Below, piece after piece: positions 1-64,000 of a stretch of DNA of 64,000 nt (position 1 is its first letter; the number at the start of each line of letters is the position of its first letter). The DNA comes from Cristatella mucedo (taxonomy: Eukaryota > Bryozoa > Phylactolaemata > Cristatellidae): the NCBI GenBank assembly GCA_009760855.2, contig WPIO01000024.1:487501-551500 (forward strand). The letters run 5' to 3'. Both the position numbers and the translations under genes were made by a program. A model generated the notes under the pieces. It was not told the origin of the DNA. It made no database searches and was given only the letters and a program-made list of their open reading frames with translations.

Positions 1-191
1 AAAAGTAATCGTGATAGGCACAATGGCACAAACAGTGAGCCGCGTGGATTACTTATTCTCTCGCAGTCGCGGGGTAATTTACTTAGGGTGCGCACCGGAA
101 AGATCTGATTGTTTTTTATTTTAGGCAAAGCTTGACCAACAATCGGAAGTGAGACATTTCTGTGCCATTGGAGTCGGCATTGGATACTTAC

Positions 192-270
192 AATCCCAGT
201 AGAAGGCATCGGAAATCCCCACTCTCACTGGATGAGTATCAGTAGAAATTCTTGGCAGTGACTGAGGTAC
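192..270 (-). CDS. PLXDC: PLXDC exon 7 (last visible)
   Basis: Minus-strand exon between a TTTTTAG acceptor and a gtaagt donor, 79 nt, phase 0 in and phase 1 out. It encodes a stretch with HPVRVGISDAF, which matches the conserved HPVK.GLSDAF segment of PLXDC proteins just before the PSI region. The next exon should lie left of the window or within the first 190 bases; I could not place it. Confidence 0.88.
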
Positions 271-3200
271 CTAAAAACAATGCACGTGTTTGGCTGGAGC
301 CAGCTCTCTTAATATAAGCAACACCCGCATAGCTGATTATGACCTTATGAATAAGCTTAAAATCTTTTGCAGCTAGAATGACTACAAATTAAAAGCAAGT
401 CGCCGTATTTCTAACTTGCAACTGTGTGTCAGAGACCACGAGTGACTACCCATGTTATTTTTTTAGCTGAATCAAGCAACAAGCCTGATTAGCCTTTGGC
501 TATTAGTATTCTCGGAATAGCCGCATTGACTATCAGGCACGAAAAGAGTAGGGGCAAGAGCTCTGTCACAAGAGGCTCGACCCCCTTGTAGCTTGACGAC
601 CATGCCTGAGAGTCCACACTTTTCAAAGCACCCTGTGGTGGTTCCCAAAGTGGCATGTATCATGTATACTAGGATGGCTGGTTCTGTAAGGTGTGTCATC
701 TACCTGCTCTAGTCCTGTCAGTTTCTCTTCGTGTTCAGTTCATGTTCTTTGAAAATCGAGGAGGGCCATGCGGGCAAACTACTCTTCTGCATGTGCACGT
801 GCACGCGCACGTGTGTGTGTGTGTGTGTTGTAGGTAATTAAGAAAGCAGTACCATCGCTGTCATCGCAAAAGGTTACATTCAGCATAACCTCTACATGCA
901 TGCCCAGGCAGCAGTAGCAGCTTCGGTGGCAGCAGGATCTGCAGCAGCTAGATAGATCCAGGGTCTGAGCCTGAGCCAGTGAGACTAGACCAAGACAAAA
1001 AGATCCAGGGTAGGATGATAGATCAGTGGTGTACCAGCACTGGGAATTGCCTGAGGCTTCCTCCGAGAGAGCCTGTGACTGGGTCATCTCAGCTGGGATG
1101 CAAGGTCATATTAGCCCAAGGAGATAGTTACACTTCCATCCCAACCTCCGGGTTCAGGTGCTTCGTAAGCATGGGATATTTCGTAGCTACCCGTGTATTG
1201 CGAAGTTGTGGCATTGAGAACCGTGCAGAATTGTGGTATTGCCACAAGGCAGGAATTTTAACTCACGTATATTGCTGATCAAAGTTGTTCAAAGCGAGAG
1301 TGTTGAAGAGAAGGGAACACACTAATCACTGAGTTCTGCTGTGGCAAAACTGTATGGCCTGGTGTACTACCAAGGAAAGCAAGGCTGCCCAAGTGGTCTT
1401 CCATCGGTTAACAAACCGCGGCATACCATTCCAGGATTCAAAGTAGTTCTAATCCAATCCATATACCGCATACTCAATCTTGTACTCAAAACAACTAACC
1501 AGCTTGAGAATGTTTTGGCTAGTGAAAAATAAGGTTTAGGACGACCAAATACTGAGTCGCATACTATGTGAGAGTGATGGTACGTGCAAATTATTCTGAT
1601 GACCTATTCAACTGATTATAATTCATTTTTATAGCACTATAAAAGAGCTTAAGCTCTATTCATGCACTTTATATATGACGCAGTGCTCGAGCCCAAGATC
1701 ATGGTCGTCAAAGACAAGCATCTGACCCATGTGCCAAACCAGTGTGCGATTTGTTACTCGTTTTGACGGTGCTTATCATAACCGGCTTCCACTCATTGCT
1801 ATGCTCTCAGTGTTGCCATTTCAGAGCTCTCAAAACGAGTGATATGTGAGCTCAATGCTCTGTTCAATGAGCATATTATTGCACTTAAGAACAGGAAATA
1901 ATGCAATGACCATGTATAGAAAGCCATATGGAACAGATGCAGCTGTGCCAATGGCTTGTGCATGCTAGCAGGCACGCAGCATCACTTTACCCTACCTCCA
2001 AGTATGCGAATACCAACTTGCCCGACGATCTGTACAGATGCGCTTGGAAAGTGTATTCTCCATCTGACGGAAGTGACATATGCAGGTATAAAAAAGCAAA
2101 GAAATAAGTATGAATGTTGAGTATTCTGCATTACTATCAATCGCTGATCCAGCAACTTTAAGCAGTTGACAAATAAATAAATAATAAACATCAAGAGAAG
2201 CAGAATGTGTCGTACGGGCCAGCTTCACTCACATAACGGGTGGTCTGCTATGATCACCTTGTTCCATTGGACGATGCAAAGAGTGCCTACAATAATCACG
2301 TTGTCACTGCCGGTTACACGCCGGGCCACTTTCAATGGCCACTCTTAATTCAGGTCAGTATGGAGGATACAGGTGCAGGGGCTTTACAGGTCTTGTCCAA
2401 ATGACAGGACTCAATGGTACACTTCGCTGATGGAGTACCGTTATCGACGATGAGGACATGAGATTCGTTGCTGCCCACTGACGTGTCAAAGTTGGCCATG
2501 AGTGGTGCCACATACTGGGTAGCAGTCAGGAAGCTGTGGCTAAACTCGTTCATATAAATAAAGCCTGCAGCATATAGAGAAAGCCATGCAAACATTCATT
2601 GCAAGCTCACTGCTCAAGTGAGGCTTTTTTCGCAAGGAACTAAACAATAAAAATTTACTATCCTTACTTCGACAAGTGCACTGATGCTGTATTCTGTGTC
2701 AGCAGTAGGTGGCTCGTCATAAACAAACAATCAAGACCGTTTATGAGCTAGTAATGTAAGGCTTCATGACAGCTCCTTCCGGGTTTTTTATCGGTTGGTC
2801 TTACGTCAATAGCTGTTTATATCCGGTCATCTTGGACAATACCGTAAAAAAACATTTTGCAGCAAAGAGTTCTATTCCTTCTTAACTCTATTGCAAATAA
2901 CGGCCCCTCTGGTGATCTCTAAATTAATGTTTAATATACTGTCTTGACTTTTGAAGGTCTAAAGCCTGCGAGGGACAAGTGGTGACCACACAAGTCTGCG
3001 CGTTACTCGGGCCCCAATCTCCAGCAACATGCCTGCCTTCTGATTGACGACGCTGGTGCAAGGATCGAGACCCACACACAGATGGTCGGGTTTCTTTCGC
3101 CAATATATTAATCTAGTTAGTGGCCAACGTGTACCACGCGCTTATAGCAGTACTTACCGCCGGTCGTAACGATTATTGAATTCAACACGTGGCCATAATA

Positions 3201-6200
3201 AAAGAAGTCAAAGTTGAGCCGGACTTGCTAAAAAAAGTCACACGGAATGCGTCAGCGTAGTCTGCCTCATCGGTGAAGCTTTTTATGTGAACCTAAGATA
3301 TATAGACGCCATAATGATTACGCAAAACTATGCCGGATGCGAGATAGAAATAGATTGAGATTAACCTCTAAAATAGGCAGCAAACACAATTTTTTATAGA
3401 GATTAATCTCTTTAGGGTGTCCTCTTCTAAGATGACTTTCACAGCGGACTTTCTATCAATACGCTTCTACTTCGGTGTAGCTAGACATTCATTCGGGGAA
3501 AAAGAAAGTAATCGCGCTGGAGGGAGTCAATCTAAACTGAGAATTTACCTATGACTGCGTTTAGAGCGAGTCCTCACAAATATACTTCGGAGTGTTCCCG
3601 CAAAATTGATTCGAGCCTTACTTCTAAAGTTTTTTTTACTCTGCTTGCCGCATAGCCCTCCAGCGTAATAAAACTGTCTCGTTCACGGAGGGTTAGTTTA
3701 AAATTGGGCAATTGCTGTTGTCTTCTCTTTGTTTTACTGGTTTGAACTGCGATCTGACTTAGCAACAGAAGCAGCAAATTCAAATCGAGCATACTAATGT
3801 TAAAGATTTTGTACTGATTTCAGTCAAGCAGCGGATTCACTTTCAATGCACTTGGTATGGTTCGTAAAAATGGGCTTTTTTGGAGTAACAGATGGAGATA
3901 AATGCATAAATAGATAATTATAAAAGGTATATTGATGACAGTATTGTCACTGAGCGATGATTAGTTTTGTGCAAGCCGAACCTCTTGGTCGAATGCCGTT
4001 ATTTGCTTTATCAAGTTAACGTAAATATTCGTACTATATCAGCAGAAATCCGCGTCGGCAGAAAGATTCATATCTAAAAAGTTTAGGTTGCCGTTTTTGC
4101 GATGCAATGCAATTTTATCAACAGAGCTAGCGCTATATCCAGTTCACAAAAAGCTTTGGCACTTAGTTCTCGTGCACGGCCTTGAACCCCGTAGTCTACT
4201 GGTCCTGTAGAGGCTGCGTAAGATCGCTCTCCTAGTTCATTGATTCAATTTAAGAAAAAGTATTTGGGGTCCTGCGAGCATAGCTCTAGCTCAGATTCTT
4301 TCGAAACCTATAATAAGTGTAGGAGGTTCTACAGAGTAGCCGCTATGACTGGTCACAAGTAGTGTTACTTTGTTTTGCATTAAGTTAATTTAAAACCTTG
4401 ATAAGCACGATGAGCTATTTTAGCGTAATTTATATATTTTTTGACATCATTAGACGTTTTTCGCACCTAGACCCACTCAAGCTATGATTAATTTCTGTGG
4501 ACTTTTCATTCTTTGGTTTCCGATTAAGGTTTAATTCCAAATCAAACGTTACAATGCATTTCTGAAACACTTTTGCAGTGAAAAGATTAAAGTATTTTCA
4601 TGCATTTTTAACATCATCGAGGGCACTCTATATATTGAGCTCGAAAACTCAATAAGTGAATTTATGCGATGATTGCGACAAACCTATTACGAAATCGTGT
4701 GCTTATCTTTCACCTTCTTCAGGTAAAGTTCTCCAAGGGCGCTGAAAAATGTATTATTATGATTATTATTATATGGTTGACGAAAAAGTTCGTGCGTAGT
4801 ATTTTTTTATTAGAACATGATTGAATTCACTAAGTTATTATTTTATGAATTTTTTTAAAGTTGTGGCGCACGAAGTTTTCCCTCTGCCTTCGATATGATT
4901 AAACTGATGTGAGACAGTTAATCAGTCTGCATATTATCATTGGTTTCATGGTCTTGAAAAGCTCATCATGGCCAAAAAATTATTAACAAAAACAACAAGA
5001 TTTTTATATCTTCTTGTATACCTTAAAATATATCTTACGTCTTGTGTGAGATCTGAGAGTATAAAGCTTCAAAAGTACATAGATATGCCTATGATTTCTC
5101 TCTTCTTTCCTATGAATCCAAGAGCTATTTCGTTCTTTTCTCGCTACTGTTGAAACCCTGTAAAGCCGAGTGAGATGGAGTTTAAAGAAGCCAGTTTTCA
5201 GCTGGAAGAACTTATTCGCATGAGGCGTCACAGCCGCCATCTGGGATACTACAACGCTCAGGAAATTTGTCGTAAATATCTATGGAGTCACATTCAGAAT
5301 ACAACTTCTATTTCAGAACTACTCTTAAGGAATCCATATAATTAAATAATTATAAATGAAAGAGATCCGGAATTGAATCACAACGTATCTTGTAAATTTT
5401 TCATACTGGACTTACGGACTTTGAAAAAATTTAGCAATACATGAGCTCTCTCACACACTTACAAACCTACTCTCACATATACACACGTACGCGAGCCGCG
5501 AACACACACACACACGAACCCTCAACAATCGTAATATATCAAAGTAGATGCAATTCGGGTGCATGCCAAAAAACGTTTTACTGTGCCTAATTAAGATACA
5601 GGGCCATACTGGACAGGTGTCAGGAAGCGGTCCAATCAGAGACAGCAGCTACAGTAACCTCGAATCTCCGAGACCATTCTACTGCCGCCGTCCTCCATGC
5701 AAGAAACGCACACATTTTGCTGTTCGGCACATCGAAGATACAAATAGTTTCAGCTCTAGGCATCAGCATTGCGTTGCATAAAACCAGCAGTGCAAATGAA
5801 TTCGAACGCCGGTCGTAAAGAATAGGTATAAATAATATAATAATAAATTAACAATGGCAAATAATGGCTGCTTACCGCGCCCAGGCGGTGAGCATTGGCC
5901 AAACTCTCGTGTACGTTAATAGGCACGCCGAGGCTGTACGGATCGATCCAATAGTCGGCGCCTTGTCTTATGTATTGAACGCGGTAATACAAGTTATCGT
6001 CCTACACGGTAATAAAATATAAGGCTGTCATTACGATGCGGAATCAATAACATTAGAGAGTCGACTCCCCGTTGTCTATTAGCTTCCCTTCACAGCGATA
6101 CAAATAGCCAAAATCTGTGTTTTACCAAAGTTACAACCATTGTAAGAACATGGATGTAGCCGCAATGAAAATAAGAGACCAAGAGACTCGCGAGTTTTTC

Positions 6201-9200
6201 AGCTGCCTACTAGCCTACTATAGATGTAAGTGTCAGTTTGCATGGGACTGGTGGAGCTTTCCATTGCGCCGATAATTTTTATTTTGTAAATTTGATGCAT
6301 TTGTTCGCATTCCAGAGCAAATAGCAGGCTCGCGAACCAATTAAAGCATCCAAGCCATCATACAATCCGCCAGGGTCTACCTATAGCATGCTGGTTCGCC
6401 CATGTGGCGGACGCGAGTTTAGGGGCATTGAAATTAAAGCCTGTACTAAGACCACTACGACGCATAGCACGTAAACTTGGCGTGACATATAGTGGTAGAA
6501 ATAGCAACTCAAAAGATAGCTAACGTGTCATAAAAGAGCAGAGGGGCACGCACGCACACCGGATGATGACGATAACCGATCGAGACGGCCCATATAGAGT
6601 GCCTACGTCCTAACAACTACACAATTATGTCAACGTAGCACTGTATGCTCCAGCAGCTGCTGAGGGCTACACGAACAACAATTTGGCACAAGTAGCAAAC
6701 AATCGCTTGAAATCTTTAAAGGGTTTTAGCCATAGGTAATAACGTATCTGGCTCCTAATGATTACAAAGAGTTTACTGAACCTTGAAATAATGACTAATT
6801 GCTGGAAAGCCGATTCACTAATCGCGACGATAGTTGTGCTGTGTAAGATCAAGACCGAAGAGTTCCTAAAGACTTCAAGAAGGTTGAGTGAAAATTAAAT
6901 CCGTACGAAGAAGAGTAAAAATTAAATCCGTACGCACTGGAGCAATATTTGCCGAGAGCAGTTATAAGTTTTTCTGAAAGCCTATGAATCATGGAAATGC
7001 ACCAAGCTAAAAAAATTCGAAAATTTGCATGCTCATTGCATTTCGCGATAAGTCAAAAACTGTCTTGGCAAGTTATTTATTTGAATCACACAGCTTTTGC
7101 GTGCCTCTCAAAATTTTGTGAAGCCTCTTAAACGTTTCTGAAGTCGCACGAATATGGTTAGGAAAAATCTGGTGTTATTAAGAACCTATAATGCACGACT
7201 CTCGATTTGGGCTCGGACAGCGTATCCGCCACATTCTCTAGACGAACCGGTTTTTCGCTGTTACTACATCTACCACGACATGCCGCTATTCCAGCTTCTA
7301 CAACAACAGAGTGCAATCGCATATGAACAATCAAAAAAAAACTAATGTTGACCATCCACCATCTCATTATTGTTCCTAGGTCAGATCTAACACAGTAATT
7401 CTTATAGCGACCTGACAGATAATTTTTCTCGGTTTTTCATTAGAAAGACATAAGATAGATCAGAAAGTCTATCCCCAAGGTAATATTCCCACAGGACTCT
7501 TCCTCCCACCAATTTCCTTGCTCTACCTCAGTTTCCAACGTTAAGCGTGCAACTAGTGACCTCATATCGAAGTTCATTTCACAATTTCAAAATACTAGTC
7601 GCCCTCCTGACCCCATGTAAAATCTTGAGAACTCAATCCCTCTCTCGGCGCTTTACATTTGCTGCAAAGGGAAACGCGATTGAATGGTGAGTAATATCAT
7701 GCTTGATAAACAACATGAATAACATGGTTAAGGGTGACATGCACAGGGTCAGCATGCAAGTGTGGTTAGTGGCAGCATGCGGTGTCAGCACGCGTAAGCA
7801 CATGAAGTACGAACCACAGGGACCCACTAAATTCTGTCCTAAATAGGTGTTTTTTAAGTTCTTTTTAAATGTGGTTAAGTCAGGAGATGTTGTGACGCAA
7901 GTCGGGAGTGAGTTCCAGGCTTTGGGAGCATACGATCTAAATGCACGGTCTCCAAATGAATTGAGGTTTGTACGAAGTCTTGGTAAACTGTTGGATTCCG
8001 AAAAGCGAGTGGTACATCCCGTCTCTCCAAGATGCACAGTTTCAGCATGCATAAGCACAACAAAGCTCAGAAAAAGATAAAATTCTATGAGGGCACCTTT
8101 ATCAAGTGTTTACTATTATTATTGTCACTAAGGACAAACAGCTCGCACGGACGGAGAAAATGTTGTGAGGAACATGTGCGTTTTTAACTTCTATTTAAAT
8201 AGGGCCAAGTCATGGTGTCATTCGAGAAGTCATTCGAGGGTGAATTCAAGGCTTTGAGCGAATGCAAAATAAAGAAAGGCAAAAAAAATTTGAGGCTGTT
8301 TAGAGGCACACGACTCAATGATTTGATTGTGTGGTACAGTGAATAGCCTAATCGGGAAGTATGTCGCATAGGTGCCCGAGCACGAGAAGCAGAGACCTAA
8401 AAGTCAGTGACAAACCTTGAAGTCGACACGATGAACGATGAGGAGCCAGCTCTGGGACGAGATGTTGAAATGTGGCACGCGCCCAGCTGCGGCTGCGGTA
8501 CCTTATCTAAGCGAGCACGAATGTTTGCAATGTGGCCGCTGCGACAGACAAGACTGGCTGGCAGATTTGCACCAACTGTAGGTGCCCGAACGAGGCTCGT
8601 GGCCCTAACTGGAGCGGAGCTCCGTACAGCGAGCGTATTTAGGCCAAGGCTACTTTCGGCTACCTACCGATGTCCGCTGATTCGCAGCGAAATTACATAG
8701 CTGAAACTACATTGAGCTTAGCACTGGTGTGGAGAGCGGAGCAGGTCTTGGGCGTCGGCTCGTGACTTGGCGAGATTGCCTCGACGTGCAGCGCTGCCAG
8801 AGCAAAGAATCGCTGACGTTGAATTACCAAGCTGCTACTCGGTTCGTGTATCCGTAGGTGCACGCATTTGATGGGGGCACGTTTTTGGTGCGCTCGACGC
8901 TTAGCCAAAATAGCTTGACGGAATTATACTGATGACTTTTCTGGTCGAGAAATATCTGCAAAGGGAAGCAGGGTAATGGAGGGGCAGAATCTTTCGGGAA
9001 AACCAAGGGAAACAGGGAACTGGAGAGATGGGAATCTTCCAGAAAGATTCACAAAGGGAAACTGGGGACTGGAGAGGTGGGAATCTTCCAGAAAGATCTA
9101 CAAAGGAAAGTATCAGCTCCACAGTCAAGTCTGCATACTTTCAGATACATAACTTGACTAAATTTCGGGCTTGTTTAGATAAGGATACCTCGTCTAAGTT

Positions 9201-11070
9201 GGTCCATGCATTTGTGACATCCCGTCTTGACTTCTGCAACTCACTGCTTGCTGGCCCATCGGTACGTGCAGTCAGGCGATTACAGATGGTGCAAAATTCC
9301 GCAGCTAGGCTTGTCTGTCGTGAGCTTCGCAGTTGCTACATCACACCCCTTTTCGCCGACCTGCACTGGCTACTAGTCAAGCAACGGATCGACTTCAAGG
9401 TTTTGTCGCTCACTTTGAGGTCAACAGTTTACAAATACCTCGTACAAACCTCAAATCCTTTGGAGATAGTGCATTTAGTTCGTATGCTCCCAAAGCCTGG
9501 AACTCCCTCTTGACTTGCTTCAGAACATCCCCTGACTTGACCACATTTAAAAAGAACTTAAAATTACACATATTTGGGACAGCATTTAGTGGGTCCCTGT
9601 GATTCATCCTTGATGTGCTTATGCGTGCTGACACTGTCCATGCTGCCACTAACCACACTTGCATGCTGACCCTTGCATGCTGACCCTGTACATGTCACCC
9701 CTAACCATGTTATTCATGTTGTTTATCAAGCATGATGTTACTCACCATTCAATCGCGTTTCCGTTTGCAGCAAATGTAAAGCACCTAGAGAGAGATTGAG
9801 TTCTCTGAGGGCGTTTTATCAAGTGCATTATTATTAATATTATTATGGGAATGGAGAGGCGGGAATCTTCCAGAGATCTATAGGGGAAGTAGGAGAGGCG
9901 GGAATCTTCCGAAAGATCTACTAAGGAAAACAGTGAAATGGAGAGGTGCGAATCTTCCAGAAAGTGTCAGCTGATGTTAGCAGGCCGTTATATTAAGAAT
10001 AATGTAACCATCTCCGCCTGCAACTCATCAAAGCCACTAGGATCAAGTGGGTGTTATGAAGGAGAGTTTTATAGGTTCGCGGAAATTCAAGAAGGGTACC
10101 AACAATGGAAGTTTCTAGAAAGATGTCGATGCACCTCGTGAAATAAAGTATGTACGCCTCAGTTACACACCACAGTTTCCCATTACCATGAAAAGAATTT
10201 CAGTGGAGATGGTAGTCGGAGACTCATTTGACAAATAATTAGCCGGTCATCCTTGATGGGTGCGAAGTGCTATTTATAATCACAAGAATCGCGACCTCGT
10301 AAGCGGGAGAGACACCAACTCCAAGCTGACGAGTCCTTTGTAGTTAAAACAGTAACAGCAACGTTAAGAGAATTTAAGCCAGAAAGTATTGCGAGTACAC
10401 GGGCTTGTCAATAAGTGGTTGCAACAGCTGCACACGAAGAAATGACGGCAGCAACGTCAAACAGTAGCAGCGGTCGTAGTAGCAAAGCCACCGGCCCGGC
10501 CGGACGAGGTTCCGTTTTAGGGCTCGCCTACCCGCTCGACAGTGCAGATGTTCGGTGGCGCGCAGGCAGCGCCCTCCGGGATGTAGGGCGTGGCCGGCAG
10601 AGAGTCGAGGTCGACCGAGGCTGCCTTTGCTGCGGTGGGCCGCGTTTCGACTCGAGACGCCTCCTCCGAGCCACGGGAGGGCTCCGATCGGCGGCGGTCC
10701 TGCTGCTCGACGCGTGGGAGTCGGGTGGCGGCTGGTGCTGGTTCCATTCCCCCGACGTCCCGCCGCCTCCGCTGCAGGTCGGGTGCTGCTTGAACCCCGG
10801 CCGCTGAGGCATCGGAAGGCGGTCCGGCGGAAGGCGGTCCGGCGGAAGGCGGTCCGGCGGAAGGCGGTCCGGCGGAAGGCGGCCCGGCGGAAGGCGGCCC
10901 GGCGGAAGGCGGCCCGGCGGAAAGCGGCCCGGCGGAAGGCGCTCTTTGTCTCGATGCCAGGTTGCCGATCCCAGCCATTGCACTCGGCTGCTGCCGCTTC
11001 AGTCGCACAACGAATGGGTCGGCGATCGATGCCCCAGACGCTCCAGGTATGTGATAACTTTCGCGATTGC
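192..11070 (-). CDS. PLXDC: Plexin domain-containing protein (PLXDC/TEM7 family), partial gene, 7 exons
   Basis: Gene span on the minus strand; the coding parts are the seven exons listed separately. Seen: joined in order 10532-11070, 5876-6001, 3158-3227, 2439-2564, 2233-2286, 1996-2063 and 192-270, every junction keeps one reading frame. The joined protein has the core of the PLXDC extracellular domain, including LNFDFFYYGH, TATQYVAPLMANFD, VDNGTLCIVQW and HPVRVGISDAF. Known: PLXDC1/2 are type I membrane proteins with a signal peptide, this domain, a PSI (plexin) repeat, one membrane segment and a short tail, and are described as cell-surface receptors. Inferred: this is the N-terminal to middle part. 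The PSI repeat, membrane segment and stop lie left of base 192; the signal-peptide exon lies right of 11070 and was not found. PLXDC1 versus PLXDC2 cannot be decided for an invertebrate gene. Confidence 0.88.
280..1985. other. PLXDC intron
   Basis: No convincing exon was found. It holds a (TG)n tract at 811-828 preceded by alternating CACGTGCACGCGCAC, and a short LINE-like 3' tail near 1625-1675 in minus orientation (AGAGCTTAAGCTCTATTCATGCACTTTA). The minus-strand ORF at 472-699 has a short stretch resembling amino-acid decarboxylases but no supporting context. Confidence 0.5.
1996..2063 (-). CDS. PLXDC: PLXDC exon 6
   Basis: 68-nt minus-strand exon with acceptor CCGTCAG and donor gtaggg. 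It starts in phase 1 (the previous exon supplies T) and ends in phase 0. It encodes GEYTFQAHL followed by KLVFAYLE, equivalent to the family's FTFQA.L...GRI.F.YKE strand. Confidence 0.88.
2233..2286 (-). CDS. PLXDC: PLXDC exon 5 (micro-sized, 54 nt)
   Basis: Short minus-strand exon with acceptor attattgtag and donor gtgagt, phase 1 in and phase 1 out. It encodes TLCIVQWNKV then IIADHPL, matching the VVQWD.V strand that follows DNGT in PLXDC proteins. It is too short for ORF-based finding and was placed by homology and phase. Confidence 0.88.
2439..2564 (-). CDS. PLXDC: PLXDC exon 4
   Basis: 126-nt minus-strand exon with acceptor atgctgcag and donor gtactc, phase 1 in and out. It encodes FIYMNEFSHSF, then TATQYVAPLMANFD, then VDN with the glycine completed at the junction. 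This is the most conserved block of the PLXDC domain (family pattern GGFI...LTATQY.APLMANF). An open frame continues past the donor to a TGA near 2350, but the family alignment moves to the next exon, so that readthrough is probably intronic. Confidence 0.92.
3158..3227 (-). CDS. PLXDC: PLXDC exon 3
   Basis: 70-nt minus-strand exon with acceptor gactttttttag and donor gtaagt, phase 0 in and phase 1 out. It encodes QVRLNFDFFYYGH then LNSIIVTTGG, matching the family's V.L.FDFPFYGH.L..I.IATGG. Tyrosine replaces the usual proline in the FPFYGH block. Confidence 0.9.
3230..5873. other. PLXDC intron, AT-rich, mostly featureless
   Basis: About 2.6 kb of AT-rich sequence with only short unsupported ORFs and a CA-rich simple stretch near 5450-5515. 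I see no LINE or SINE signature here. Confidence 0.5.
5876..6001 (-). CDS. PLXDC: PLXDC exon 2
   Basis: 126-nt minus-strand exon (42 codons, phase 0 both sides) with acceptor ttaccgtgtag and donor gtaagc. It encodes DDNLYYRVQYIRQG, DYWIDPYSLGV and ESLANAHRLGA. Family members have a DN.SYYVS...LWV...THR.A pattern in this position, directly before the FDFPFYGH strand. Confidence 0.87.
6002..7598. other. PLXDC intron, no recognised features
   Basis: No supported exon was found. A short imperfect duplication (AAAATTAAATCCGTACG twice) occurs at 6892-6935. Confidence 0.5.
7600..8075 (-). mobile_element. Family A L2-like LINE, 5'-truncated 3' end
   Basis: Minus-strand fragment covering the last part of the reverse-transcriptase ORF ([19 protein letters not shown], then [12 protein letters not shown]) and its 3' UTR with GCATGCTGAC subrepeats and CTTTACATTTGCTGC. 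A separate plus-oriented tail remnant (ATGAGGGCACCTTTATCAAGTG then ATTATTATT) abuts it at about 8080-8130. Confidence 0.8.
8165..8460 (-). mobile_element. Diverged family A LINE fragment
   Basis: Resembles the minus-oriented family A 3' region (TTTTTAACTTCTATTTAAAT, GACCTAAAAGTCAGTGACAA, CCTTGAAGTCGA) but is strongly diverged with indels and no open frame. Confidence 0.45.
8985..9970. repeat. ~45-bp minisatellite split by a LINE insertion
   Basis: Imperfect tandem units built around GAGAGGTGGGAATCTTCCAG followed by AAAGATCTACAAAGGGAAAC occur at about 8985-9108 and again at 9847-9970. The block between is a family A LINE in plus orientation, so an older array seems to have been interrupted. 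Confidence 0.8.
9110..9846 (+). mobile_element. Family A L2-like LINE, 5'-truncated
   Basis: Plus-strand copy starting in the reverse-transcriptase C-terminal region ([31 protein letters not shown]) with a deletion and frameshift near 9420. It ends with the family 3' UTR, the GCGCC/GGCG stem region and an ATTATTAATATTATTAT tail. Confidence 0.85.
10532..11070 (-). CDS. PLXDC: Candidate N-terminal exon of the PLXDC gene, GC-rich, with coding minisatellite
   Basis: 539-nt minus-strand exon with acceptor ttcattcag and donor GAGCGG|gtaggc, phase 1 in and phase 0 out; the phase fits exon 2. It encodes a low-complexity segment: a PPSAG pentapeptide repeated about eight times, an Arg/Glu/Pro-rich stretch, then DLDSLPATPYIPEG and a final NICTVER. 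Known: vertebrate PLXDC proteins have a variable disordered linker with a D.LP motif just before the SYYVS strand. Inferred: this is that linker. Several frames on both strands are open because of the 15-bp repeat and high GC; I chose this one for its splice sites, phase and the LDSLP motif. No signal peptide is encoded here, so an upstream exon is needed. Confidence 0.55.
10814..10942. repeat. 15-bp minisatellite, about 8.5 units
   Basis: Tandem units of GGAAGGCGGTCCGGC; the left four carry T and the right four C at one position, plus one A variant. A unit of 15 keeps every reading frame open. On the minus strand it gives PPSAG repeats in the candidate PLXDC N-terminal exon. Confidence 0.97.
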
Positions 11071-11139
11071 CTGAATGAAAGGATAGCGAACGTAAAATAT
11101 GGGCGCCCGGCCAAGGTTCGAAATTAAGGCAAAGCATCG

Positions 11140-11870
11140 GTCGTCGATACAGATATATTTAATGTTAGACGCATTTAAGGCGAATTAATGCCGCAACGCT
11201 TTCGGCTAAGATCGTTCGCTTTGAAGTGCACCATGCGAATAGGATTAAATTAAAGTTTTACTTTTAAGTTGCTGGATGTGCGCAAGAACAGCAGCCGTCT
11301 GAGGCAGTTTGCATGGACGAAATCTTATTCTGATCTCCACCTAGTTTACAGACATTCGAACTTGTTGAACAATCAAATTTGAATATGGATACTAAGAATT
11401 TGGGACAAGAAGTCTTGAGCATTATTATTATTATTATTATGATTATTATTATTATCTCAATGTTGGTAGCAAGCCACAGATAAACTGGTATGTCTTTATA
11501 AAAATATTAGGATTTGAGTCGCGAGATACTTTTAATCAGTTTCTTTAATCAACTAATCAAGCGCGTCTGAGCAAGATTTGTTGATTATTTTGTCCAGCGA
11601 TCTTAAAACTATCAGAAATCGTACGTCATTTTCTATCTTGCGAGTGCTACTGAAATTGCGAATCCTATTTGAAGTAAAATACTTTAGTTGCAAACGATGA
11701 TAGCCTAATTTTGCCGACGCACCAAGCCGACAACTTCCTTATGTTGGGCTGCATTTGGTAAGGTAAGGTCTGGTCACCGCCTTCATATTAACCTGGCTAT
11801 GCCCCCTGGTGAAGAGCTTAAGCGTAAACTGAATATGCTTATTTGCAAATGGAGCCTAGTTGCAGCCATC
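11140..11870. other. Non-coding stretch with (ATT)n
   Basis: No supported coding sequence. It contains an ATT microsatellite at about 11419-11456, possibly the tail of a decayed LINE. Confidence 0.5.
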
Positions 11871-11875
11871 AGGTA

Positions 11876-14135
11876 TAATAATAATAATAATAATGCACTT
11901 GATAAAGTGCCCTCAGAGAACTTGATCTCTTTCTAGGCGCTTTACATTTGCTGCAAAGTGAAATGCAATTGAATGGTAAGTAAAATCATGCTTGAAAAAC
12001 AAACAAAATGAATATTATGGTTAGGGATGACACGCACAGGGTCAGCATGCAACTGTGGTTAGTGGTAGCATGCACAGTGCCAGCACGCATAAGCACATTA
12101 AGGACGAATCACAGGGACCCACTAAATGCTGTCCTAAATAGGTGTGTTTTAAGTTCCTTTTAAATGTGGTCAGGTCAGGGGATGTTCTGACGCAGGTCGG
12201 GATGGAGTTCCAGGCTTTGGGAGCATACGAACTAAATGCACGGTCTCCAAAGGATTTAAGGTTTGTACGAGGTATTTCTAGACTGTTGGATTCCGAAAAG
12301 CGGGTGGTACGATGCTTGGCCTGATGGGGTAGTATATCTGACAGATAGGCTGGAGCCATAGAATGAAGGGACCTAAAAGTGAGCGACAAAACCTTGAAGT
12401 CAATCCATTGCTTGACTGGTAGCCAGTGCAGGTCGGCGAGAAGTGGAGTAATGTGGCAACTACGACGCTCACGACCGACAAGCCTAGCTGCAGAGTTTTG
12501 CACCAGCTGCAATCGCCTGATCGCACATGCTGGTAGGCCAGTAAGCAGTGAGTTGCAGAAGTCGAGACGGGATGTCACGAATGCATGGACCAACTTGGAC
12601 GTGGTATCCTTATCTAAACAAGCCCGAATTTTAGCAATGTTATGAAGCTGAAAATAGGCAGATTTGACCGTGGAGCTGACATGGTCGTCTAACGAGAGGT
12701 CGCTTTGGAATATGACACCTAGATTTCGAGCTGATTCAACTGGAGATATGCTGGCAGAGCCAATTTTGAGAGTCGCCTTTCCAATCTCTGAATCACACTG
12801 GGTTTGCCCATAACTAGTAAGTTAGTTTTATCATCGTTTAGTCTTAGAAAATTTGCTGCCATCCATGTGCGGATGTCATCAATGCATGCAGCTAGTGAGT
12901 TGAGAGAATTTGAGGTGCTCGAAGGCTGGGAGGGATCAAAGCAAAGGTACAACTGAGTGTCATCCGCATAGAAGTGAAAGCCTAGATTGTGCTTGGCAAT
13001 CACACCAGCAAGAGGGATAGTATAAACCGTGAAAAGAACCGGACCTAGCACGGAGCCCTTAGGTACCCCATATTTCAGAGGTACTTCAGATGATCTTTGT
13101 CCATTCACGTCAATACTCTGGAGTCTCCCACTGAGATAGGACCTGAACCACTGCAGAGCAGTGCCAGTGATGCCCAGGCGAGATGAGAGGCGCTCTAGAA
13201 GAACTTTGTGATCGATGGTATCAAAAGCTGCCGAAAGATCAAGCAAAACAAGCAGAGACACTCTACCCATGTCTGCATTCCTAAGTAGGTCGTTGTATAC
13301 CCGAAGCAATGCTGACTCTGTGGAGTGATTAGCTCTAAAGCTAGACTGAAACTTACTAGCAAGGTGTGAGGTTTCGATATATGAGTTCAGCTGGTCTGCC
13401 ACGACCCGTTCAAGTGTCTTTGATAGGAATGGTAGAAGGGAGACTTGGCGGTAGTTGCTTAAGTTCCCTTGGTCTAGTGTAGCTTTCTTGAGAAGTGGCC
13501 TGACTACAGCTTTTTTGAAAGGTGTTGGGACATGACCTGAGGCTAATGACATAATAATGATCTTAGTTATGCATGGCAGCAGCAGATCAATGCAACGTAG
13601 GAGCAGGACAGTAGGAAAAGGGTCCAAAGGACTTGGTGTCTTCTTTGATTGAGATACGAACTTTAGGACTAGATCACTAGTGACCTGGTTAAATGCAGAC
13701 ATTGAGGTGCAGCCAGGAACCGAGGAACAGCATTCTAGTGTGGAGGCTGTCATCGCAGGGATGGATTCCCTGATCTTGTCTATCTTCTGCACAAAGAATC
13801 GAGAGAAGCGATCGTCTAGATTATCACAAGGATCATCAGTTAAGGAGCTAATCTGGGAACGGTTGAGGAGGTGGTTTATTGTCGACATCAGCATTTTTGG
13901 ATTTTGCATCTGTGATTCAACAATGTTTCAATAGAAGCTAGACTTGGCCTTTGGTAGGATCGATTGGTACGACCTACAGAAGTCTTCATATGCCTGTCGA
14001 TGGACAGTTAGTCCGGATCTTTTGTACGCTTGTGCTACGTAATGGCTAAGGCCGTTATGACTACCGGAGACTTTCTTTCCGCATCTCGACTTGTGCAGCT
14101 TCAGGCCACTGGGAAGACAGATTACCATTGTTAGG
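11876..14135 (-). mobile_element. Family A L2-like LINE, 2.3 kb with reverse transcriptase domain
   Basis: The longest family A copy. Minus strand: a linker ORF (13928-14128), the reverse-transcriptase ORF (12719-13909) with [25 protein letters not shown] and GVPKGSVLGPVLF, then the C-terminal ORF (12042-12593). It ends with the 3' UTR and an (ATT)n tail, read as (ATA)n on the plus strand at 11876. In-frame TGA just before 13928 and a frameshift near 12775 show it is dead. The endonuclease domain is missing, typical of 5' truncation by target-primed reverse transcription. Confidence 0.92.
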
Positions 14136-14139
14136 CTAG

Positions 14140-15375
14140 CTCCAGATTTTCATGGCACCCGTCGATGAACAAATACACGCATATTCATTGCAGCTTTTGC
14201 AACCGAATGAGTTATTTGAAAATTAAAAACCAACTAAAGGCCGTCTAATGCCGTGGAGTGGGGATATCTGGAATGTCCCGAAAACTTCGGTTAGACTTCA
14301 GAATAAGATATCTGCCTATTAATCCAGTACAGCAGCTTACTTGTTCAAGAGTGAGGATGAGCTTAACTGAAGAACCCTACAATGGCTTCGTGGCTCCCTC
14401 CGCTAGATGCATGCTGCACACGCATGCTGCGCTGCAGTGACATGTGCTCAATAACTTGCTTGACTACGGTGACTTCGGTGCGTGCACGGCTAAGATTTTG
14501 CAAATATATTCGATTTTGGTGACACAGTTTGCTATGCGGACGATTTTTGGTAACTAATCCAAAAACAAAAAGACTAACGTCTTTCGAGAAGTTTTTGAAG
14601 CCCCTGGCAATGGCCATGGTATTAGTCAGGGCGAACAAGTCACGCTTCTTGCAAAAGTTTTTTTTTGCCCAACCTGGTTCAACTTGGATATACAATGTCA
14701 CTTGTTTGTCGCTTTTAAAATTAGATTCAAGGAGCGCCACAATTCAGTTCTTTGTATTTGAAGAGCGTTTTGTTGGTGGGCCTCGAAGTTAATGCTGCAG
14801 ACAAAGCTGCTGCTATCTACAGTGTAGTGTGCTGCTCAGTTGTAGTTACATGTGTGAATACTTCGGGTATCGCCGAAGCTAATGTCGCTTTAAATTAGCT
14901 GAGCTGACTATTGCTTTAGCTGGCTTTGACAGCACGGAGTTCCTAAGCTTCTTCGTCAGTCTCCTCTTGTTTTTCGTGTTCAAGACTTCCATTAAGTTTC
15001 GGCAGTGTGGCACTGAGTGGCTTCCTTTTTGATAGTTTTTCTCGATTTTATCTGCTATAGGTACATGTTTATTCTGCAAGCTATGCTCCCTTTCCCCAGT
15101 TTATTGCTACGCTCACTATTATTGCTACGCTCACTGGTTCACAGTGGCGAGTGAAAACAGCAAGTTTGTATGTGGAAATCGGCCTTCACACGTGAAATAT
15201 TACTCAAAAGTTCAACTTTGCTTTGAAAGGCCTAGTGTCCGCTGACCAAGTGTGCCGGCATTCCCTGCGGGCTGGCTGAGCAAGCGGGCCGTGCCGATCG
15301 AGGACGCGATCACTTCCCTCCGCAGAGAATACCTCGACGAGTTTCCGGACCCGTTTCCGGCTGGCCACCGACTTG
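14140..15375. other. Unassigned stretch between LINE copies
   Basis: Two minus-strand ORFs (14363-14740 and 14879-15079) look weakly protein-like and lysine-rich, but I recognise no family and see no supporting splice structure. They could be old transposon or intron sequence. Confidence 0.4.
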
Positions 15376-15377
15376 AC

Positions 15378-17640
15378 GCTTAGTGAACTATTAACTGACT
15401 AAAATAACTTGAAAATTGTAGGGGTTGATTGTGGTGCACATAACTTAAGTAGTCGGCAGTAGGAGAGTAGTTGTCGTTGCGTAAGAATTGTGGAAGCGAG
15501 TTCCACAGTCTAGGACCTGCAGAGCTAAAGCTTCTGTCGCCAACTGTCTTTAAGCAGAGGAATGGGACAGCTAATTTATTGTCCATACAGGACCTGAGGG
15601 CGAGAACAGGCTGAAACTGATGCAGCAGTTCAGCTAGGTACGAAGGAGCTAAGCCGTGGTGGGCCTTGTGGGTCAGCGTAAGAACTTTGCTCTCTATCCT
15701 TTGCTCAACCGGCAACCATCCTAGCTCTTTCAGCAGAGGTGACACGTGCTCAAACCGCTGGGACTTGAAGACCAGCCTTGCAGCCATATTCATAGTCAGC
15801 TGTAGTGGCATAATAGCTTTCTTTGGCAGCCCAGCCAAAAGGGAATTGTAATAATCAAGCCGAGACAGAATTAAAGAGCTAGTTAAATTTTTTACAAGCC
15901 ACTGTGGGAGACAGCTTCTAATCTTGGATAGGGATCGGACGTGATGGCTAGCTGTAGAGGCAGTCTTCTGAATGAAGCTTTTGAAATTGAGGCAGCTGTC
16001 GAACACGACACCTAAATTACGAGCACGTGGTGAAGGTCGCACAACAGCATCACCTATTAGAACAGCAAAGCCTTTTAATCCAGCTACACGCTTAGCGTGT
16101 CCTATGAGCAGCAGTTCGGTTTTATCGTCATTTAATTTCAGGAAGTTTTCCGACATCCAGGATCGAATATCGGCAAGGCAAGCATTCAGTTTCTCAGTTG
16201 CTGCAGCAGATTCCGACGGTTTAAATGACAAATACAACTGAGTATCATCAGCATAGAAGTGATATCCTATTACATGGGCCTTAATCACTTTTCCCAGAGG
16301 TTGTGTATAAATGCAGAACAGCAAGGGACCGAGTACAGACCCTTGAGGGACTCCACAAGTGACCCTTCTCATGTCTGAGACCTGACTCCCACACGACACG
16401 GATTGAACACGATCAGACAAGTATAATTTAAACCACGCTAGTGCTTCGTCTGCCAGACCGATCGTTGTTCTCAATCGTTCAAGCAGAACTTCGTGATCAA
16501 TGGTGTCGAAGGCAGCAGACAGATCTAGCAGAGCTAGGGCAGTGACATTCCCGTCGTCGTTGCCACGTAGAATGTCATTGTTAACACGGAGGAGAGCAGT
16601 TTCAGTAGAGTGCTGCCTCTTGAACCCTGATTGAAATGTGTCTAACATTCCATTATTTTCAATATGTTCAACTAGCTGCTTAGCAACAATTTTTTCAAGA
16701 ATCTTTGATAAGAACGGAAGAAGGGAAACTGGACGATAGTTTGCTAGGACCTCTGTGTCTAATCCAGGCTTTTTAAGAATAAGTCTAACGATTGCCGATT
16801 TGAAGGACTTGGGGACGATCCCTTTTCCCAAAGAAGCATTAAAAATCTTGGTTATGGCAGGGCTAAGTTGGTCTGCAAGTGAAGACCACAGAGATGAAGG
16901 TATAGGTTCTTCAGGAGACGAGCTCTTTTTGCTAGACCTTATTAAGGCAGCCACATCACAGGCCGAAACATCAGAGAACCTTTTAAGAAAGGTCATAGGT
17001 TGAGGAACTGCGATTGCTTTGGTCGAAGGGGGCTTAATGGAGGCACGAATGTGCACAATTTTTTCAGTAAAGGAGGCTGAAAACTTTTCTGCTGAGCCCT
17101 TAATATCTGGGGAGTCATACCTCACAGCATTGGCCAGTAAATGGTTTACTGTCTTATAAATCTGTTTAGTGTCCGACTGGCAGGAATTCAGCTTTCTAAT
17201 GAAAAAAGAAGCCCTGGTTTTTTAAGCTTTCGGGTGTAAACTCGAAGGAAGTCTTAAAATTGACCAGGTCTGCCTCAGACCCCGATTTCTTGAAACGACG
17301 TTCCAGCCTGAGCTTAACACGGCACATCTTAAGGAGTTTTTTTGTAAATTGAAAGGAATCTCGACGACTTTGAACACGGATAGAGCGAACGGGAGCATGC
17401 TTGTCAAGAGCACTCCTGAGTGTCATGTTTATCGCATCAGTGAGGGTATCGAGGCTGCCGGTCGAGTCTGAATGCAGATCAAAAAGACCTGCATCACAAA
17501 CAGATTTCAAAAACTTGTCCATGTCAATGCTTTGTAAGTTACGTCGTTTGGCAAATTCGACATTGCCCTGTACATACGAGGGAGCAGGAACAGTAAACGA
17601 GACCGTGCAATGATCTTATGGTTTTTTGCATAGGTATCTT
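15378..17640 (-). mobile_element. Family B L2-like LINE with intact 581-codon reverse transcriptase
   Basis: Minus strand. An uninterrupted frame at 15380-17125 carries the whole reverse transcriptase: [63 protein letters not shown] with the catalytic ADD, and the C-terminal region with SRLDYYNSLLAGLPKKAI. Upstream (17196-17640) is the linker from the endonuclease domain (LDKHAPVRSI). The endonuclease itself is missing, and the 3' end departs from the family consensus at 15450, replacing the usual tail. Sister copies in the window differ by few bases in shared parts, suggesting fairly recent activity. Confidence 0.92.
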
Positions 17641-17689
17641 GAAAAGTCTTTCATTTCAAAACGAGTTGCATGTGTTTTTGCTCGTACGC

Positions 17690-17930
17690 TCTAGTAATAG
17701 TAATTAGTCGTTTGTATTGAGCCCTAAGAGAACTTCATCTCTATTCAGGTGCCTTGCAACTCACTGAAAGAGAAGCAATAAGCGAGGGTCAATGGCAAGC
17801 ACGGCACCGTTCTTAGACAAGCATGCAAAAGTAACAAAGCTTCATATTTAGACAAGCATGCAAAAGTAACAAAGCTTCATATTTAGACAAGCATGCTAAA
17901 GCATACAAGAAAACACCTATTTACGCCTTC
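17690..17930 (-). mobile_element. Family C LINE-like 3' end with internal 35-bp tandem
   Basis: Minus-oriented tail (TATTGAGCCCTAAGAGAACTTCATC, here split by sense: CCCTAAGAG, CATCTCTATTCAGGTGCCTT) resembling those at 32.85 kb and 58.5 kb. It sits between the two inverted family B copies. Confidence 0.45.
17813..17900. repeat. 35-bp tandem repeat, ~2.5 copies
   Basis: The unit begins TTAGACAAGCATGCAAAAGT and is repeated at 17813-17847, 17848-17882 and partly to about 17900, almost without change. Confidence 0.95.
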
Positions 17931-17936
17931 CCCTGG

Positions 17937-18686
17937 CTACAGCTAGCCATCACATCCGATCCCTATCCAAGATTAGAAGCTGTCTCCCACAGTGGCTTGT
18001 AAAAAATTTAACTAGCTCTTTAGTTCTGTCTCGGCTTGATTATTGTAATTCCCTTTTGGCTGGGCTACCAAAGAAAGCTATTATGCCACTACAGCTGACT
18101 ATGAATATGGCTGCAAGGCTGGTCTTCAAGTCCCAGCGGTTTGAGCACGTGTCACCTCTGCTGAAAGAGCTAGGATGGTTGCCGGTTGAGCAAAAGATAC
18201 AGAGCAAAGTTCTTACGCTGACCCACAAGGCCGGCCACGGCTTAGCTCCTTCGTACCTAGCTGAACTGCTGCATCAGTATCAGCCTGTTCGCGCCCTCAG
18301 GTCCTGTATGGACAATAAATTAGCTGTCTCATTCCTCTGCTTAAAGACAGTTGGCGACAGAAGCTTTAGCTCTGCAGGTCCTAGACTGTGGAACTCGCTT
18401 CCACAATTCTTACGCAACGACAACTACTCTCCAACTGCCGACTATGGCACATCTTTTTCAGCGGTCCTGAACTGCTACTTCTATGCTACTCACTACCTCA
18501 ATTGCTCTCCTGACTCAGCTATGCTTCCCACTTTCTCTTTGTTGCGTGAGACGAAGTCTGTTGGCTACCGAATGCGTACCGAAAGCCGCTTAGGCTGTGA
18601 GTGGGCTATACAAAACTCTCCTGCGTAACACCCACATGGTCTTTATGACTTTGTGGAGTTACAGACGGAGATACATTACATAACGC
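17937..18686 (+). mobile_element. Family B L2-like LINE 3' end
   Basis: Plus-strand copy of the reverse-transcriptase C-terminus (GLPKKAIMPLQLTMNMAARL, LWNSLPQFLRNDNYSPTADY) plus the full family 3' UTR. It has a hairpin at 18625-18662 and ends ACATTACAT. Its first ~510 bp are nearly the reverse complement of 15450-15959. Confidence 0.92.
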
Positions 18687-18814
18687 CAGCGCTCGGCCGC
18701 TGTGAGAGATATGCACACATTGAAGCTAAAGGACTCCATTTTAGAGGAGCGCCGCCAATTTTTCCGGTCAACCAAAGGTGCAGTTGCACCCAAGGATAAT
18801 TGAGAGCAGAGTCT

Positions 18815-18819
18815 CGAGA

Positions 18820-18880
<61 letters not shown>

Positions 18881-18892
18881 CAGAGAGACTTG
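18815..18892 (+). repeat. (GA)n microsatellite
   Basis: About 75 bp of GA repeats with a few interruptions (GGGAGA, GAAAGA). ORFs reading SLSLSL or ERERER here are artefacts of the repeat. Confidence 0.98.
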
Positions 18893-19739
18893 GAAGAAGC
18901 AGCGTCTGCCCAGAGAGAGGAGAGAGTGAGGCGCACATCATGCCGAAAACCCGCAGAGTCTCGTGCATCGCGCAAAATGCAAGTTTGAACGAATCGTTGA
19001 GACAGCGGCTGTAAGAGCGCTTGCACTAACGGACAAACTGGAGGGCTTCTGGCGTAGACGCCGACCTGCATCTTGTAATTTGGGTTACTTTTAGTAATAC
19101 TTGTGAGTGCGTGCAATTATGACTATTGAGCTCAAGCGATCGAGTGACTTGCACGAAAACTCGCGTAAGTGCGGGGCGGTACGGAAATAAGCACGCGAAC
19201 CACGTTAAGTAAGAGAAATGCGCGGCGAGGAGAAATGTGCGCCGCCCTCTGACCAATGCACAAACTGCTTACTTACTGAGTGCTACAATAGTCTGTGTGC
19301 GCGAATTTCCAAAGAGTAGGAATATGGAAGACAAGACCCCTGCAGCCTTCGCTGGTGAAAGTGCCATGACAGCGCCAACGTCGTCTGCCCACGACGTCGT
19401 CAGCGTACCGCCCGCACAAAAGGGTGTCACCGGAAGTTGAACGTTATTGGTAGCTAGAGGCGTGCTGAAATGGGAGGCTGTTTCAAAATTCTGTGCTTGG
19501 TCAGGCGCCTCGGAGACACTTAACTCTGGGCGTTCCTTTGCGGCGGGCCAGGTAGGCAATGCGGCGACGGCGTATTCTAACCAGTCACAGTCTTAGCTAA
19601 CTTGTGCCATTTAGATAATAATTTCCTTTTACCGTCTAGCTTGAGGTGAACTCCCCGGGCTGAGGTGGAGAATCCGCCGATGAATACTCGGTTAGCTCTA
19701 ATTTAGTTCGCTTTAGCGCAGTTAAACTTAAAGCTCAGC

Positions 19740-20580
19740 TCGTTATTCGGTGATAGAATGGTATTAAATATCTATTAAAAGCCGTTGCTGCACGAAGTGC
19801 TGCTCCTCGCTGGGTTGTCGTCGCACTGACTATGCAGTGCGTGCGTGCGTTGCATGCGTACGTATGTGCTTACCCGTGCGCGTGGGTATGTCTCGCGTTT
19901 TCTCGCTGCGATGCACTCCAGTAAGGCACGCAGTTCTTTCCTTCTAGACGTAGCTCGTGTAGGTTTGTAGGGTGCTGCCGGCACGTCGTCCCTTAGGCGC
20001 CGCAGGCAGCACCCGACCCTGCCGCCGGCGTCGCCACGAATCCTGCCGCACTCGCGGCCCGAGGATTTTTATCAACGCCGCGTTGCCGCGATTGAAGCGC
20101 GCAACTGCAGTCACCTAGAGCGCGCGACTGAGCAACCAACTCCCAGCCGAAGAGTTGTCACGAGGGTGGAGGGAAAGACTCGGCGTTGTCTCTAAGTACC
20201 CGCCAGCCCTGCTAACTTGCTACTCGCTCGTCGTTCTGCTGTACCGAGGGTGGCCAGCGCAGCCTTTCCCCGTTGTCCAGATTCTGGCTATTCATGTTAG
20301 TCCTGCTCTATTTAGTACCAATACCTCCGAATCTCAGTCTGTGGTCACGGTGTTGACACATTAGTGGCCTGTCGTTTAACATAATTTCGGTGGTTTTCCT
20401 GTACGAGCCTGGCTACGTGTGACGTTTTGGGCAAATTCTGTTTCAGTGAGCTCATTTTTGTGTCCTTGCGTTGGTGTGCCTGATGCCGACACTTGGACGA
20501 GTTTATCTCCATCGTTGCTTAGTTTGCTTAATCTTAATTTCTTTAGTGGGATTTGCTTAACTTTTTTGAAGCTGCATAGT
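19740..20580. promoter_or_regulatory. CpG-rich segment, candidate promoter or first-exon region
   Basis: A locally GC- and CpG-rich stretch, densest at 19970-20160 (for example GCCGCCGGCGTCGCCACG), in otherwise AT-rich DNA. It lies upstream of the plus-strand gene and far upstream of the minus-strand PLXDC exons. It could be a promoter for either or both. Inferred from base composition and position only; no TATA box or initiator is diagnosed. Confidence 0.3.
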
Positions 20581-20589
20581 CTGCTCTGA

Positions 20590-20606
20590 ATGAATTGCTG
20601 CTGCTG
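20590..20606 (+). CDS. Tentative start exon of gene 2
   Basis: ATG AAT TGC TGC TGC TG followed by a gtgaga donor would give MNCCCW and ends in phase 2, which matches the acceptor phase of the exon at 22979. Support is only the ATG, donor and phase (a one in three chance match), so this is a weak call. The real start may instead be the ATG at 26124. Confidence 0.22.
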
Positions 20607-20768
20607 GTGAGATATGCTCCTGATGATAAGCTTTCACTTGCGCTCCATCTCAAATTTTTTAACATGCTTTTACCTTTCGATGCACTGGCTTATCTAACAT
20701 CGATCGTGTCTGGAAATTTTATGCATAACTTGGGTTTCGCTTCATTTGCACTGGTCACACACGCACGT

Positions 20769-20849
<81 letters not shown>
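20769..20849 (+). repeat. (CA)n microsatellite, ~80 bp
   Basis: Perfect CA/AC repeat preceded by CACACACGCACGTG. Confidence 0.99.
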
Positions 20850-20852
<3 letters not shown>

Positions 20853-21469
20853 TAACACCCTCACATTTAATTTGGTTGCTCAACATGCTTAAGCTACTGC
20901 TGCCTTTTGGATATTGTAAGAGCTTTTCGCCTTATAATGTAATCTTGATCTGCACAGTTTTATTTTTTTATAGGAAAACTAATTCAGTAAGATGGCTACA
21001 AAGAGCAGAATACCTATCAGGTTTGTCTTTTTTGACACTTGCAGTGAAAAGTCATCTTGCAATCGGCATGCGATGGCTTGCATATTTCACTGTCTCATGG
21101 CATCCTGAATTGGAAGGTTTGTGCAAATAAAGTGTAAATAAGGCTTTGTTTTACTTAAGTCCTCTAACCATTTCACATAGGTACTAGTCGTAAATGATTA
21201 ATTGCCTCGTATGCATTGATGGAACTTTCATTTCTTAACATACCACCTTCACACAGTATATTGTAAAGCTTCGTTATACTCGGGAGCTCATTTCCATGCC
21301 TCTGATGTTGCAATAGTTTTTAAGTCTCGAAGGAATCACCTCAGGAAACCCTAGGCAGTTGGATAAACTAAGGCCTGCTTCATCACAAGTATGAACAATG
21401 AATAATGACAACACCGCCAACATTGGCTGAAGCGTGTATGATCAAACGTCCTAAAGCTTTATTTTCTGC

Positions 21470-21870
21470 AATCGTGGACATGCATAGCAAAACTTATCCG
21501 ACCGAAATCAGAAAAATCTCGAATTATGTCAAACAAGCAAAGCTGAACTTGCATTTCAACTTTCACTTTGATACATGAAGTAATTGCAGAGTTATAGAAT
21601 GTACAAGGCATCAAGCTACACTGAAAATGAAGCTAGCTAAAAGTCATAAGCATGCACCTTAACAAGCTTCATACATGTACCTCGAACTGCCAAGGTTAAA
21701 CAAGTTTGGATACAAATGCATATGATGCATAGATCGGTAACTCTTAATTTGTAGGTATACGGCTTCTGGTTTACACCTGATTAGACATAATTTGCATAAG
21801 TTTTCTGTTATCTGGAAGTTGTCAGAACTTTCGATCTCATTTCCAACATGTTTGTCTTTTGAAAGGTACC
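21470..21870 (+). repeat. Unclassified diverged interspersed repeat, copy 1
   Basis: Shares ordered blocks with 23745-24135: AGCAAAAC.TATCC.ACCGAA, GCATATGATGCA.AGAT.GGTA, GGTTTAC..C.GA.TA.ACATA and TGTCTTTTGAAA. I see no coding potential and no tail. Confidence 0.6.
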
Positions 21871-21984
21871 CCACACGAATATTCGATTGCCGGACCAACT
21901 TTAAAAAGTATTTTCTTGGCATTCCTCCCTAAAAATAAAAGCTAAAAATGGCCCGGTTCCTTGAAACATTTGCTGGGTCCTTGT

Positions 21985-22275
21985 GAGTTGTCAATATGTG
22001 CATGCTTTATGCTTGTGAACTAAAACTAAACTAAAGTAAGTTGTAACTGTGCTTGCGCGTGCTGACTGACACTGTTGCATGCTGCCACTAATCACACTTG
22101 CATGCTGACCGTGTGCATGTCACCCCCTAACCATGCTACTCTTGTTGTTTATCGAGCATGCTATCACTAACCATTCGATCAGTGTGTTTCCTTTGCAGCA
22201 AATGTAAAGCGCCTAGAAAGCGATTGAGTTCTCTGAGGGCGCTTTATCAAGTGCATTACTATTATTATTATTGTT
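21985..22275 (+). mobile_element. Family A LINE 3' UTR
   Basis: Plus-oriented 3' UTR with GCATGCTGCCACTAATCACAC, GTAAAGCGCCTAGAAAGCGA, GAGGGCGCTTTATCAAGTGC and an ATT-type tail. A second, more decayed tail (TTTCTGAGGATGC, TTATTATTATTA) follows at about 22320-22410. Confidence 0.82.
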
Positions 22276-22531
22276 AACTAATGCATGCTGATGCTGCACA
22301 TGTAAGCATATCGACATGTTTCATTAACAGCATATTTAAAATGCACAGAGAAGGATTTAGTTTTCTGAGGATGCTATTCAACTACATTATTCTTGTTATT
22401 ATTATTACTATTGGACATGTTCATTGGACAATTTCAAAACATGGAACACTCTGGTCGAGGAGTGAGACTGACAGACGGATTCACGGATGGGGAAATCTGT
22501 GTGCATGTGTATGTATATTCTTGAATATATA

Positions 22532-22534
<3 letters not shown>

Positions 22535-22622
<88 letters not shown>
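22535..22622 (+). repeat. (GT)n microsatellite, ~88 bp
   Basis: Perfect GT repeat. It is complementary in sense to the CA tract at 20769-20849. Confidence 0.99.
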
Positions 22623-22625
<3 letters not shown>

Positions 22626-22978
22626 ACTTATATTTTAACAATTTATTGAACTGTAGCCGGAAGAGCCTTGCCCTGCCGAGGCCCCAGGGCTACCCGGGCC
22701 TCCCAGTTCAGGGACAGTGACTACACGGCTTCCGACCCAGAAATGGCATCTGTATGTGTAGATATCTATGGATAAGTATAGATATGTAGATAGACCAAGA
22801 GAGAAAGAGAAAGAGAGAGAGAGAAAGAGATCTGGCACTTGGTTGGATCATCTGATGCTGGTCTTTGCCACAGACAGGATGTTGCGCTCAGCTTACATTT
22901 AGCAGAGCTCATTTAGCTCAATTGTGTACCTAAACCGAGCTATGTTAAAACAACTAATAATGTTTTGTCTTGTTCTAG

Positions 22979-23041
22979 GGTCACACAACAAAGTTCCAGA
23001 ACCTTGACAGCTCATACATCAACAGGCTCCGTCATACCTGG
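22979..23041 (+). CDS. Gene 2 exon (63 nt)
   Basis: Acceptor gtcttgttctag, donor gtaaga; one base completes the previous codon and two bases run on. It encodes VTQQSSRTLTAHTSTGSVIP, and its phase matches the exon at 26081. It could be partly 5' UTR if translation starts at 26124. Confidence 0.5.
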
Positions 23042-26000
23042 GTAAGACTAAGGCTCCATTTTACGAAGTCGATCGTGTGTGTTTCATGATCCAGGTCATG
23101 AGTTTTAGTCCGGCTGTGGCCAATCCTTTATTGCCAAGTGCAAGCAGTGGTGATACCGGCTAAGGTTCTCTTGTTGTTATATAAATGAAGCTTTTAAATC
23201 AGCAAACCTTGACTTAATACTTTACTATTTGATCAAAGTAATAGAAGCAAAATAGCTTGCACGTGCATAGCCAAAGGGGACTACCGGGCACCAGAAGATT
23301 TGAAGCCTGTGGCATGCATCCTCCACAGCAGCAGGGGTGAATGGCTCTGTACTTCCCTTCAGCTTTTTCTAAAAATGGCTGGCGAGGTTAAAGTTCTGAC
23401 CCTTTGCAAATATTTCTGGCGGCACCTGTGCCATTGCATTACCGTTGATGCTCACTTGCTTTGACAGCAAGTGTATAGCAGAATATATTTACCTATATAA
23501 TAAGCTAGATTAGTTAGTCTGTTAGTGTCTAAGACGTGTGCACAGAGTCATTTAGCTATAAATGCTTGTAAACCTTTTTATAGGCTGTAGGCTTATACAG
23601 GGTTATGAACTAAAAAGAATTATTCATAGGGTGGAGAAGGCATTTCAGAAGCTTGTGCTCATTTCATTCCAGTAGCTTGAACTCGCTGCTTTACGACCTC
23701 CTTAAATGTTGCACTAACTGACAATAAGTCAGTAAGTGATAGCAAAACGTATCCAACCGAAGTAAGAAATGAGGTACCTCAGTGATGTACAAGGTAGGGC
23801 TGAACTCACAATTGAAATTTCACGTTGATACTCAAGTGTTGGCCAAGTTATGGAGTTTATGCTGCACAAGACAGTAAATGAAGCTGTTTAAAAGTAACGT
23901 TCACGTACCTCAACAATCTGCAAACATATTCCTTGCTGTACTAAGGTTCAGCAAGTTGGGAGATAAGTCTGCATATGATGCAGAGATTGGTACATTTTTT
24001 ATTTGTTTTCCGGTTTACTTCCGAGTTAAACATAGATTACATAATATTTTCCTAATGTTTTACTTTTATGTATGTATTGAATCAAAGCTTCAGATTCCAT
24101 TTCTATCTTGACTGTCTTTTGAAAAGGCACTCTAAAAATGTTTTGCCCTTGGATATTCTCAGTATTTTATCAACAGTTTTCCTTATTGCTCATCGTGAAC
24201 ATGGTGCTTGCAGTTAGTTATAGGGTTTTGTGCAGTGTAACCTTTAGCCTAACGTTTTTGTTGTTTCTTGTATACCTTTACAAGCCTGTCGTACGTGACC
24301 ATTATTAGCAATTCTTTTACTGTCATCAAGTTTTAGAATAATAGTAATTTGAGCTTTCGATCGACCAAAGGCATGCATATATCAATCGCAGGAAGCGATT
24401 GCTTGCACGAACAAATTTATTACGTGAGGCATTCACGATATGATTGGAATCCTCGAGCCAAGAACCAGGCCCCATAACGTCGAAACACTCACAGTATTGT
24501 TTTTAGTTAGTGCATTTTTAGACAGCATGCTTTGAACTTCCTCACAGATTTGTGTAAAGCACATCCATCGTCTGACAGGCACCGATGACTCTTCTTCATA
24601 CCGTTCTAACCGCACGTGCACTTCAATTAGAACTTCAGTCTCTCGTCATTCCTCATGTGTGGAGTACGATGCGAGCTCCAGCTTAGAGTATCTTCGAAGC
24701 TCGTTTGGACGAACTCGTATCAAGTGTTTTAAAGCTGCACAAAAAGAGTAGATGGCTACTACAGAGACTAACCACAGCTTCTGCAACTAAAGATAGTGAC
24801 TTGAGAAAGCAAAAAGCTGAAAAGTAATTCAGTTTTATGCTTCAAGCTTGCACCAAAGTGAAAATCCAATGCCTCTTGGATTGGCAATGGTAGATCCGAT
24901 GATACATTCGTGTGTGTTCGTGATAGCTGACAATAGCCCAGATGACATCCACAATATTTCTGTGCACTAGCGTTAACGTGGCACACTTATTGTTTGTTCT
25001 AGCTGCTGGCAGCAGTTGTGTGCTATTGTTCTTTGTAGTAACAATGATATGGTGAACTGGACATGAGCATATATTGTTCGAAATTGATGGACACTATTCT
25101 TAAAGACGTCGGGAATTTTGATTTTATAGCAAAGATGTGTTTTGTCATTATTTCTTTAGATTCAGCATGGTCTTTTTGTTTACGGGATACAGTTTATGTA
25201 TGTCGAATTCAGCAAGATTAGAACACGTTAGACTGAATAAGGTTACTAATAGTCAGTCAAGAATCCTGTATGGCATGATAGCAAGCAGAATTCACGATTT
25301 TTTCATGTTTTTCTAACCTTTTCTATTGGTACTTATTTAGCCTCCAGTTCTAGCAGTTTTTATTATTTGCCGATGCTACACTAAAACATGCTGCGATCAG
25401 TTATCTAGGCACCAATTAGCAATCAGGTGTGTGTAATAGCTCGATGCATTTTCTGGCAAATCGGCAGCATGAAACTCTGCACTAAATCCCAGATAGGCAA
25501 ACTCCAACATGCGATCCCAAATATTTGGCAGCTATGTTAATATGGAACACTAGGCAATGTTTTTATGACTTATAAGTAACAATAAATATTAATTCGAAAC
25601 TCATTTGCATAGCCTTAAGAGAACTAAATCTCTTTCTGGGCATGTATGCTGGAAAGGAAGCTTGTCAGCTGGTTAGTTTTGTCATAGTTAATAATTTGGT
25701 TACAAGCAGCAGAGATAATATAGTTCTACTGGGCTTGAGGCGTGCATTTATGTGTTAATATGTCGTTGGATAATAATTATGTGCTCTAGCATTGGCATGT
25801 TCCAGTATGCTATGTTAGTAATTCTGAAATCTTGCACAAAAGATGTAATGTTGATGTGTTCCAGCCAAATCATTTCATGATTTCCCGATAATAATACATC
25901 TGTAGGCAATGTGGTTCTAGTGAATCTCATATTTGATGCAATTTTTTCTGCCACTTTTTTGAAGCCATGTATTCTCTAAGTGTATGATCACTACTAGCAG

Positions 26001-29000
26001 ATCAGCATTTAGCTGTATTTTTGCATATGCTTATGCGACTTTACCTCAGATCTACTAACTGCATAATTATTTTCTTGCAGTAGCCACATTTTAGTGGAGC
26101 CTGGTTCAGTAGAATCATGCAAGATGGGGCCACCCGAGCTTCTTGTGGAGAAAACTGCCTCCAATCATGAGCCAGAGAAGAGAAGGGAAGCTGCCATGGG
26201 TGCAAGGAGCTCGACCAGATCCCTGAAGGTGCTGTCAAGCTCTACGAGGCCACATAGCCGCAATGAAGGCCAAATAAAGCCTGCACCTGCAAAGCCTGCA
26301 CCTGCAAAGCCTGCACCTGCAAAGCCTGCAAAGGCCGGTCAACTCAAGGTCACTGAGGTATGCAGCACGTGCTGGGAAAGTTCTTGTAATTTTATCGTTT
26401 CTTTGATGGTATTGGTTGATTATGAGATGTTGCTGGTGTATGAAGTTTTCATGCATTGTTCTGGCAAGGCTCATGCTGTTATGTGACACAATCGTGTGGT
26501 TAGTGCTGTACACGATTGTAGGTCAGTACACATTAGTAGCTTTTATAATTCCTTACAGAGAATGAGGGGACACTAAGTATTTTTTGTGTGTTTGTGGAAC
26601 TTGTTGTCTTTCTTCCCTCCTAGATACTTCAGCTACAGAGAGAATGCATGATCAGGCGATTACTGCATTAGAGCACACGATTACTGCACACAGCCAAGTC
26701 GTCAGCTGCAATCATGGTGATGAAAGCCACTACGACTCTTCCGAGGCTGTAAAAAACGAGAATTCTGATTCAGCTTATCTTTGTTTCATTGCAAGATCAC
26801 ATGTTAGGTTGTGTTGCCTGTTTTGGGTGTTGGGCCCTCTACCTCCCACACTAGATGCTAAGGTGCTAATGGTGCTCATTATTTTCGGCAGCTAAACCAC
26901 CGACATAGCATATTGTGGAGTCCTTGACCACTATTGGTCTAGCGATGCAAGTCATTGGTGCACGGATTCCTGTCGTGGACCGATGCTACAACCAAAGGCA
27001 GGGAGGCTCTAGTGAGACTTTTGGCTCTGTGCAATAATTTCATGCTAGTCTCGTATGTCCGACGTGGCACTTGGAATAAAAAAGCCAACTAGCAGGAACC
27101 CTTCGTGTTGTTGCTAGGGGCAGAGTATTAGCTTTGAGTAAGTATCAGCAATATCTCAACTGTTTCTTGAGCCAACCCATTTATTTGCTACGAGCCTATA
27201 ACGGTGAAAAATCACTGATAACTCTAACCTTGCTTTGGGTGGCATGACCTGGTAAGCCAGGTCAGCTAGAGGAAGTTTTGCTTGGGGTACACTGGTGATG
27301 CTAGCCCTACTGACCGGAAGTCTAGTCGAACTTCGAAAGCACGATGCTCCCGGGCTTCTTTAGTCTCTTACTGTTGTTAAGAGTTCGGCAAAAATCACGC
27401 TACCGTTGAACTTTAGCAGTGCGATGGTGAATGATTGTGCCTACTGCTTGTTTTTCTAATTGTTCTCAGCAATAATTATGTTACTGTCTGCAATAGTATA
27501 TTTTCTACCAGGTTTGCAGTTTTATTCAGGATCATTAGTATCAAAGTTTGGTACTTGCCCACTTTTAGTAATTTCTCACTTTTTGTCTCCCGTCAAATGA
27601 ATTTTATTTTCAACTCTGAGAGTGCATTTTCCTATTTGCATTTCAGTTCACACTTGCTGTCTTTCCATTAGTCAGAGGCGGCTAGAAGTTAGCAGTGACT
27701 TCCGTATTAGGGACCTATTGAATACTTTAAAATGAATGGCATTTTTCAATTTGTAACTATTTTAGTGAATATTTTTATTCGCATTTATATTTTTTAATTG
27801 GGCAGCTGTATTTTCATTGGCGAGCACTGGCTAAAAAATCAGAGTGACTTTTGTTTACAGGTCGTGCCTAGGTTCATTCAAAATTATATTCGTCGATTGG
27901 GCATATAGTCAGCATAAAAAAGCTTCATGCCCTGTAACTCGTTAAATGACAATCACTGCATTGTGACTCAAAATTCTAGTTCAACGAAATACCATAACAA
28001 GATTGATAGATTATAGAGGGATGATAATAATAAATTATTTATATAGTGCTCTAAGAGTGCTACATCTTGTTCTGGACACTTCAAATACGTAATAAGTAAA
28101 GCTGATCCACATCTCCCGAAGCACTCTATGACTTGACGAAGATCATGCTGCTTCTGGGAATTTTGAGAGATGGAGCCACTAAACTCCTTTATACCTTCTT
28201 CTATCCCATGCTCAGCGCTGTCATAAATGATTGAGCCCACTACAACTTTGGCTGGCTGGTATTTGCTTCTCGTGGCCTTCAGATTATACTCTAAAGTCAG
28301 AAACATGCCCGGAAGCTCCTAGATATCAAAGAACCTTTAAGTTAATGGTGTCACAAAGTTGGCAAGCTAATTCTCTCTGACAATAGATGCAAGACTGTTA
28401 AGAGGCTTCTCTAAATTGGTCCTAGTTCTTAGTGTTGCCACTGCTATGTCAGTCACAAGGACCGTTGCCCTCTTGCGTGTATTGCGTACAAATAGGACAC
28501 ACCAGCGATAGTTGGGGTATGTGCACTGCACAGAATAAGAAAAGGAAATTTGTTTTGTTTGTGTCACTTGTCTTACTTGATTTAATGTGCCAGCATGGCT
28601 TTCTTATTGCCGATGGCTTGTCAAGATTGATCCAGCCTGTAGCTGATTGACCAACCAAAAGCATCTGTCACAGTATTACCCAGCCGTCTTCTAAGTTGCC
28701 GAAACGTGCACCTGAGGTCCAGTACTGAGGTCTTCTTCGAGCATCTGTCAAACGCTTTCATGCCAGCAAATGTAAAGTGCCTAGCTAGGAATTTAGATAT
28801 CGTAGGGCGAATAACATATTTAATTGCTATCAACTACTGAACCATGACCAAAGCCTAACCATTTTTTGATATAAGGTTTGCTATCAGGTTGGTGTGACAA
28901 CCACAACCAAACGTGTCATTTTGGTCACAGTCTAGTCATTGTCAGTTACAACACCAGTGAACATCTTTTATTAGGTTGGGTTTATGTTTTCAATTAAAAA

Positions 29001-32000
29001 TAAAAAAGTTTTTATGTTGTATGAATGCTAATCACTGGTCCCCAGCCTCCCAGCCGTTTTTGTAATTAGACCTTGGTAGATAACAAGAATAATTCTGTCT
29101 TGCAAAGCCAGGTACCTGTGACAAATGCTGTTGCCTGGACATCGTATTTGTGCTTTAGATTCATTTAGCTCGAGTCTTGCACACTGCCTCTGTAGCCAAT
29201 CACTTGGCTTATAGAGTGCTTCTTGAGTCTTGAGGAGTGTGTCCTTCTGACAGTAATCACATTGCTTCCCATAATTTTTGCGGCAGGAATGAGGGCATAA
29301 CGGTTTCATGTTTTTGCGCTTTTACTCCACATCTCCACTGACTGTTGTGGCTATTTGGCCAGATCTGTCATTGTCATGATGAATCAGTAATTCCTAATCA
29401 TGTTTTAAATGCTTTTGTGTGTGTAGGTTAAAGCCCCTCTGACTGTTCGACCTAAAGTAGATAAATGCAGCGGTAAGAAGCATGCACTGAGCTGGAAGAC
29501 CTTTGAACCAGATCAGCTTGAGGATCCTGAAAAGAAATTGTCAAAGACAATCCCTGTGGAGACACGTAAAATACAGAGGCAAGTAGACGAAATTCGAGAG
29601 TGCCCTACTAATTTTACTCAGATTTATACTTTAGTCAGCGCGATACTCCTGGGGCTAGTATGCTGTAAGTGTAAACACGGCTTCACGCCTTTCGCATTGT
29701 CCCTGAGAGCGATCCCAGGAGAAATGCAGCTTGATTGCTTACAGCACTATTACTAAATCTTGTGCGTTCGTTTTAGCAGTTGCAATAAAAAATTATGAGC
29801 TTTCCAAATATTATTTATGTGAGGGTTTGTCACTTTAAACAATACTCTTACATGCGGTCCACGTATATGAGCCTTTTGCATTGACTCTGCTTTATCGTTA
29901 TATAGCAGAACTGTCATTTGACCATTACTCGGCTAAATGGCAAGTAAACCTGATAGGGTAATATGTCGTAGTTAAAAAGATTACAACTGCAATTAGACTG
30001 GCTCTGTCGCTCAATTCCCATAGGTGAACACCTCTTGTAACCGCGCAAACTTCTTTAAGCCTCTAATCTCTTTATAGAGCCTGAATCTGTAAAACCTCTT
30101 GGTTGCAGATCCCAATGAGGCTCCTCTGCTAGGTGACTGTTCGATTCTCTTCAGCCTGTGCCCTCGCCATCTGCTTTCAGCTCTTTGCACAATGACTGCA
30201 CAGGAATTTCCTTAGATGCAGGTTTATATTTTAGCTGATGATAAGTCACGACTCAAAACCGTCTGTGAACTTGCAGGTGTTTTGTTTTAGGAGCATTTGC
30301 CACGGCTTTCATATATCTGCTGCTGAATTTTTATTGATGATCAGAACTATTCAATGATAGAGCTGTGGTAGTTGGTCTCACCAAAATCCTATATGTACAG
30401 TGGTTTGTGATGTTTTTTTGCCTTTTGGTGCTTCCATTAATTCAATTATTGCTTGCGCATTATCATGATTCTTGTTGTGGATGGCCTTCGTAACCTGCAG
30501 CTTAAGGGATTGAGTCTTGCAGTAGGCAGGCCTTTGTTGGCCTTCTGAAAGTGGGGTGATAGCAGCAGCACCTCTCTTGCTGATATATACACAAGGCTGC
30601 TAGATTAGCTGGCCTTTACTTGTACTTGTTTATGGGGTAAGCAAGAATATAGCCAAGTCCTTCGTCTTTTTGAGCTGGCATTTATTCATTCAAACCTTAT
30701 GCTGTGTTTGTTTGCATTAGGGCTATACAATAATGAACTGCCTGCGTTCGTATGCTAGCGTGACGCGGTAATGCTTCTTTGCTACCTAAATACACGTTCT
30801 TGGCCGTGCATGCAAATTGCATGGAGAGCATAAACATCCGGACCGAACAAACAATCCTTCATCAAGTGTTTGTCTTTTGCACACTTACTTACACACACTT
30901 ACTTTTTTCCAGACAGTTTGCCACCTTTTGTGCTTCGTTCTTAATAATCAGGTTGACCGAGGGCTCCTGCTGATCATGCTCGAGCAATGCTGGCTTGCAG
31001 ATGACAATGTCTTTTTAGCCTCGTTCGATTTTCTTGTGTGTATGTGGAGTTTTTCCCTAACTGCAGAGCCGTGATTCTTGCATCTTAAAGCATGTACTCA
31101 AATCTGCTTCCCCCATCGTTTTTTTAGCAATCAAGTCATGCATGATCTTTGTCTGGTAAAGGCAAATGATAAGCCAAGCTAGCTTGTGCATACATGCTCG
31201 CTACTTTGTGCAATTCAGATGCGGTAAGAGGCATGTGTTGGGGGTCTAGTGCCCTACTCTGGGCATAAGTGGAATGGTCGGCAGGTATTGATGGGCCCCA
31301 CTCGTGTACTGCTGCTTGCCATGTCAGCAGCTCATCCTTGGAGAATTGAGTCGGCAGTCATAGTCATACTAAAGAGCTTCGTTTCTGCTGCTTCATAACA
31401 TTCTAATCTCACTGACGACTGCTTTCTTTCCTAAGCGATTGAATTTAGTCAAGGCTGTCTAGCTTTCAATGGTGCACACAGCAGCATTTCGCTTGACCTT
31501 GCTCGATGCTAGCAGTGACAGCTGGGTAGCCGGCCCAGCGATGAATAGCTGGCACGTGTTGATCTTACACTCAGCTTTCAGATCCATCCATAATAGTGCA
31601 AGTGTATTCTACTTACTGTAGAAAACCTAGAATGCTGGCCATGCTGTTTGTTGCTGTTTGGGACAGGGCACGCGACATCACGAGGGGGGCAAAACCACGT
31701 GGTATGCACGTTGGTGCCAAGCAGTTGCCCCTGACGTCTCGGCCTGCAGCTGTGCAGCCATCAGCTCCACCACTGCAGTCCATGTCTTCATTGGTGATGC
31801 AGCAACAGGCACTTGGTAAGTTGTGTCCCTCGAGGCAAGCATTTGGTGAATAACTTAATTTGCATGGAAGCCTTGATTGCATCTTGTGAAATCTGCTTAG
31901 CAAATCATTTTTGGATAACTTCTTCTCATTTAGCTCTTTAGCCTACTGCATGGCGTTTGGTTGCATGCAAGACTCTTATGTGCTCTATGGTGGGAGCATG

Positions 32001-34227
32001 TTACTTGCTTCATTAGTCTGGATTGGCTTATCAGAGCATTGCAATCAAAGATACAGTGCCACCACTGGCCGGTAGAGCTAGCTAACCACTTCTGAGCAGC
32101 CAGCGATCATTGCCACTCCAGCCATTTCTTTGTACAAGTCCCTTGCCTCTGGCTGTTACGGTGTGCTTGCTCATGGCGAGGTTTAAAGTTGAATACTCGG
32201 ATTTATTATTTGAGCTCAAGCTTTCATGTATGCAGCTTGGTGGATGCTGCTTTACTACTGAGCCTCATCTGTTATGTAAGTTACAAAATGTCAATGCTTT
32301 CAGCCTAGCTTGTTCAGTTCACATGGGTTGCCTCCATGGTTACAGAAGGGCACACATATGTTAAATGCTGCTATTTTCAGAGCTTGCTTATTCATTCTAT
32401 ATAGTGCTCTAATGGCCAGGTCATTTCTTTGGTGCTGTTTGCAGGATCACTGCTAATTTTACTGACTTTGGCTTTGACCTCTGAAATTTTATCTTTCGGC
32501 AATTTTGTCATGCCTTTGTGATGAGACTTATAAATATCTGCATTCTTTATTGAGACTGTTCTTGCCTGCTTGGATGTTTGTAACTACGAATTAAGGCTGT
32601 TTCACTGTTTCTTTCGTCGTGCATAATTAAGACTTTCATACCAGTCATTTTATAAAAAAAAATATCAAAAATTGAAGTGCATCACATGAAAGCAGACCAC
32701 CTACAAGACTCGGCTTAGCTGATTGCTGACATTCTGCCGATGTGAGACCGCTGCTTTGGACTTTGCTACTTCGGTCATATTGCTTTCCTTACGCAGGAGA
32801 CGTGACAAATATAACAATCCTGTCTCAGGAGTTGGCAATAATAATAATTATTATTATCATTATTGTAAGTCGTTTATATAACGCCCTAAGGGAACCAATC
32901 GTAATTCATGTGCTTTAACTCACTGTAAGAGAAGTAATAGCCCCGAGTTAATGAAAAGTAACATATCACTGCTTAGACAAGCATGCACAAGTTTATAAGT
33001 CACTCAGGTCCGCTGGTTCGTAGCACCCCTGGTTAGTAACATGCACTAAGCAATGCACAGGTAAGCACGCAAGGCACTTAGGAAAAAAGACATCCAGACA
33101 GTAGTGGTTTGACATCGAAGCTATGCTGTTGACGACAGACCAGACGAGCTGCCGAGTGTTGCACCAATTACAGATGATTAAGAACATGACCAGGAGTCCT
33201 GAGTAAAGGGAATCGCAGTAATCTAGGTTAGATGGCACAAACACACGAACTAGTTTTATCTTATTTGCCACCCCTCCTCTAATGCCAATAGCAAGTATCT
33301 TAGCTACCTGTTCAACTGTGAGGGCGTACGTAATGATCATTACAATGCCCAAAGTTCGGTATGTTCTTCTTTCCTCACCAATAGTATAGACTAGCTTTGG
33401 TGTGAGAACCACAGTGTGATCACTTGTACTGCAATTGATCCCATAAGGCACAATAAAGAGAGTTTTGTGGAAGGCCACACCAAATAGGCGGTCAGCCTGG
33501 CATTAGAGACATCTAAGGTGCCCCTGCCTCTCATTGCGGCTGTTTCAGAACTGTAGTGCACCCAAAAACACTTGGTTTCTATGGTATACTCGGCTTGAAA
33601 TGGTGTTGGCCGTAAGTAAGAGTTAGCTCTAGTTTCTCTTCTTTGCTAATGTAGATGTATGCAGTAAAGTGCTCGTTTTATTATTTTCTAACGTTCTTAG
33701 GTATTACTGGCTCGTGTTTTGTCCTTGATTTTTGCAGAGGAACCGTTAGGCACTGCATTCATGAGGTGACTCTCATATCTGATTGCAAGACACAGCAGTG
33801 TAGGGTTCTCACAGTTTTTGTTGAACGTGAGATATGTGCCCATGTGTATGTGGCTTGCTATTTTCTTCTAGTTAACATGTTCACCATTGTGCAGCGTGAC
33901 TACAGCCACTATGGGTTGAGCGTCCAAGCGTGCAGCTCTCAGCTACCTGCTGCAGCAAAGCGAGCGGCTCACCGGTACCCCTGTGCACTCGTGCTCCCAT
34001 TTTCCTTCCTGCTGTAGGAATTGCGTTCGAGACCGATGAAGGTGCGCTCAACAGCATTTTGACTTGCCGTGGTGTGACTGCGCCCCTGCTGGATAGAACT
34101 GCCTCCCTGAACGTCCCTACAGGAGTGCATTCACAATCTCAAACACTGCGTAAAGGCGGCAGTACTGTAAGTCAACCGCCTCTCTGTTACATTGTGTCAG
34201 CATCCTTGTGTGGACATTGCTACATGT

Positions 34228-34260
<33 letters not shown>

Positions 34261-37200
34261 ATTTCTATCATCTCTATCTCATCTTTTCCCTTTTTGCTTT
34301 TTGCTCGCTCCCTCTCTTGCTCTCATTATGCTATGCCTCTTCCTGCTTTACTTGCATGTGCCAGTGAAGGCCACACATGCAGCTGCACTTCAATCGTGTC
34401 AGTTACGGATGGGGCCAGGATTTTCATTTCAGGGGAAAGACCTGCAAGTAATTGCTAATCATAGCGCCCAATCGGTTGCTTATAATCGACTAGACATAGG
34501 ACATAATTTTGTCTTCGGTGTGGTTTGGGGGCTTAGGTTTAAGGGGCGGCCCGGCTTGCTTCTCCTTCTCTGAGGGGTGGGGAAAACTTAAAAGAGTCTC
34601 TGGCCAGCAGCTAAACAATTACCTCAGCTCCTCTGATCTTACTAGCAAGTTCCATTTGGGATTTAGAGCCAACCGTTTCCCAGAAACAGCTCTGCTGCAG
34701 GTTTACATTGATCTGAATAAAGCTGATCATGGTAGGGCCCTTTTGCTAGTTCTTCTGGATATCTCAGTTCTATTTGAGACACTTGACCACTAGATCCTCC
34801 TACGTCTCCTCTAGGTAGATCTGGGTATCACTGGCACACTGCCAGACTAGGTTAGTTGCTATCTTAGCGATGGTGATATATGTTAAAGTATAGATGGTCT
34901 GGTGTGCCATCAACGGTGCAGCTGCGGAGTCATGCCGTTTCTGTCTTTTCTATACTGGCCCCGTATCAGGCATCAAAACGACTTCAAAGTTTCCTTGCTG
35001 GCCTAGAGATCGCTTTATTCACTCGTACCAGTCTGTCTATCCTACCTCCTTGCTCCTCTAAATTGCTCTTGCACCACCAGTTCCTTGACTTCTGGTCGCC
35101 TTGATGGTCATCTCCCTTAATTGATATCTTTTGGTTATCGTACCTTGTGTTTGCATGCACCGAAAGTCAAGAACTAGCTTACTGATTCTGCACCACCTCT
35201 ATTTACTTTCCATCAAATGAGTCTCAGTTGGAGACAATTCTCTTCTGCTCAGCATTTCCTGCTTCCCAGTGAACCTGTCTTTTTCCTGTGTACTGGTGCG
35301 AGCCTACCACCAGTGTATATTTCTGTGCATGTTGCTAGCCAGTGATCCTGTTAACCGGTGGCTACGAGTGTCTGCTTACGTCCTTTTGCTTGCTTGTGTA
35401 TGCCTGATACCTTGCTTGTCTCCTGCTTGGTCCTCTCGGTTATTCTTTTTTTTGCAGCAATTTGTGAAGCGCCGGAATAGAAATTTAATTCTATTCGTGT
35501 CCTGTGCAAAAAAGGCTTATTATTATCTGCATTATGCACACCAAACCGTTCTCATACCAATCTGCTACTTATACCTAGGTAGCCTTGTGCCTTGCATGAA
35601 GAACTGGTGAGGCACTGTCTTGTATAGATGCTCGAAATCGAGTCAATAAGTCAGCAGATTGAGAATATAATTCCTGCTTTTCTGGCTCGAAAGTTTCTTT
35701 TGTTGCTAACCCTCCTCTCGCATGGTCGTTGCTGTAAGCACCCTCACATTGACCGTAGGTGTCAGCATATGCAAGGTAGCACACTTGATCTCCTGCTGGC
35801 CATCATTACCTTCTCATTTTCATGGCTGATTGGCGATTTGTATGCACTGGTCTGAAGCACCCGAGCAGCTCGTGCTTGGTGGGCGGCTGGGCTTTGACCT
35901 TTGAACTGTAAGACCGTTTGCTTAGGAATTCAGCTGGCCAGAGTGCGCTGGCCTTTACTTACAATGAGAGCTTCCTGTCACAAAGCTGTAGAGGTTCGTA
36001 TAGTATGACGAGCTCCATGAGACAGCAAACTTGGCTAGTGGCTTGGTCAGAGCATTGTAAAATGGGACAGTTATAATGTAATGTAATGTATCTCTGTCTG
36101 TAACTCCACAAAGTCATAAAGACCATGTGGGTGTTACGAAGGAGAGTTTTGTATAGCGCACTCACAGCCTAAGCGGCTTTCGGTACGCATTATCTCATTG
36201 ACTCCAGACAGCCACTGGAATTATTTAGTTACTATACTGAAAACTTCATATTGCAAATTGTGCATCTTGCCACACTGGCTACCCAAGCAGTGATTAACAG
36301 CATATTTGACACGAGCAAAGGCAAAAAAAGAATAGCTAGCTGACTAAGAGAACGGCCCAGGAAATAACTGGCTAAAGTTGTAGCCTTTACAGTTGTAGCC
36401 TTTAATTAAGGCTTGAAAGAAAGTGCCACAATCGACTGTAGATAGTGGGCATTGTACAGGAATTTAGAATTTAGTTTCTCAACTCTTGAGTCGAAGTCTT
36501 GTAGTCTTTGTGGTCACCTATCCACCGTTGACCTTGACGAATGCTGCTTACTCATCTACAGCCATCCTTGAGACTATCAAAATTTGCATGGCCATATTAG
36601 AGCTGGGATTTCGACACGGTAGACGGTCTGCCGAAAACATTTTGCTGTTTCTGATGCTGTTTGCTGACTGTACTGTGCTTCAAGAGCATTGAAATTCAAG
36701 CACAGAGAATATGGTAAAGGTTTTGTGTTGCAGTTTGGCGCCCGAGCCTCTGTCTATGCCACTTGTGAATCCCGCTATAATCTTCGGGATGGTCTAATTC
36801 AATGGAAACCTACGTTGGAGAGCAAGCATTGCCCAGAGCACACGGAAAGTCTTGTACCTGTCGGTAAGCTACTAAGCTAAGTTAATGCCCGAGATGTGGT
36901 ATTTCAGCCATCATATCTTTAAAACCTAGCATTATCGCTAGGATTTTGCTAATGCTTGTGTGCATTTGACTAGCTGTTGGTGGTCTACACACAGCTTGAT
37001 GGCTATACTCTGCTATCTGCTCTAACGATTTCTGGCTTTTGGGTGCTTGTTCTTCGTGAAGTAAAAGTCTTTGTAAACAATAACTTAGTTTTTGTCATCT
37101 CATGTGGCTGTGAGCACTTCTGGTTCAAGAGTCATCTGCATGATCTGCCCATGTGCTTAGAACTTTCTGCAAAACTACTTCTAATAATCTTCTTCTACTT

Positions 37201-40200
37201 CGACAGTGGGATCTTATGTATAAGCTGGATATAATAGGCCATAGATTATTCTAGTAATTCCTGTATGTGAGCAAATCGTGTTTATGCTTATGTGTCATTT
37301 AGGTATGAAACCTTTTCTGAGAATAAAGGATCACATACCTCAAGTGCGTTTAATATACTGATTTATTATTCTTCTGCAGCAACTCCATTTAGGGAGTCAT
37401 GCTACAGGAATCGTTATAAAGTAGCTGAAAGGAATTCCGTTTATGTAAAATATGTCACCGAGGAGGAATTTCGAAACCAAAACTTAAGCAGAATGGTACA
37501 ACCGACTCCGGGACGCTCGACAATTGCAACGGTACGTAAAGTTGCATATAGTAGCTGTTCTCTTGGAAATGCTGCCAACGCATAGCAGCTGACTTTGCGT
37601 GCATCTGTTTGCTGCTGTGGCAATTCTGTTGATCTGTTTGTGATCATCTGTAGCCTGCGAGGGTACGACTGGCCACAAACAAGCAGCCGATGCTCGAAAC
37701 GCCCTTTCTCATGGAGCAATTATCTGATGTTGCACAGGTATGACCATTTAAGAATATGCTGGTGCGTATTTATGTTGACTATTTATTACCTCACGAGTTC
37801 TGATATGCCACTGTTACTGTGCCTCTGTTGAATTTCTGTTTATCATTGATTTTCTGAGGGCTTGCCCACATCTACAAGGACACAGCATGACCTAGCTGAA
37901 TAGGAATCCCTGTGTCGAAAGCTGCTTATGAGCCTGTCATATGCCCTTGGCCAATAGTGGCATTGAAGTGCCGTCTGTGACTTCTTATGGAGCTGGAGCC
38001 GAACACAACTGTACAGTCGTGACTTTAAGATGCCTTATGAGTTCACTGGCTACGATACCTTGCCAAACATGATTAACTCGTCATATTTTTTTTTATAAGA
38101 TTTCAATGTAACTTTAAAGGGTTCTTTGTTCTGGAGGCTGTATACATTTCGGTTTTTAAAATCAACCCCGGGCGACCAGATTGCAAGAGTGTAGAATTAG
38201 CTTGTTGTGACACATGTGTCAAGTGAGAACGTGCTGTATCTTTTGATGGTAAAATGGTGCATATTCCTTGAATTACGACGTAGCCACTGTTTTGATACCA
38301 TTTTATATAAGGCAGTTTGTTTTGATACCATTTTATATAAGGCAGTTTTGGCTTTTGATCCCCGAGGCAAGTTAAGTCATAATCTAGTTGCATGCCATAA
38401 TATGAACTTGCTTATACCTGCAGTAAACGTTATGCAAGTTGATTAGGGTGTATTGCTGAGTGCTGATTGGCCTATGTTGTATCATGCAGTTTATTCGTAA
38501 TAACCGGCTATCTCACCAATGTGTGCACACCGTAAGGAAAACCGTTAAAATCGAGGTGCACCTTTTTTGCATGGCTTGTCTGCACGAAGATCTTAGAATG
38601 AAGGCATCACTGTCTAGGTGATTCGTCTGAAATTGGTTTAAGCAGCGTTGAGGTTTTATAATCTCTAATGCTGTGCTACCAGAGTGGATGCACTAGCTGA
38701 TAGTCGTGGTGTGACCTTTGCAACTGCATCCCTCGCTTAATGGTGGTGGGGCATTTTTTAAGACTACAAATGCAAGGTCTCTGGCACGGTCGTGGCGTGA
38801 TATCTTCACTCAAAGGAAAGGTGATCATGCATCACTCCACAGCTCTACTCAGCAGGCTGAGGTACGTTGTTTTAGCCCCGTACCTCAATCTATTTGCCAG
38901 CCACTACTACCTGATAGAATTGGACATTGTAAAGCATTTCTTTTTGCTTACTAGATGCATGACGATCTCAGGAGGACACTCACGTTCGTCGAAAGTGAGA
39001 CAGAGGGGCCGGCGATCAGGGACGCGATCAGCAGCATCACCGACAGCGATAGGACGGCGGCAGAGCGCGCTGCTGCAGCCACCACGTGCCGCCTGTCTGA
39101 AGCTGATGAAGAGCTGATTGTAGGAGCAGCCACGCTGCTGGCGCCGGCGTGGCGCATGCTTTTTCCGTCGCCATCGTTTCTGCGCAGAACCTTTGTCCGT
39201 GACGGCGATCGCGTGCGTCGTTTGGCCTAGGGCATCGAGGAAATAGAACGTCGTCTCCAGCTCGAAATCGAAGCCATGGAGCGCGCAAAGACGGCCGACG
39301 CGGAGAGAATGGTCGAGGTGCTGGGCTTCTCCGCTGGGCCGTCTGCCGCAGCAGCAGCATCGTGCAGCGACGAGCGGGTCGCAGCAGCAGCAGCCGCCGA
39401 TGCTGTTGTTGCCCGCCTCCGCTGCCCGCCGAGGGCGAGCGCCGAGCGCCCGTTTGACCGGTCCTCGTCAGCATCGCTCCTCCTCGACGCTCTGCAGCAC
39501 TTGTCGCTGGGCAGCTCGCCAGAGCTCCCCGGAGCCACCTCGCGATCGTCCGAGCCGGAGCGGCACGCCGCGACGGACGTGGCCTCCCCCGCGGCGAGGT
39601 CAGGCCAGGGTGGCAGCGCGCCGGAAGCTTGGCCGCCTGCGTCGACGTCCTTACTGCTCTCTGCGAAGGCAGCCGACGACGATCCTGCTGCCCCTGCTGC
39701 TGCCCAAGAGGCCGTGCAGCCTGCTGGTGGCCGGCTGACGCCGGCTGAGCCGTTGCGGTCGCCGCGCTTTCAGCCCTGCGAGCGGCCGCATGCGGCGGTG
39801 GCCGAGATCGACTGCTCGGCTACAGCTGCCGTCGAGCCCGACTCGCACGCGGCCGACCTGCCCACAGAGATGGAGGTGGACCACCAGGGAGTGCACGGTA
39901 TCCGACAGACCGACGTGCTGCACGCTGGCGACGGCAGCGGCGGAGGCGAGCGAAGTCCGCTCGAGAGCGAGTCGCTGCGCTCGCAATCCCGCTTCATAGC
40001 CGCCATCGACCGACTCGGCGGCGGAGGCAGCAGCAACTATGCGGCCGCTAGGGCGAGCTCGGAGGAGGCGCCGTTCTGGGAGCCGATGGCGCAGGAGTCA
40101 TGTCGCTCCGGCCCACCTGCCACCGCTGCAGCTGCTGCTGCTGCTCCTGATTCGCGGCAGTGCAGAGCAGGGCTCGCCAGCGCGGTCGGAGGAGGCGCCG

Positions 40201-41336
40201 TGACGTCCGGTTGGTGTCGGTGGGCGGCGACACTATCGGCGAGTGCCACTTCCGGCTGGACACCGTTGGTCTCTGCACGCTTTGCTGCGTCTGTCCCGGC
40301 CTCGTCCTGCCCGGCCCTGCTGGAAGCTGAGCAGGAAGCCGAGCTGGATGTGGAGGCGTGGCACACGCCCGTGTTCAGGCAGCGAGCCGGCACGATATCT
40401 GTGCTGGACTGCGGCGCCTACAGCCCCAGGGCAGCGGGGACTGGCGCTGGGACGGCTTCCGGCGAGGCGGACGGCACTGCTCGGACACGATGGCGTGGAC
40501 CCGTGCAGCAGCAGCAGCAGCTCGCTGCCACTGCCGTGCCGCCCGGCGGTGGCAGCGAGCCTTTCGAGGCCGATCGCCCAGAGAGCTCGGGCACGATCGA
40601 GCCTCCGCCTCCTCAGCAGCTGACCAGCACCTTGTACACTGGCAGCCCTTGGCTTCAGCAAATCGCCGGTCGTCCTGGCGATGACACGTGCGATCGGCAG
40701 CCAATGGGATGCGCCGTTGATGAAGCCACACACCGGGTGTCAGATCAGCAGACAATGGCTGCGTACGGTGTCGGCGCGGCGCACTGCCTGGCCTCTGCAG
40801 CAGCCGACCGAGGAAGCGGCCGCGTCTTGCCGTTGCGGTCGCTTGCCTCAACGGCTGCCACGATCGTGGAGGCGCGACCATCTCTCGACGGCGCCGCCGC
40901 TACCTCGCCGCCGAGCGCTTTCGTGCGCACCGTGGGGAGTGGCGCAGCGGACGAGGCAAGACTTAGGCCGTCGCTGTCGGGCATCGCATTGGCCCCGCTG
41001 CTGCAGCAGCAGCAGCACACTCCCATTGCCATGGCACTCAACTCTGTGCAAGGCATCGTTGCGGTGGACTCGTCGGCACTAACGCCCGGCACTGCTAGCG
41101 TGACTTTGTCTACTGCCAGCAGCAGCAGTAGCACACCGGAGCTTCTGTACCAGCTCTCTCTCATGGGTTTGCTTATCAATGCGGCTGAGAGGTTTGAAAG
41201 TGTGCTAGTCAATGAGGAGTGTGCGCTGTACCTGTGTCGCGCCTCGACACGACTGAAGCAGCAGCAGCATTCGCCATTCGCCCGAAGTGAGCTGCCTGAT
41301 CCGGTGGCGATTTCGCTCACCCACGGCGACGACAAG
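22979..41336 (+). CDS. Gene 2: unrecognised multi-exon protein (10 visible exons)
   Basis: Gene span on the plus strand; the coding parts are the exons listed separately: 22979-23041, 26081-26357, 29427-29578, 31667-31815, 34018-34166, 36734-36863, 37380-37531, 37654-37737, 38763-38861 and 38955 onward. Every junction keeps one frame, which is strong evidence that the model is broadly right. The product begins basic and Ser/Pro/Lys-rich with KPAPA repeats, has a charged middle with TPFRESCYRNRY and PTPGRSTIATPARVR, then acidic/helical segments, and finally a long Ala/Ser/Pro/Gln-rich disordered region. I do not recognise the family. TP-x-R motifs and basic disorder occur in spindle and cytoskeletal proteins, but that is only a guess. 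A TAG at 39228 interrupts the last exon. Confidence 0.75.
23075..23202 (+). mobile_element. tRNA-derived SINE copy 1
   Basis: Diverged copy with a B-box-like GAGTTTTAGTCC, the family core GGCCAATCCTTTATTGCCAAG and the 3' end motif GAAGCTTTTAAATCAGC. Confidence 0.6.
23745..24135 (+). repeat. Unclassified diverged interspersed repeat, copy 2
   Basis: Collinear partner of 21470-21870 in the same orientation; see that entry for the shared blocks. Confidence 0.6.
24140..26080. other. Gene 2 intron
   Basis: No supported exon. A short LINE-like tail remnant (AGCCTTAAGAGAACTAAATC) lies at about 25610-25680. Confidence 0.5.
26081..26357 (+). CDS. Gene 2 exon, basic N-terminal region with KPAPA repeats
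   Basis: Acceptor tattttcttgcag, donor GAG|gtatgc, phase 2 in and phase 0 out. It encodes a hydrophilic stretch rich in Lys, Arg, Ser and Glu, with a 15-bp tandem at 26278-26330 giving APAKP repeats. The first ATG in frame is at 26124 (MGPPELLVEKT). Upstream the frame is open to the acceptor, so this can be either the start exon or an internal exon. Confidence 0.75.
26278..26333 (+). repeat. 15-bp coding tandem repeat
   Basis: Units of AAGCCTGCACCTGCA, about 3.5 copies, encoding KPAPA in gene 2. Confidence 0.95.
26358..29426. other. Gene 2 intron with old LINE-like remnants
   Basis: Decayed tails at about 28025-28310 (minus, ATAATAATAAATTATTTATA then AGTGCTCTAAGAGTGCTAC) and 28755-28810 (plus, GCAAATGTAAAGTGCCTAGC). 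No host exon was seen. Confidence 0.5.
28025..28310 (-). mobile_element. Old family C LINE-like 3' fragment
   Basis: Minus strand. A 112-codon open remnant follows the tail sequence; no motif is strong enough to assign the exact part of the reverse transcriptase. Confidence 0.4.
29427..29578 (+). CDS. Gene 2 exon with GC donor
   Basis: Acceptor gtgtgtgtag, phase 0 in. It encodes VKAPLTVRPK, then HALSWKTFEPDQLEDPEK, then VETRKIQ. The best end is AG|gcaagt, a consensus GC-AG donor in phase 2, which joins perfectly to the exon at 31667. No GT donor near it gives a compatible phase. Confidence 0.78.
31667..31815 (+). CDS. Gene 2 exon
   Basis: Acceptor gtttgggacag, donor gtaagt, phase 2 in and phase 1 out, 149 nt. 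It encodes ARDITRGAKPRG and a Pro/Ser/Gln-rich stretch ending MQQQAL. Confidence 0.75.
31820..34015. other. Gene 2 intron with a family C LINE fragment
   Basis: Apart from the LINE-like fragment at 32840-33490 I see no supported feature. Confidence 0.5.
32840..33490 (-). mobile_element. Family C L2-like LINE 3' fragment
   Basis: Minus strand. The ORF at 32993-33478 has SNLDYCDSLYSGL, matching the SRLDFCNSLLAGL box of families A and B but strongly diverged. It ends in an ATT/ATC-type tail near 32845. Confidence 0.55.
34018..34166 (+). CDS. Gene 2 exon
   Basis: Acceptor cttcctgctgtag, donor ACT|gtaagt, phase 1 in and phase 0 out. It encodes FETDEGALNSILTCRGVTAP, then a Ser/Thr-rich part ending TLRKGGST. 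The first part could form an amphipathic helix. Confidence 0.78.
34229..34254 (+). repeat. (CT)n microsatellite
   Basis: About 26 bp CT repeat running into a TCTATCTC-rich stretch. Confidence 0.95.
34590..34900 (+). mobile_element. Diverged family A reverse transcriptase fragment
   Basis: The frame encodes QQLNNYLSSSDLTSKFHLGF and LLLVLLDISVLFETLDH, a decayed version of the LDLSAAFDTIDH box. A degenerate 3' tail (TTTGCAGCAATTTGTGAAGC) may belong to it near 35450-35540. Confidence 0.6.
36070..36195 (-). mobile_element. Family B LINE 3' tail
   Basis: Minus-oriented short copy: ATGTAATGTAATGTATCTC, GTAACTCCACAAAGTCATAA, ACCATGTGGGTGTTAC, CCTAAGCGGCTTTCGGTACG. The terminal repeat is visible as TAATG units. 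Confidence 0.8.
36734..36863 (+). CDS. Gene 2 exon
   Basis: Acceptor tttgtgttgcag, donor gtaagc, phase 0 in and phase 1 out, 130 nt. It encodes FGARASVYATCESRYNLRDG, then WKPTLESKHCPEHTESLVPV. Confidence 0.8.
37380..37531 (+). CDS. Gene 2 exon
   Basis: Acceptor attcttctgcag, donor ACG|gtacgt, phase 1 in and phase 0 out. It encodes TPFRESCYRNRYKVAERNSV, then a charged stretch ending PTPGRSTIAT. A TP-x-R motif occurs in both halves. Confidence 0.82.
37654..37737 (+). CDS. Gene 2 exon (84 nt)
   Basis: Acceptor catctgtag, donor CAG|gtatga, 28 codons in phase 0: PARVRLATNKQPMLETPFLM, then EQLSDVAQ. It continues the basic/TP-rich segment of the previous exon. Confidence 0.8.
38288..38347 (+). repeat. 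30-bp tandem duplication
   Basis: TTTTGATACCATTTTATATA plus AGGCAGTTTG occurs twice in direct succession within a gene 2 intron. Confidence 0.95.
38763..38861 (+). CDS. Gene 2 exon (99 nt)
   Basis: Acceptor gcattttttaag, donor GAG|gtacgt, 33 codons in phase 0: TTNARSLARSWRDIFTQRKG, then DHASLHSSTQQAE. The upstream frame is closed by TGA at 38712, so the acceptor must lie between. Confidence 0.68.
38955..41336 (+). CDS. Gene 2 large GC-rich exon, interrupted by in-frame TAG
   Basis: Acceptor tttttgcttactag. It encodes MHDDLRRTLTFVESETEG, then a helical Ala/Arg-rich part ending in TAG at 39228-39230. The same frame then runs open to 41460: GIEEIERRLQLEIEAMERAK, polyAla, polySer and polyGln, and a more ordered end with YQLSLMGLLINAAERFESVL. 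A donor AAG|gtagcg at 41336 is in phase 0; past it the peptide looks non-coding. A run of about 740 codons without a stop is unlikely by chance even at this GC content, so both sides of the TAG are probably coding. Alternatives are a true stop with a long open 3' UTR, a second start at Met 39276, an allele or sequencing change CAG to TAG, or a tiny intron. Confidence 0.65.
39228..39230 (+). other. In-frame TAG in gene 2 exon
   Basis: The codon is TAG followed by GGC. The predicted helix on both sides (VRDGDRVRRLA and GIEEIERRLQLEIEAMERA) is continuous in character, so a former CAG glutamine is plausible. TAG is used as the normal stop of the asparagine synthetase gene in this window, so a reassigned code is not suggested. 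Confidence 0.9.
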
Positions 41337-41584
41337 GTAGCGTGGAGGGGCGTGTGCTGCTTGTTTTGCTTCCTCGTTCGACGGTTCGACTGTGTCTCTC
41401 GCTGGTGGTGTCCGGCGCTTGTGGTCGAGCTTGTCGTGCAGCAGCTGTTAGTGCAAGGATGAGCACACTTAGTTGTTCATTGTGCGTGGTAACACGACTC
41501 AAGTCAGATGAGTAGATGTACTATAAAACCACCACCACTAGCTGATTTAACTGCGTCTTTAATCAAGTGCAGATGAGCCTTGAC

Positions 41585-42225
41585 GGCTAGGAAGCCAGAT
41601 TAGCAACTATTTCAGATAGGTAGGTCGGAGCAAGAGAATGAAGGGACATAAAGGTTGGTAGTATTGGCATGGAAGAAGATTTGCAAGTAGTGAATTGCAG
41701 AAGCTTAGGCGTGTTGTCACAAATGCATGGACCAGTTTGGCTGTGGTATTCTTATCTAAGCAAGCCTGAATGTTTGTAGTGTTATGTAGGTGGCAGTTGG
41801 CACATTCTGCAGAGCTGAGGCTGTAATGTAGTGAAAGATTATTTTGGAACAGTATACCCAGGCTCTCTACACAGGCTACTAGAGCTGTCGTATGGGCTGT
41901 TGGACAAGCCTATTTCAAGTGGTATAATAATAATAATAATACGCCCTTAAGTATAGCGCCCTCAAATCACTTCTTTCCTAGCTAGGCATAGTTGAGTTTC
42001 AGTTTCTTAGTGGCACCAAGGGTGCTCCTAATGTTAAATTGGTTTTTATCATCATTTAAGTTGTAAAAGTTTTGCTGTCTTACAAATGCAAACGTCAGCA
42101 GTACATGCTGCAAAGGGTTTGGGTGAGTTTGGTATTAATAAAGGCTGATTGGGGGATCAAAGTAAAGGTACATAACTGTGTGTCGTCTGCTTAATAATGA
42201 AAGCCTAGATTGTGCTTGCAATTAT
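41585..42225 (-). mobile_element. Diverged family A LINE fragment
   Basis: Minus orientation: GAATGAAGGGACATAAAGG, CACAAATGCATGGACCAGTT, GGTTTTTATCATCATTTAAG, GAAAGCCTAGATTGTGCTTG. An ATA-repeat tail of another insertion sits inside near 41925-41985. Confidence 0.6.
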
Positions 42226-42865
42226 ATAAACAATTCAACTGTGTGAGCACAGCACGTTCAATGTTGTGCCGCAAGTTAACCGGGCTATTACAGAGTAGAA
42301 GTCTGTGGAGTAGTTTGCTGTGTAAGCACAGCATGCTTGATTTTATGCCGTATATCAAGCTGGGTGTTACAAGGCAGGAGTAAGTGATTGGTGCTGTAAT
42401 GTTTTCTTGCTTTGCACTCAAGATACTCGAGAACTGATATGCCTAATCAAAGTGCACGGCACTTTTACAATGACTTTATCAGTAAACTGACATTTCACTT
42501 ATCGAGTATTTGTATTGCTTAGTAGCCAGTAAATCGTCATGAATCCTGCATAACTCGTGCTGCACAAACTCCTGCCTATAGGTATTTCCTAATAACTACC
42601 AGTTATGGCTTACCTTATGCATCTATTTAATTGCAGCATTTTATACCGATCCGGAAGACTGACTCAGAAGACTCACTCTCAACTACTTCGTCGCACGAAG
42701 GATCTGCATTTCGCTGCTATACACCATAATTAATCTCACCCTTAGCATGGGTGACTGACGTCTGCCTTACAGTTTTAACGTCAGGACCATTTGCTTTGAG
42801 CAGTTCCGGCACTGCCCTTCTTTTGGGGCTGATGTCACTGCCGTATTTATTTCTCCGTCATACAA

Positions 42866-43014
42866 GTATTGTTTGGTATGATGCGTCGGTTTGATGCTGA
42901 GATCTACATTCTGCCCGGCGAACGTTTGTTTGCAAATAATTTTTCCAAAATGGACATGAAAACGGAGATTTTTGTTCAATCAACTAATGAAAAAGTTATC
43001 AAGCTGGAGCCAGG
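42866..43014 (+). CDS. Tentative orphan exon
   Basis: A plus-strand frame encodes FDAEIYILPGERLFANNF, then TEIFVQSTNEKVIKLEPG, ending at a possible donor CCAGGA|gtatgt with a possible acceptor cgtcatacaag. It reads like protein but I do not recognise it. It could be a further exon of gene 2, though its entry phase does not fit the AAG|gtagcg donor at 41336. Confidence 0.25.
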
Positions 43015-43717
43015 AGTATGTCATCCCAGCACAAATGTGAAGACTGGCATGTTTAAGTGATGATCATCTACTGCTGCGACTTTTATTTTCGTGGCACCTG
43101 CGTGCCAACTGAGGTCAACTGGTGCCTGCTGAGACCCCTAGCTTATAATCAGCGATCGTGATATGAGTTTTTTATTGTAATGCCATAGGCGTTATCATAT
43201 GACTACGATGACAGATTAGTGAACTTTTACCCGGGTCGTGTCGCTAGTACTTGTGTAATCGAGGGCTGTAACAGCAATAGCAATCATGTAATATATACAT
43301 ATGCATTTCTTCTGTCATTTACAAGTGCCTGAAGGCCCTTGGACTTCCAAATGATTGCTGACCGCAGAATGTACTAGAGTTGCAATAAGGCATTGGTGGG
43401 CTTGATGGCCGATGGTCACTATAGTTGATTCGTCAATGAGGCCGTCAATGATAGCCACACTCGCAGGACCGAGCCAGCTGCGACATTAGCTGTGGCTAGG
43501 CAGCCAATAGTAGCTAAATACGGAATGGCGAATGTACGTAATAGCTCGTTCAAGGTCTTTCCCATAGCAGCAGAGGCCTTATAGATTTGATAAAACATAA
43601 CAACAGGTCCTTCGTATGGCGCCGGAAGAGAACCGAATGTCTCGGTGCTTGGCAAATCGCTACAAGAACAAGGCTTATTGACGCTGTTCATGCTTTGACA
43701 ATCTAAGGGATTGCTAT

Positions 43718-43860
43718 TTGTCTCCGTCTGTAACTCCACAGAGCCTCAAAGACTATGTGAGTGTTACGCAGGAGAGTTTTGCACAGCTCACTCACGGCCT
43801 AAGCGGCTTTCGGTATGTATTCGGTAGCGGACAGACTTCATCTTACACTACAAAAAAGTG
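43718..43860 (-). mobile_element. Family B LINE 3' tail
   Basis: Minus-oriented: GTCTGTAACTCCACAGAGCC, GTTACGCAGGAGAGTTTTGC, CCTAAGCGGCTTTCGG, GGACAGACTTCATC. Diverged relative to the copy at 44.65 kb. Confidence 0.78.
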
Positions 43861-44650
43861 AGAAGCATAGCTAAGTCACGCGAGATGCAATTATTACAAT
43901 AATTTGGCTGAGATGCAACTAGGCTTTTCAAAGGTTAATTCAGAACCAAGCCGGGATTGGAGAAGGCAGGTTTAAAAGCGAAGCAAATTGCCGAGCCTTA
44001 TTTATTAGCAGTATGAAAACAATCAGGTTTCTGCAAACAAAATCAACAATTTCTTAAGGTCAAATTTGGCAAAACGTCCCACGAGAGCCAATCAATGCGA
44101 AACTCACGTCTCAGCTAAAAGAGACTACTTCGCAAGTCATTCTTGAAGTTGTCATTGGTTCAAGTCCTGCTATGAGCGATCCTTCGCTGCAAGCACACTG
44201 CAAGCGGCGATGATAGCCGTTACAGCTCTGCCGCTATTCATTTTTTTGTTAAGACTTTCCACAAAGCCGTATTCAATCAAACTGGCGAACATGCTGCCTG
44301 AAGCTCTATCAGATTGTCAACCTGACAAGTCAGAGTGGTCCATAGTTCTGCTGAACCAAACTGGTGGATTGAAAAGATTTGTCGTAGGCTCTGACAAGAC
44401 TGAACATTTATTCCTAGGACCGATCTGGCTCTGCTAGTAAACTTGGCAGTGTCTAATCTCGGACAAATGGCTCGGGTAGAAATCGAGGTCGTTCTGACAA
44501 GGCCTGTACCGAATAGTTGATTTCTGTTATTCGGCCGAATACAAGTAGTTTACAGAATAGGTCAACAGACAAAATTACAATTGTTGATGAAAGTAAAGTA
44601 TTTTTACTGGACCCTGCTCTTTGGACCTCCAGATGGCATACGCTCACGCT
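43860..44650. other. Intergenic stretch, nothing recognised
   Basis: Only short unsupported ORFs. It lies between the 3' end of gene 2 and the 3' end of the asparagine synthetase gene. Confidence 0.5.
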
Positions 44651-44654
44651 TATG

Positions 44655-45320
44655 TAATGTCTGTAACTCCACAAAGTCATAAAGACCATGTGGGTGTTAC
44701 GCAGGAGAGTTTTGTATAGCTCACTCACAGCCTAAGCGGCTTTCGGTACGCATTCGGTAGCCAACAGACTTCATCTCACCCAATAAAGAGAAAGAGGGAA
44801 GCATAGCAGAGATAGTCAGGAGAGCAGTTAAGGTAGTGAGTAGCATAGAAGTAGCAGCTCAGGACCGCTGAAAAGGATGAGCCATAGTCGGCAGTAGGAG
44901 ATTAGTTGTCGTTGCGTAAGAATTGTCGAAGCGAGTTCCACAGTCTAGGACCTGCAGAGCTAACGCTTCTGTCGCCAACGGTCTTTAAGCGGAGGAATGG
45001 GACAGCTAATTTATTGTCCACACAGGACCTCAGGGCACGAACAGGCTGAGACTGACGCAGCAATTCAGCTAGGTACGAAGGAGCCAAGCCGTGGCGGGCC
45101 TTGTGGGTCAGCGTAAGAACTTTGCTCTTTATCCGTTGCTCAACCGGCATCCATCCTAGCTCTTTTAGCAAAGGAGACGCGTGCTCAAACCGCTGGGACT
45201 TGAAGACCAGCCTTGCAGCCATATTCATAGTCCGCTGCAGTGGCCTAATAGCTTTCTTTGGCAGCCCAGCCAAAAGGAAATTACAATAATCCAGCCGAGA
45301 CAGAACTAAGGAGCTAAGAT
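44655..45320 (-). mobile_element. Family B L2-like LINE 3' end
   Basis: Minus strand. The ORF from about 45320 down to 44902 encodes LSRLDYCNFLLAGLPKKAIR, KSQRFEHASPLLKELGW and GPRLWNSLRQFLRNDN, then the complete 3' UTR and hairpin to 44655. Confidence 0.88.
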
Positions 45321-45321
45321 T

Positions 45322-47440
45322 GCAAAAGGCGAGGCGCAGCACGACGATGCTCAGCTAAGCCTGTTGCAGACCAATCTTGTCACTTCTGATACTCAATAGA
45401 GCTTGAGGGTAAGTTTTTCAGAATTGCAATCGAATATTGCGCCTTATTTTCCACCTCATGTCATGACAGACATAGGACGTCAATAGGTCGTTGACAGGCG
45501 ACCAAGTAGCTGAGCCAGTCTAAACCAGCTGCTCACCTTTTAAATACAAATCAGGCTATGCTGTGCAATGCTGCAGCGAATGAGACAATGCGGAAGCCTG
45601 TAATTTCGTAGCCTTAAACTGACAACGAAGGTCGTAAAGAATCGTGGAGGAGCCAAGTGCGTACCAGACGTATGAACATCAAAAGCATGCGCTTAAATTT
45701 TTGGAATGAGGATAGATATTTTCGCATGCTGTGTCCATGTTATTCTTGCTCGAAGGTCTATAATAGCTCGCCATAGTTCCATGTCCTCATCGAGCGAGCC
45801 GCCGACTAACTCCTACCCAATCTAAATACATGTTGACATAAGCAATTTAGACAGAATATTAGGAGCAGCCGTCAATTGAGTAACTGCTACAGAGAGTCTG
45901 GCTCCAGCCACTAGGCTACAGATAGTCTGGCTCCAGCCACTAGGCTACAGATAGTCTGGCTCCAGCCACTAGGCTACAGATAGTCTGGCTCCAGCCACTA
46001 GGCTACAGATAGTCTGGCTCCAGCCACTAGGCTAGCCGAACACAATAACAAGCTATTAATTCAGCACTACCAAATGGTAACGACGAAAAGTACTCCTTTA
46101 AAGTAAGAGAACCCGAGAATTAAGCAAAATCAACTTGTCCTTTAGCTAAATATTTATTTTTATACATATAGCCTATTAGTTGACCATTTAATAAATTATA
46201 GATCCGTAGAAATGGCTCCTTGAGGAGCATGATGAAGTCTCTGAGGACGATGTTTTCTTGTTACTTCTCGTTTGACCTGCCTGCCCCCAAAAGGTAAAGT
46301 GCATTAGCTTACTAGTTACCCTGGCAGGCGTTCAAATCAGCTTTCTTTTCAAAAGGGACAGGGAAGGTTTATGCACTTGACTGATTGCTCATAACACATC
46401 TGTTTTGGAATGCTATGGGGCCGGCTGTGCAACCGGACTTGGTGGCTTAACTGGTGCTTTTTTATCGAACAATATTTTCGTTAACCACCCTGAGTGGCTA
46501 CTCGCCTCTCCGGAATCACTGCCAGCACCAGAAAATGTTGACGAAATCCTACATTCTGCAAACGAGTAGCACCTAAAGAACTTGACCGCTACGTTAGGCG
46601 ATCAGGGAATCAATGCTTACACAGTGGAACTGCATAAACCCACCATTTATATGCATCTGGGCAGAATATTCCGAGAGTAGCGACGGTGGCATTACGTACG
46701 CAGGTACACATCTTCTAAGTCCCCCATTTCTATGTAACAACCTATCAATAGATGTATATCACCTATGCCTGCACAAAGGTACGAGGTAGTTATGGGTGGT
46801 TGCTACGTTGAATTAGTAGCTGTGATTAGTGGCTTCGAGTGCATAATCAGTAGCCAATACCTTTTCTGTCACGCACGGAAAAAACTTAAGAAAGAGCACC
46901 ATTAGAAGAGCCAAATTAGCCAGGAGCATTAATGTCTGAAGGGCTCTTGAGCTACGAAACTCGTAGTTTCAGGTGCATAACAACAGTCTAGTGCCTAGAC
47001 AAAGATTTAGTTCTCTCAGAGCGATACACAAATGTCTTATTATTATCATGACTCTGGCGGTTGAGATTGTGAGCTCAGATGTCAATGGACATAAGATATC
47101 TCTGCGTCTATATTGTCTATCTGTCATGGTATTATCTCGCTCTTTCTCTAAACACGGCATCCTTTTGGGGTTCTTGAGACAACATAACTTGTGCGTTCAC
47201 GTTCGAAAACGACAAGACGTATTGTTCTATTTATCTGGCGCCACATTATCCCATACGATAAGCTATGACATTTAATAATAAAGGTAATAGCACTAAACAA
47301 CTAAGCGGTTGGCGGTCCCCCAGATAACAGAATTTTACCTTTATAGGAGTGATGACACTGATGGCGGGACAAGATGATGGTGGGACCGATGCCGTGCAGC
47401 CACCTAGTAGAGCCGACAGTTACGATAAAGAGAATATATT
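45322..47440. other. Intergenic region 3' of asparagine synthetase
   Basis: Holds the 29-bp tandem repeat at 45887-46031 and a degenerate LINE tail near 46975-47048 (TTAGTTCTCTCAGAGCG, TTATTATTATC). No supported gene. Confidence 0.5.
45887..46034. repeat. 29-bp tandem repeat, 5 units
   Basis: The unit is CTACAGATAGTCTGGCTCCA plus GCCACTAGG, five copies, with one base different in the first unit (GAGAG for GATAG). Confidence 0.98.
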
Positions 47441-47442
47441 TT

Positions 47443-47811
47443 CTAGGATAAGCTCAGGCTTTGTATCTTTGCAGTGTCATTATCCTGCCACATCTGTACG
47501 TTCATCCGATCGGAGCCGACGGCAGCCAAGCGGCTGCCGTCGACATTGACTGCAGCAGCGGGTGCGTCCTGCGACTGCATCGGCATCTGCCCCTTCTCGT
47601 CGACTTCCGTCTGCTGGCTGCCATGATTCACAGTGAGAGCAGGTGGAGCAGGTGAAACATCGGTCCACTTGGGCATCCAGTAGTAGGGTATCCAATGCCC
47701 ACGGCCAGGGTAGAACTGCTCGAACGTCTGCCGATAGTAGAATGCTTCCTTGCATTTCGGGGTGTTGAAAGGGTAGAGTCTTTCGGCGCTGCCAAGTGCA
47801 GCGTCCGTTAT
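47443..47811 (-). CDS. ASNS: ASNS last exon with extended C-terminus
   Basis: Acceptor cttcttgctcag, phase 0; it encodes [19 protein letters not shown], then [19 protein letters not shown], and runs to a TAG at 47443-47445. Vertebrate ASNS ends about 16 residues after the MPKW motif. Here about 70 more residues follow (Gln/Ala/Asp-rich). A possible donor ACT|gtgaat right after SPAPPALT could instead splice to a short unseen last exon, so the tail may be artefact. Confidence 0.9.
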   Translation of the reverse strand: MTDAALGSAERLYPFNTPKCKEAFYYRQTFEQFYPGRGHWIPYYWMPKWTDVSPAPPALTVNHGSQQTEVDEKGQMPMQSQDAPAAAVNVDGSRLAAVGSDRMNVQMWQDNDTAKIQSLSLS

Positions 47812-50800
47812 CTGAGCAAGAAGCAGCGACATTGGTACAACTTAGTGAATAGAGCTTTGTATGCACATGGCAACATATAATATATAACATTCAAGTACAC
47901 AGTGCAGACGATTACTCGAATGTGCACACAGCCTTAAGCTCAGCAATTCAAGACACCATGTGGATGGGTATCTGAAAGATCGCTCCTGCCAGAAATCCAC
48001 AGAAGTTCGTGTGTCAGAACAGCATGCTAATGCAAGCTTCCAGACAGGGCGTCTGCCATACTTGAACGAGCCGGCACTATATGCTCAAGTTATCAGCAGA
48101 AAAAATACATTTATCTTAATAGTAAAGTGCCACAAAGTTTTCTTACAGTTCATCACTGCTAATGTTGAGGTTAGGTGCCAGTTTGATCACCGCCTGCATT
48201 TGTTATCTTTTGAGGCAGATGCACAAACAGGCCCGTAAAATATTTTTAGGCATCCTTTAGGGTGCAATTGGTTGGCTGCAAATCGCAGTAAAACCAGTGT
48301 TCTTAATCCTATTGACCTAATCTTCATGCCCCACCCGGCCATGGCCAAAATTCTCCGGCTGAATCTGCATGCTTTAAACGTTCTGAGACACGAGGGATGC
48401 ATAACTTAGCCTAGCGAGGGTGGCCCCACTAATCAGCCTGCAAAGTATGCACCAAGCATAGGATAGTAGTTAAGTAAGACTTGGTTTTGGCTATCGTGAG
48501 CTTGATCTATTGCTCGGAACGTGCATTTATAATAATAATAATAATAATAATAACAATCATGCACTTGATAAAGCACCCTCGGAGAACTCAATCTCTTTCT
48601 AGGCGCTTTGCATGTGCTGCAAATGGAAACACAGTTGAATGGTGAGTAATATCATGCTTGATAAACAACATGAATAACAGGGTTAGGGGTGACATGCGCA
48701 GGGTCAGCATGCAAATGTGGTTAGTGGCAGCATGCACAGTGTCAGCACGCATAAGCACGTGAACGACGAATCACAGGGACCCACTAAATGCTGTCCTAAA
48801 TAGGTGTGTTTTTAAGTTCTTTTTAAATGTGGTCAAGTCAGGGGATGTTCTGACGCAAGTCGGGAGGGAGTTCCAGGCTTGGGAGCATACGAACTAAATG
48901 AACGGTCTCCAAAGAATTTGAGGTTTGTACGAGGTATTGGTAAACTGTTGGATTCCGAAAAGCGGGTGGTACGATGCTTGGCCTGGTGGGGAGTAGATCT
49001 GAGAGATAGTCTGGATCCAAGGAATGAAGTGACCTAAAAGTGAGCGACAAAACCTTGAAGTCGATCCGTTGCTTGACTGGGAGCCAGTGCCGGTCGGCGA
49101 GAAGTGGTGTGATGTGGCAACTGTGACGCTCACGACAGGCAAGCCTAGCTGCAGAGTTTTGCACCAGCTGTAATCGCCTGATTGCATATGCCGGTAGGCC
49201 AGCAAGCACTTAGTTACAGAAGTCAAGACGAGATGTCACAAATGCATGGACCAACCTAGACGTGGTAGCCTTATCTAAACAAGCCCAAATTTTAGCAATG
49301 TTATGTATCTGAAAGTAGGCAGACTTGATTGTGGAGCTGATGTGGTCGTCTAACGAAAGGTCACTTTGGAACACGACATTTCGAGCTGATTCAACAGGAG
49401 ATATGCTGGCAGAGCCAATTTTGGGCGTCAGCCTTTCCAATTTCTGAATCACACTGGGTTTCCCCATAACTAATAAGTTGGTTTTATCATCGTTTAGCTC
49501 AAGAAAACTTGCTGCCAAATAATACATGCAGCAAGTGAGTTGAGAGAATTTGAGGTGCTCGAAGGCTGGTAGGGATCAAAGCAAAGGTACAACTGAGTGT
49601 CATCCACATAGAAGTGAAAGCCTAGATTGTGCTTGGCAATCACATCAGCAAGAGGGAGAGTGTAAACCGTGAAAAGAATCGGACATGGATGAACCTAGCA
49701 TGGAGCCCCGAGGTACCCCATATTTCAGAAGTACCTCGGATGATCTTTGTCCACTCACGTCAATACTGTTGTGATAAAGGGCATACAGAAGTACTGGCAA
49801 GGTGGGACCTAGCCCCAATCGGATCGGCCGGACAGTGCATGCCAGGCTACAAACAAATGTGGTCTGTACCGAGAAGGGCTGAAGAATTTCGTAGGCATTT
49901 CGGATCCGACAGCAAACACTGGCATAGTACACATAAAGCACCGGCTAATCTGCATTTTCAGTCGGCCTCTGCATGCTGCCGGAACGGGTCTACCGTTGTG
50001 TGTCTCACCCCAAGGAGGACGTGTCAAGAAACGTTGTAAGAAACAAGCAACCAGACCAGAGCCCAAAACAAACATAAGCATCCTTATCCGTAAATGTTTG
50101 TCACTGCCATCTCTATCTAAATGTGAATTTCCCTTTGCTAGCCTATGCATACTGAAATCGTGCATGTTATCACTAACAAATAATAATAATAATACATTTG
50201 ATATAGCACCCTCACAGAACTCAATCTCTTTCTAGGCACTTCACATTTGCTGCAAAGGAAGCACGATCGAGTGGTGAGTGGCAGCATGCTCAATAAACAA
50301 CAAGAACAACCTGGTTAGGGGTGACGCATGCAGGGTCAGCATGCAAGTATGGTTAGTGGCAGCATGCACAGTGTCAGCACGCATAAGCACATAAAGGTTG
50401 AATCACAGGGACCCACTAATAGCTGTGATTCATAAATGCGTTTTTAGCTTCTTTTTAATGTGGTCAGGATGATTTTAATTTTGAAATGGTTTTAATGAAA
50501 GTCAGGAGATAAGACACAAGTCGGGAGAGAGTTGCAGGCTTTGGGAGCATACGAACTAAAGGCACGGTCTCCGAAGGATTTGAGGTTTGTATGTGGCATA
50601 AGTAAACAACTAGATTCCGAAAAGCGGGTGTTACGATGCTCAGCCTGGTTGGGGAGTAGATCTTACATGTATGCTGGAGCCAAAGAATGAAGGGACCTAA
50701 AAGTGAGTGACAAAACCTTGAAGTCGATGCATTGCTTGACTGAGAGTCAGGGAAGGTCAACAGACAAGCTTCCTATCTGGGCTCTCCATGCTAAGTAGAT

Positions 50801-52057
50801 AGAAAGGATTTGGTACAATTATGGTGGTATATACATGTTACATTATTTTTCTTATAGCTATTATCTGCCTACGGGCTGCCGTCCAATTGCACATCATGAA
50901 ACCGTTGCTGACAGCTGCCATAATGTAGGGTCCGGTGGCTAGGGACAATACCGGGCAGCAGTCAGACTTAAATCAGTGGGCACTGACTTAAATCAGGTGG
51001 CATCGACTTCACTCGGGTGGCACGCCCCTTCGGCTACCCTTTATAGTATCGTCCGACCTGGCAAGGTCATGTTCGGGCCCCACATAACAACTTCCAGCGA
51101 CGCCAATGCTCATGACACATCGTAACGATCCCCTGAGCAGAAGCTGCACAATTGATGGCGATTTGCTCAGCTCGGCTCAGACTGGTGGCTACAAGCAACT
51201 TCCCCAAATCCATCACCACAATACCACTGCGTTGCAAGCTTCCTCTACCCCTGCCTCGGAGCAGCCAACGAAATCGAAGCCCTCTACGCGGAGCTCGCTC
51301 ACCTGCTCGGCAATGTACGCCTTCAGCACTTCAAACAACGGCTCTTTTGGCGACGATACGCCGTTGCTGAACGGTACCTTTTGCCTGAACAATATCTCCT
51401 CGGGAATGAGCCCCAGCCCGGAGAAGGCGGTCCGCAGCAGGTACTTCTCGATGCCTTTGGTCGGCACTCGATCTTCTGCCGGTAGAGATAGATAGTAGCC
51501 GGAGAACTCGTGGTCCAGAAAGGGACATCTCAGCTCCAGCCTGGAATGGCAGCGCCACGAAGCAAGTTGTATACAAGTGGCCACAAGTATAGCCATCTGC
51601 TGCAACGATGGACAACCCAGTTTCAGGTCTGAATGAAACGTCTTATGCCCATACCGGGTGGGTATGCATGCATCTAGACGTGTCACACCATCCAGCCTAC
51701 ATGCAGGCCTCGCGACTGCAATGCCAAGGACCACAGTGCAAAGGTTATGATACGGCGACAGACAGACTGACGATGAACATGCTGACTAGCTGGCGTACGG
51801 TAACCTAGACAAATCACGGGACAAATCACTGGCAGCTATAGTGAAGAAAGCACAACCCAAGCGCATTTGCCGCCTGCCATCGACTAGCCATTGGGAGCTG
51901 GCACAAGGACTACCCTGAGGGAGCCCTTGGACGGCGGTAGGGTAATTTACCGAAAAAATGCAACCGTCCTTCTAAACTCTGCAACGAGCCGTGCCGACTA
52001 CACGGCGGAGCAAGAATGATGCCGAGCCGTGTGGAAGACGTGCAACGACGGCCGGGG

Positions 52058-52128
<71 letters not shown>

Positions 52129-55100
52129 GAGGCTGCACGAATATGCACGAGCCACACTGCTGTGAAGTGGCAAGAGCTTGTGATTGCTTACGCTAGGGCA
52201 ATCACCAAGATGTAGAGCAATCAGGCACGCACACGTGCACATGCACGCACACATACACATACAAACACAGAGGAAACCATGCATATAGAATGCAGAGAGT
52301 GCAAGAGAGAAAGAAGATGAGTGAGAGACAGACCGACAGGCAGATAGGATTCATGAGGGATAGCCAGAATGAGGGACAGACAGAGCTCGATACATTGAAA
52401 TACAGAAGAAGGAGGAGGCAGGGAGCACACATCACAGTGAAGCACAAGAGCAGACCCGATCCCAATGAGAGCTTGGCAGAGCTTACTGGATTAATCTAGG
52501 CTGATGACAAGTCAAATATGCCACATGCTACTGTGGTTTTGCAGAGGGGCATCAAGTTTTAAACTTACACTCTTCTTAAAATATCGATGACATTAACGGG
52601 GCTCGCTAAACGAGCAGGCAATCTTCGGGAGCACACCACCTTTCTCCGTTTTGTACAGACTACTGCATTCGCACGAATCGGAGGCCCGACATCGAGGTGC
52701 ACTCAATTGGTAATTAAGCGCCCGGCTAGGAGTATACAGATGGGCAGATTCTGCTGCTTTGTCCGGCGGCTGCATAGTAAACACCAAAGAGCGGCCTCAA
52801 ATACTGCATTCTACCTGCATTTGACAATGAATGCATAGTAAACACCAAAGAGCAACAACAAAGGGCTGGCACCAGTGTTCGTGCAGCCGGCAAGAGCAGC
52901 GAATATGACACAAAAGGAGCAGCTTGTAGCAACTGCCGAGAAGCTGCTAGCAATAAATGAGTAAAACACTAAAATCATCCGACCATATGGGGATCACGTG
53001 TAGAGGCACTTCTCCTCGGTTCTACTTGCTCCCTGTGGCCCTGCCCGAGGCAAAAAATGGCTCTACTTAAAAAGGCATCCCTAAAAGGCTTCACTAGACG
53101 AGGCTGACCAGCCTAGGCCATATACAGCAAGACAACCATTCGCAAAGGCTACGGAACCTAAGGCTGCTGCCGGAACGGGCAACCGTCTGCCTGCATGACT
53201 TGCTTTGCCTACACTCGGAAAACCGGAAGGCGATAGCCGATATGTAAATTTCGGGGTGTGGAGCGATCGCTGATTGATCGCCGGCACCGCTGACGCTCAC
53301 CCGAACGCAGCGGTCATTCTGTCGGCACGCAGCCCGTCGAAGTAGAGCAGGTCGTTGAGCAGACGCCGGCTCTCTGCATCGCCGACCTGCACCGACGGCT
53401 GGCGATGGAAGTAGATGTAGCCCTGGCACAGCTCGTCCGAGCCCTCGCCTGAGAATATCACCACCGAGTCCGTCTTCTGCCCTACGTGCTTGCTGATGAG
53501 GTACATGCCTGTGACGATGTGCGATGCAGCTCGACGCAGCAGCGGCAGCAGCAGGAGGCAGCATGGTCACCAGCTCGGCGTGCGCAAGCCACTGGCTCAC
53601 ACAGCAAGTGTATCGAGGGGCACCTCATCAGTACAAAGGTGCAGGGATGCACGACTTCTGCAACTCACTGCTTACTGGCCTACCAGCCTGTGCGATCAGG
53701 CGATTGCAGCTGGTGCAAAACTCTGCAGCTAGGCTTGTCTGTCGTGAGCGTCGCAGTTGCCACATTACTCCACTTCTCGCCGACCTGCACTGGTTACCAG
53801 TCAAGCAACGGATTGACTTTAAGGTTTTGTCGCTCACTTTTAGGTCTCTTCATTCTATGGCTCCAGCCTATCTTTCAGATATACTACCCCATCAGGCAAA
53901 GCATCGTACCACTCGCTGTTCGGAATCCAACAGTCTAGAAATACCTCGTACAAACCTTAAATCCTTTGGAGACCGTGCATTTAGCTCGTATGCTCCCACA
54001 GCCTGGAACTCCCTCCCGACCTGCATCAGAACATCCCCTGACCTGACCACATTTAAAAGAAACTTAAAACATACCTATTTAGGACAGCATTTAGTGGGTC
54101 CTTGTGATTCGTCCTCGATGTGCTTATGCGTGCTGACACTGTTCATGCTGCCACTAACCACATTTGCATGCTGACCCAGTGCATGTAACCCCTAACCATG
54201 TTATTCATTTTGTTTGTTTTTCAAGCATGATTTTACTTACTATTCTATTGCGTATCACTTTGCAGCAAATGTAAAGCGCCTAGAAAGAGATTAAGTTCTC
54301 TGAGGGCGCTTTATCAAGTGCAATATTATTATTATTATTATTATAAGACTGCGATCGAACGATAGGAACGCCAACTGCTACGATGCCTATAGCTGACATC
54401 TGCGGGGCCCGGCAGCACCGTATTGCCTGCCTGTTTAGAGGCCTAGAGGCAGTCAGCAGCAGCAGCAGCAAACTCGCGTCATTTTCGGATGGCCTGTCCC
54501 AGCTATACAGATACATAAAAAATGCTAAGGTAAAAAAGTTAATGTTAGCTGCTCGAACAGCCTTGTTTCTATAGTGGCAGACGAGCCTCAGAGGCAAACA
54601 TTCTGCTCACAGTAGGCAATCAAGGATCAAGCCTGCTTCAGGAATCGAACCCACGACCCGACTCGTGAAGCGCTAGCACCTTGCCCTCGGGCTAAGACCC
54701 CGTGTAACATGCATGCATGGTGGCAAAGTAATGCTCCAATGAATGGTAGAACCACTGGCCCTATTTGGTGAGGTAGCCTCTCCCCTTCTGCCGGAATAAT
54801 ATTAGCATTAATAATTAGGTTTCAGGCCAACAAGGGTGACCGGAAAAATGTGACTCGCGAATTCATAGTGCTTCTGCTTCCTTCTCAGTCTCTCCAGCAC
54901 GTTGTTGCTTCCAACAACGTCTCTACCTTGCAGCTTTTGCAGCACTCCGACGCATCGGAAGCACTTCAGAAGCCTCGTTCTGGCACCTCTCCGCCCCGTT
55001 GTTGTTGGCGTGATGGCGGCTGTGTCTTCGTGGATTCGCCGCGTCGTCTGCATCAGCTTCCTTCTATGTCTTTCCCACACGGAGAATGTGCCCTTTCTTT

Positions 55101-58100
55101 CAGCTTCTTTCCTTTCAGCATCTTGATTGGCATTCATGCGAAAAGGTACTGGCAGAGAATTTAAAGTCTAGAATCCATTGTCAGCCATTTAACAAATACG
55201 AAAAGTCAGCTAGTCTAAGCAGAAGAGCCGAAAGTTTTTCTGGGGCAACAACAAAGGAGTTGAGGTATAGGGAGCTCAAGCAGCCTGAAATGCCGTGGCC
55301 ATCTTTTAAAAAACCCTTTCAAGTTGATAGTCCTGTGAAGTTCTAGCATTTCAATGTCCAACTTCACCTATGACGAAACTTCCAATCTCCTATGAAGATT
55401 GTGGGCCACAAAGACAAGAATGATTTATCATTTCAAATTTTAATTGTGATTCAAGTGAAACTGATCCACTGAAACTGCTCCTCACCATGCGACCGAGGAT
55501 ATTAGCCATCAACGACGATGTAATGTAATATATCTCTGTCTGCAACTCCACAAAGCCACAAAGACTATGTGGGCGTTATGCAATAGAGTTTTGTTTAGCG
55601 CACTCACAGCCAAAGCAGCTTTCGTTACGAATTCGGTAGCCAACAGACTATATCTCACGCAACAAGGAGAAAGTGGGAAGCATAGCAGAGTCAGGAGAGC
55701 AGTTGAGGTAGTGAGTAGCATGGAAGTAGCAGCTCAGGACCACTGAAAAGGATGTGCCATAGTCGGCAGCAGGAGAGTATGATAACGTCCTGCTCTATCT
55801 ATAGTCAGCATTTTATACTGCTGACTACTGCCTACTTGAATCTTTGAGGACTACAATCGGTCTGGCTGATGAGATTAAGGCCTAGTTCGAATGGAACTTG
55901 TCCGATCGCGTCCAGTCCATGTCGAGAAGCAGTCCAGCAGTCGGATTCAGCAGACTAGTCATCCGTGGTATTCCACGAGGATATCACCCCTTCCCTTTTC
56001 AGGCTGTCTTCTGAAAACTTTTTTAAATGTTAACAAGTCCTACAAGTCGCCACCTAAATTAAGAGTATTAGATGCTGTTTGCACCCTGGCGCCATTAAAT
56101 AGACGACCATAGTCAGCTATTCCAGACGTACAGCAGAGAGGATTTCGGTTTTATTCACTCGCATCGTAAAGGCCTCACAGGGCAATACATTACTGGTTCC
56201 ATTACTTTCACTTGAAGTAAGTTACTATCTTGTCTCAGAGAACACCACTTCACAAAGTCAGCATTGCTTCGGCATTATTACGACCTTCTCAGGAATGCAG
56301 ACTCAGATGAAGTCTCTGCTTTATTGCTTGATCTTTCAGCAGCATTTAGTACAACTGATCACCGAGTCTATCTCGTGGTCTCTTGTCTCGCGTGGGGCAT
56401 AACAGGCACTGAAATAGCTTAGATTCTATATCAGTGGAAGATTCCGGAGTATTGATGTAAGCAGATAAAGACCTATCACCTCCCTTGCCACATGTTTTGC
56501 TGACATTCCACGAACCGACCACATCAGGTCCACAGACAAGTTACAGCCTAGTTTCAGTTGCATCACATTGCATAAGTTTGTGGCTACTTTGACAGGAATA
56601 ATAAATACAAGTTGGTCCATGCATTAGTGACATCCCACCTCGACTTCTGCCACTCACTACTTGTCGGTCTACCGACCTATGCAACCAGGAGCTTATAGTT
56701 GGTGGCACACTCTGCAGCTTGTCTGTCGCAAACGTTTCAGTTGCCACATCACACCTATTCTTGCCGATCTGAACTGGCTCCCAGTTAAACAGTGCATCGA
56801 CTTCAAGGTTTTGCGACTCACTTTTAGGTCCCATCCTTCTCTGGCTCCAGCCTACCTATAAGAGCTACTCTCCAACCAGGCAAGGCATCGTACCACCTGC
56901 TCTTCTGACTCAATCGTTTAGGCCTCGGACGAAACTCAAATCTTTTGGGGACGGTGCCTTTAGTTTGTATGCTCCCAAAGTCTAAAAATCACTCTCGACT
57001 GACGTTTCGACATCTCCTAACTTGACAACTTTTAAAAAGAAGCTAAAAATGCACCTGTTTCCCGTAGCATTTGCTGGGTCCTTGTGTCGTGTGTGCTTAT
57101 GCATGCTGACACTTTGCATGCTACGACAAACCATACGTGCATATTGACATTTTTCATGTTACCACTAACCATATTATGCATGTTGACACAGTGCATATTA
57201 CAATTAGCCATATAAACATGCTTTCTTTACAGCATATACAAAGTGCTTACAAAGAGATTAAGTTCTCTGAGGAAGTTATACAGTTAAATTGTAATTACTA
57301 CTATAAAAAGCATTAAGAGCAGACGTTTTGCTCTACAGGGTCTTAGACTGTGGAACCGGCTTCCACAGTTCTTATGCAACATCCTCTCTCCTGCTGCCGA
57401 AGTGGCGCGCCATTTCCAGCCGTCCTCAGAGGCTGCTTCCATGCTACCCACGCGCTACAGCGACTTTCCTTCTGACTCAGCGCTGCATTTTACGTTCTCT
57501 TTGTTAAGTGAGATATAAAAAAAGTAAAGGCTAGTTGGTTCAGCAACCTCACTTATAGAGCGGCAAAAGAGCAGTAAAGGGTATTACTCCTGCTACTACA
57601 GAGGGTAATAGATTATTGCCTGGACTACAGGACTCAAATCTACGAACTTCCGGTTGTGCAGTTCGAGCACCTTGGGCCAAGGCCTGGTCTGTTGGCTACT
57701 TTTGCATACCGGAAGCTGCTTAGGCTTGGAATGCACTTTGGGAAACCCTCCACAATTACACCGTCTCAATCTTACTGGCATTAAAGAGCTTAAGACAAAG
57801 ATACATATTTGCATACACAGAAACCTTCACCTGCAAACGTGAGCTGCTCGACAAGCCGTTTGTGGAGGCCTCGACCTGCTCCCACTTAGCGCTTTTCACC
57901 AGAGTAAGGAGCATCGCGTGCTGCTACCTATAGATGGCTTTGCAGCACCAAGGTTGCATATTAGGCCAGGTGAGTGCCACGTCCTTACCAATAGATGCTC
58001 TGATCGTGCCTAAGTCGTAGCTCTCGAGGTGATAGATAATGTCTTTGATGGCTGCTATACCATCTGAAGCCGTGAAAATCAACTCGTGATGTTCAGTGCC

Positions 58101-60340
58101 GAGATGCTTTGCGACCTACGACGATGGCTTGAGTGCTTAGCTTCACACAGACAGACGTTCACAGTACATGCATGTCACTGCCAATTAGGGTTCATTAGGG
58201 AGAAGTTAGTCTGCTACATTATGTGCCATGCACGATGGCATTAACGGTAGCAATACAAGAGCTATTGGAACGTACTGCTTGCTTAGCTCGTACGGCTAAT
58301 TTGAAAGGTGCAAGACCATCTAACCGGATGCATTGAGAATGCTTTGCTGTGCGATCACATTTGATCCTGAGAGCCAATATTTTTTTCTACAAGCATCAGC
58401 ATGGTCTACTACCCTCCAGATGCATGCCATAGCTACCGTGCTAGTCACTTCCTAGATAACACAGCAACACAATGAGACATGCATGCCCTGGCTATAAAAT
58501 ATAAATATAGTCAATTTGTATAATACCCTAAGAGAGCTTAATCTCTATTCAGGAGGTCCACATAAGCCACGGGGTTTGAGCCCACGACCTCGGTCATCAC
58601 ATACATTCACCTTGACCTCGGTCGATAAAGGCGATCACCTTAGCCACTACGCCTGGTTACTCGCAGGCAGGCTTCTCCAACGATTTTCCTTTTCCGGTGG
58701 GCTTGCCAAGTCAGCCCCTCAACGGACACCTGCAGCCGACCGAGAGGTTGATGGGCAGAATGCGCATAGACAGACCTTTGGACTCCACTGCTGAAGCAGC
58801 AGCCTTGGCTGACTGCACGGAAGCTGGCTCTGCCAGCTAGGTTGGCCCGCCAGCTCGGACACTGTACCTCATCATTGCCAGTGGTTCGCTAAAATTCACT
58901 ACCTGCCATCTGGCTTCCATATGCGCAGCCTCATAACTGACGACGAACAGGTCTGACAGCGAGGGCTGGCACTTCACGACCCAGGTCGAGGGTTCGAGGC
59001 CTGCAGCAGGCAATATTTTCTAGTTTACTCCAAGCAGAGTTATAGCTGCTAAGGCTCTCCGCGATGGCACACTAGGTAAAGCGGTTGCTCTTCACGACCT
59101 TGGGACTGAGGTCGTGGGTTCATATCCTACAATGGGCGATCTTTTAATAATAATAATAATAATAATAAGGCACTTAATAAAGCTCCCTCAGAGAACTCAA
59201 TCTCTTTCTAGGCGCTTTACATTTGCTGCAAAGGGAAACGCGATTGAATGGTGAATGATAATATCATGCTTGATAAACAACATGATATTGATTGCCGCAG
59301 CACGTTTTTTTAAGACTCTTCCGCTGCTAAATAAATTAGGTTGTCGAATCGGCTAAACTTTACTTTACGGTAGTTCTTGTACCAGTACCTGAGTAGTACC
59401 GAGTCCTACAGAAATCAAGTTCTTTTTTAGTCTGCTAGAGGACGATGGCAGCAGTTGCCTGCCACTTGCTCGGTTATATGCAATTTTGAAATACAATTTA
59501 AATGATCCAATGGTCTATTTTGAGATCTAAGACTTATTTTGAAGCTTACGCTACTTAAAGTGACAAAACTGCAAACTTGACTATTCCTTTCTGCTACGAG
59601 GTAGCACGTCACAAGTCTCACATTCCCTCTCCTTCGAGTCTCATAAGGCCTTCTGATGTCGTGAATAACTCCGAGACGCCAAGGAGGAGAAAGGTAGAGA
59701 AAGAAATGGAAAGACGGAGATCAAGACAGACATCGAGAGCTGAGAGGGAGACAGAGGTAGCAAGAGTTGGTGAGCCGTGATGGCACACTAGGTAAGGCGG
59801 TTGCTTTCACGACCTCGTTCCCGAGGTCGTGGGTTCGTTTCCTGCGGTGAGCGATCCTTTATCGCCACTGCAAGGTGGTGAAAGCCGCAAAGGCTCTTCT
59901 GTCGCTATACAAAAAGAGGCTGTTTAATCAGCTAGGATTTTATTTTTAAGAGTCAGATAGAGGCACACGAAAGACAGAGAGTGGCAGACAGACAGACGAG
60001 ATTCAGATACGAACCAGACAGACAGTGACAATGCCAGGGAGTGGGCAGTGGAGCATTTGATTTGCCCTCTTCCTCAAGCAAGGGGCAGCAAGCTCTAAAC
60101 CTAGGCCACCCTGTACCTATCTCCCTCCAATCCTCCGACCATCACCACCGACAAAATTATGCCCTACGTCCAGTTAAAGAGCAACTGCAGAGTGCATGTC
60201 AAATAAATACTATGATTGTGCACTATAATTTTTCATTACTTGTGGTCTTGCACTCTACATAAAAACCATGGTTCTGCCACAGTAAACATATACAAAACAG
60301 ATATGGAGAGAGATCCGGAAGGAGAGAGATAGACAAAGAT

Positions 60341-60439
<99 letters not shown>

Positions 60440-61379
60440 GAGTGAGGGAGGGAGGGGAGAAATACACAGAACACAATACAATACCCCCATACATGATGCT
60501 TTCTTAACAATGCTTCGGCCATCAACTCATCTCTGAAGAGCTTGCAATTGAGTGCTAAATTCAGTTTACAACCGCAGTGAGCAAACTCTTTGCCTTGTTG
60601 GCTACTTCCTTGATCATATAAAAGTCGTTTTCCAAAAGCACAGGCTAGATGAAGTCTGATGGCTAGTGAATTTTCTCAAAAAGTGGCTTTGGTTTTGAGT
60701 GAGCTTCAGAAACCTTTGCAGCATTAATAACAATTTTGTCGTTGTGGCTTAGTTACAGACGAGACACCTTACATTAAATCAGTTGGTTATGCACTAATAT
60801 TGGCACGAAAATAAATACCTTGGTAACGCATTACTGCCTTAAAACGTGACAGATCCAAAAACGGAGAACAGGTTGGACGGCTAGCCTGTGCGAGCATGCT
60901 GCGGAAGTGAGGCAGTCAATGCAAGGGAGCTTGCCCCCTCCCTGGCCCTCCCCCCCCCGCCAAGGCAAGAGCAGCTGCTGAAAGTTGTCAAGGGTCTGAC
61001 TAGAGATTTAAGTTTTCCAAGCGGGGAGCTGTACAAATGATGTGTCATCATCACTATTAATGTTATCTAAGACGTCAGAAGACAAGCTCAACTACTGTGC
61101 ATTCGAAACAAAGCAACAAGAGTGGCTGATGCGACTGTAGCTTCAATGATGCTCTCACCAGGCGAGCCGCAAGCACATCCGGACTGCCTTCCATTCCTGT
61201 GGTAAAGGTTTGAATAGGATACGGTAAACCGGCTTCGCGCGCAACCTGAACCACGAGAGCAGTCACCAGGCTGGAGTCAAGGCCGCCGGAAAGTAGGCAG
61301 CCAATGCGCCGAGACGACATCATTCGCTTTCGCACGGCTTCCGTCAGCAGGTTTCGCACGTTGACATGAACATTAGATT
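47443..61379 (-). CDS. ASNS: Asparagine synthetase (glutamine-hydrolysing), C-terminal five exons
   Basis: Gene span on the minus strand; the coding parts are the exons 61159-61379, 57989-58115, 53301-53508, 51303-51540 and 47443-47811. All junction phases agree and the joined protein aligns without gaps to the synthetase half of animal ASNS. Known: the enzyme makes asparagine from aspartate, glutamine and ATP in the cytosol; the N-terminal domain releases ammonia and the C-terminal domain adenylates aspartate. Seen: the PP-loop SGGLDSS, GMEGSPD, the SGEGSDEL box, [12 protein letters not shown] and the C-terminal YYWMPKW. The N-terminal glutaminase exons, with the catalytic Cys, are not in the window and must lie right of 64000. 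Introns are filled with LINE and SINE copies. Confidence 0.96.
48528..49775 (-). mobile_element. Family A L2-like LINE in ASNS intron
   Basis: Minus strand with an (ATT)n tail at 48531-48552 in plus reading. ORFs at 49210-49527 and 48838-49226 encode the reverse-transcriptase C-terminal half ([50 protein letters not shown]). Several frameshifts; it breaks off at 49775. Confidence 0.88.
50176..50760 (-). mobile_element. Family A LINE 3' end in ASNS intron
   Basis: Minus strand. (ATA)n at 50180-50193, CACCCTCACAGAACTCAATC, GGTCAGCATGCAAGTATGG, then a decayed reverse-transcriptase C-terminus to 50760. Confidence 0.82.
51303..51540 (-). CDS. ASNS: ASNS exon
   Basis: Acceptor cattccag, donor GAGCAG|gtgagc, phase 2 in and phase 0 out, 238 nt. 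It encodes [20 protein letters not shown], then [30 protein letters not shown] and the end AYIAEQ. Matches ASNS throughout. Confidence 0.95.
51544..53300. other. ASNS intron
   Basis: Contains a (GA)n tract at 52059-52127, purine-rich DNA to 52420, and a 22-bp direct repeat TGCATAGTAAACACCAAAGA at about 52771 and 52831. No LINE or SINE recognised. Confidence 0.6.
52059..52127 (+). repeat. (GA)n microsatellite
   Basis: About 70 bp GA repeat with one GAAAGA interruption, in an ASNS intron. Confidence 0.98.
53301..53508 (-). CDS. ASNS: ASNS exon with the SGEGSDEL box
   Basis: Acceptor catcgtcacag, donor TTCGG|gtgagc, phase 1 in and phase 2 out, 208 nt. It encodes [18 protein letters not shown], then [16 protein letters not shown] and [12 protein letters not shown] cysteine stands where vertebrates usually have threonine after SDEL. 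Confidence 0.95.
53651..54345 (+). mobile_element. Family A L2-like LINE close to ASNS exon
   Basis: Plus strand, antisense to ASNS. The ORF encodes [40 protein letters not shown] and [19 protein letters not shown]. Full 3' UTR, an 8-bp stem at 54273-54312, and an (ATT)n tail at 54325-54344. Its 5' end is only about 140 bp from the exon C acceptor. Confidence 0.9.
54600..54715 (-). mobile_element. tRNA-derived SINE copy 2
   Basis: Minus orientation. Reads GTCTTAGCCCGAGGGCAAGG (A-box-like), then GTCGTGGGTTCGATTCCTG (B box) and the family core GATCCTTGATTGCC. Confidence 0.78.
55515..55790 (-). mobile_element. Family B LINE 3' UTR
   Basis: Minus orientation: ATGTAATGTAATATATCTC, TGCAACTCCACAAAGCCAC, CAGCTTTCGTTACGAATTC and CATAGTCGGCAGCAGGAGAG at the upstream end. 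Confidence 0.82.
56245..57305 (+). mobile_element. Diverged family A LINE, RT core to tail
   Basis: Plus orientation, many frameshifts. Recognisable: [13 protein letters not shown]-like at about 56320, [15 protein letters not shown]-like at 56620, [20 protein letters not shown] at 56740, then the 3' UTR with GCATGCTGACACTTTGCATG and a degenerate tail. Confidence 0.72.
57325..57525 (+). mobile_element. Diverged family B LINE fragment
   Basis: Plus orientation: GGTCTTAGACTGTGGAACCG, GCTTCCACAGTTCTTATGC, CTGACTCAGCGCTGC, TTCTCTTTGTTAAGTGAGAT. It lacks the terminal hairpin. Confidence 0.65.
57585..57690 (-). mobile_element. tRNA-derived SINE copy 3
   Basis: Minus orientation with GGCCCAAGGTGCTCGAACTG and the B-box-like GTAGATTTGAGTCCTGTAG, then CCAGGCAATAAT. 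Confidence 0.65.
57989..58115 (-). CDS. ASNS: ASNS exon (127 nt)
   Basis: Acceptor atcgtcgtag, donor gtaagg, phase 0 in and phase 1 out. It encodes [19 protein letters not shown], then [16 protein letters not shown] with the glycine completed in the next exon. Corresponds to the VA.HIGSEH.E segment of ASNS. Confidence 0.94.
58555..58680 (-). mobile_element. tRNA-derived SINE copy 4
   Basis: Minus orientation: GTAGTGGCTAAGGTGATCGC (A-box side), ACCGAGGTCGTGGGCTCAAA (B box side). Its left flank (58500-58550) is a short family C LINE tail. Confidence 0.68.
58940..59050 (+). mobile_element. tRNA-derived SINE copy 5
   Basis: Plus orientation: GAGGGCTGGCACTTCACGAC, GGTCGAGGGTTCGAGGCCTG, CAGCAGGCAAT. 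Head to head with the next copy. Confidence 0.65.
59055..59145 (+). mobile_element. tRNA-derived SINE copy 6
   Basis: Plus orientation: CGATGGCACACTAGGTAAAG (A box), GAGGTCGTGGGTTCATATCC (B box), GGGCGATCTTTTAATAATAA. Its end merges with the (ATA)n tail of the minus LINE copy at 59140. Confidence 0.75.
59140..59290 (-). mobile_element. Family A LINE 3' tail
   Basis: (ATA)n then GGCACTTAATAAAGCTCCCT, CAATCTCTTTCTAGGCGC, TTTACATTTGCTGCAAAGGG. Short 5'-truncated insertion of about 150 bp. Confidence 0.82.
59768..59955 (+). mobile_element. tRNA-derived SINE copy 7 (best preserved)
   Basis: Plus orientation, about 185 bp. tRNA-like head: GATGGCACACTAGGTAAGGC (A box) and GAGGTCGTGGGTTCGTTTCC (B box). 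Core: GCGATCCTTTATCGCCACTG, then GGTGGTGAAAGCCGCAAAGG. 3' part: AAAGAGGCTGTTTAATCAGC then T-rich. The tRNA species of origin is not clear to me. Confidence 0.82.
60344..60436 (+). repeat. (GA)n microsatellite, ~93 bp
   Basis: Long perfect GA repeat flanked by purine-rich DNA; ORFs reading SLSLSL on the minus strand are artefacts. Confidence 0.99.
61159..61379 (-). CDS. ASNS: ASNS exon with the ATP PP-loop
   Basis: Acceptor ttttttcttcacag, donor CTG|gtgaga, phase 1 in and phase 0 out, 221 nt. It encodes [20 protein letters not shown], then [15 protein letters not shown] and [27 protein letters not shown] is the ATP-binding PP-loop of the synthetase domain. This is the most N-terminal ASNS exon in the window. 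Confidence 0.96.
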
Positions 61380-61464
61380 CTGTGAAGAAAAAAGAGGCAT
61401 ATGTCAAACGGCCGGCCAAAAGCCAGCATTCGTTACAGCATGCGTGGCCTCGATTACTGTAATC

Positions 61465-61640
61465 CATGCTCGTGGGTCTTTGCCTAGGCTAGCATTTCAC
61501 GACCCAGCCTTTGGCTTGAGACATGCAGCAGGCGATCCATTATTGCCTGCCATAAGCAGGTATTAACAAACAAGCATATTTATTCTGCCACTCGATAAAT
61601 GAGGCTGTTGAATCAGCTGACATCCTAGCTCTTCTATAGC
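61465..61640 (+). mobile_element. tRNA-derived SINE copy 8
   Basis: Plus orientation: GCTAGCATTTCACGACCCAG, GGCTTGAGACATGCAGCAGG, GCGATCCATTATTGCCTGCC, GATAAATGAGGCTGTTGAAT then CAGCTGACATCCT. It starts about 90 bp upstream of the ASNS exon acceptor. Confidence 0.7.
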
Positions 61641-62034
61641 AATGGTTGCATGCACAGGCAGTTATTATTTTTAAAAAGGTCACACAATTGCAAATCAAGA
61701 GTGTGGCAATCTCCGAAGCATACGTGCCAACTGTGAACACATGACCACGTCAGCCGAACCATGCTGAACGTGGATGACAGCATAATTTGAGCAGGGGCTT
61801 GCTAAGATTGGTCAAAGTAATGACTGTCACTCACTAAACTAGTGACCTGTGGTGGAGACTCGGGTGGGGCGATCTGCTACCATTTTTTTTATTCTTCTCT
61901 GTATGGTAAAATTATATATCTTGTGGCAAATCGTCGGGATTGCTTCGCTCTAGGTGCCCACTCAATTATGCCTGCCGGCTCACCTGCACACTATGCCTGT
62001 CTGTGCACCCACCGCTCGAACAAAAAACATTAGC

Positions 62035-62200
62035 TGATTTAACAGCCTCATTGTATATCGGCAGAAGAACGAGATTATCGGCTATCACCACCGCCTGCGC
62101 TTGGCAATAAAGGATCGCCCAACTGCAGGATTTGATCCCATGAAATCGGTCATGAAGAGCGAAAGCACCTTACCTTCTGGGCTATCTATAGCTATCCATA
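62035..62200 (-). mobile_element. tRNA-derived SINE copy 9
   Basis: Minus orientation, nearly complete: TAGCCCAGAAGGTAAGGTGC (A box side), TTTCATGGGATCAAATCCTG (B box), GCGATCCTTTATTGCCAAGC, CAATGAGGCTGTTAAATCAG. Confidence 0.8.
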
Positions 62201-62279
62201 GCTAGCACGCTGGGCCATTTTCACTTCATTTTAGAAAGCATTCACCATCCAAACGTCAGCAATAGATGCTGCAAAGATG

Positions 62280-62281
<2 letters not shown>

Positions 62282-62326
<45 letters not shown>
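62282..62326 (+). repeat. (GA)n microsatellite
   Basis: 45 bp perfect GA repeat. Confidence 0.98.
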
Positions 62327-62330
<4 letters not shown>

Positions 62331-62489
62331 CGGTGAGCCACTACCAGAGCTGGGTCGAGACCGGCCCCACACATCCAATTCAGCTGCTTGCTTTTTCCAT
62401 CCTGTACTCGAAGCAATTCCTGTTACTTGGACTGTCATTGGGACACCTGCAAGCCCAGAATTCGTAATGCTGCTTGCTCTTAACAAAGA

Positions 62490-62870
62490 ATATAGAGCTC
62501 AACGAGCGGAGGGATTAAATCACAGGTACAGTTTTGTGTCATCTGCATACACAATTAAAAATTAGATTATGCTTAGCAATTACACCCATACTTTAATAAA
62601 AGGCTCCCTGGATGACTGCTAACAGTTAATTTCTTAGTTCTGAGATCTTACAGTACGAAAGGACCTCAGCTATTGCAATCCAGTGCCAGTGATATCCAGG
62701 CGAGGTCATAGGCACTCAAAAAAGGACTTGATTATCACTGGCATCAAAATCTGCCGAGAGATTCTCCAGAACTAGCAGACTCTATCTATATCTGTATTGA
62801 TGAGAAGGCTGTCATACTTGCAGCAGTGCTGACTCGGGATTTCTTTGCTTTAACACACGATTAGAGCTTA
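62490..62870 (-). mobile_element. Decayed LINE reverse transcriptase fragment
   Basis: Minus orientation; the plus strand has TTTTGTGTCATCTGCATAC and TTAGATTATGCTTAGCAATT, matching the family A region around the YADDTQLY box, with many indels. Confidence 0.5.
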
Positions 62871-63006
62871 TAATAATAATAATGCACTTGATAAAGCGCC
62901 CTCTGAGAACTCAATCTCTTTCTAGGTGCTTTACATTTGCTGCAAAAGGAAATGCAATTGAATGGTGAGTAATATCATGTTTGATAAACAACATGAATAA
63001 CATGGT
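62868..63006 (-). mobile_element. Family A LINE 3' tail
   Basis: ATAATAATAATGCACTTGAT, CAATCTCTTTCTAGGTGC, TTTACATTTGCTGCAAAAGG, AATATCATGTTTGATAAAC. It ends where a plus-strand family B copy begins. Confidence 0.82.
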
Positions 63007-63995
63007 TAGCTTACTTGCCACGTTTAATGTAGTTTCCCTTCATTCTTGTTCGTCAAAGATTCTTAAAACAATTGTCGCTAAGCAGCTGATGGTACACATG
63101 GAAAAGAATAAAATTTCAGGAAAATTTCGATCGGGATTCAAGCAGCAGCACCCCACTGAAAATCCCATCCTCCGTGTAACCAATGACATCCTATGCAGCA
63201 ACGATGATGAAAATGTCACTGCCCTAGCTCTGCTAATTTATCAGCTGCCTTCGACACCATTGAACACGATATCTACTTGAACGATTGAGAACAACGATAG
63301 GTCTGGCAGCCGAGGCACTGGCGTAGTTTAGATCATACTCGGCCGATCCTGTTCAATCCGTGTGGTGTAGGAGTCAGGTCTCATCTACCAGACCTGTCAC
63401 GAGTGGAGTCCCTAAAGGGTCTGTCCTCGGTCCTTTGCTGTTCTCAATTTTTACTCAAGCTCTGGGTTAAGTGATTCAGGTCATGGGATAGACTATCAGT
63501 TTTATGCTGACGATACTCAGCTGTATCTGCCATTTTAAACTGTTGGAATCTGCTACAGCGACTGATAAAGTAAATGGTTGCCTTGCAGACATTAAATCCT
63601 GGATGTCGGCAAATTTCTTATAACTAAACGACAATAAAACAGGACTTCTTCCCGTAGGACAGCCCAAGCATGTGGCTTGACTAGAAGACTTTGCTCTTCT
63701 CATAGGCGATGCTGCTGTGGGACCATCACCACGTGCTCGGAATCTAGGTGATATCTTTGACAGCTGACTAAATTTTGAAAGCTTTGTTAATAAGACAGCT
63801 TCCACGGCTAGCTATCCAATCTAATCCCCATCTAAGATTAGGAACTGTCTTCCACGGTGGCCTAGCTGAGAATTTAACTAGCTCATTAGTTCTGTCTCGG
63901 CTAGATTGTTGTAATTTCCTTTTGGCTGGGCTGCCGAAAAAAGGCCACTGTGCCACGCTGCAGCTGGCAGCAAGTCTAGCTTACAAATGCCAGAA
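63007..63995 (+). mobile_element. Family B L2-like LINE, reverse transcriptase with stops
   Basis: Plus strand. Encodes KILKTIVAKQLMVHMEKNKI, FRSGFKQQHPTENPILRVTN, then in shifted frames FYADDTQLYL, KSWMSANFL and SRLDCCNFLLAGLP. Stop codons and frameshifts show it is inactive. It appears to run off the right edge. Confidence 0.85.
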
Positions 63996-64000
63996 GTTTG

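What the first reader, a model, noticed from the sequence alone, without database searches (positions are those of the whole stretch)
38955..41463. Single in-frame TAG inside a very large coding exon of gene 2
The exon that starts at 38955 is in phase with nine upstream exons. After 91 codons there is a TAG at 39228, but the same frame then stays open for about 740 codons with protein-like content on both sides of the stop. One C-to-T change (CAG to TAG) would explain it, as would stop-codon readthrough, a second start at 39276, or a very small intron (GT...AG spans of 18 or 36 nt ending exactly at this TAG keep the frame).
Basis: partly seen in the sequence, partly recalled or inferred. Interest (0 to 1): 0.75.

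Follow-up and report, generated by a model that had tools for sequence, protein, structure and literature searches.

The report
Lone stop codon in tastin-like gene
A large coding exon of an invertebrate gene that may be tastin carries one stop codon with coding-like sequence on both sides; the likeliest causes are ordinary (a nonsense variant or sequencing error, or an alternative splice site that ends exactly on those three letters), not a new way of reading the code.

Summary
The exon that opens at 38955 is entered in phase 0 from six phase-consistent upstream exons, meets TAG at 39228-39230 after 91 codons, and its frame stays open to 41462. The exon probably ends at 41286 or 41336, so 685 or 702 codons follow the TAG. 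The run is not chance: 0 of 2000 shuffles had as few stops. The 40 codons after the TAG are clearly coding; the 91 before it are coding-like (joint test 6 and 4 of 4000 shuffles). No second copy, Pfam or useful PDB match was found. Two blocks, one on each side of the TAG, resemble human tastin (TROAP) in the same order, but that sequence was typed from recall. No sign of a changed nuclear code, a Gln-type amber suppressor tRNA, or a 3' structure was found. A simpler splice route was missed: the AG of this TAG has acceptor-like context, and joining exon 38763-38861 straight to 39231 keeps the frame and drops the TAG. I rank a nonsense allele or base error first (0.42) and splicing past the TAG second (0.33). 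Transcript reads would decide.

The parts
31667..31815 (+). upstream coding exon (out phase 1)
   Evidence: open frame between scored splice sites, phase agrees with the next exon
34018..34166 (+). upstream exon; start of the block that resembles recalled tastin
36734..36863 (+). upstream coding exon; its first codons end the tastin-like block
37380..37531 (+). upstream coding exon
37654..37737 (+). upstream coding exon, phase 0 in and out
38763..38861 (+). exon just before the large one, phase 0 in and out, donor GAG|GTACGT (4.5), weak acceptor (-2.2)
38955..41336 (+). large coding exon, G+C 0.67, single in-frame TAG; acceptor ttttgcttactag (4.6); end at 41336 (donor 0.9) or 41286 (donor 2.8)
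39228..39230 (+). the in-frame TAG; also an acceptor-like AG (score 1.3, best of the 10 TAGs in the exon) in phase with exon 38763-38861
38995..39351 (+). candidate frame-keeping exonic intron of 357 nt (donor 2.9, acceptor 0.4)
39120..39230 (+). candidate frame-keeping exonic intron of 111 nt ending on the TAG (donor -1.4, acceptor 1.3)
39276..39278 (+). in-frame ATG in GCCATGG context, 45 nt after the TAG
41115..41243 (+). C-terminal block resembling the recalled tastin C-terminus, downstream of the TAG
42867..43060 (+). possible last exon; candidate starts 42867 and 42902 have weak acceptors (-3.2 and -6.3), so uncertain

Best explanation
One gene without a second copy in the assembly, probably tastin-like, runs through the TAG. 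The sequenced haplotype, or the assembled base, carries a nonsense change inside an otherwise sound coding exon. If the change is in the DNA, this copy makes a protein that ends after the 91st codon of the exon and lacks the roughly 700 residues that follow, including the C-terminal block; other copies in the population would be uninterrupted. Shown: one frame, coding-like on both sides, phases that agree, a single stop, no second copy found. Inferred: that the change is a variant or an error.
For: One stop in 777 codons while the other five frames have 7 to 21. Open plus coding score of the 91 codons before the TAG in 6 and 4 of 4000 shuffles; the 40 codons after it 1, 2 and 5 of 1000. Six hand-picked upstream exons agree in phase. 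Tastin-like blocks lie on both sides in the recalled human order (20 of 3000 and 16 of 3000 shuffles). A single-sequence fold, TAG read as Gln, gives one helix from residue 73 to 123 across position 92 (mean pLDDT only 56, no alignment). No second copy found. No sign of a changed code: in 30 myosin loci (2707 matched codons) 6 have a TAG at codon 1 to 4 of the match, that is at the exon edge, and one, L032, has a TAG at codon 13 and a TGA at codon 83 of 92, unexplained; the other 23 have none.
Against: No reads, no second haplotype and no orthologue could be examined, so the base itself is untested. The TAG has an above-average acceptor context (96 of 917 TAGs in the window score as high), which a chance nonsense change does not predict. 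The 36 codons just before it are ambiguous. The coding score is partly matched on the minus strand (frame 0 is best of six frames in 10 of 26 windows).
Confidence: 0.42

Rival explanations
1. The TAG is spliced out. Its AG is an alternative 3' splice site: exon 38763-38861 joins 39231 in phase 0 and gives the long protein, while use of 38955 gives a short protein that ends at the TAG. Less likely variants are exonic introns 39120-39230 or 38995-39351, which also keep the frame.
For: Phase 0 on both sides. Acceptor score 1.3 is the best of 10 TAGs in the exon, reached by 96 of 917 TAGs in the window. Of 25 best AGs near myosin match edges (27 of 30 loci used; not all need be real junctions) 7 score lower and 5 are TAG; the seven acceptors of this gene score -2.2 to 6.2. 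The best frame-keeping pairs of 60-500 nt over the TAG (38995-39471, 3.4; 38995-39351, 3.3) are equalled at 0 of 468 codon positions tested between about 39500 and 40900 (few, correlated pairs). Coding signal is strongest right after the TAG. TAG read in frame at exon edges was seen in 6 of 30 myosin loci.
Against: The acceptor at 38955 is much stronger (4.6) and the G+C step falls at 38955, not at 39231. The 91 codons before the TAG look coding (6 and 4 of 4000). Excising 38995-39351 would remove clearly coding sequence (0 to 3 of 1000), and 38995-39471 even more.
Confidence: 0.33
2. Programmed stop-codon readthrough makes a long minor form of the protein.
For: Long coding extension in the same frame; CAGCAGCA, an 8-mer found near 23% of mosquito readthrough candidates against 8% of other transcripts (PMC5100048, passages seen), occurs about 120 nt downstream of the TAG.
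Against: UAG followed by G (not a leaky context, recalled); no structure in the next 100 nt (191 of 200 shuffles fold at least as well); abundant readthrough is placed after the divergence from centipede (PMC5100048, abstract); no Gln-type suppressor tRNA found.
Confidence: 0.07
3. Two products: a short protein that ends at the TAG and a second one started at 39276 from its own promoter or by reinitiation.
For: In-frame ATG in GCCATGG context 45 nt after the TAG; clear coding signal in 39231-39350.
Against: The predicted helix starts well before that ATG (weak model); promoters were not examined.
Confidence: 0.07
4. The gene has recently lost function in the species and the TAG is its first lesion.
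For: One stop in a gene without a second copy found.
Against: No other stop in the frame of the exon; splice sites present.
Confidence: 0.07
5. A-to-I editing turns UAG into a tryptophan codon.
For: UAG is a favoured ADAR triplet (recalled).
Against: The local fold is no better than shuffles (172 of 200 at least as stable); none of the 25 longest inverted repeats shown, of 73 found, covers 39229.
Confidence: 0.02

Closest known systems
Tastin (TROAP), human
   Same: Two blocks in the same order: IAFETDEGALNSIL...RASVY and the C-terminal ...NEECALYLCRA (human sequence typed from recall)
   Different: The rest does not align (junction segment: 242 of 300 shuffles at least as good; whole C part 108 of 150); human tastin has no internal stop (recalled)
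Alternative 3' splice sites and exonic introns (exitrons, PMC4484396, search listing only)
   Same: In-phase AG acceptor at the TAG; frame kept
   Different: No transcript evidence; weaker than the acceptor at 38955; exitrons proper carry no stop
Metazoan programmed readthrough (PMC5100048, abstract and passages seen)
   Same: A stop followed by an in-frame coding extension
   Different: UAG-G, no 3' structure, no conservation data

Membership tests
Tastin/TROAP | N-terminal and C-terminal conserved blocks in order | tested here: inconclusive
   20 of 3000 and 16 of 3000 shuffles; reversed target 30 and 33 against 51 and 49; the human sequence is recalled, not retrieved
Tastin/TROAP | Match to a curated family model | not testable with these tools
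   No Pfam family matched the pieces of the gene that were scanned; I know of no Pfam model for TROAP (recalled)
Programmed stop readthrough | Coding extension in frame after the stop | tested here: met
   39231-39350: 1, 2 and 5 of 1000 shuffles
Programmed stop readthrough | 3' stem-loop or leaky stop context | tested here: not met
   z +1.4 for the next 100 nt; UAG-G read, its rank among contexts recalled. Only a minority of known cases have a predicted structure (9% of mosquito candidates, PMC5100048), so this is weak
Programmed stop readthrough | Stop codon conserved between species | not testable with these tools
   The tool states that this genome has no relatives here
Alternative 3' splice site | AG with acceptor-like context, phase kept | tested here: met
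   Score 1.3, phase 0
Alternative 3' splice site | Spliced transcripts | not testable with these tools
   No RNA reads
Reassigned UAG or suppressor tRNA | UAG inside conserved coding sequence, or a CUA tRNA | tested here: not met
   30 myosin loci, 2707 codons: TAG at codon 1-4 of the match in 6, plus L032 with TAG at codon 13 and TGA at codon 83. Gln-type CUA anticodon-arm pattern: 1 hit, no tRNA called; control CTG pattern: 10 hits, 8 called tRNA-Gln. Other tRNA types not tested
ADAR recoding | Editing site in a stable duplex | tested here: not met
   a partner outside 37500-43100 or among the 48 shorter repeats not shown is not excluded

The most novel reading that the evidence does not exclude
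The TAG is a maintained switch in a spindle-type gene: the default product is a short tastin-like protein, and a full-length form arises when the stop is bypassed by readthrough, editing, or use of the TAG as a splice acceptor that is also the stop of the longer exon.
Probability: 0.15. Interest if true: 0.5.

Novelty: new member of a known kind. Interest (0 to 1): 0.22.

Why it matters
If a nonsense allele or base error, it is a caution for annotation: the gene would be split in two or cut short. If a phase-0 TAG acceptor, it is a clean example of how an in-frame stop in a long exon can simply be the end of an alternative intron, a possibility to check before readthrough is claimed.

Tried and rejected
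Tiny introns of 18 and 36 nt: donors -0.9 and -6.0, far below usual animal intron length (recalled). Intron 38995-39187 (donor 2.9; acceptor 4.63), a strong-looking pair: it shifts the frame into a TAG at 39244, read from the sequence. A reassigned code: no support. Gln-type suppressor tRNA: not found. Readthrough structure and editing duplex: not found. Second copy: none found (beside the gene itself only two matches at E 0.31 and 0.38). Identity by Pfam and PDB: nothing useful; the two PDB rows, E 0.66 and 0.68, are antibody heavy chains, taken as chance. A home-made whole-window gene finder was too permissive and was dropped; a chained version did not reproduce the full gene model and did not prefer one entry phase, so the phase-0 chain rests on the hand-picked exons. 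Organism: COX1 reads sensibly with invertebrate mitochondrial code 5; not named further. A wider codon training set from kinases failed: the search answered but its loci were not cut out; in its table the first 9 of 141 rows have no stop inside, the tenth and several later ones do, and these were not examined. The myosin codon model and the acceptor survey used 27 of 30 loci: L019, L023 and L032 were left out before counting, and L032 is the one with two internal stops; one search counts all 30. In the whole myosin table 21 of 86 matches contain a stop by my count; only the 30 with loci were read.

Full report
What is there. The window is part of a 572-Mb genome in 688 contigs, an invertebrate to judge by its COX1, which reads sensibly with mitochondrial code 5. 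The exon starting at 38955 has a T-rich acceptor. Its frame meets TAG at 39228-39230 after 91 codons and then runs open to 41462. Six hand-picked upstream exons (31667-31815, 34018-34166, 36734-36863, 37380-37531, 37654-37737, 38763-38861) chain in consistent phase into it at phase 0. The exon probably ends at 41286 (donor 2.8) or 41336 (donor 0.9): from 41337 the frame no longer looks coding, although G+C stays high for about 100 bases more. A last exon near 42867-43060 is possible but weakly bounded.

Is it more than chance. Over 38955-41286 frame 0 has one stop while the other five frames have 7, 9, 11, 18 and 21; 0 of 2000 dinucleotide shuffles had one stop or fewer and none reached a 685-codon open run. 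With three codon models, 39231-39350 is coding (1, 2, 5 of 1000 shuffles as good), 38955-39227 moderately so (66, 14, 24 of 1000), and 39120-39227 unclear (765, 26, 294 of 1000). Requiring the 91-codon part to be open and to score as high leaves 6 and 4 of 4000; the same for 39120-39227 leaves 32 and 667 of 4000. As a contrast, the in-frame stretch 41337-41459 in the same G+C-rich patch is not coding-like (256 and 222 of 4000 open and as good, of 1026 and 1028 that were open). Frame 0 is the best plus-strand frame in 18 of 26 windows of 90 bases from 39015, including the four from 39015 to 39374, but some minus-strand frames score higher: it is the best of six in 10 of 26.

What gene. No Pfam family in the pieces scanned, no meaningful PDB relative, no second copy (beside the gene itself only E 0.31 and 0.38; only the gene's own exons at E up to 1). 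Two stretches resemble human tastin as I recall it: codons of 34018-34166 plus 36734-36863 (score 51, 20 of 3000 shuffles as good, reversed target 30) and 41112-41336, aligned over about 41115-41243 (score 49, 16 of 3000, reversed target 33), in the same order, one on each side of the TAG. The segment around the TAG does not align (242 of 300 shuffles as good), nor does the C part as a whole (108 of 150). This is a lead, since the human sequence was not retrieved.

Why there is a TAG. (a) A nonsense allele or base error: fits one stop, splice sites in place, coding on both sides and no second copy found. It cannot be proved without reads. (b) Splicing: the TAG carries an acceptor-like AG. Its score of 1.3 is the best of 10 TAGs in the exon, is reached by 96 of 917 TAGs in the window, and lies above 7 of 25 best AGs near myosin match edges. 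Joining 38861 to 39231 keeps phase 0, and TAG read in frame at the match edge was seen in 6 of 30 myosin loci. Exonic introns 38995-39351 (357 nt), 38995-39471 (477 nt) and 39120-39230 (111 nt) also keep the frame. Against (b): the 38955 acceptor is stronger (4.6), the G+C step is at 38955, and the 91 codons look coding. (c) Readthrough: UAG-G, no 3' structure; abundant readthrough is placed after the divergence from centipede, and readthrough is more readily lost at TAA and TAG (PMC5100048, abstract and passages). That paper also cites a proposed annelid case and reports predicted structures in only 9% of mosquito candidates, so readthrough is not excluded. (d) Reinitiation at 39276, good context, no further evidence. 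(e) Editing: no duplex found. (f) Code change or suppressor tRNA: no support; of 30 myosin loci 23 have no stop in the match, 6 have a TAG at its edge and one (L032) has two internal stops, unexplained; the Gln-type pattern hit is not a tRNA while 8 of 10 control hits are.

A single-sequence AlphaFold model with the TAG read as Gln gives a helix over residues 73-123, crossing position 92, with block means of 69 just before and 90 and 93 just after. It fits an unbroken protein but is weak evidence: overall pLDDT is 56 and such composition favours helices anyway.

Verdict. I put 0.42 on allele or error and 0.33 on splicing past the TAG; the rest is spread over readthrough, a second product, recent loss and editing. 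These numbers are judgement, not computed; the recount changed none of them.

Noticed in passing
51303-61379, minus strand: Exons of an asparagine-synthase gene (PF00733 in 2 of 2 exons tested, E 4e-18 and 3e-16); a third exon at 53301-53508 looks related by eye.
   Followed up: partly
12722-13927 and 15383-17221, minus strand: Two reverse-transcriptase stretches (PF00078, E 8e-29 and 1e-33), remains of retroelements; described only.
   Followed up: partly
10375-11123, minus strand: G+C-rich stretch of short tandem units, with weak pentapeptide-repeat and HC2 matches below Pfam's cut-offs.
   Followed up: no
G000:C166:4375626-4376390 (L037): A piece resembling mitochondrial COX1 on the same contig as the window, with 6 TGA; further pieces on C83, C549 and C299.
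   Followed up: no
L007 and L010 (G000:C40): Two muscle-type myosin exons with the same translation about 37 kb apart, suggesting a recent duplication.
   Followed up: no
L032 (G000:C665:1299905-1300180): A myosin-like match with a TAG at codon 13 and a TGA at codon 83 of 92; may be intron read through or a decayed copy.
   Followed up: no
39188: An acceptor inside the large exon (4.6; tttctgcgcag), the best of those scored between 39100 and 39420, lies 40 bases before the TAG; its use would shift or stop the frame.
   Followed up: partly
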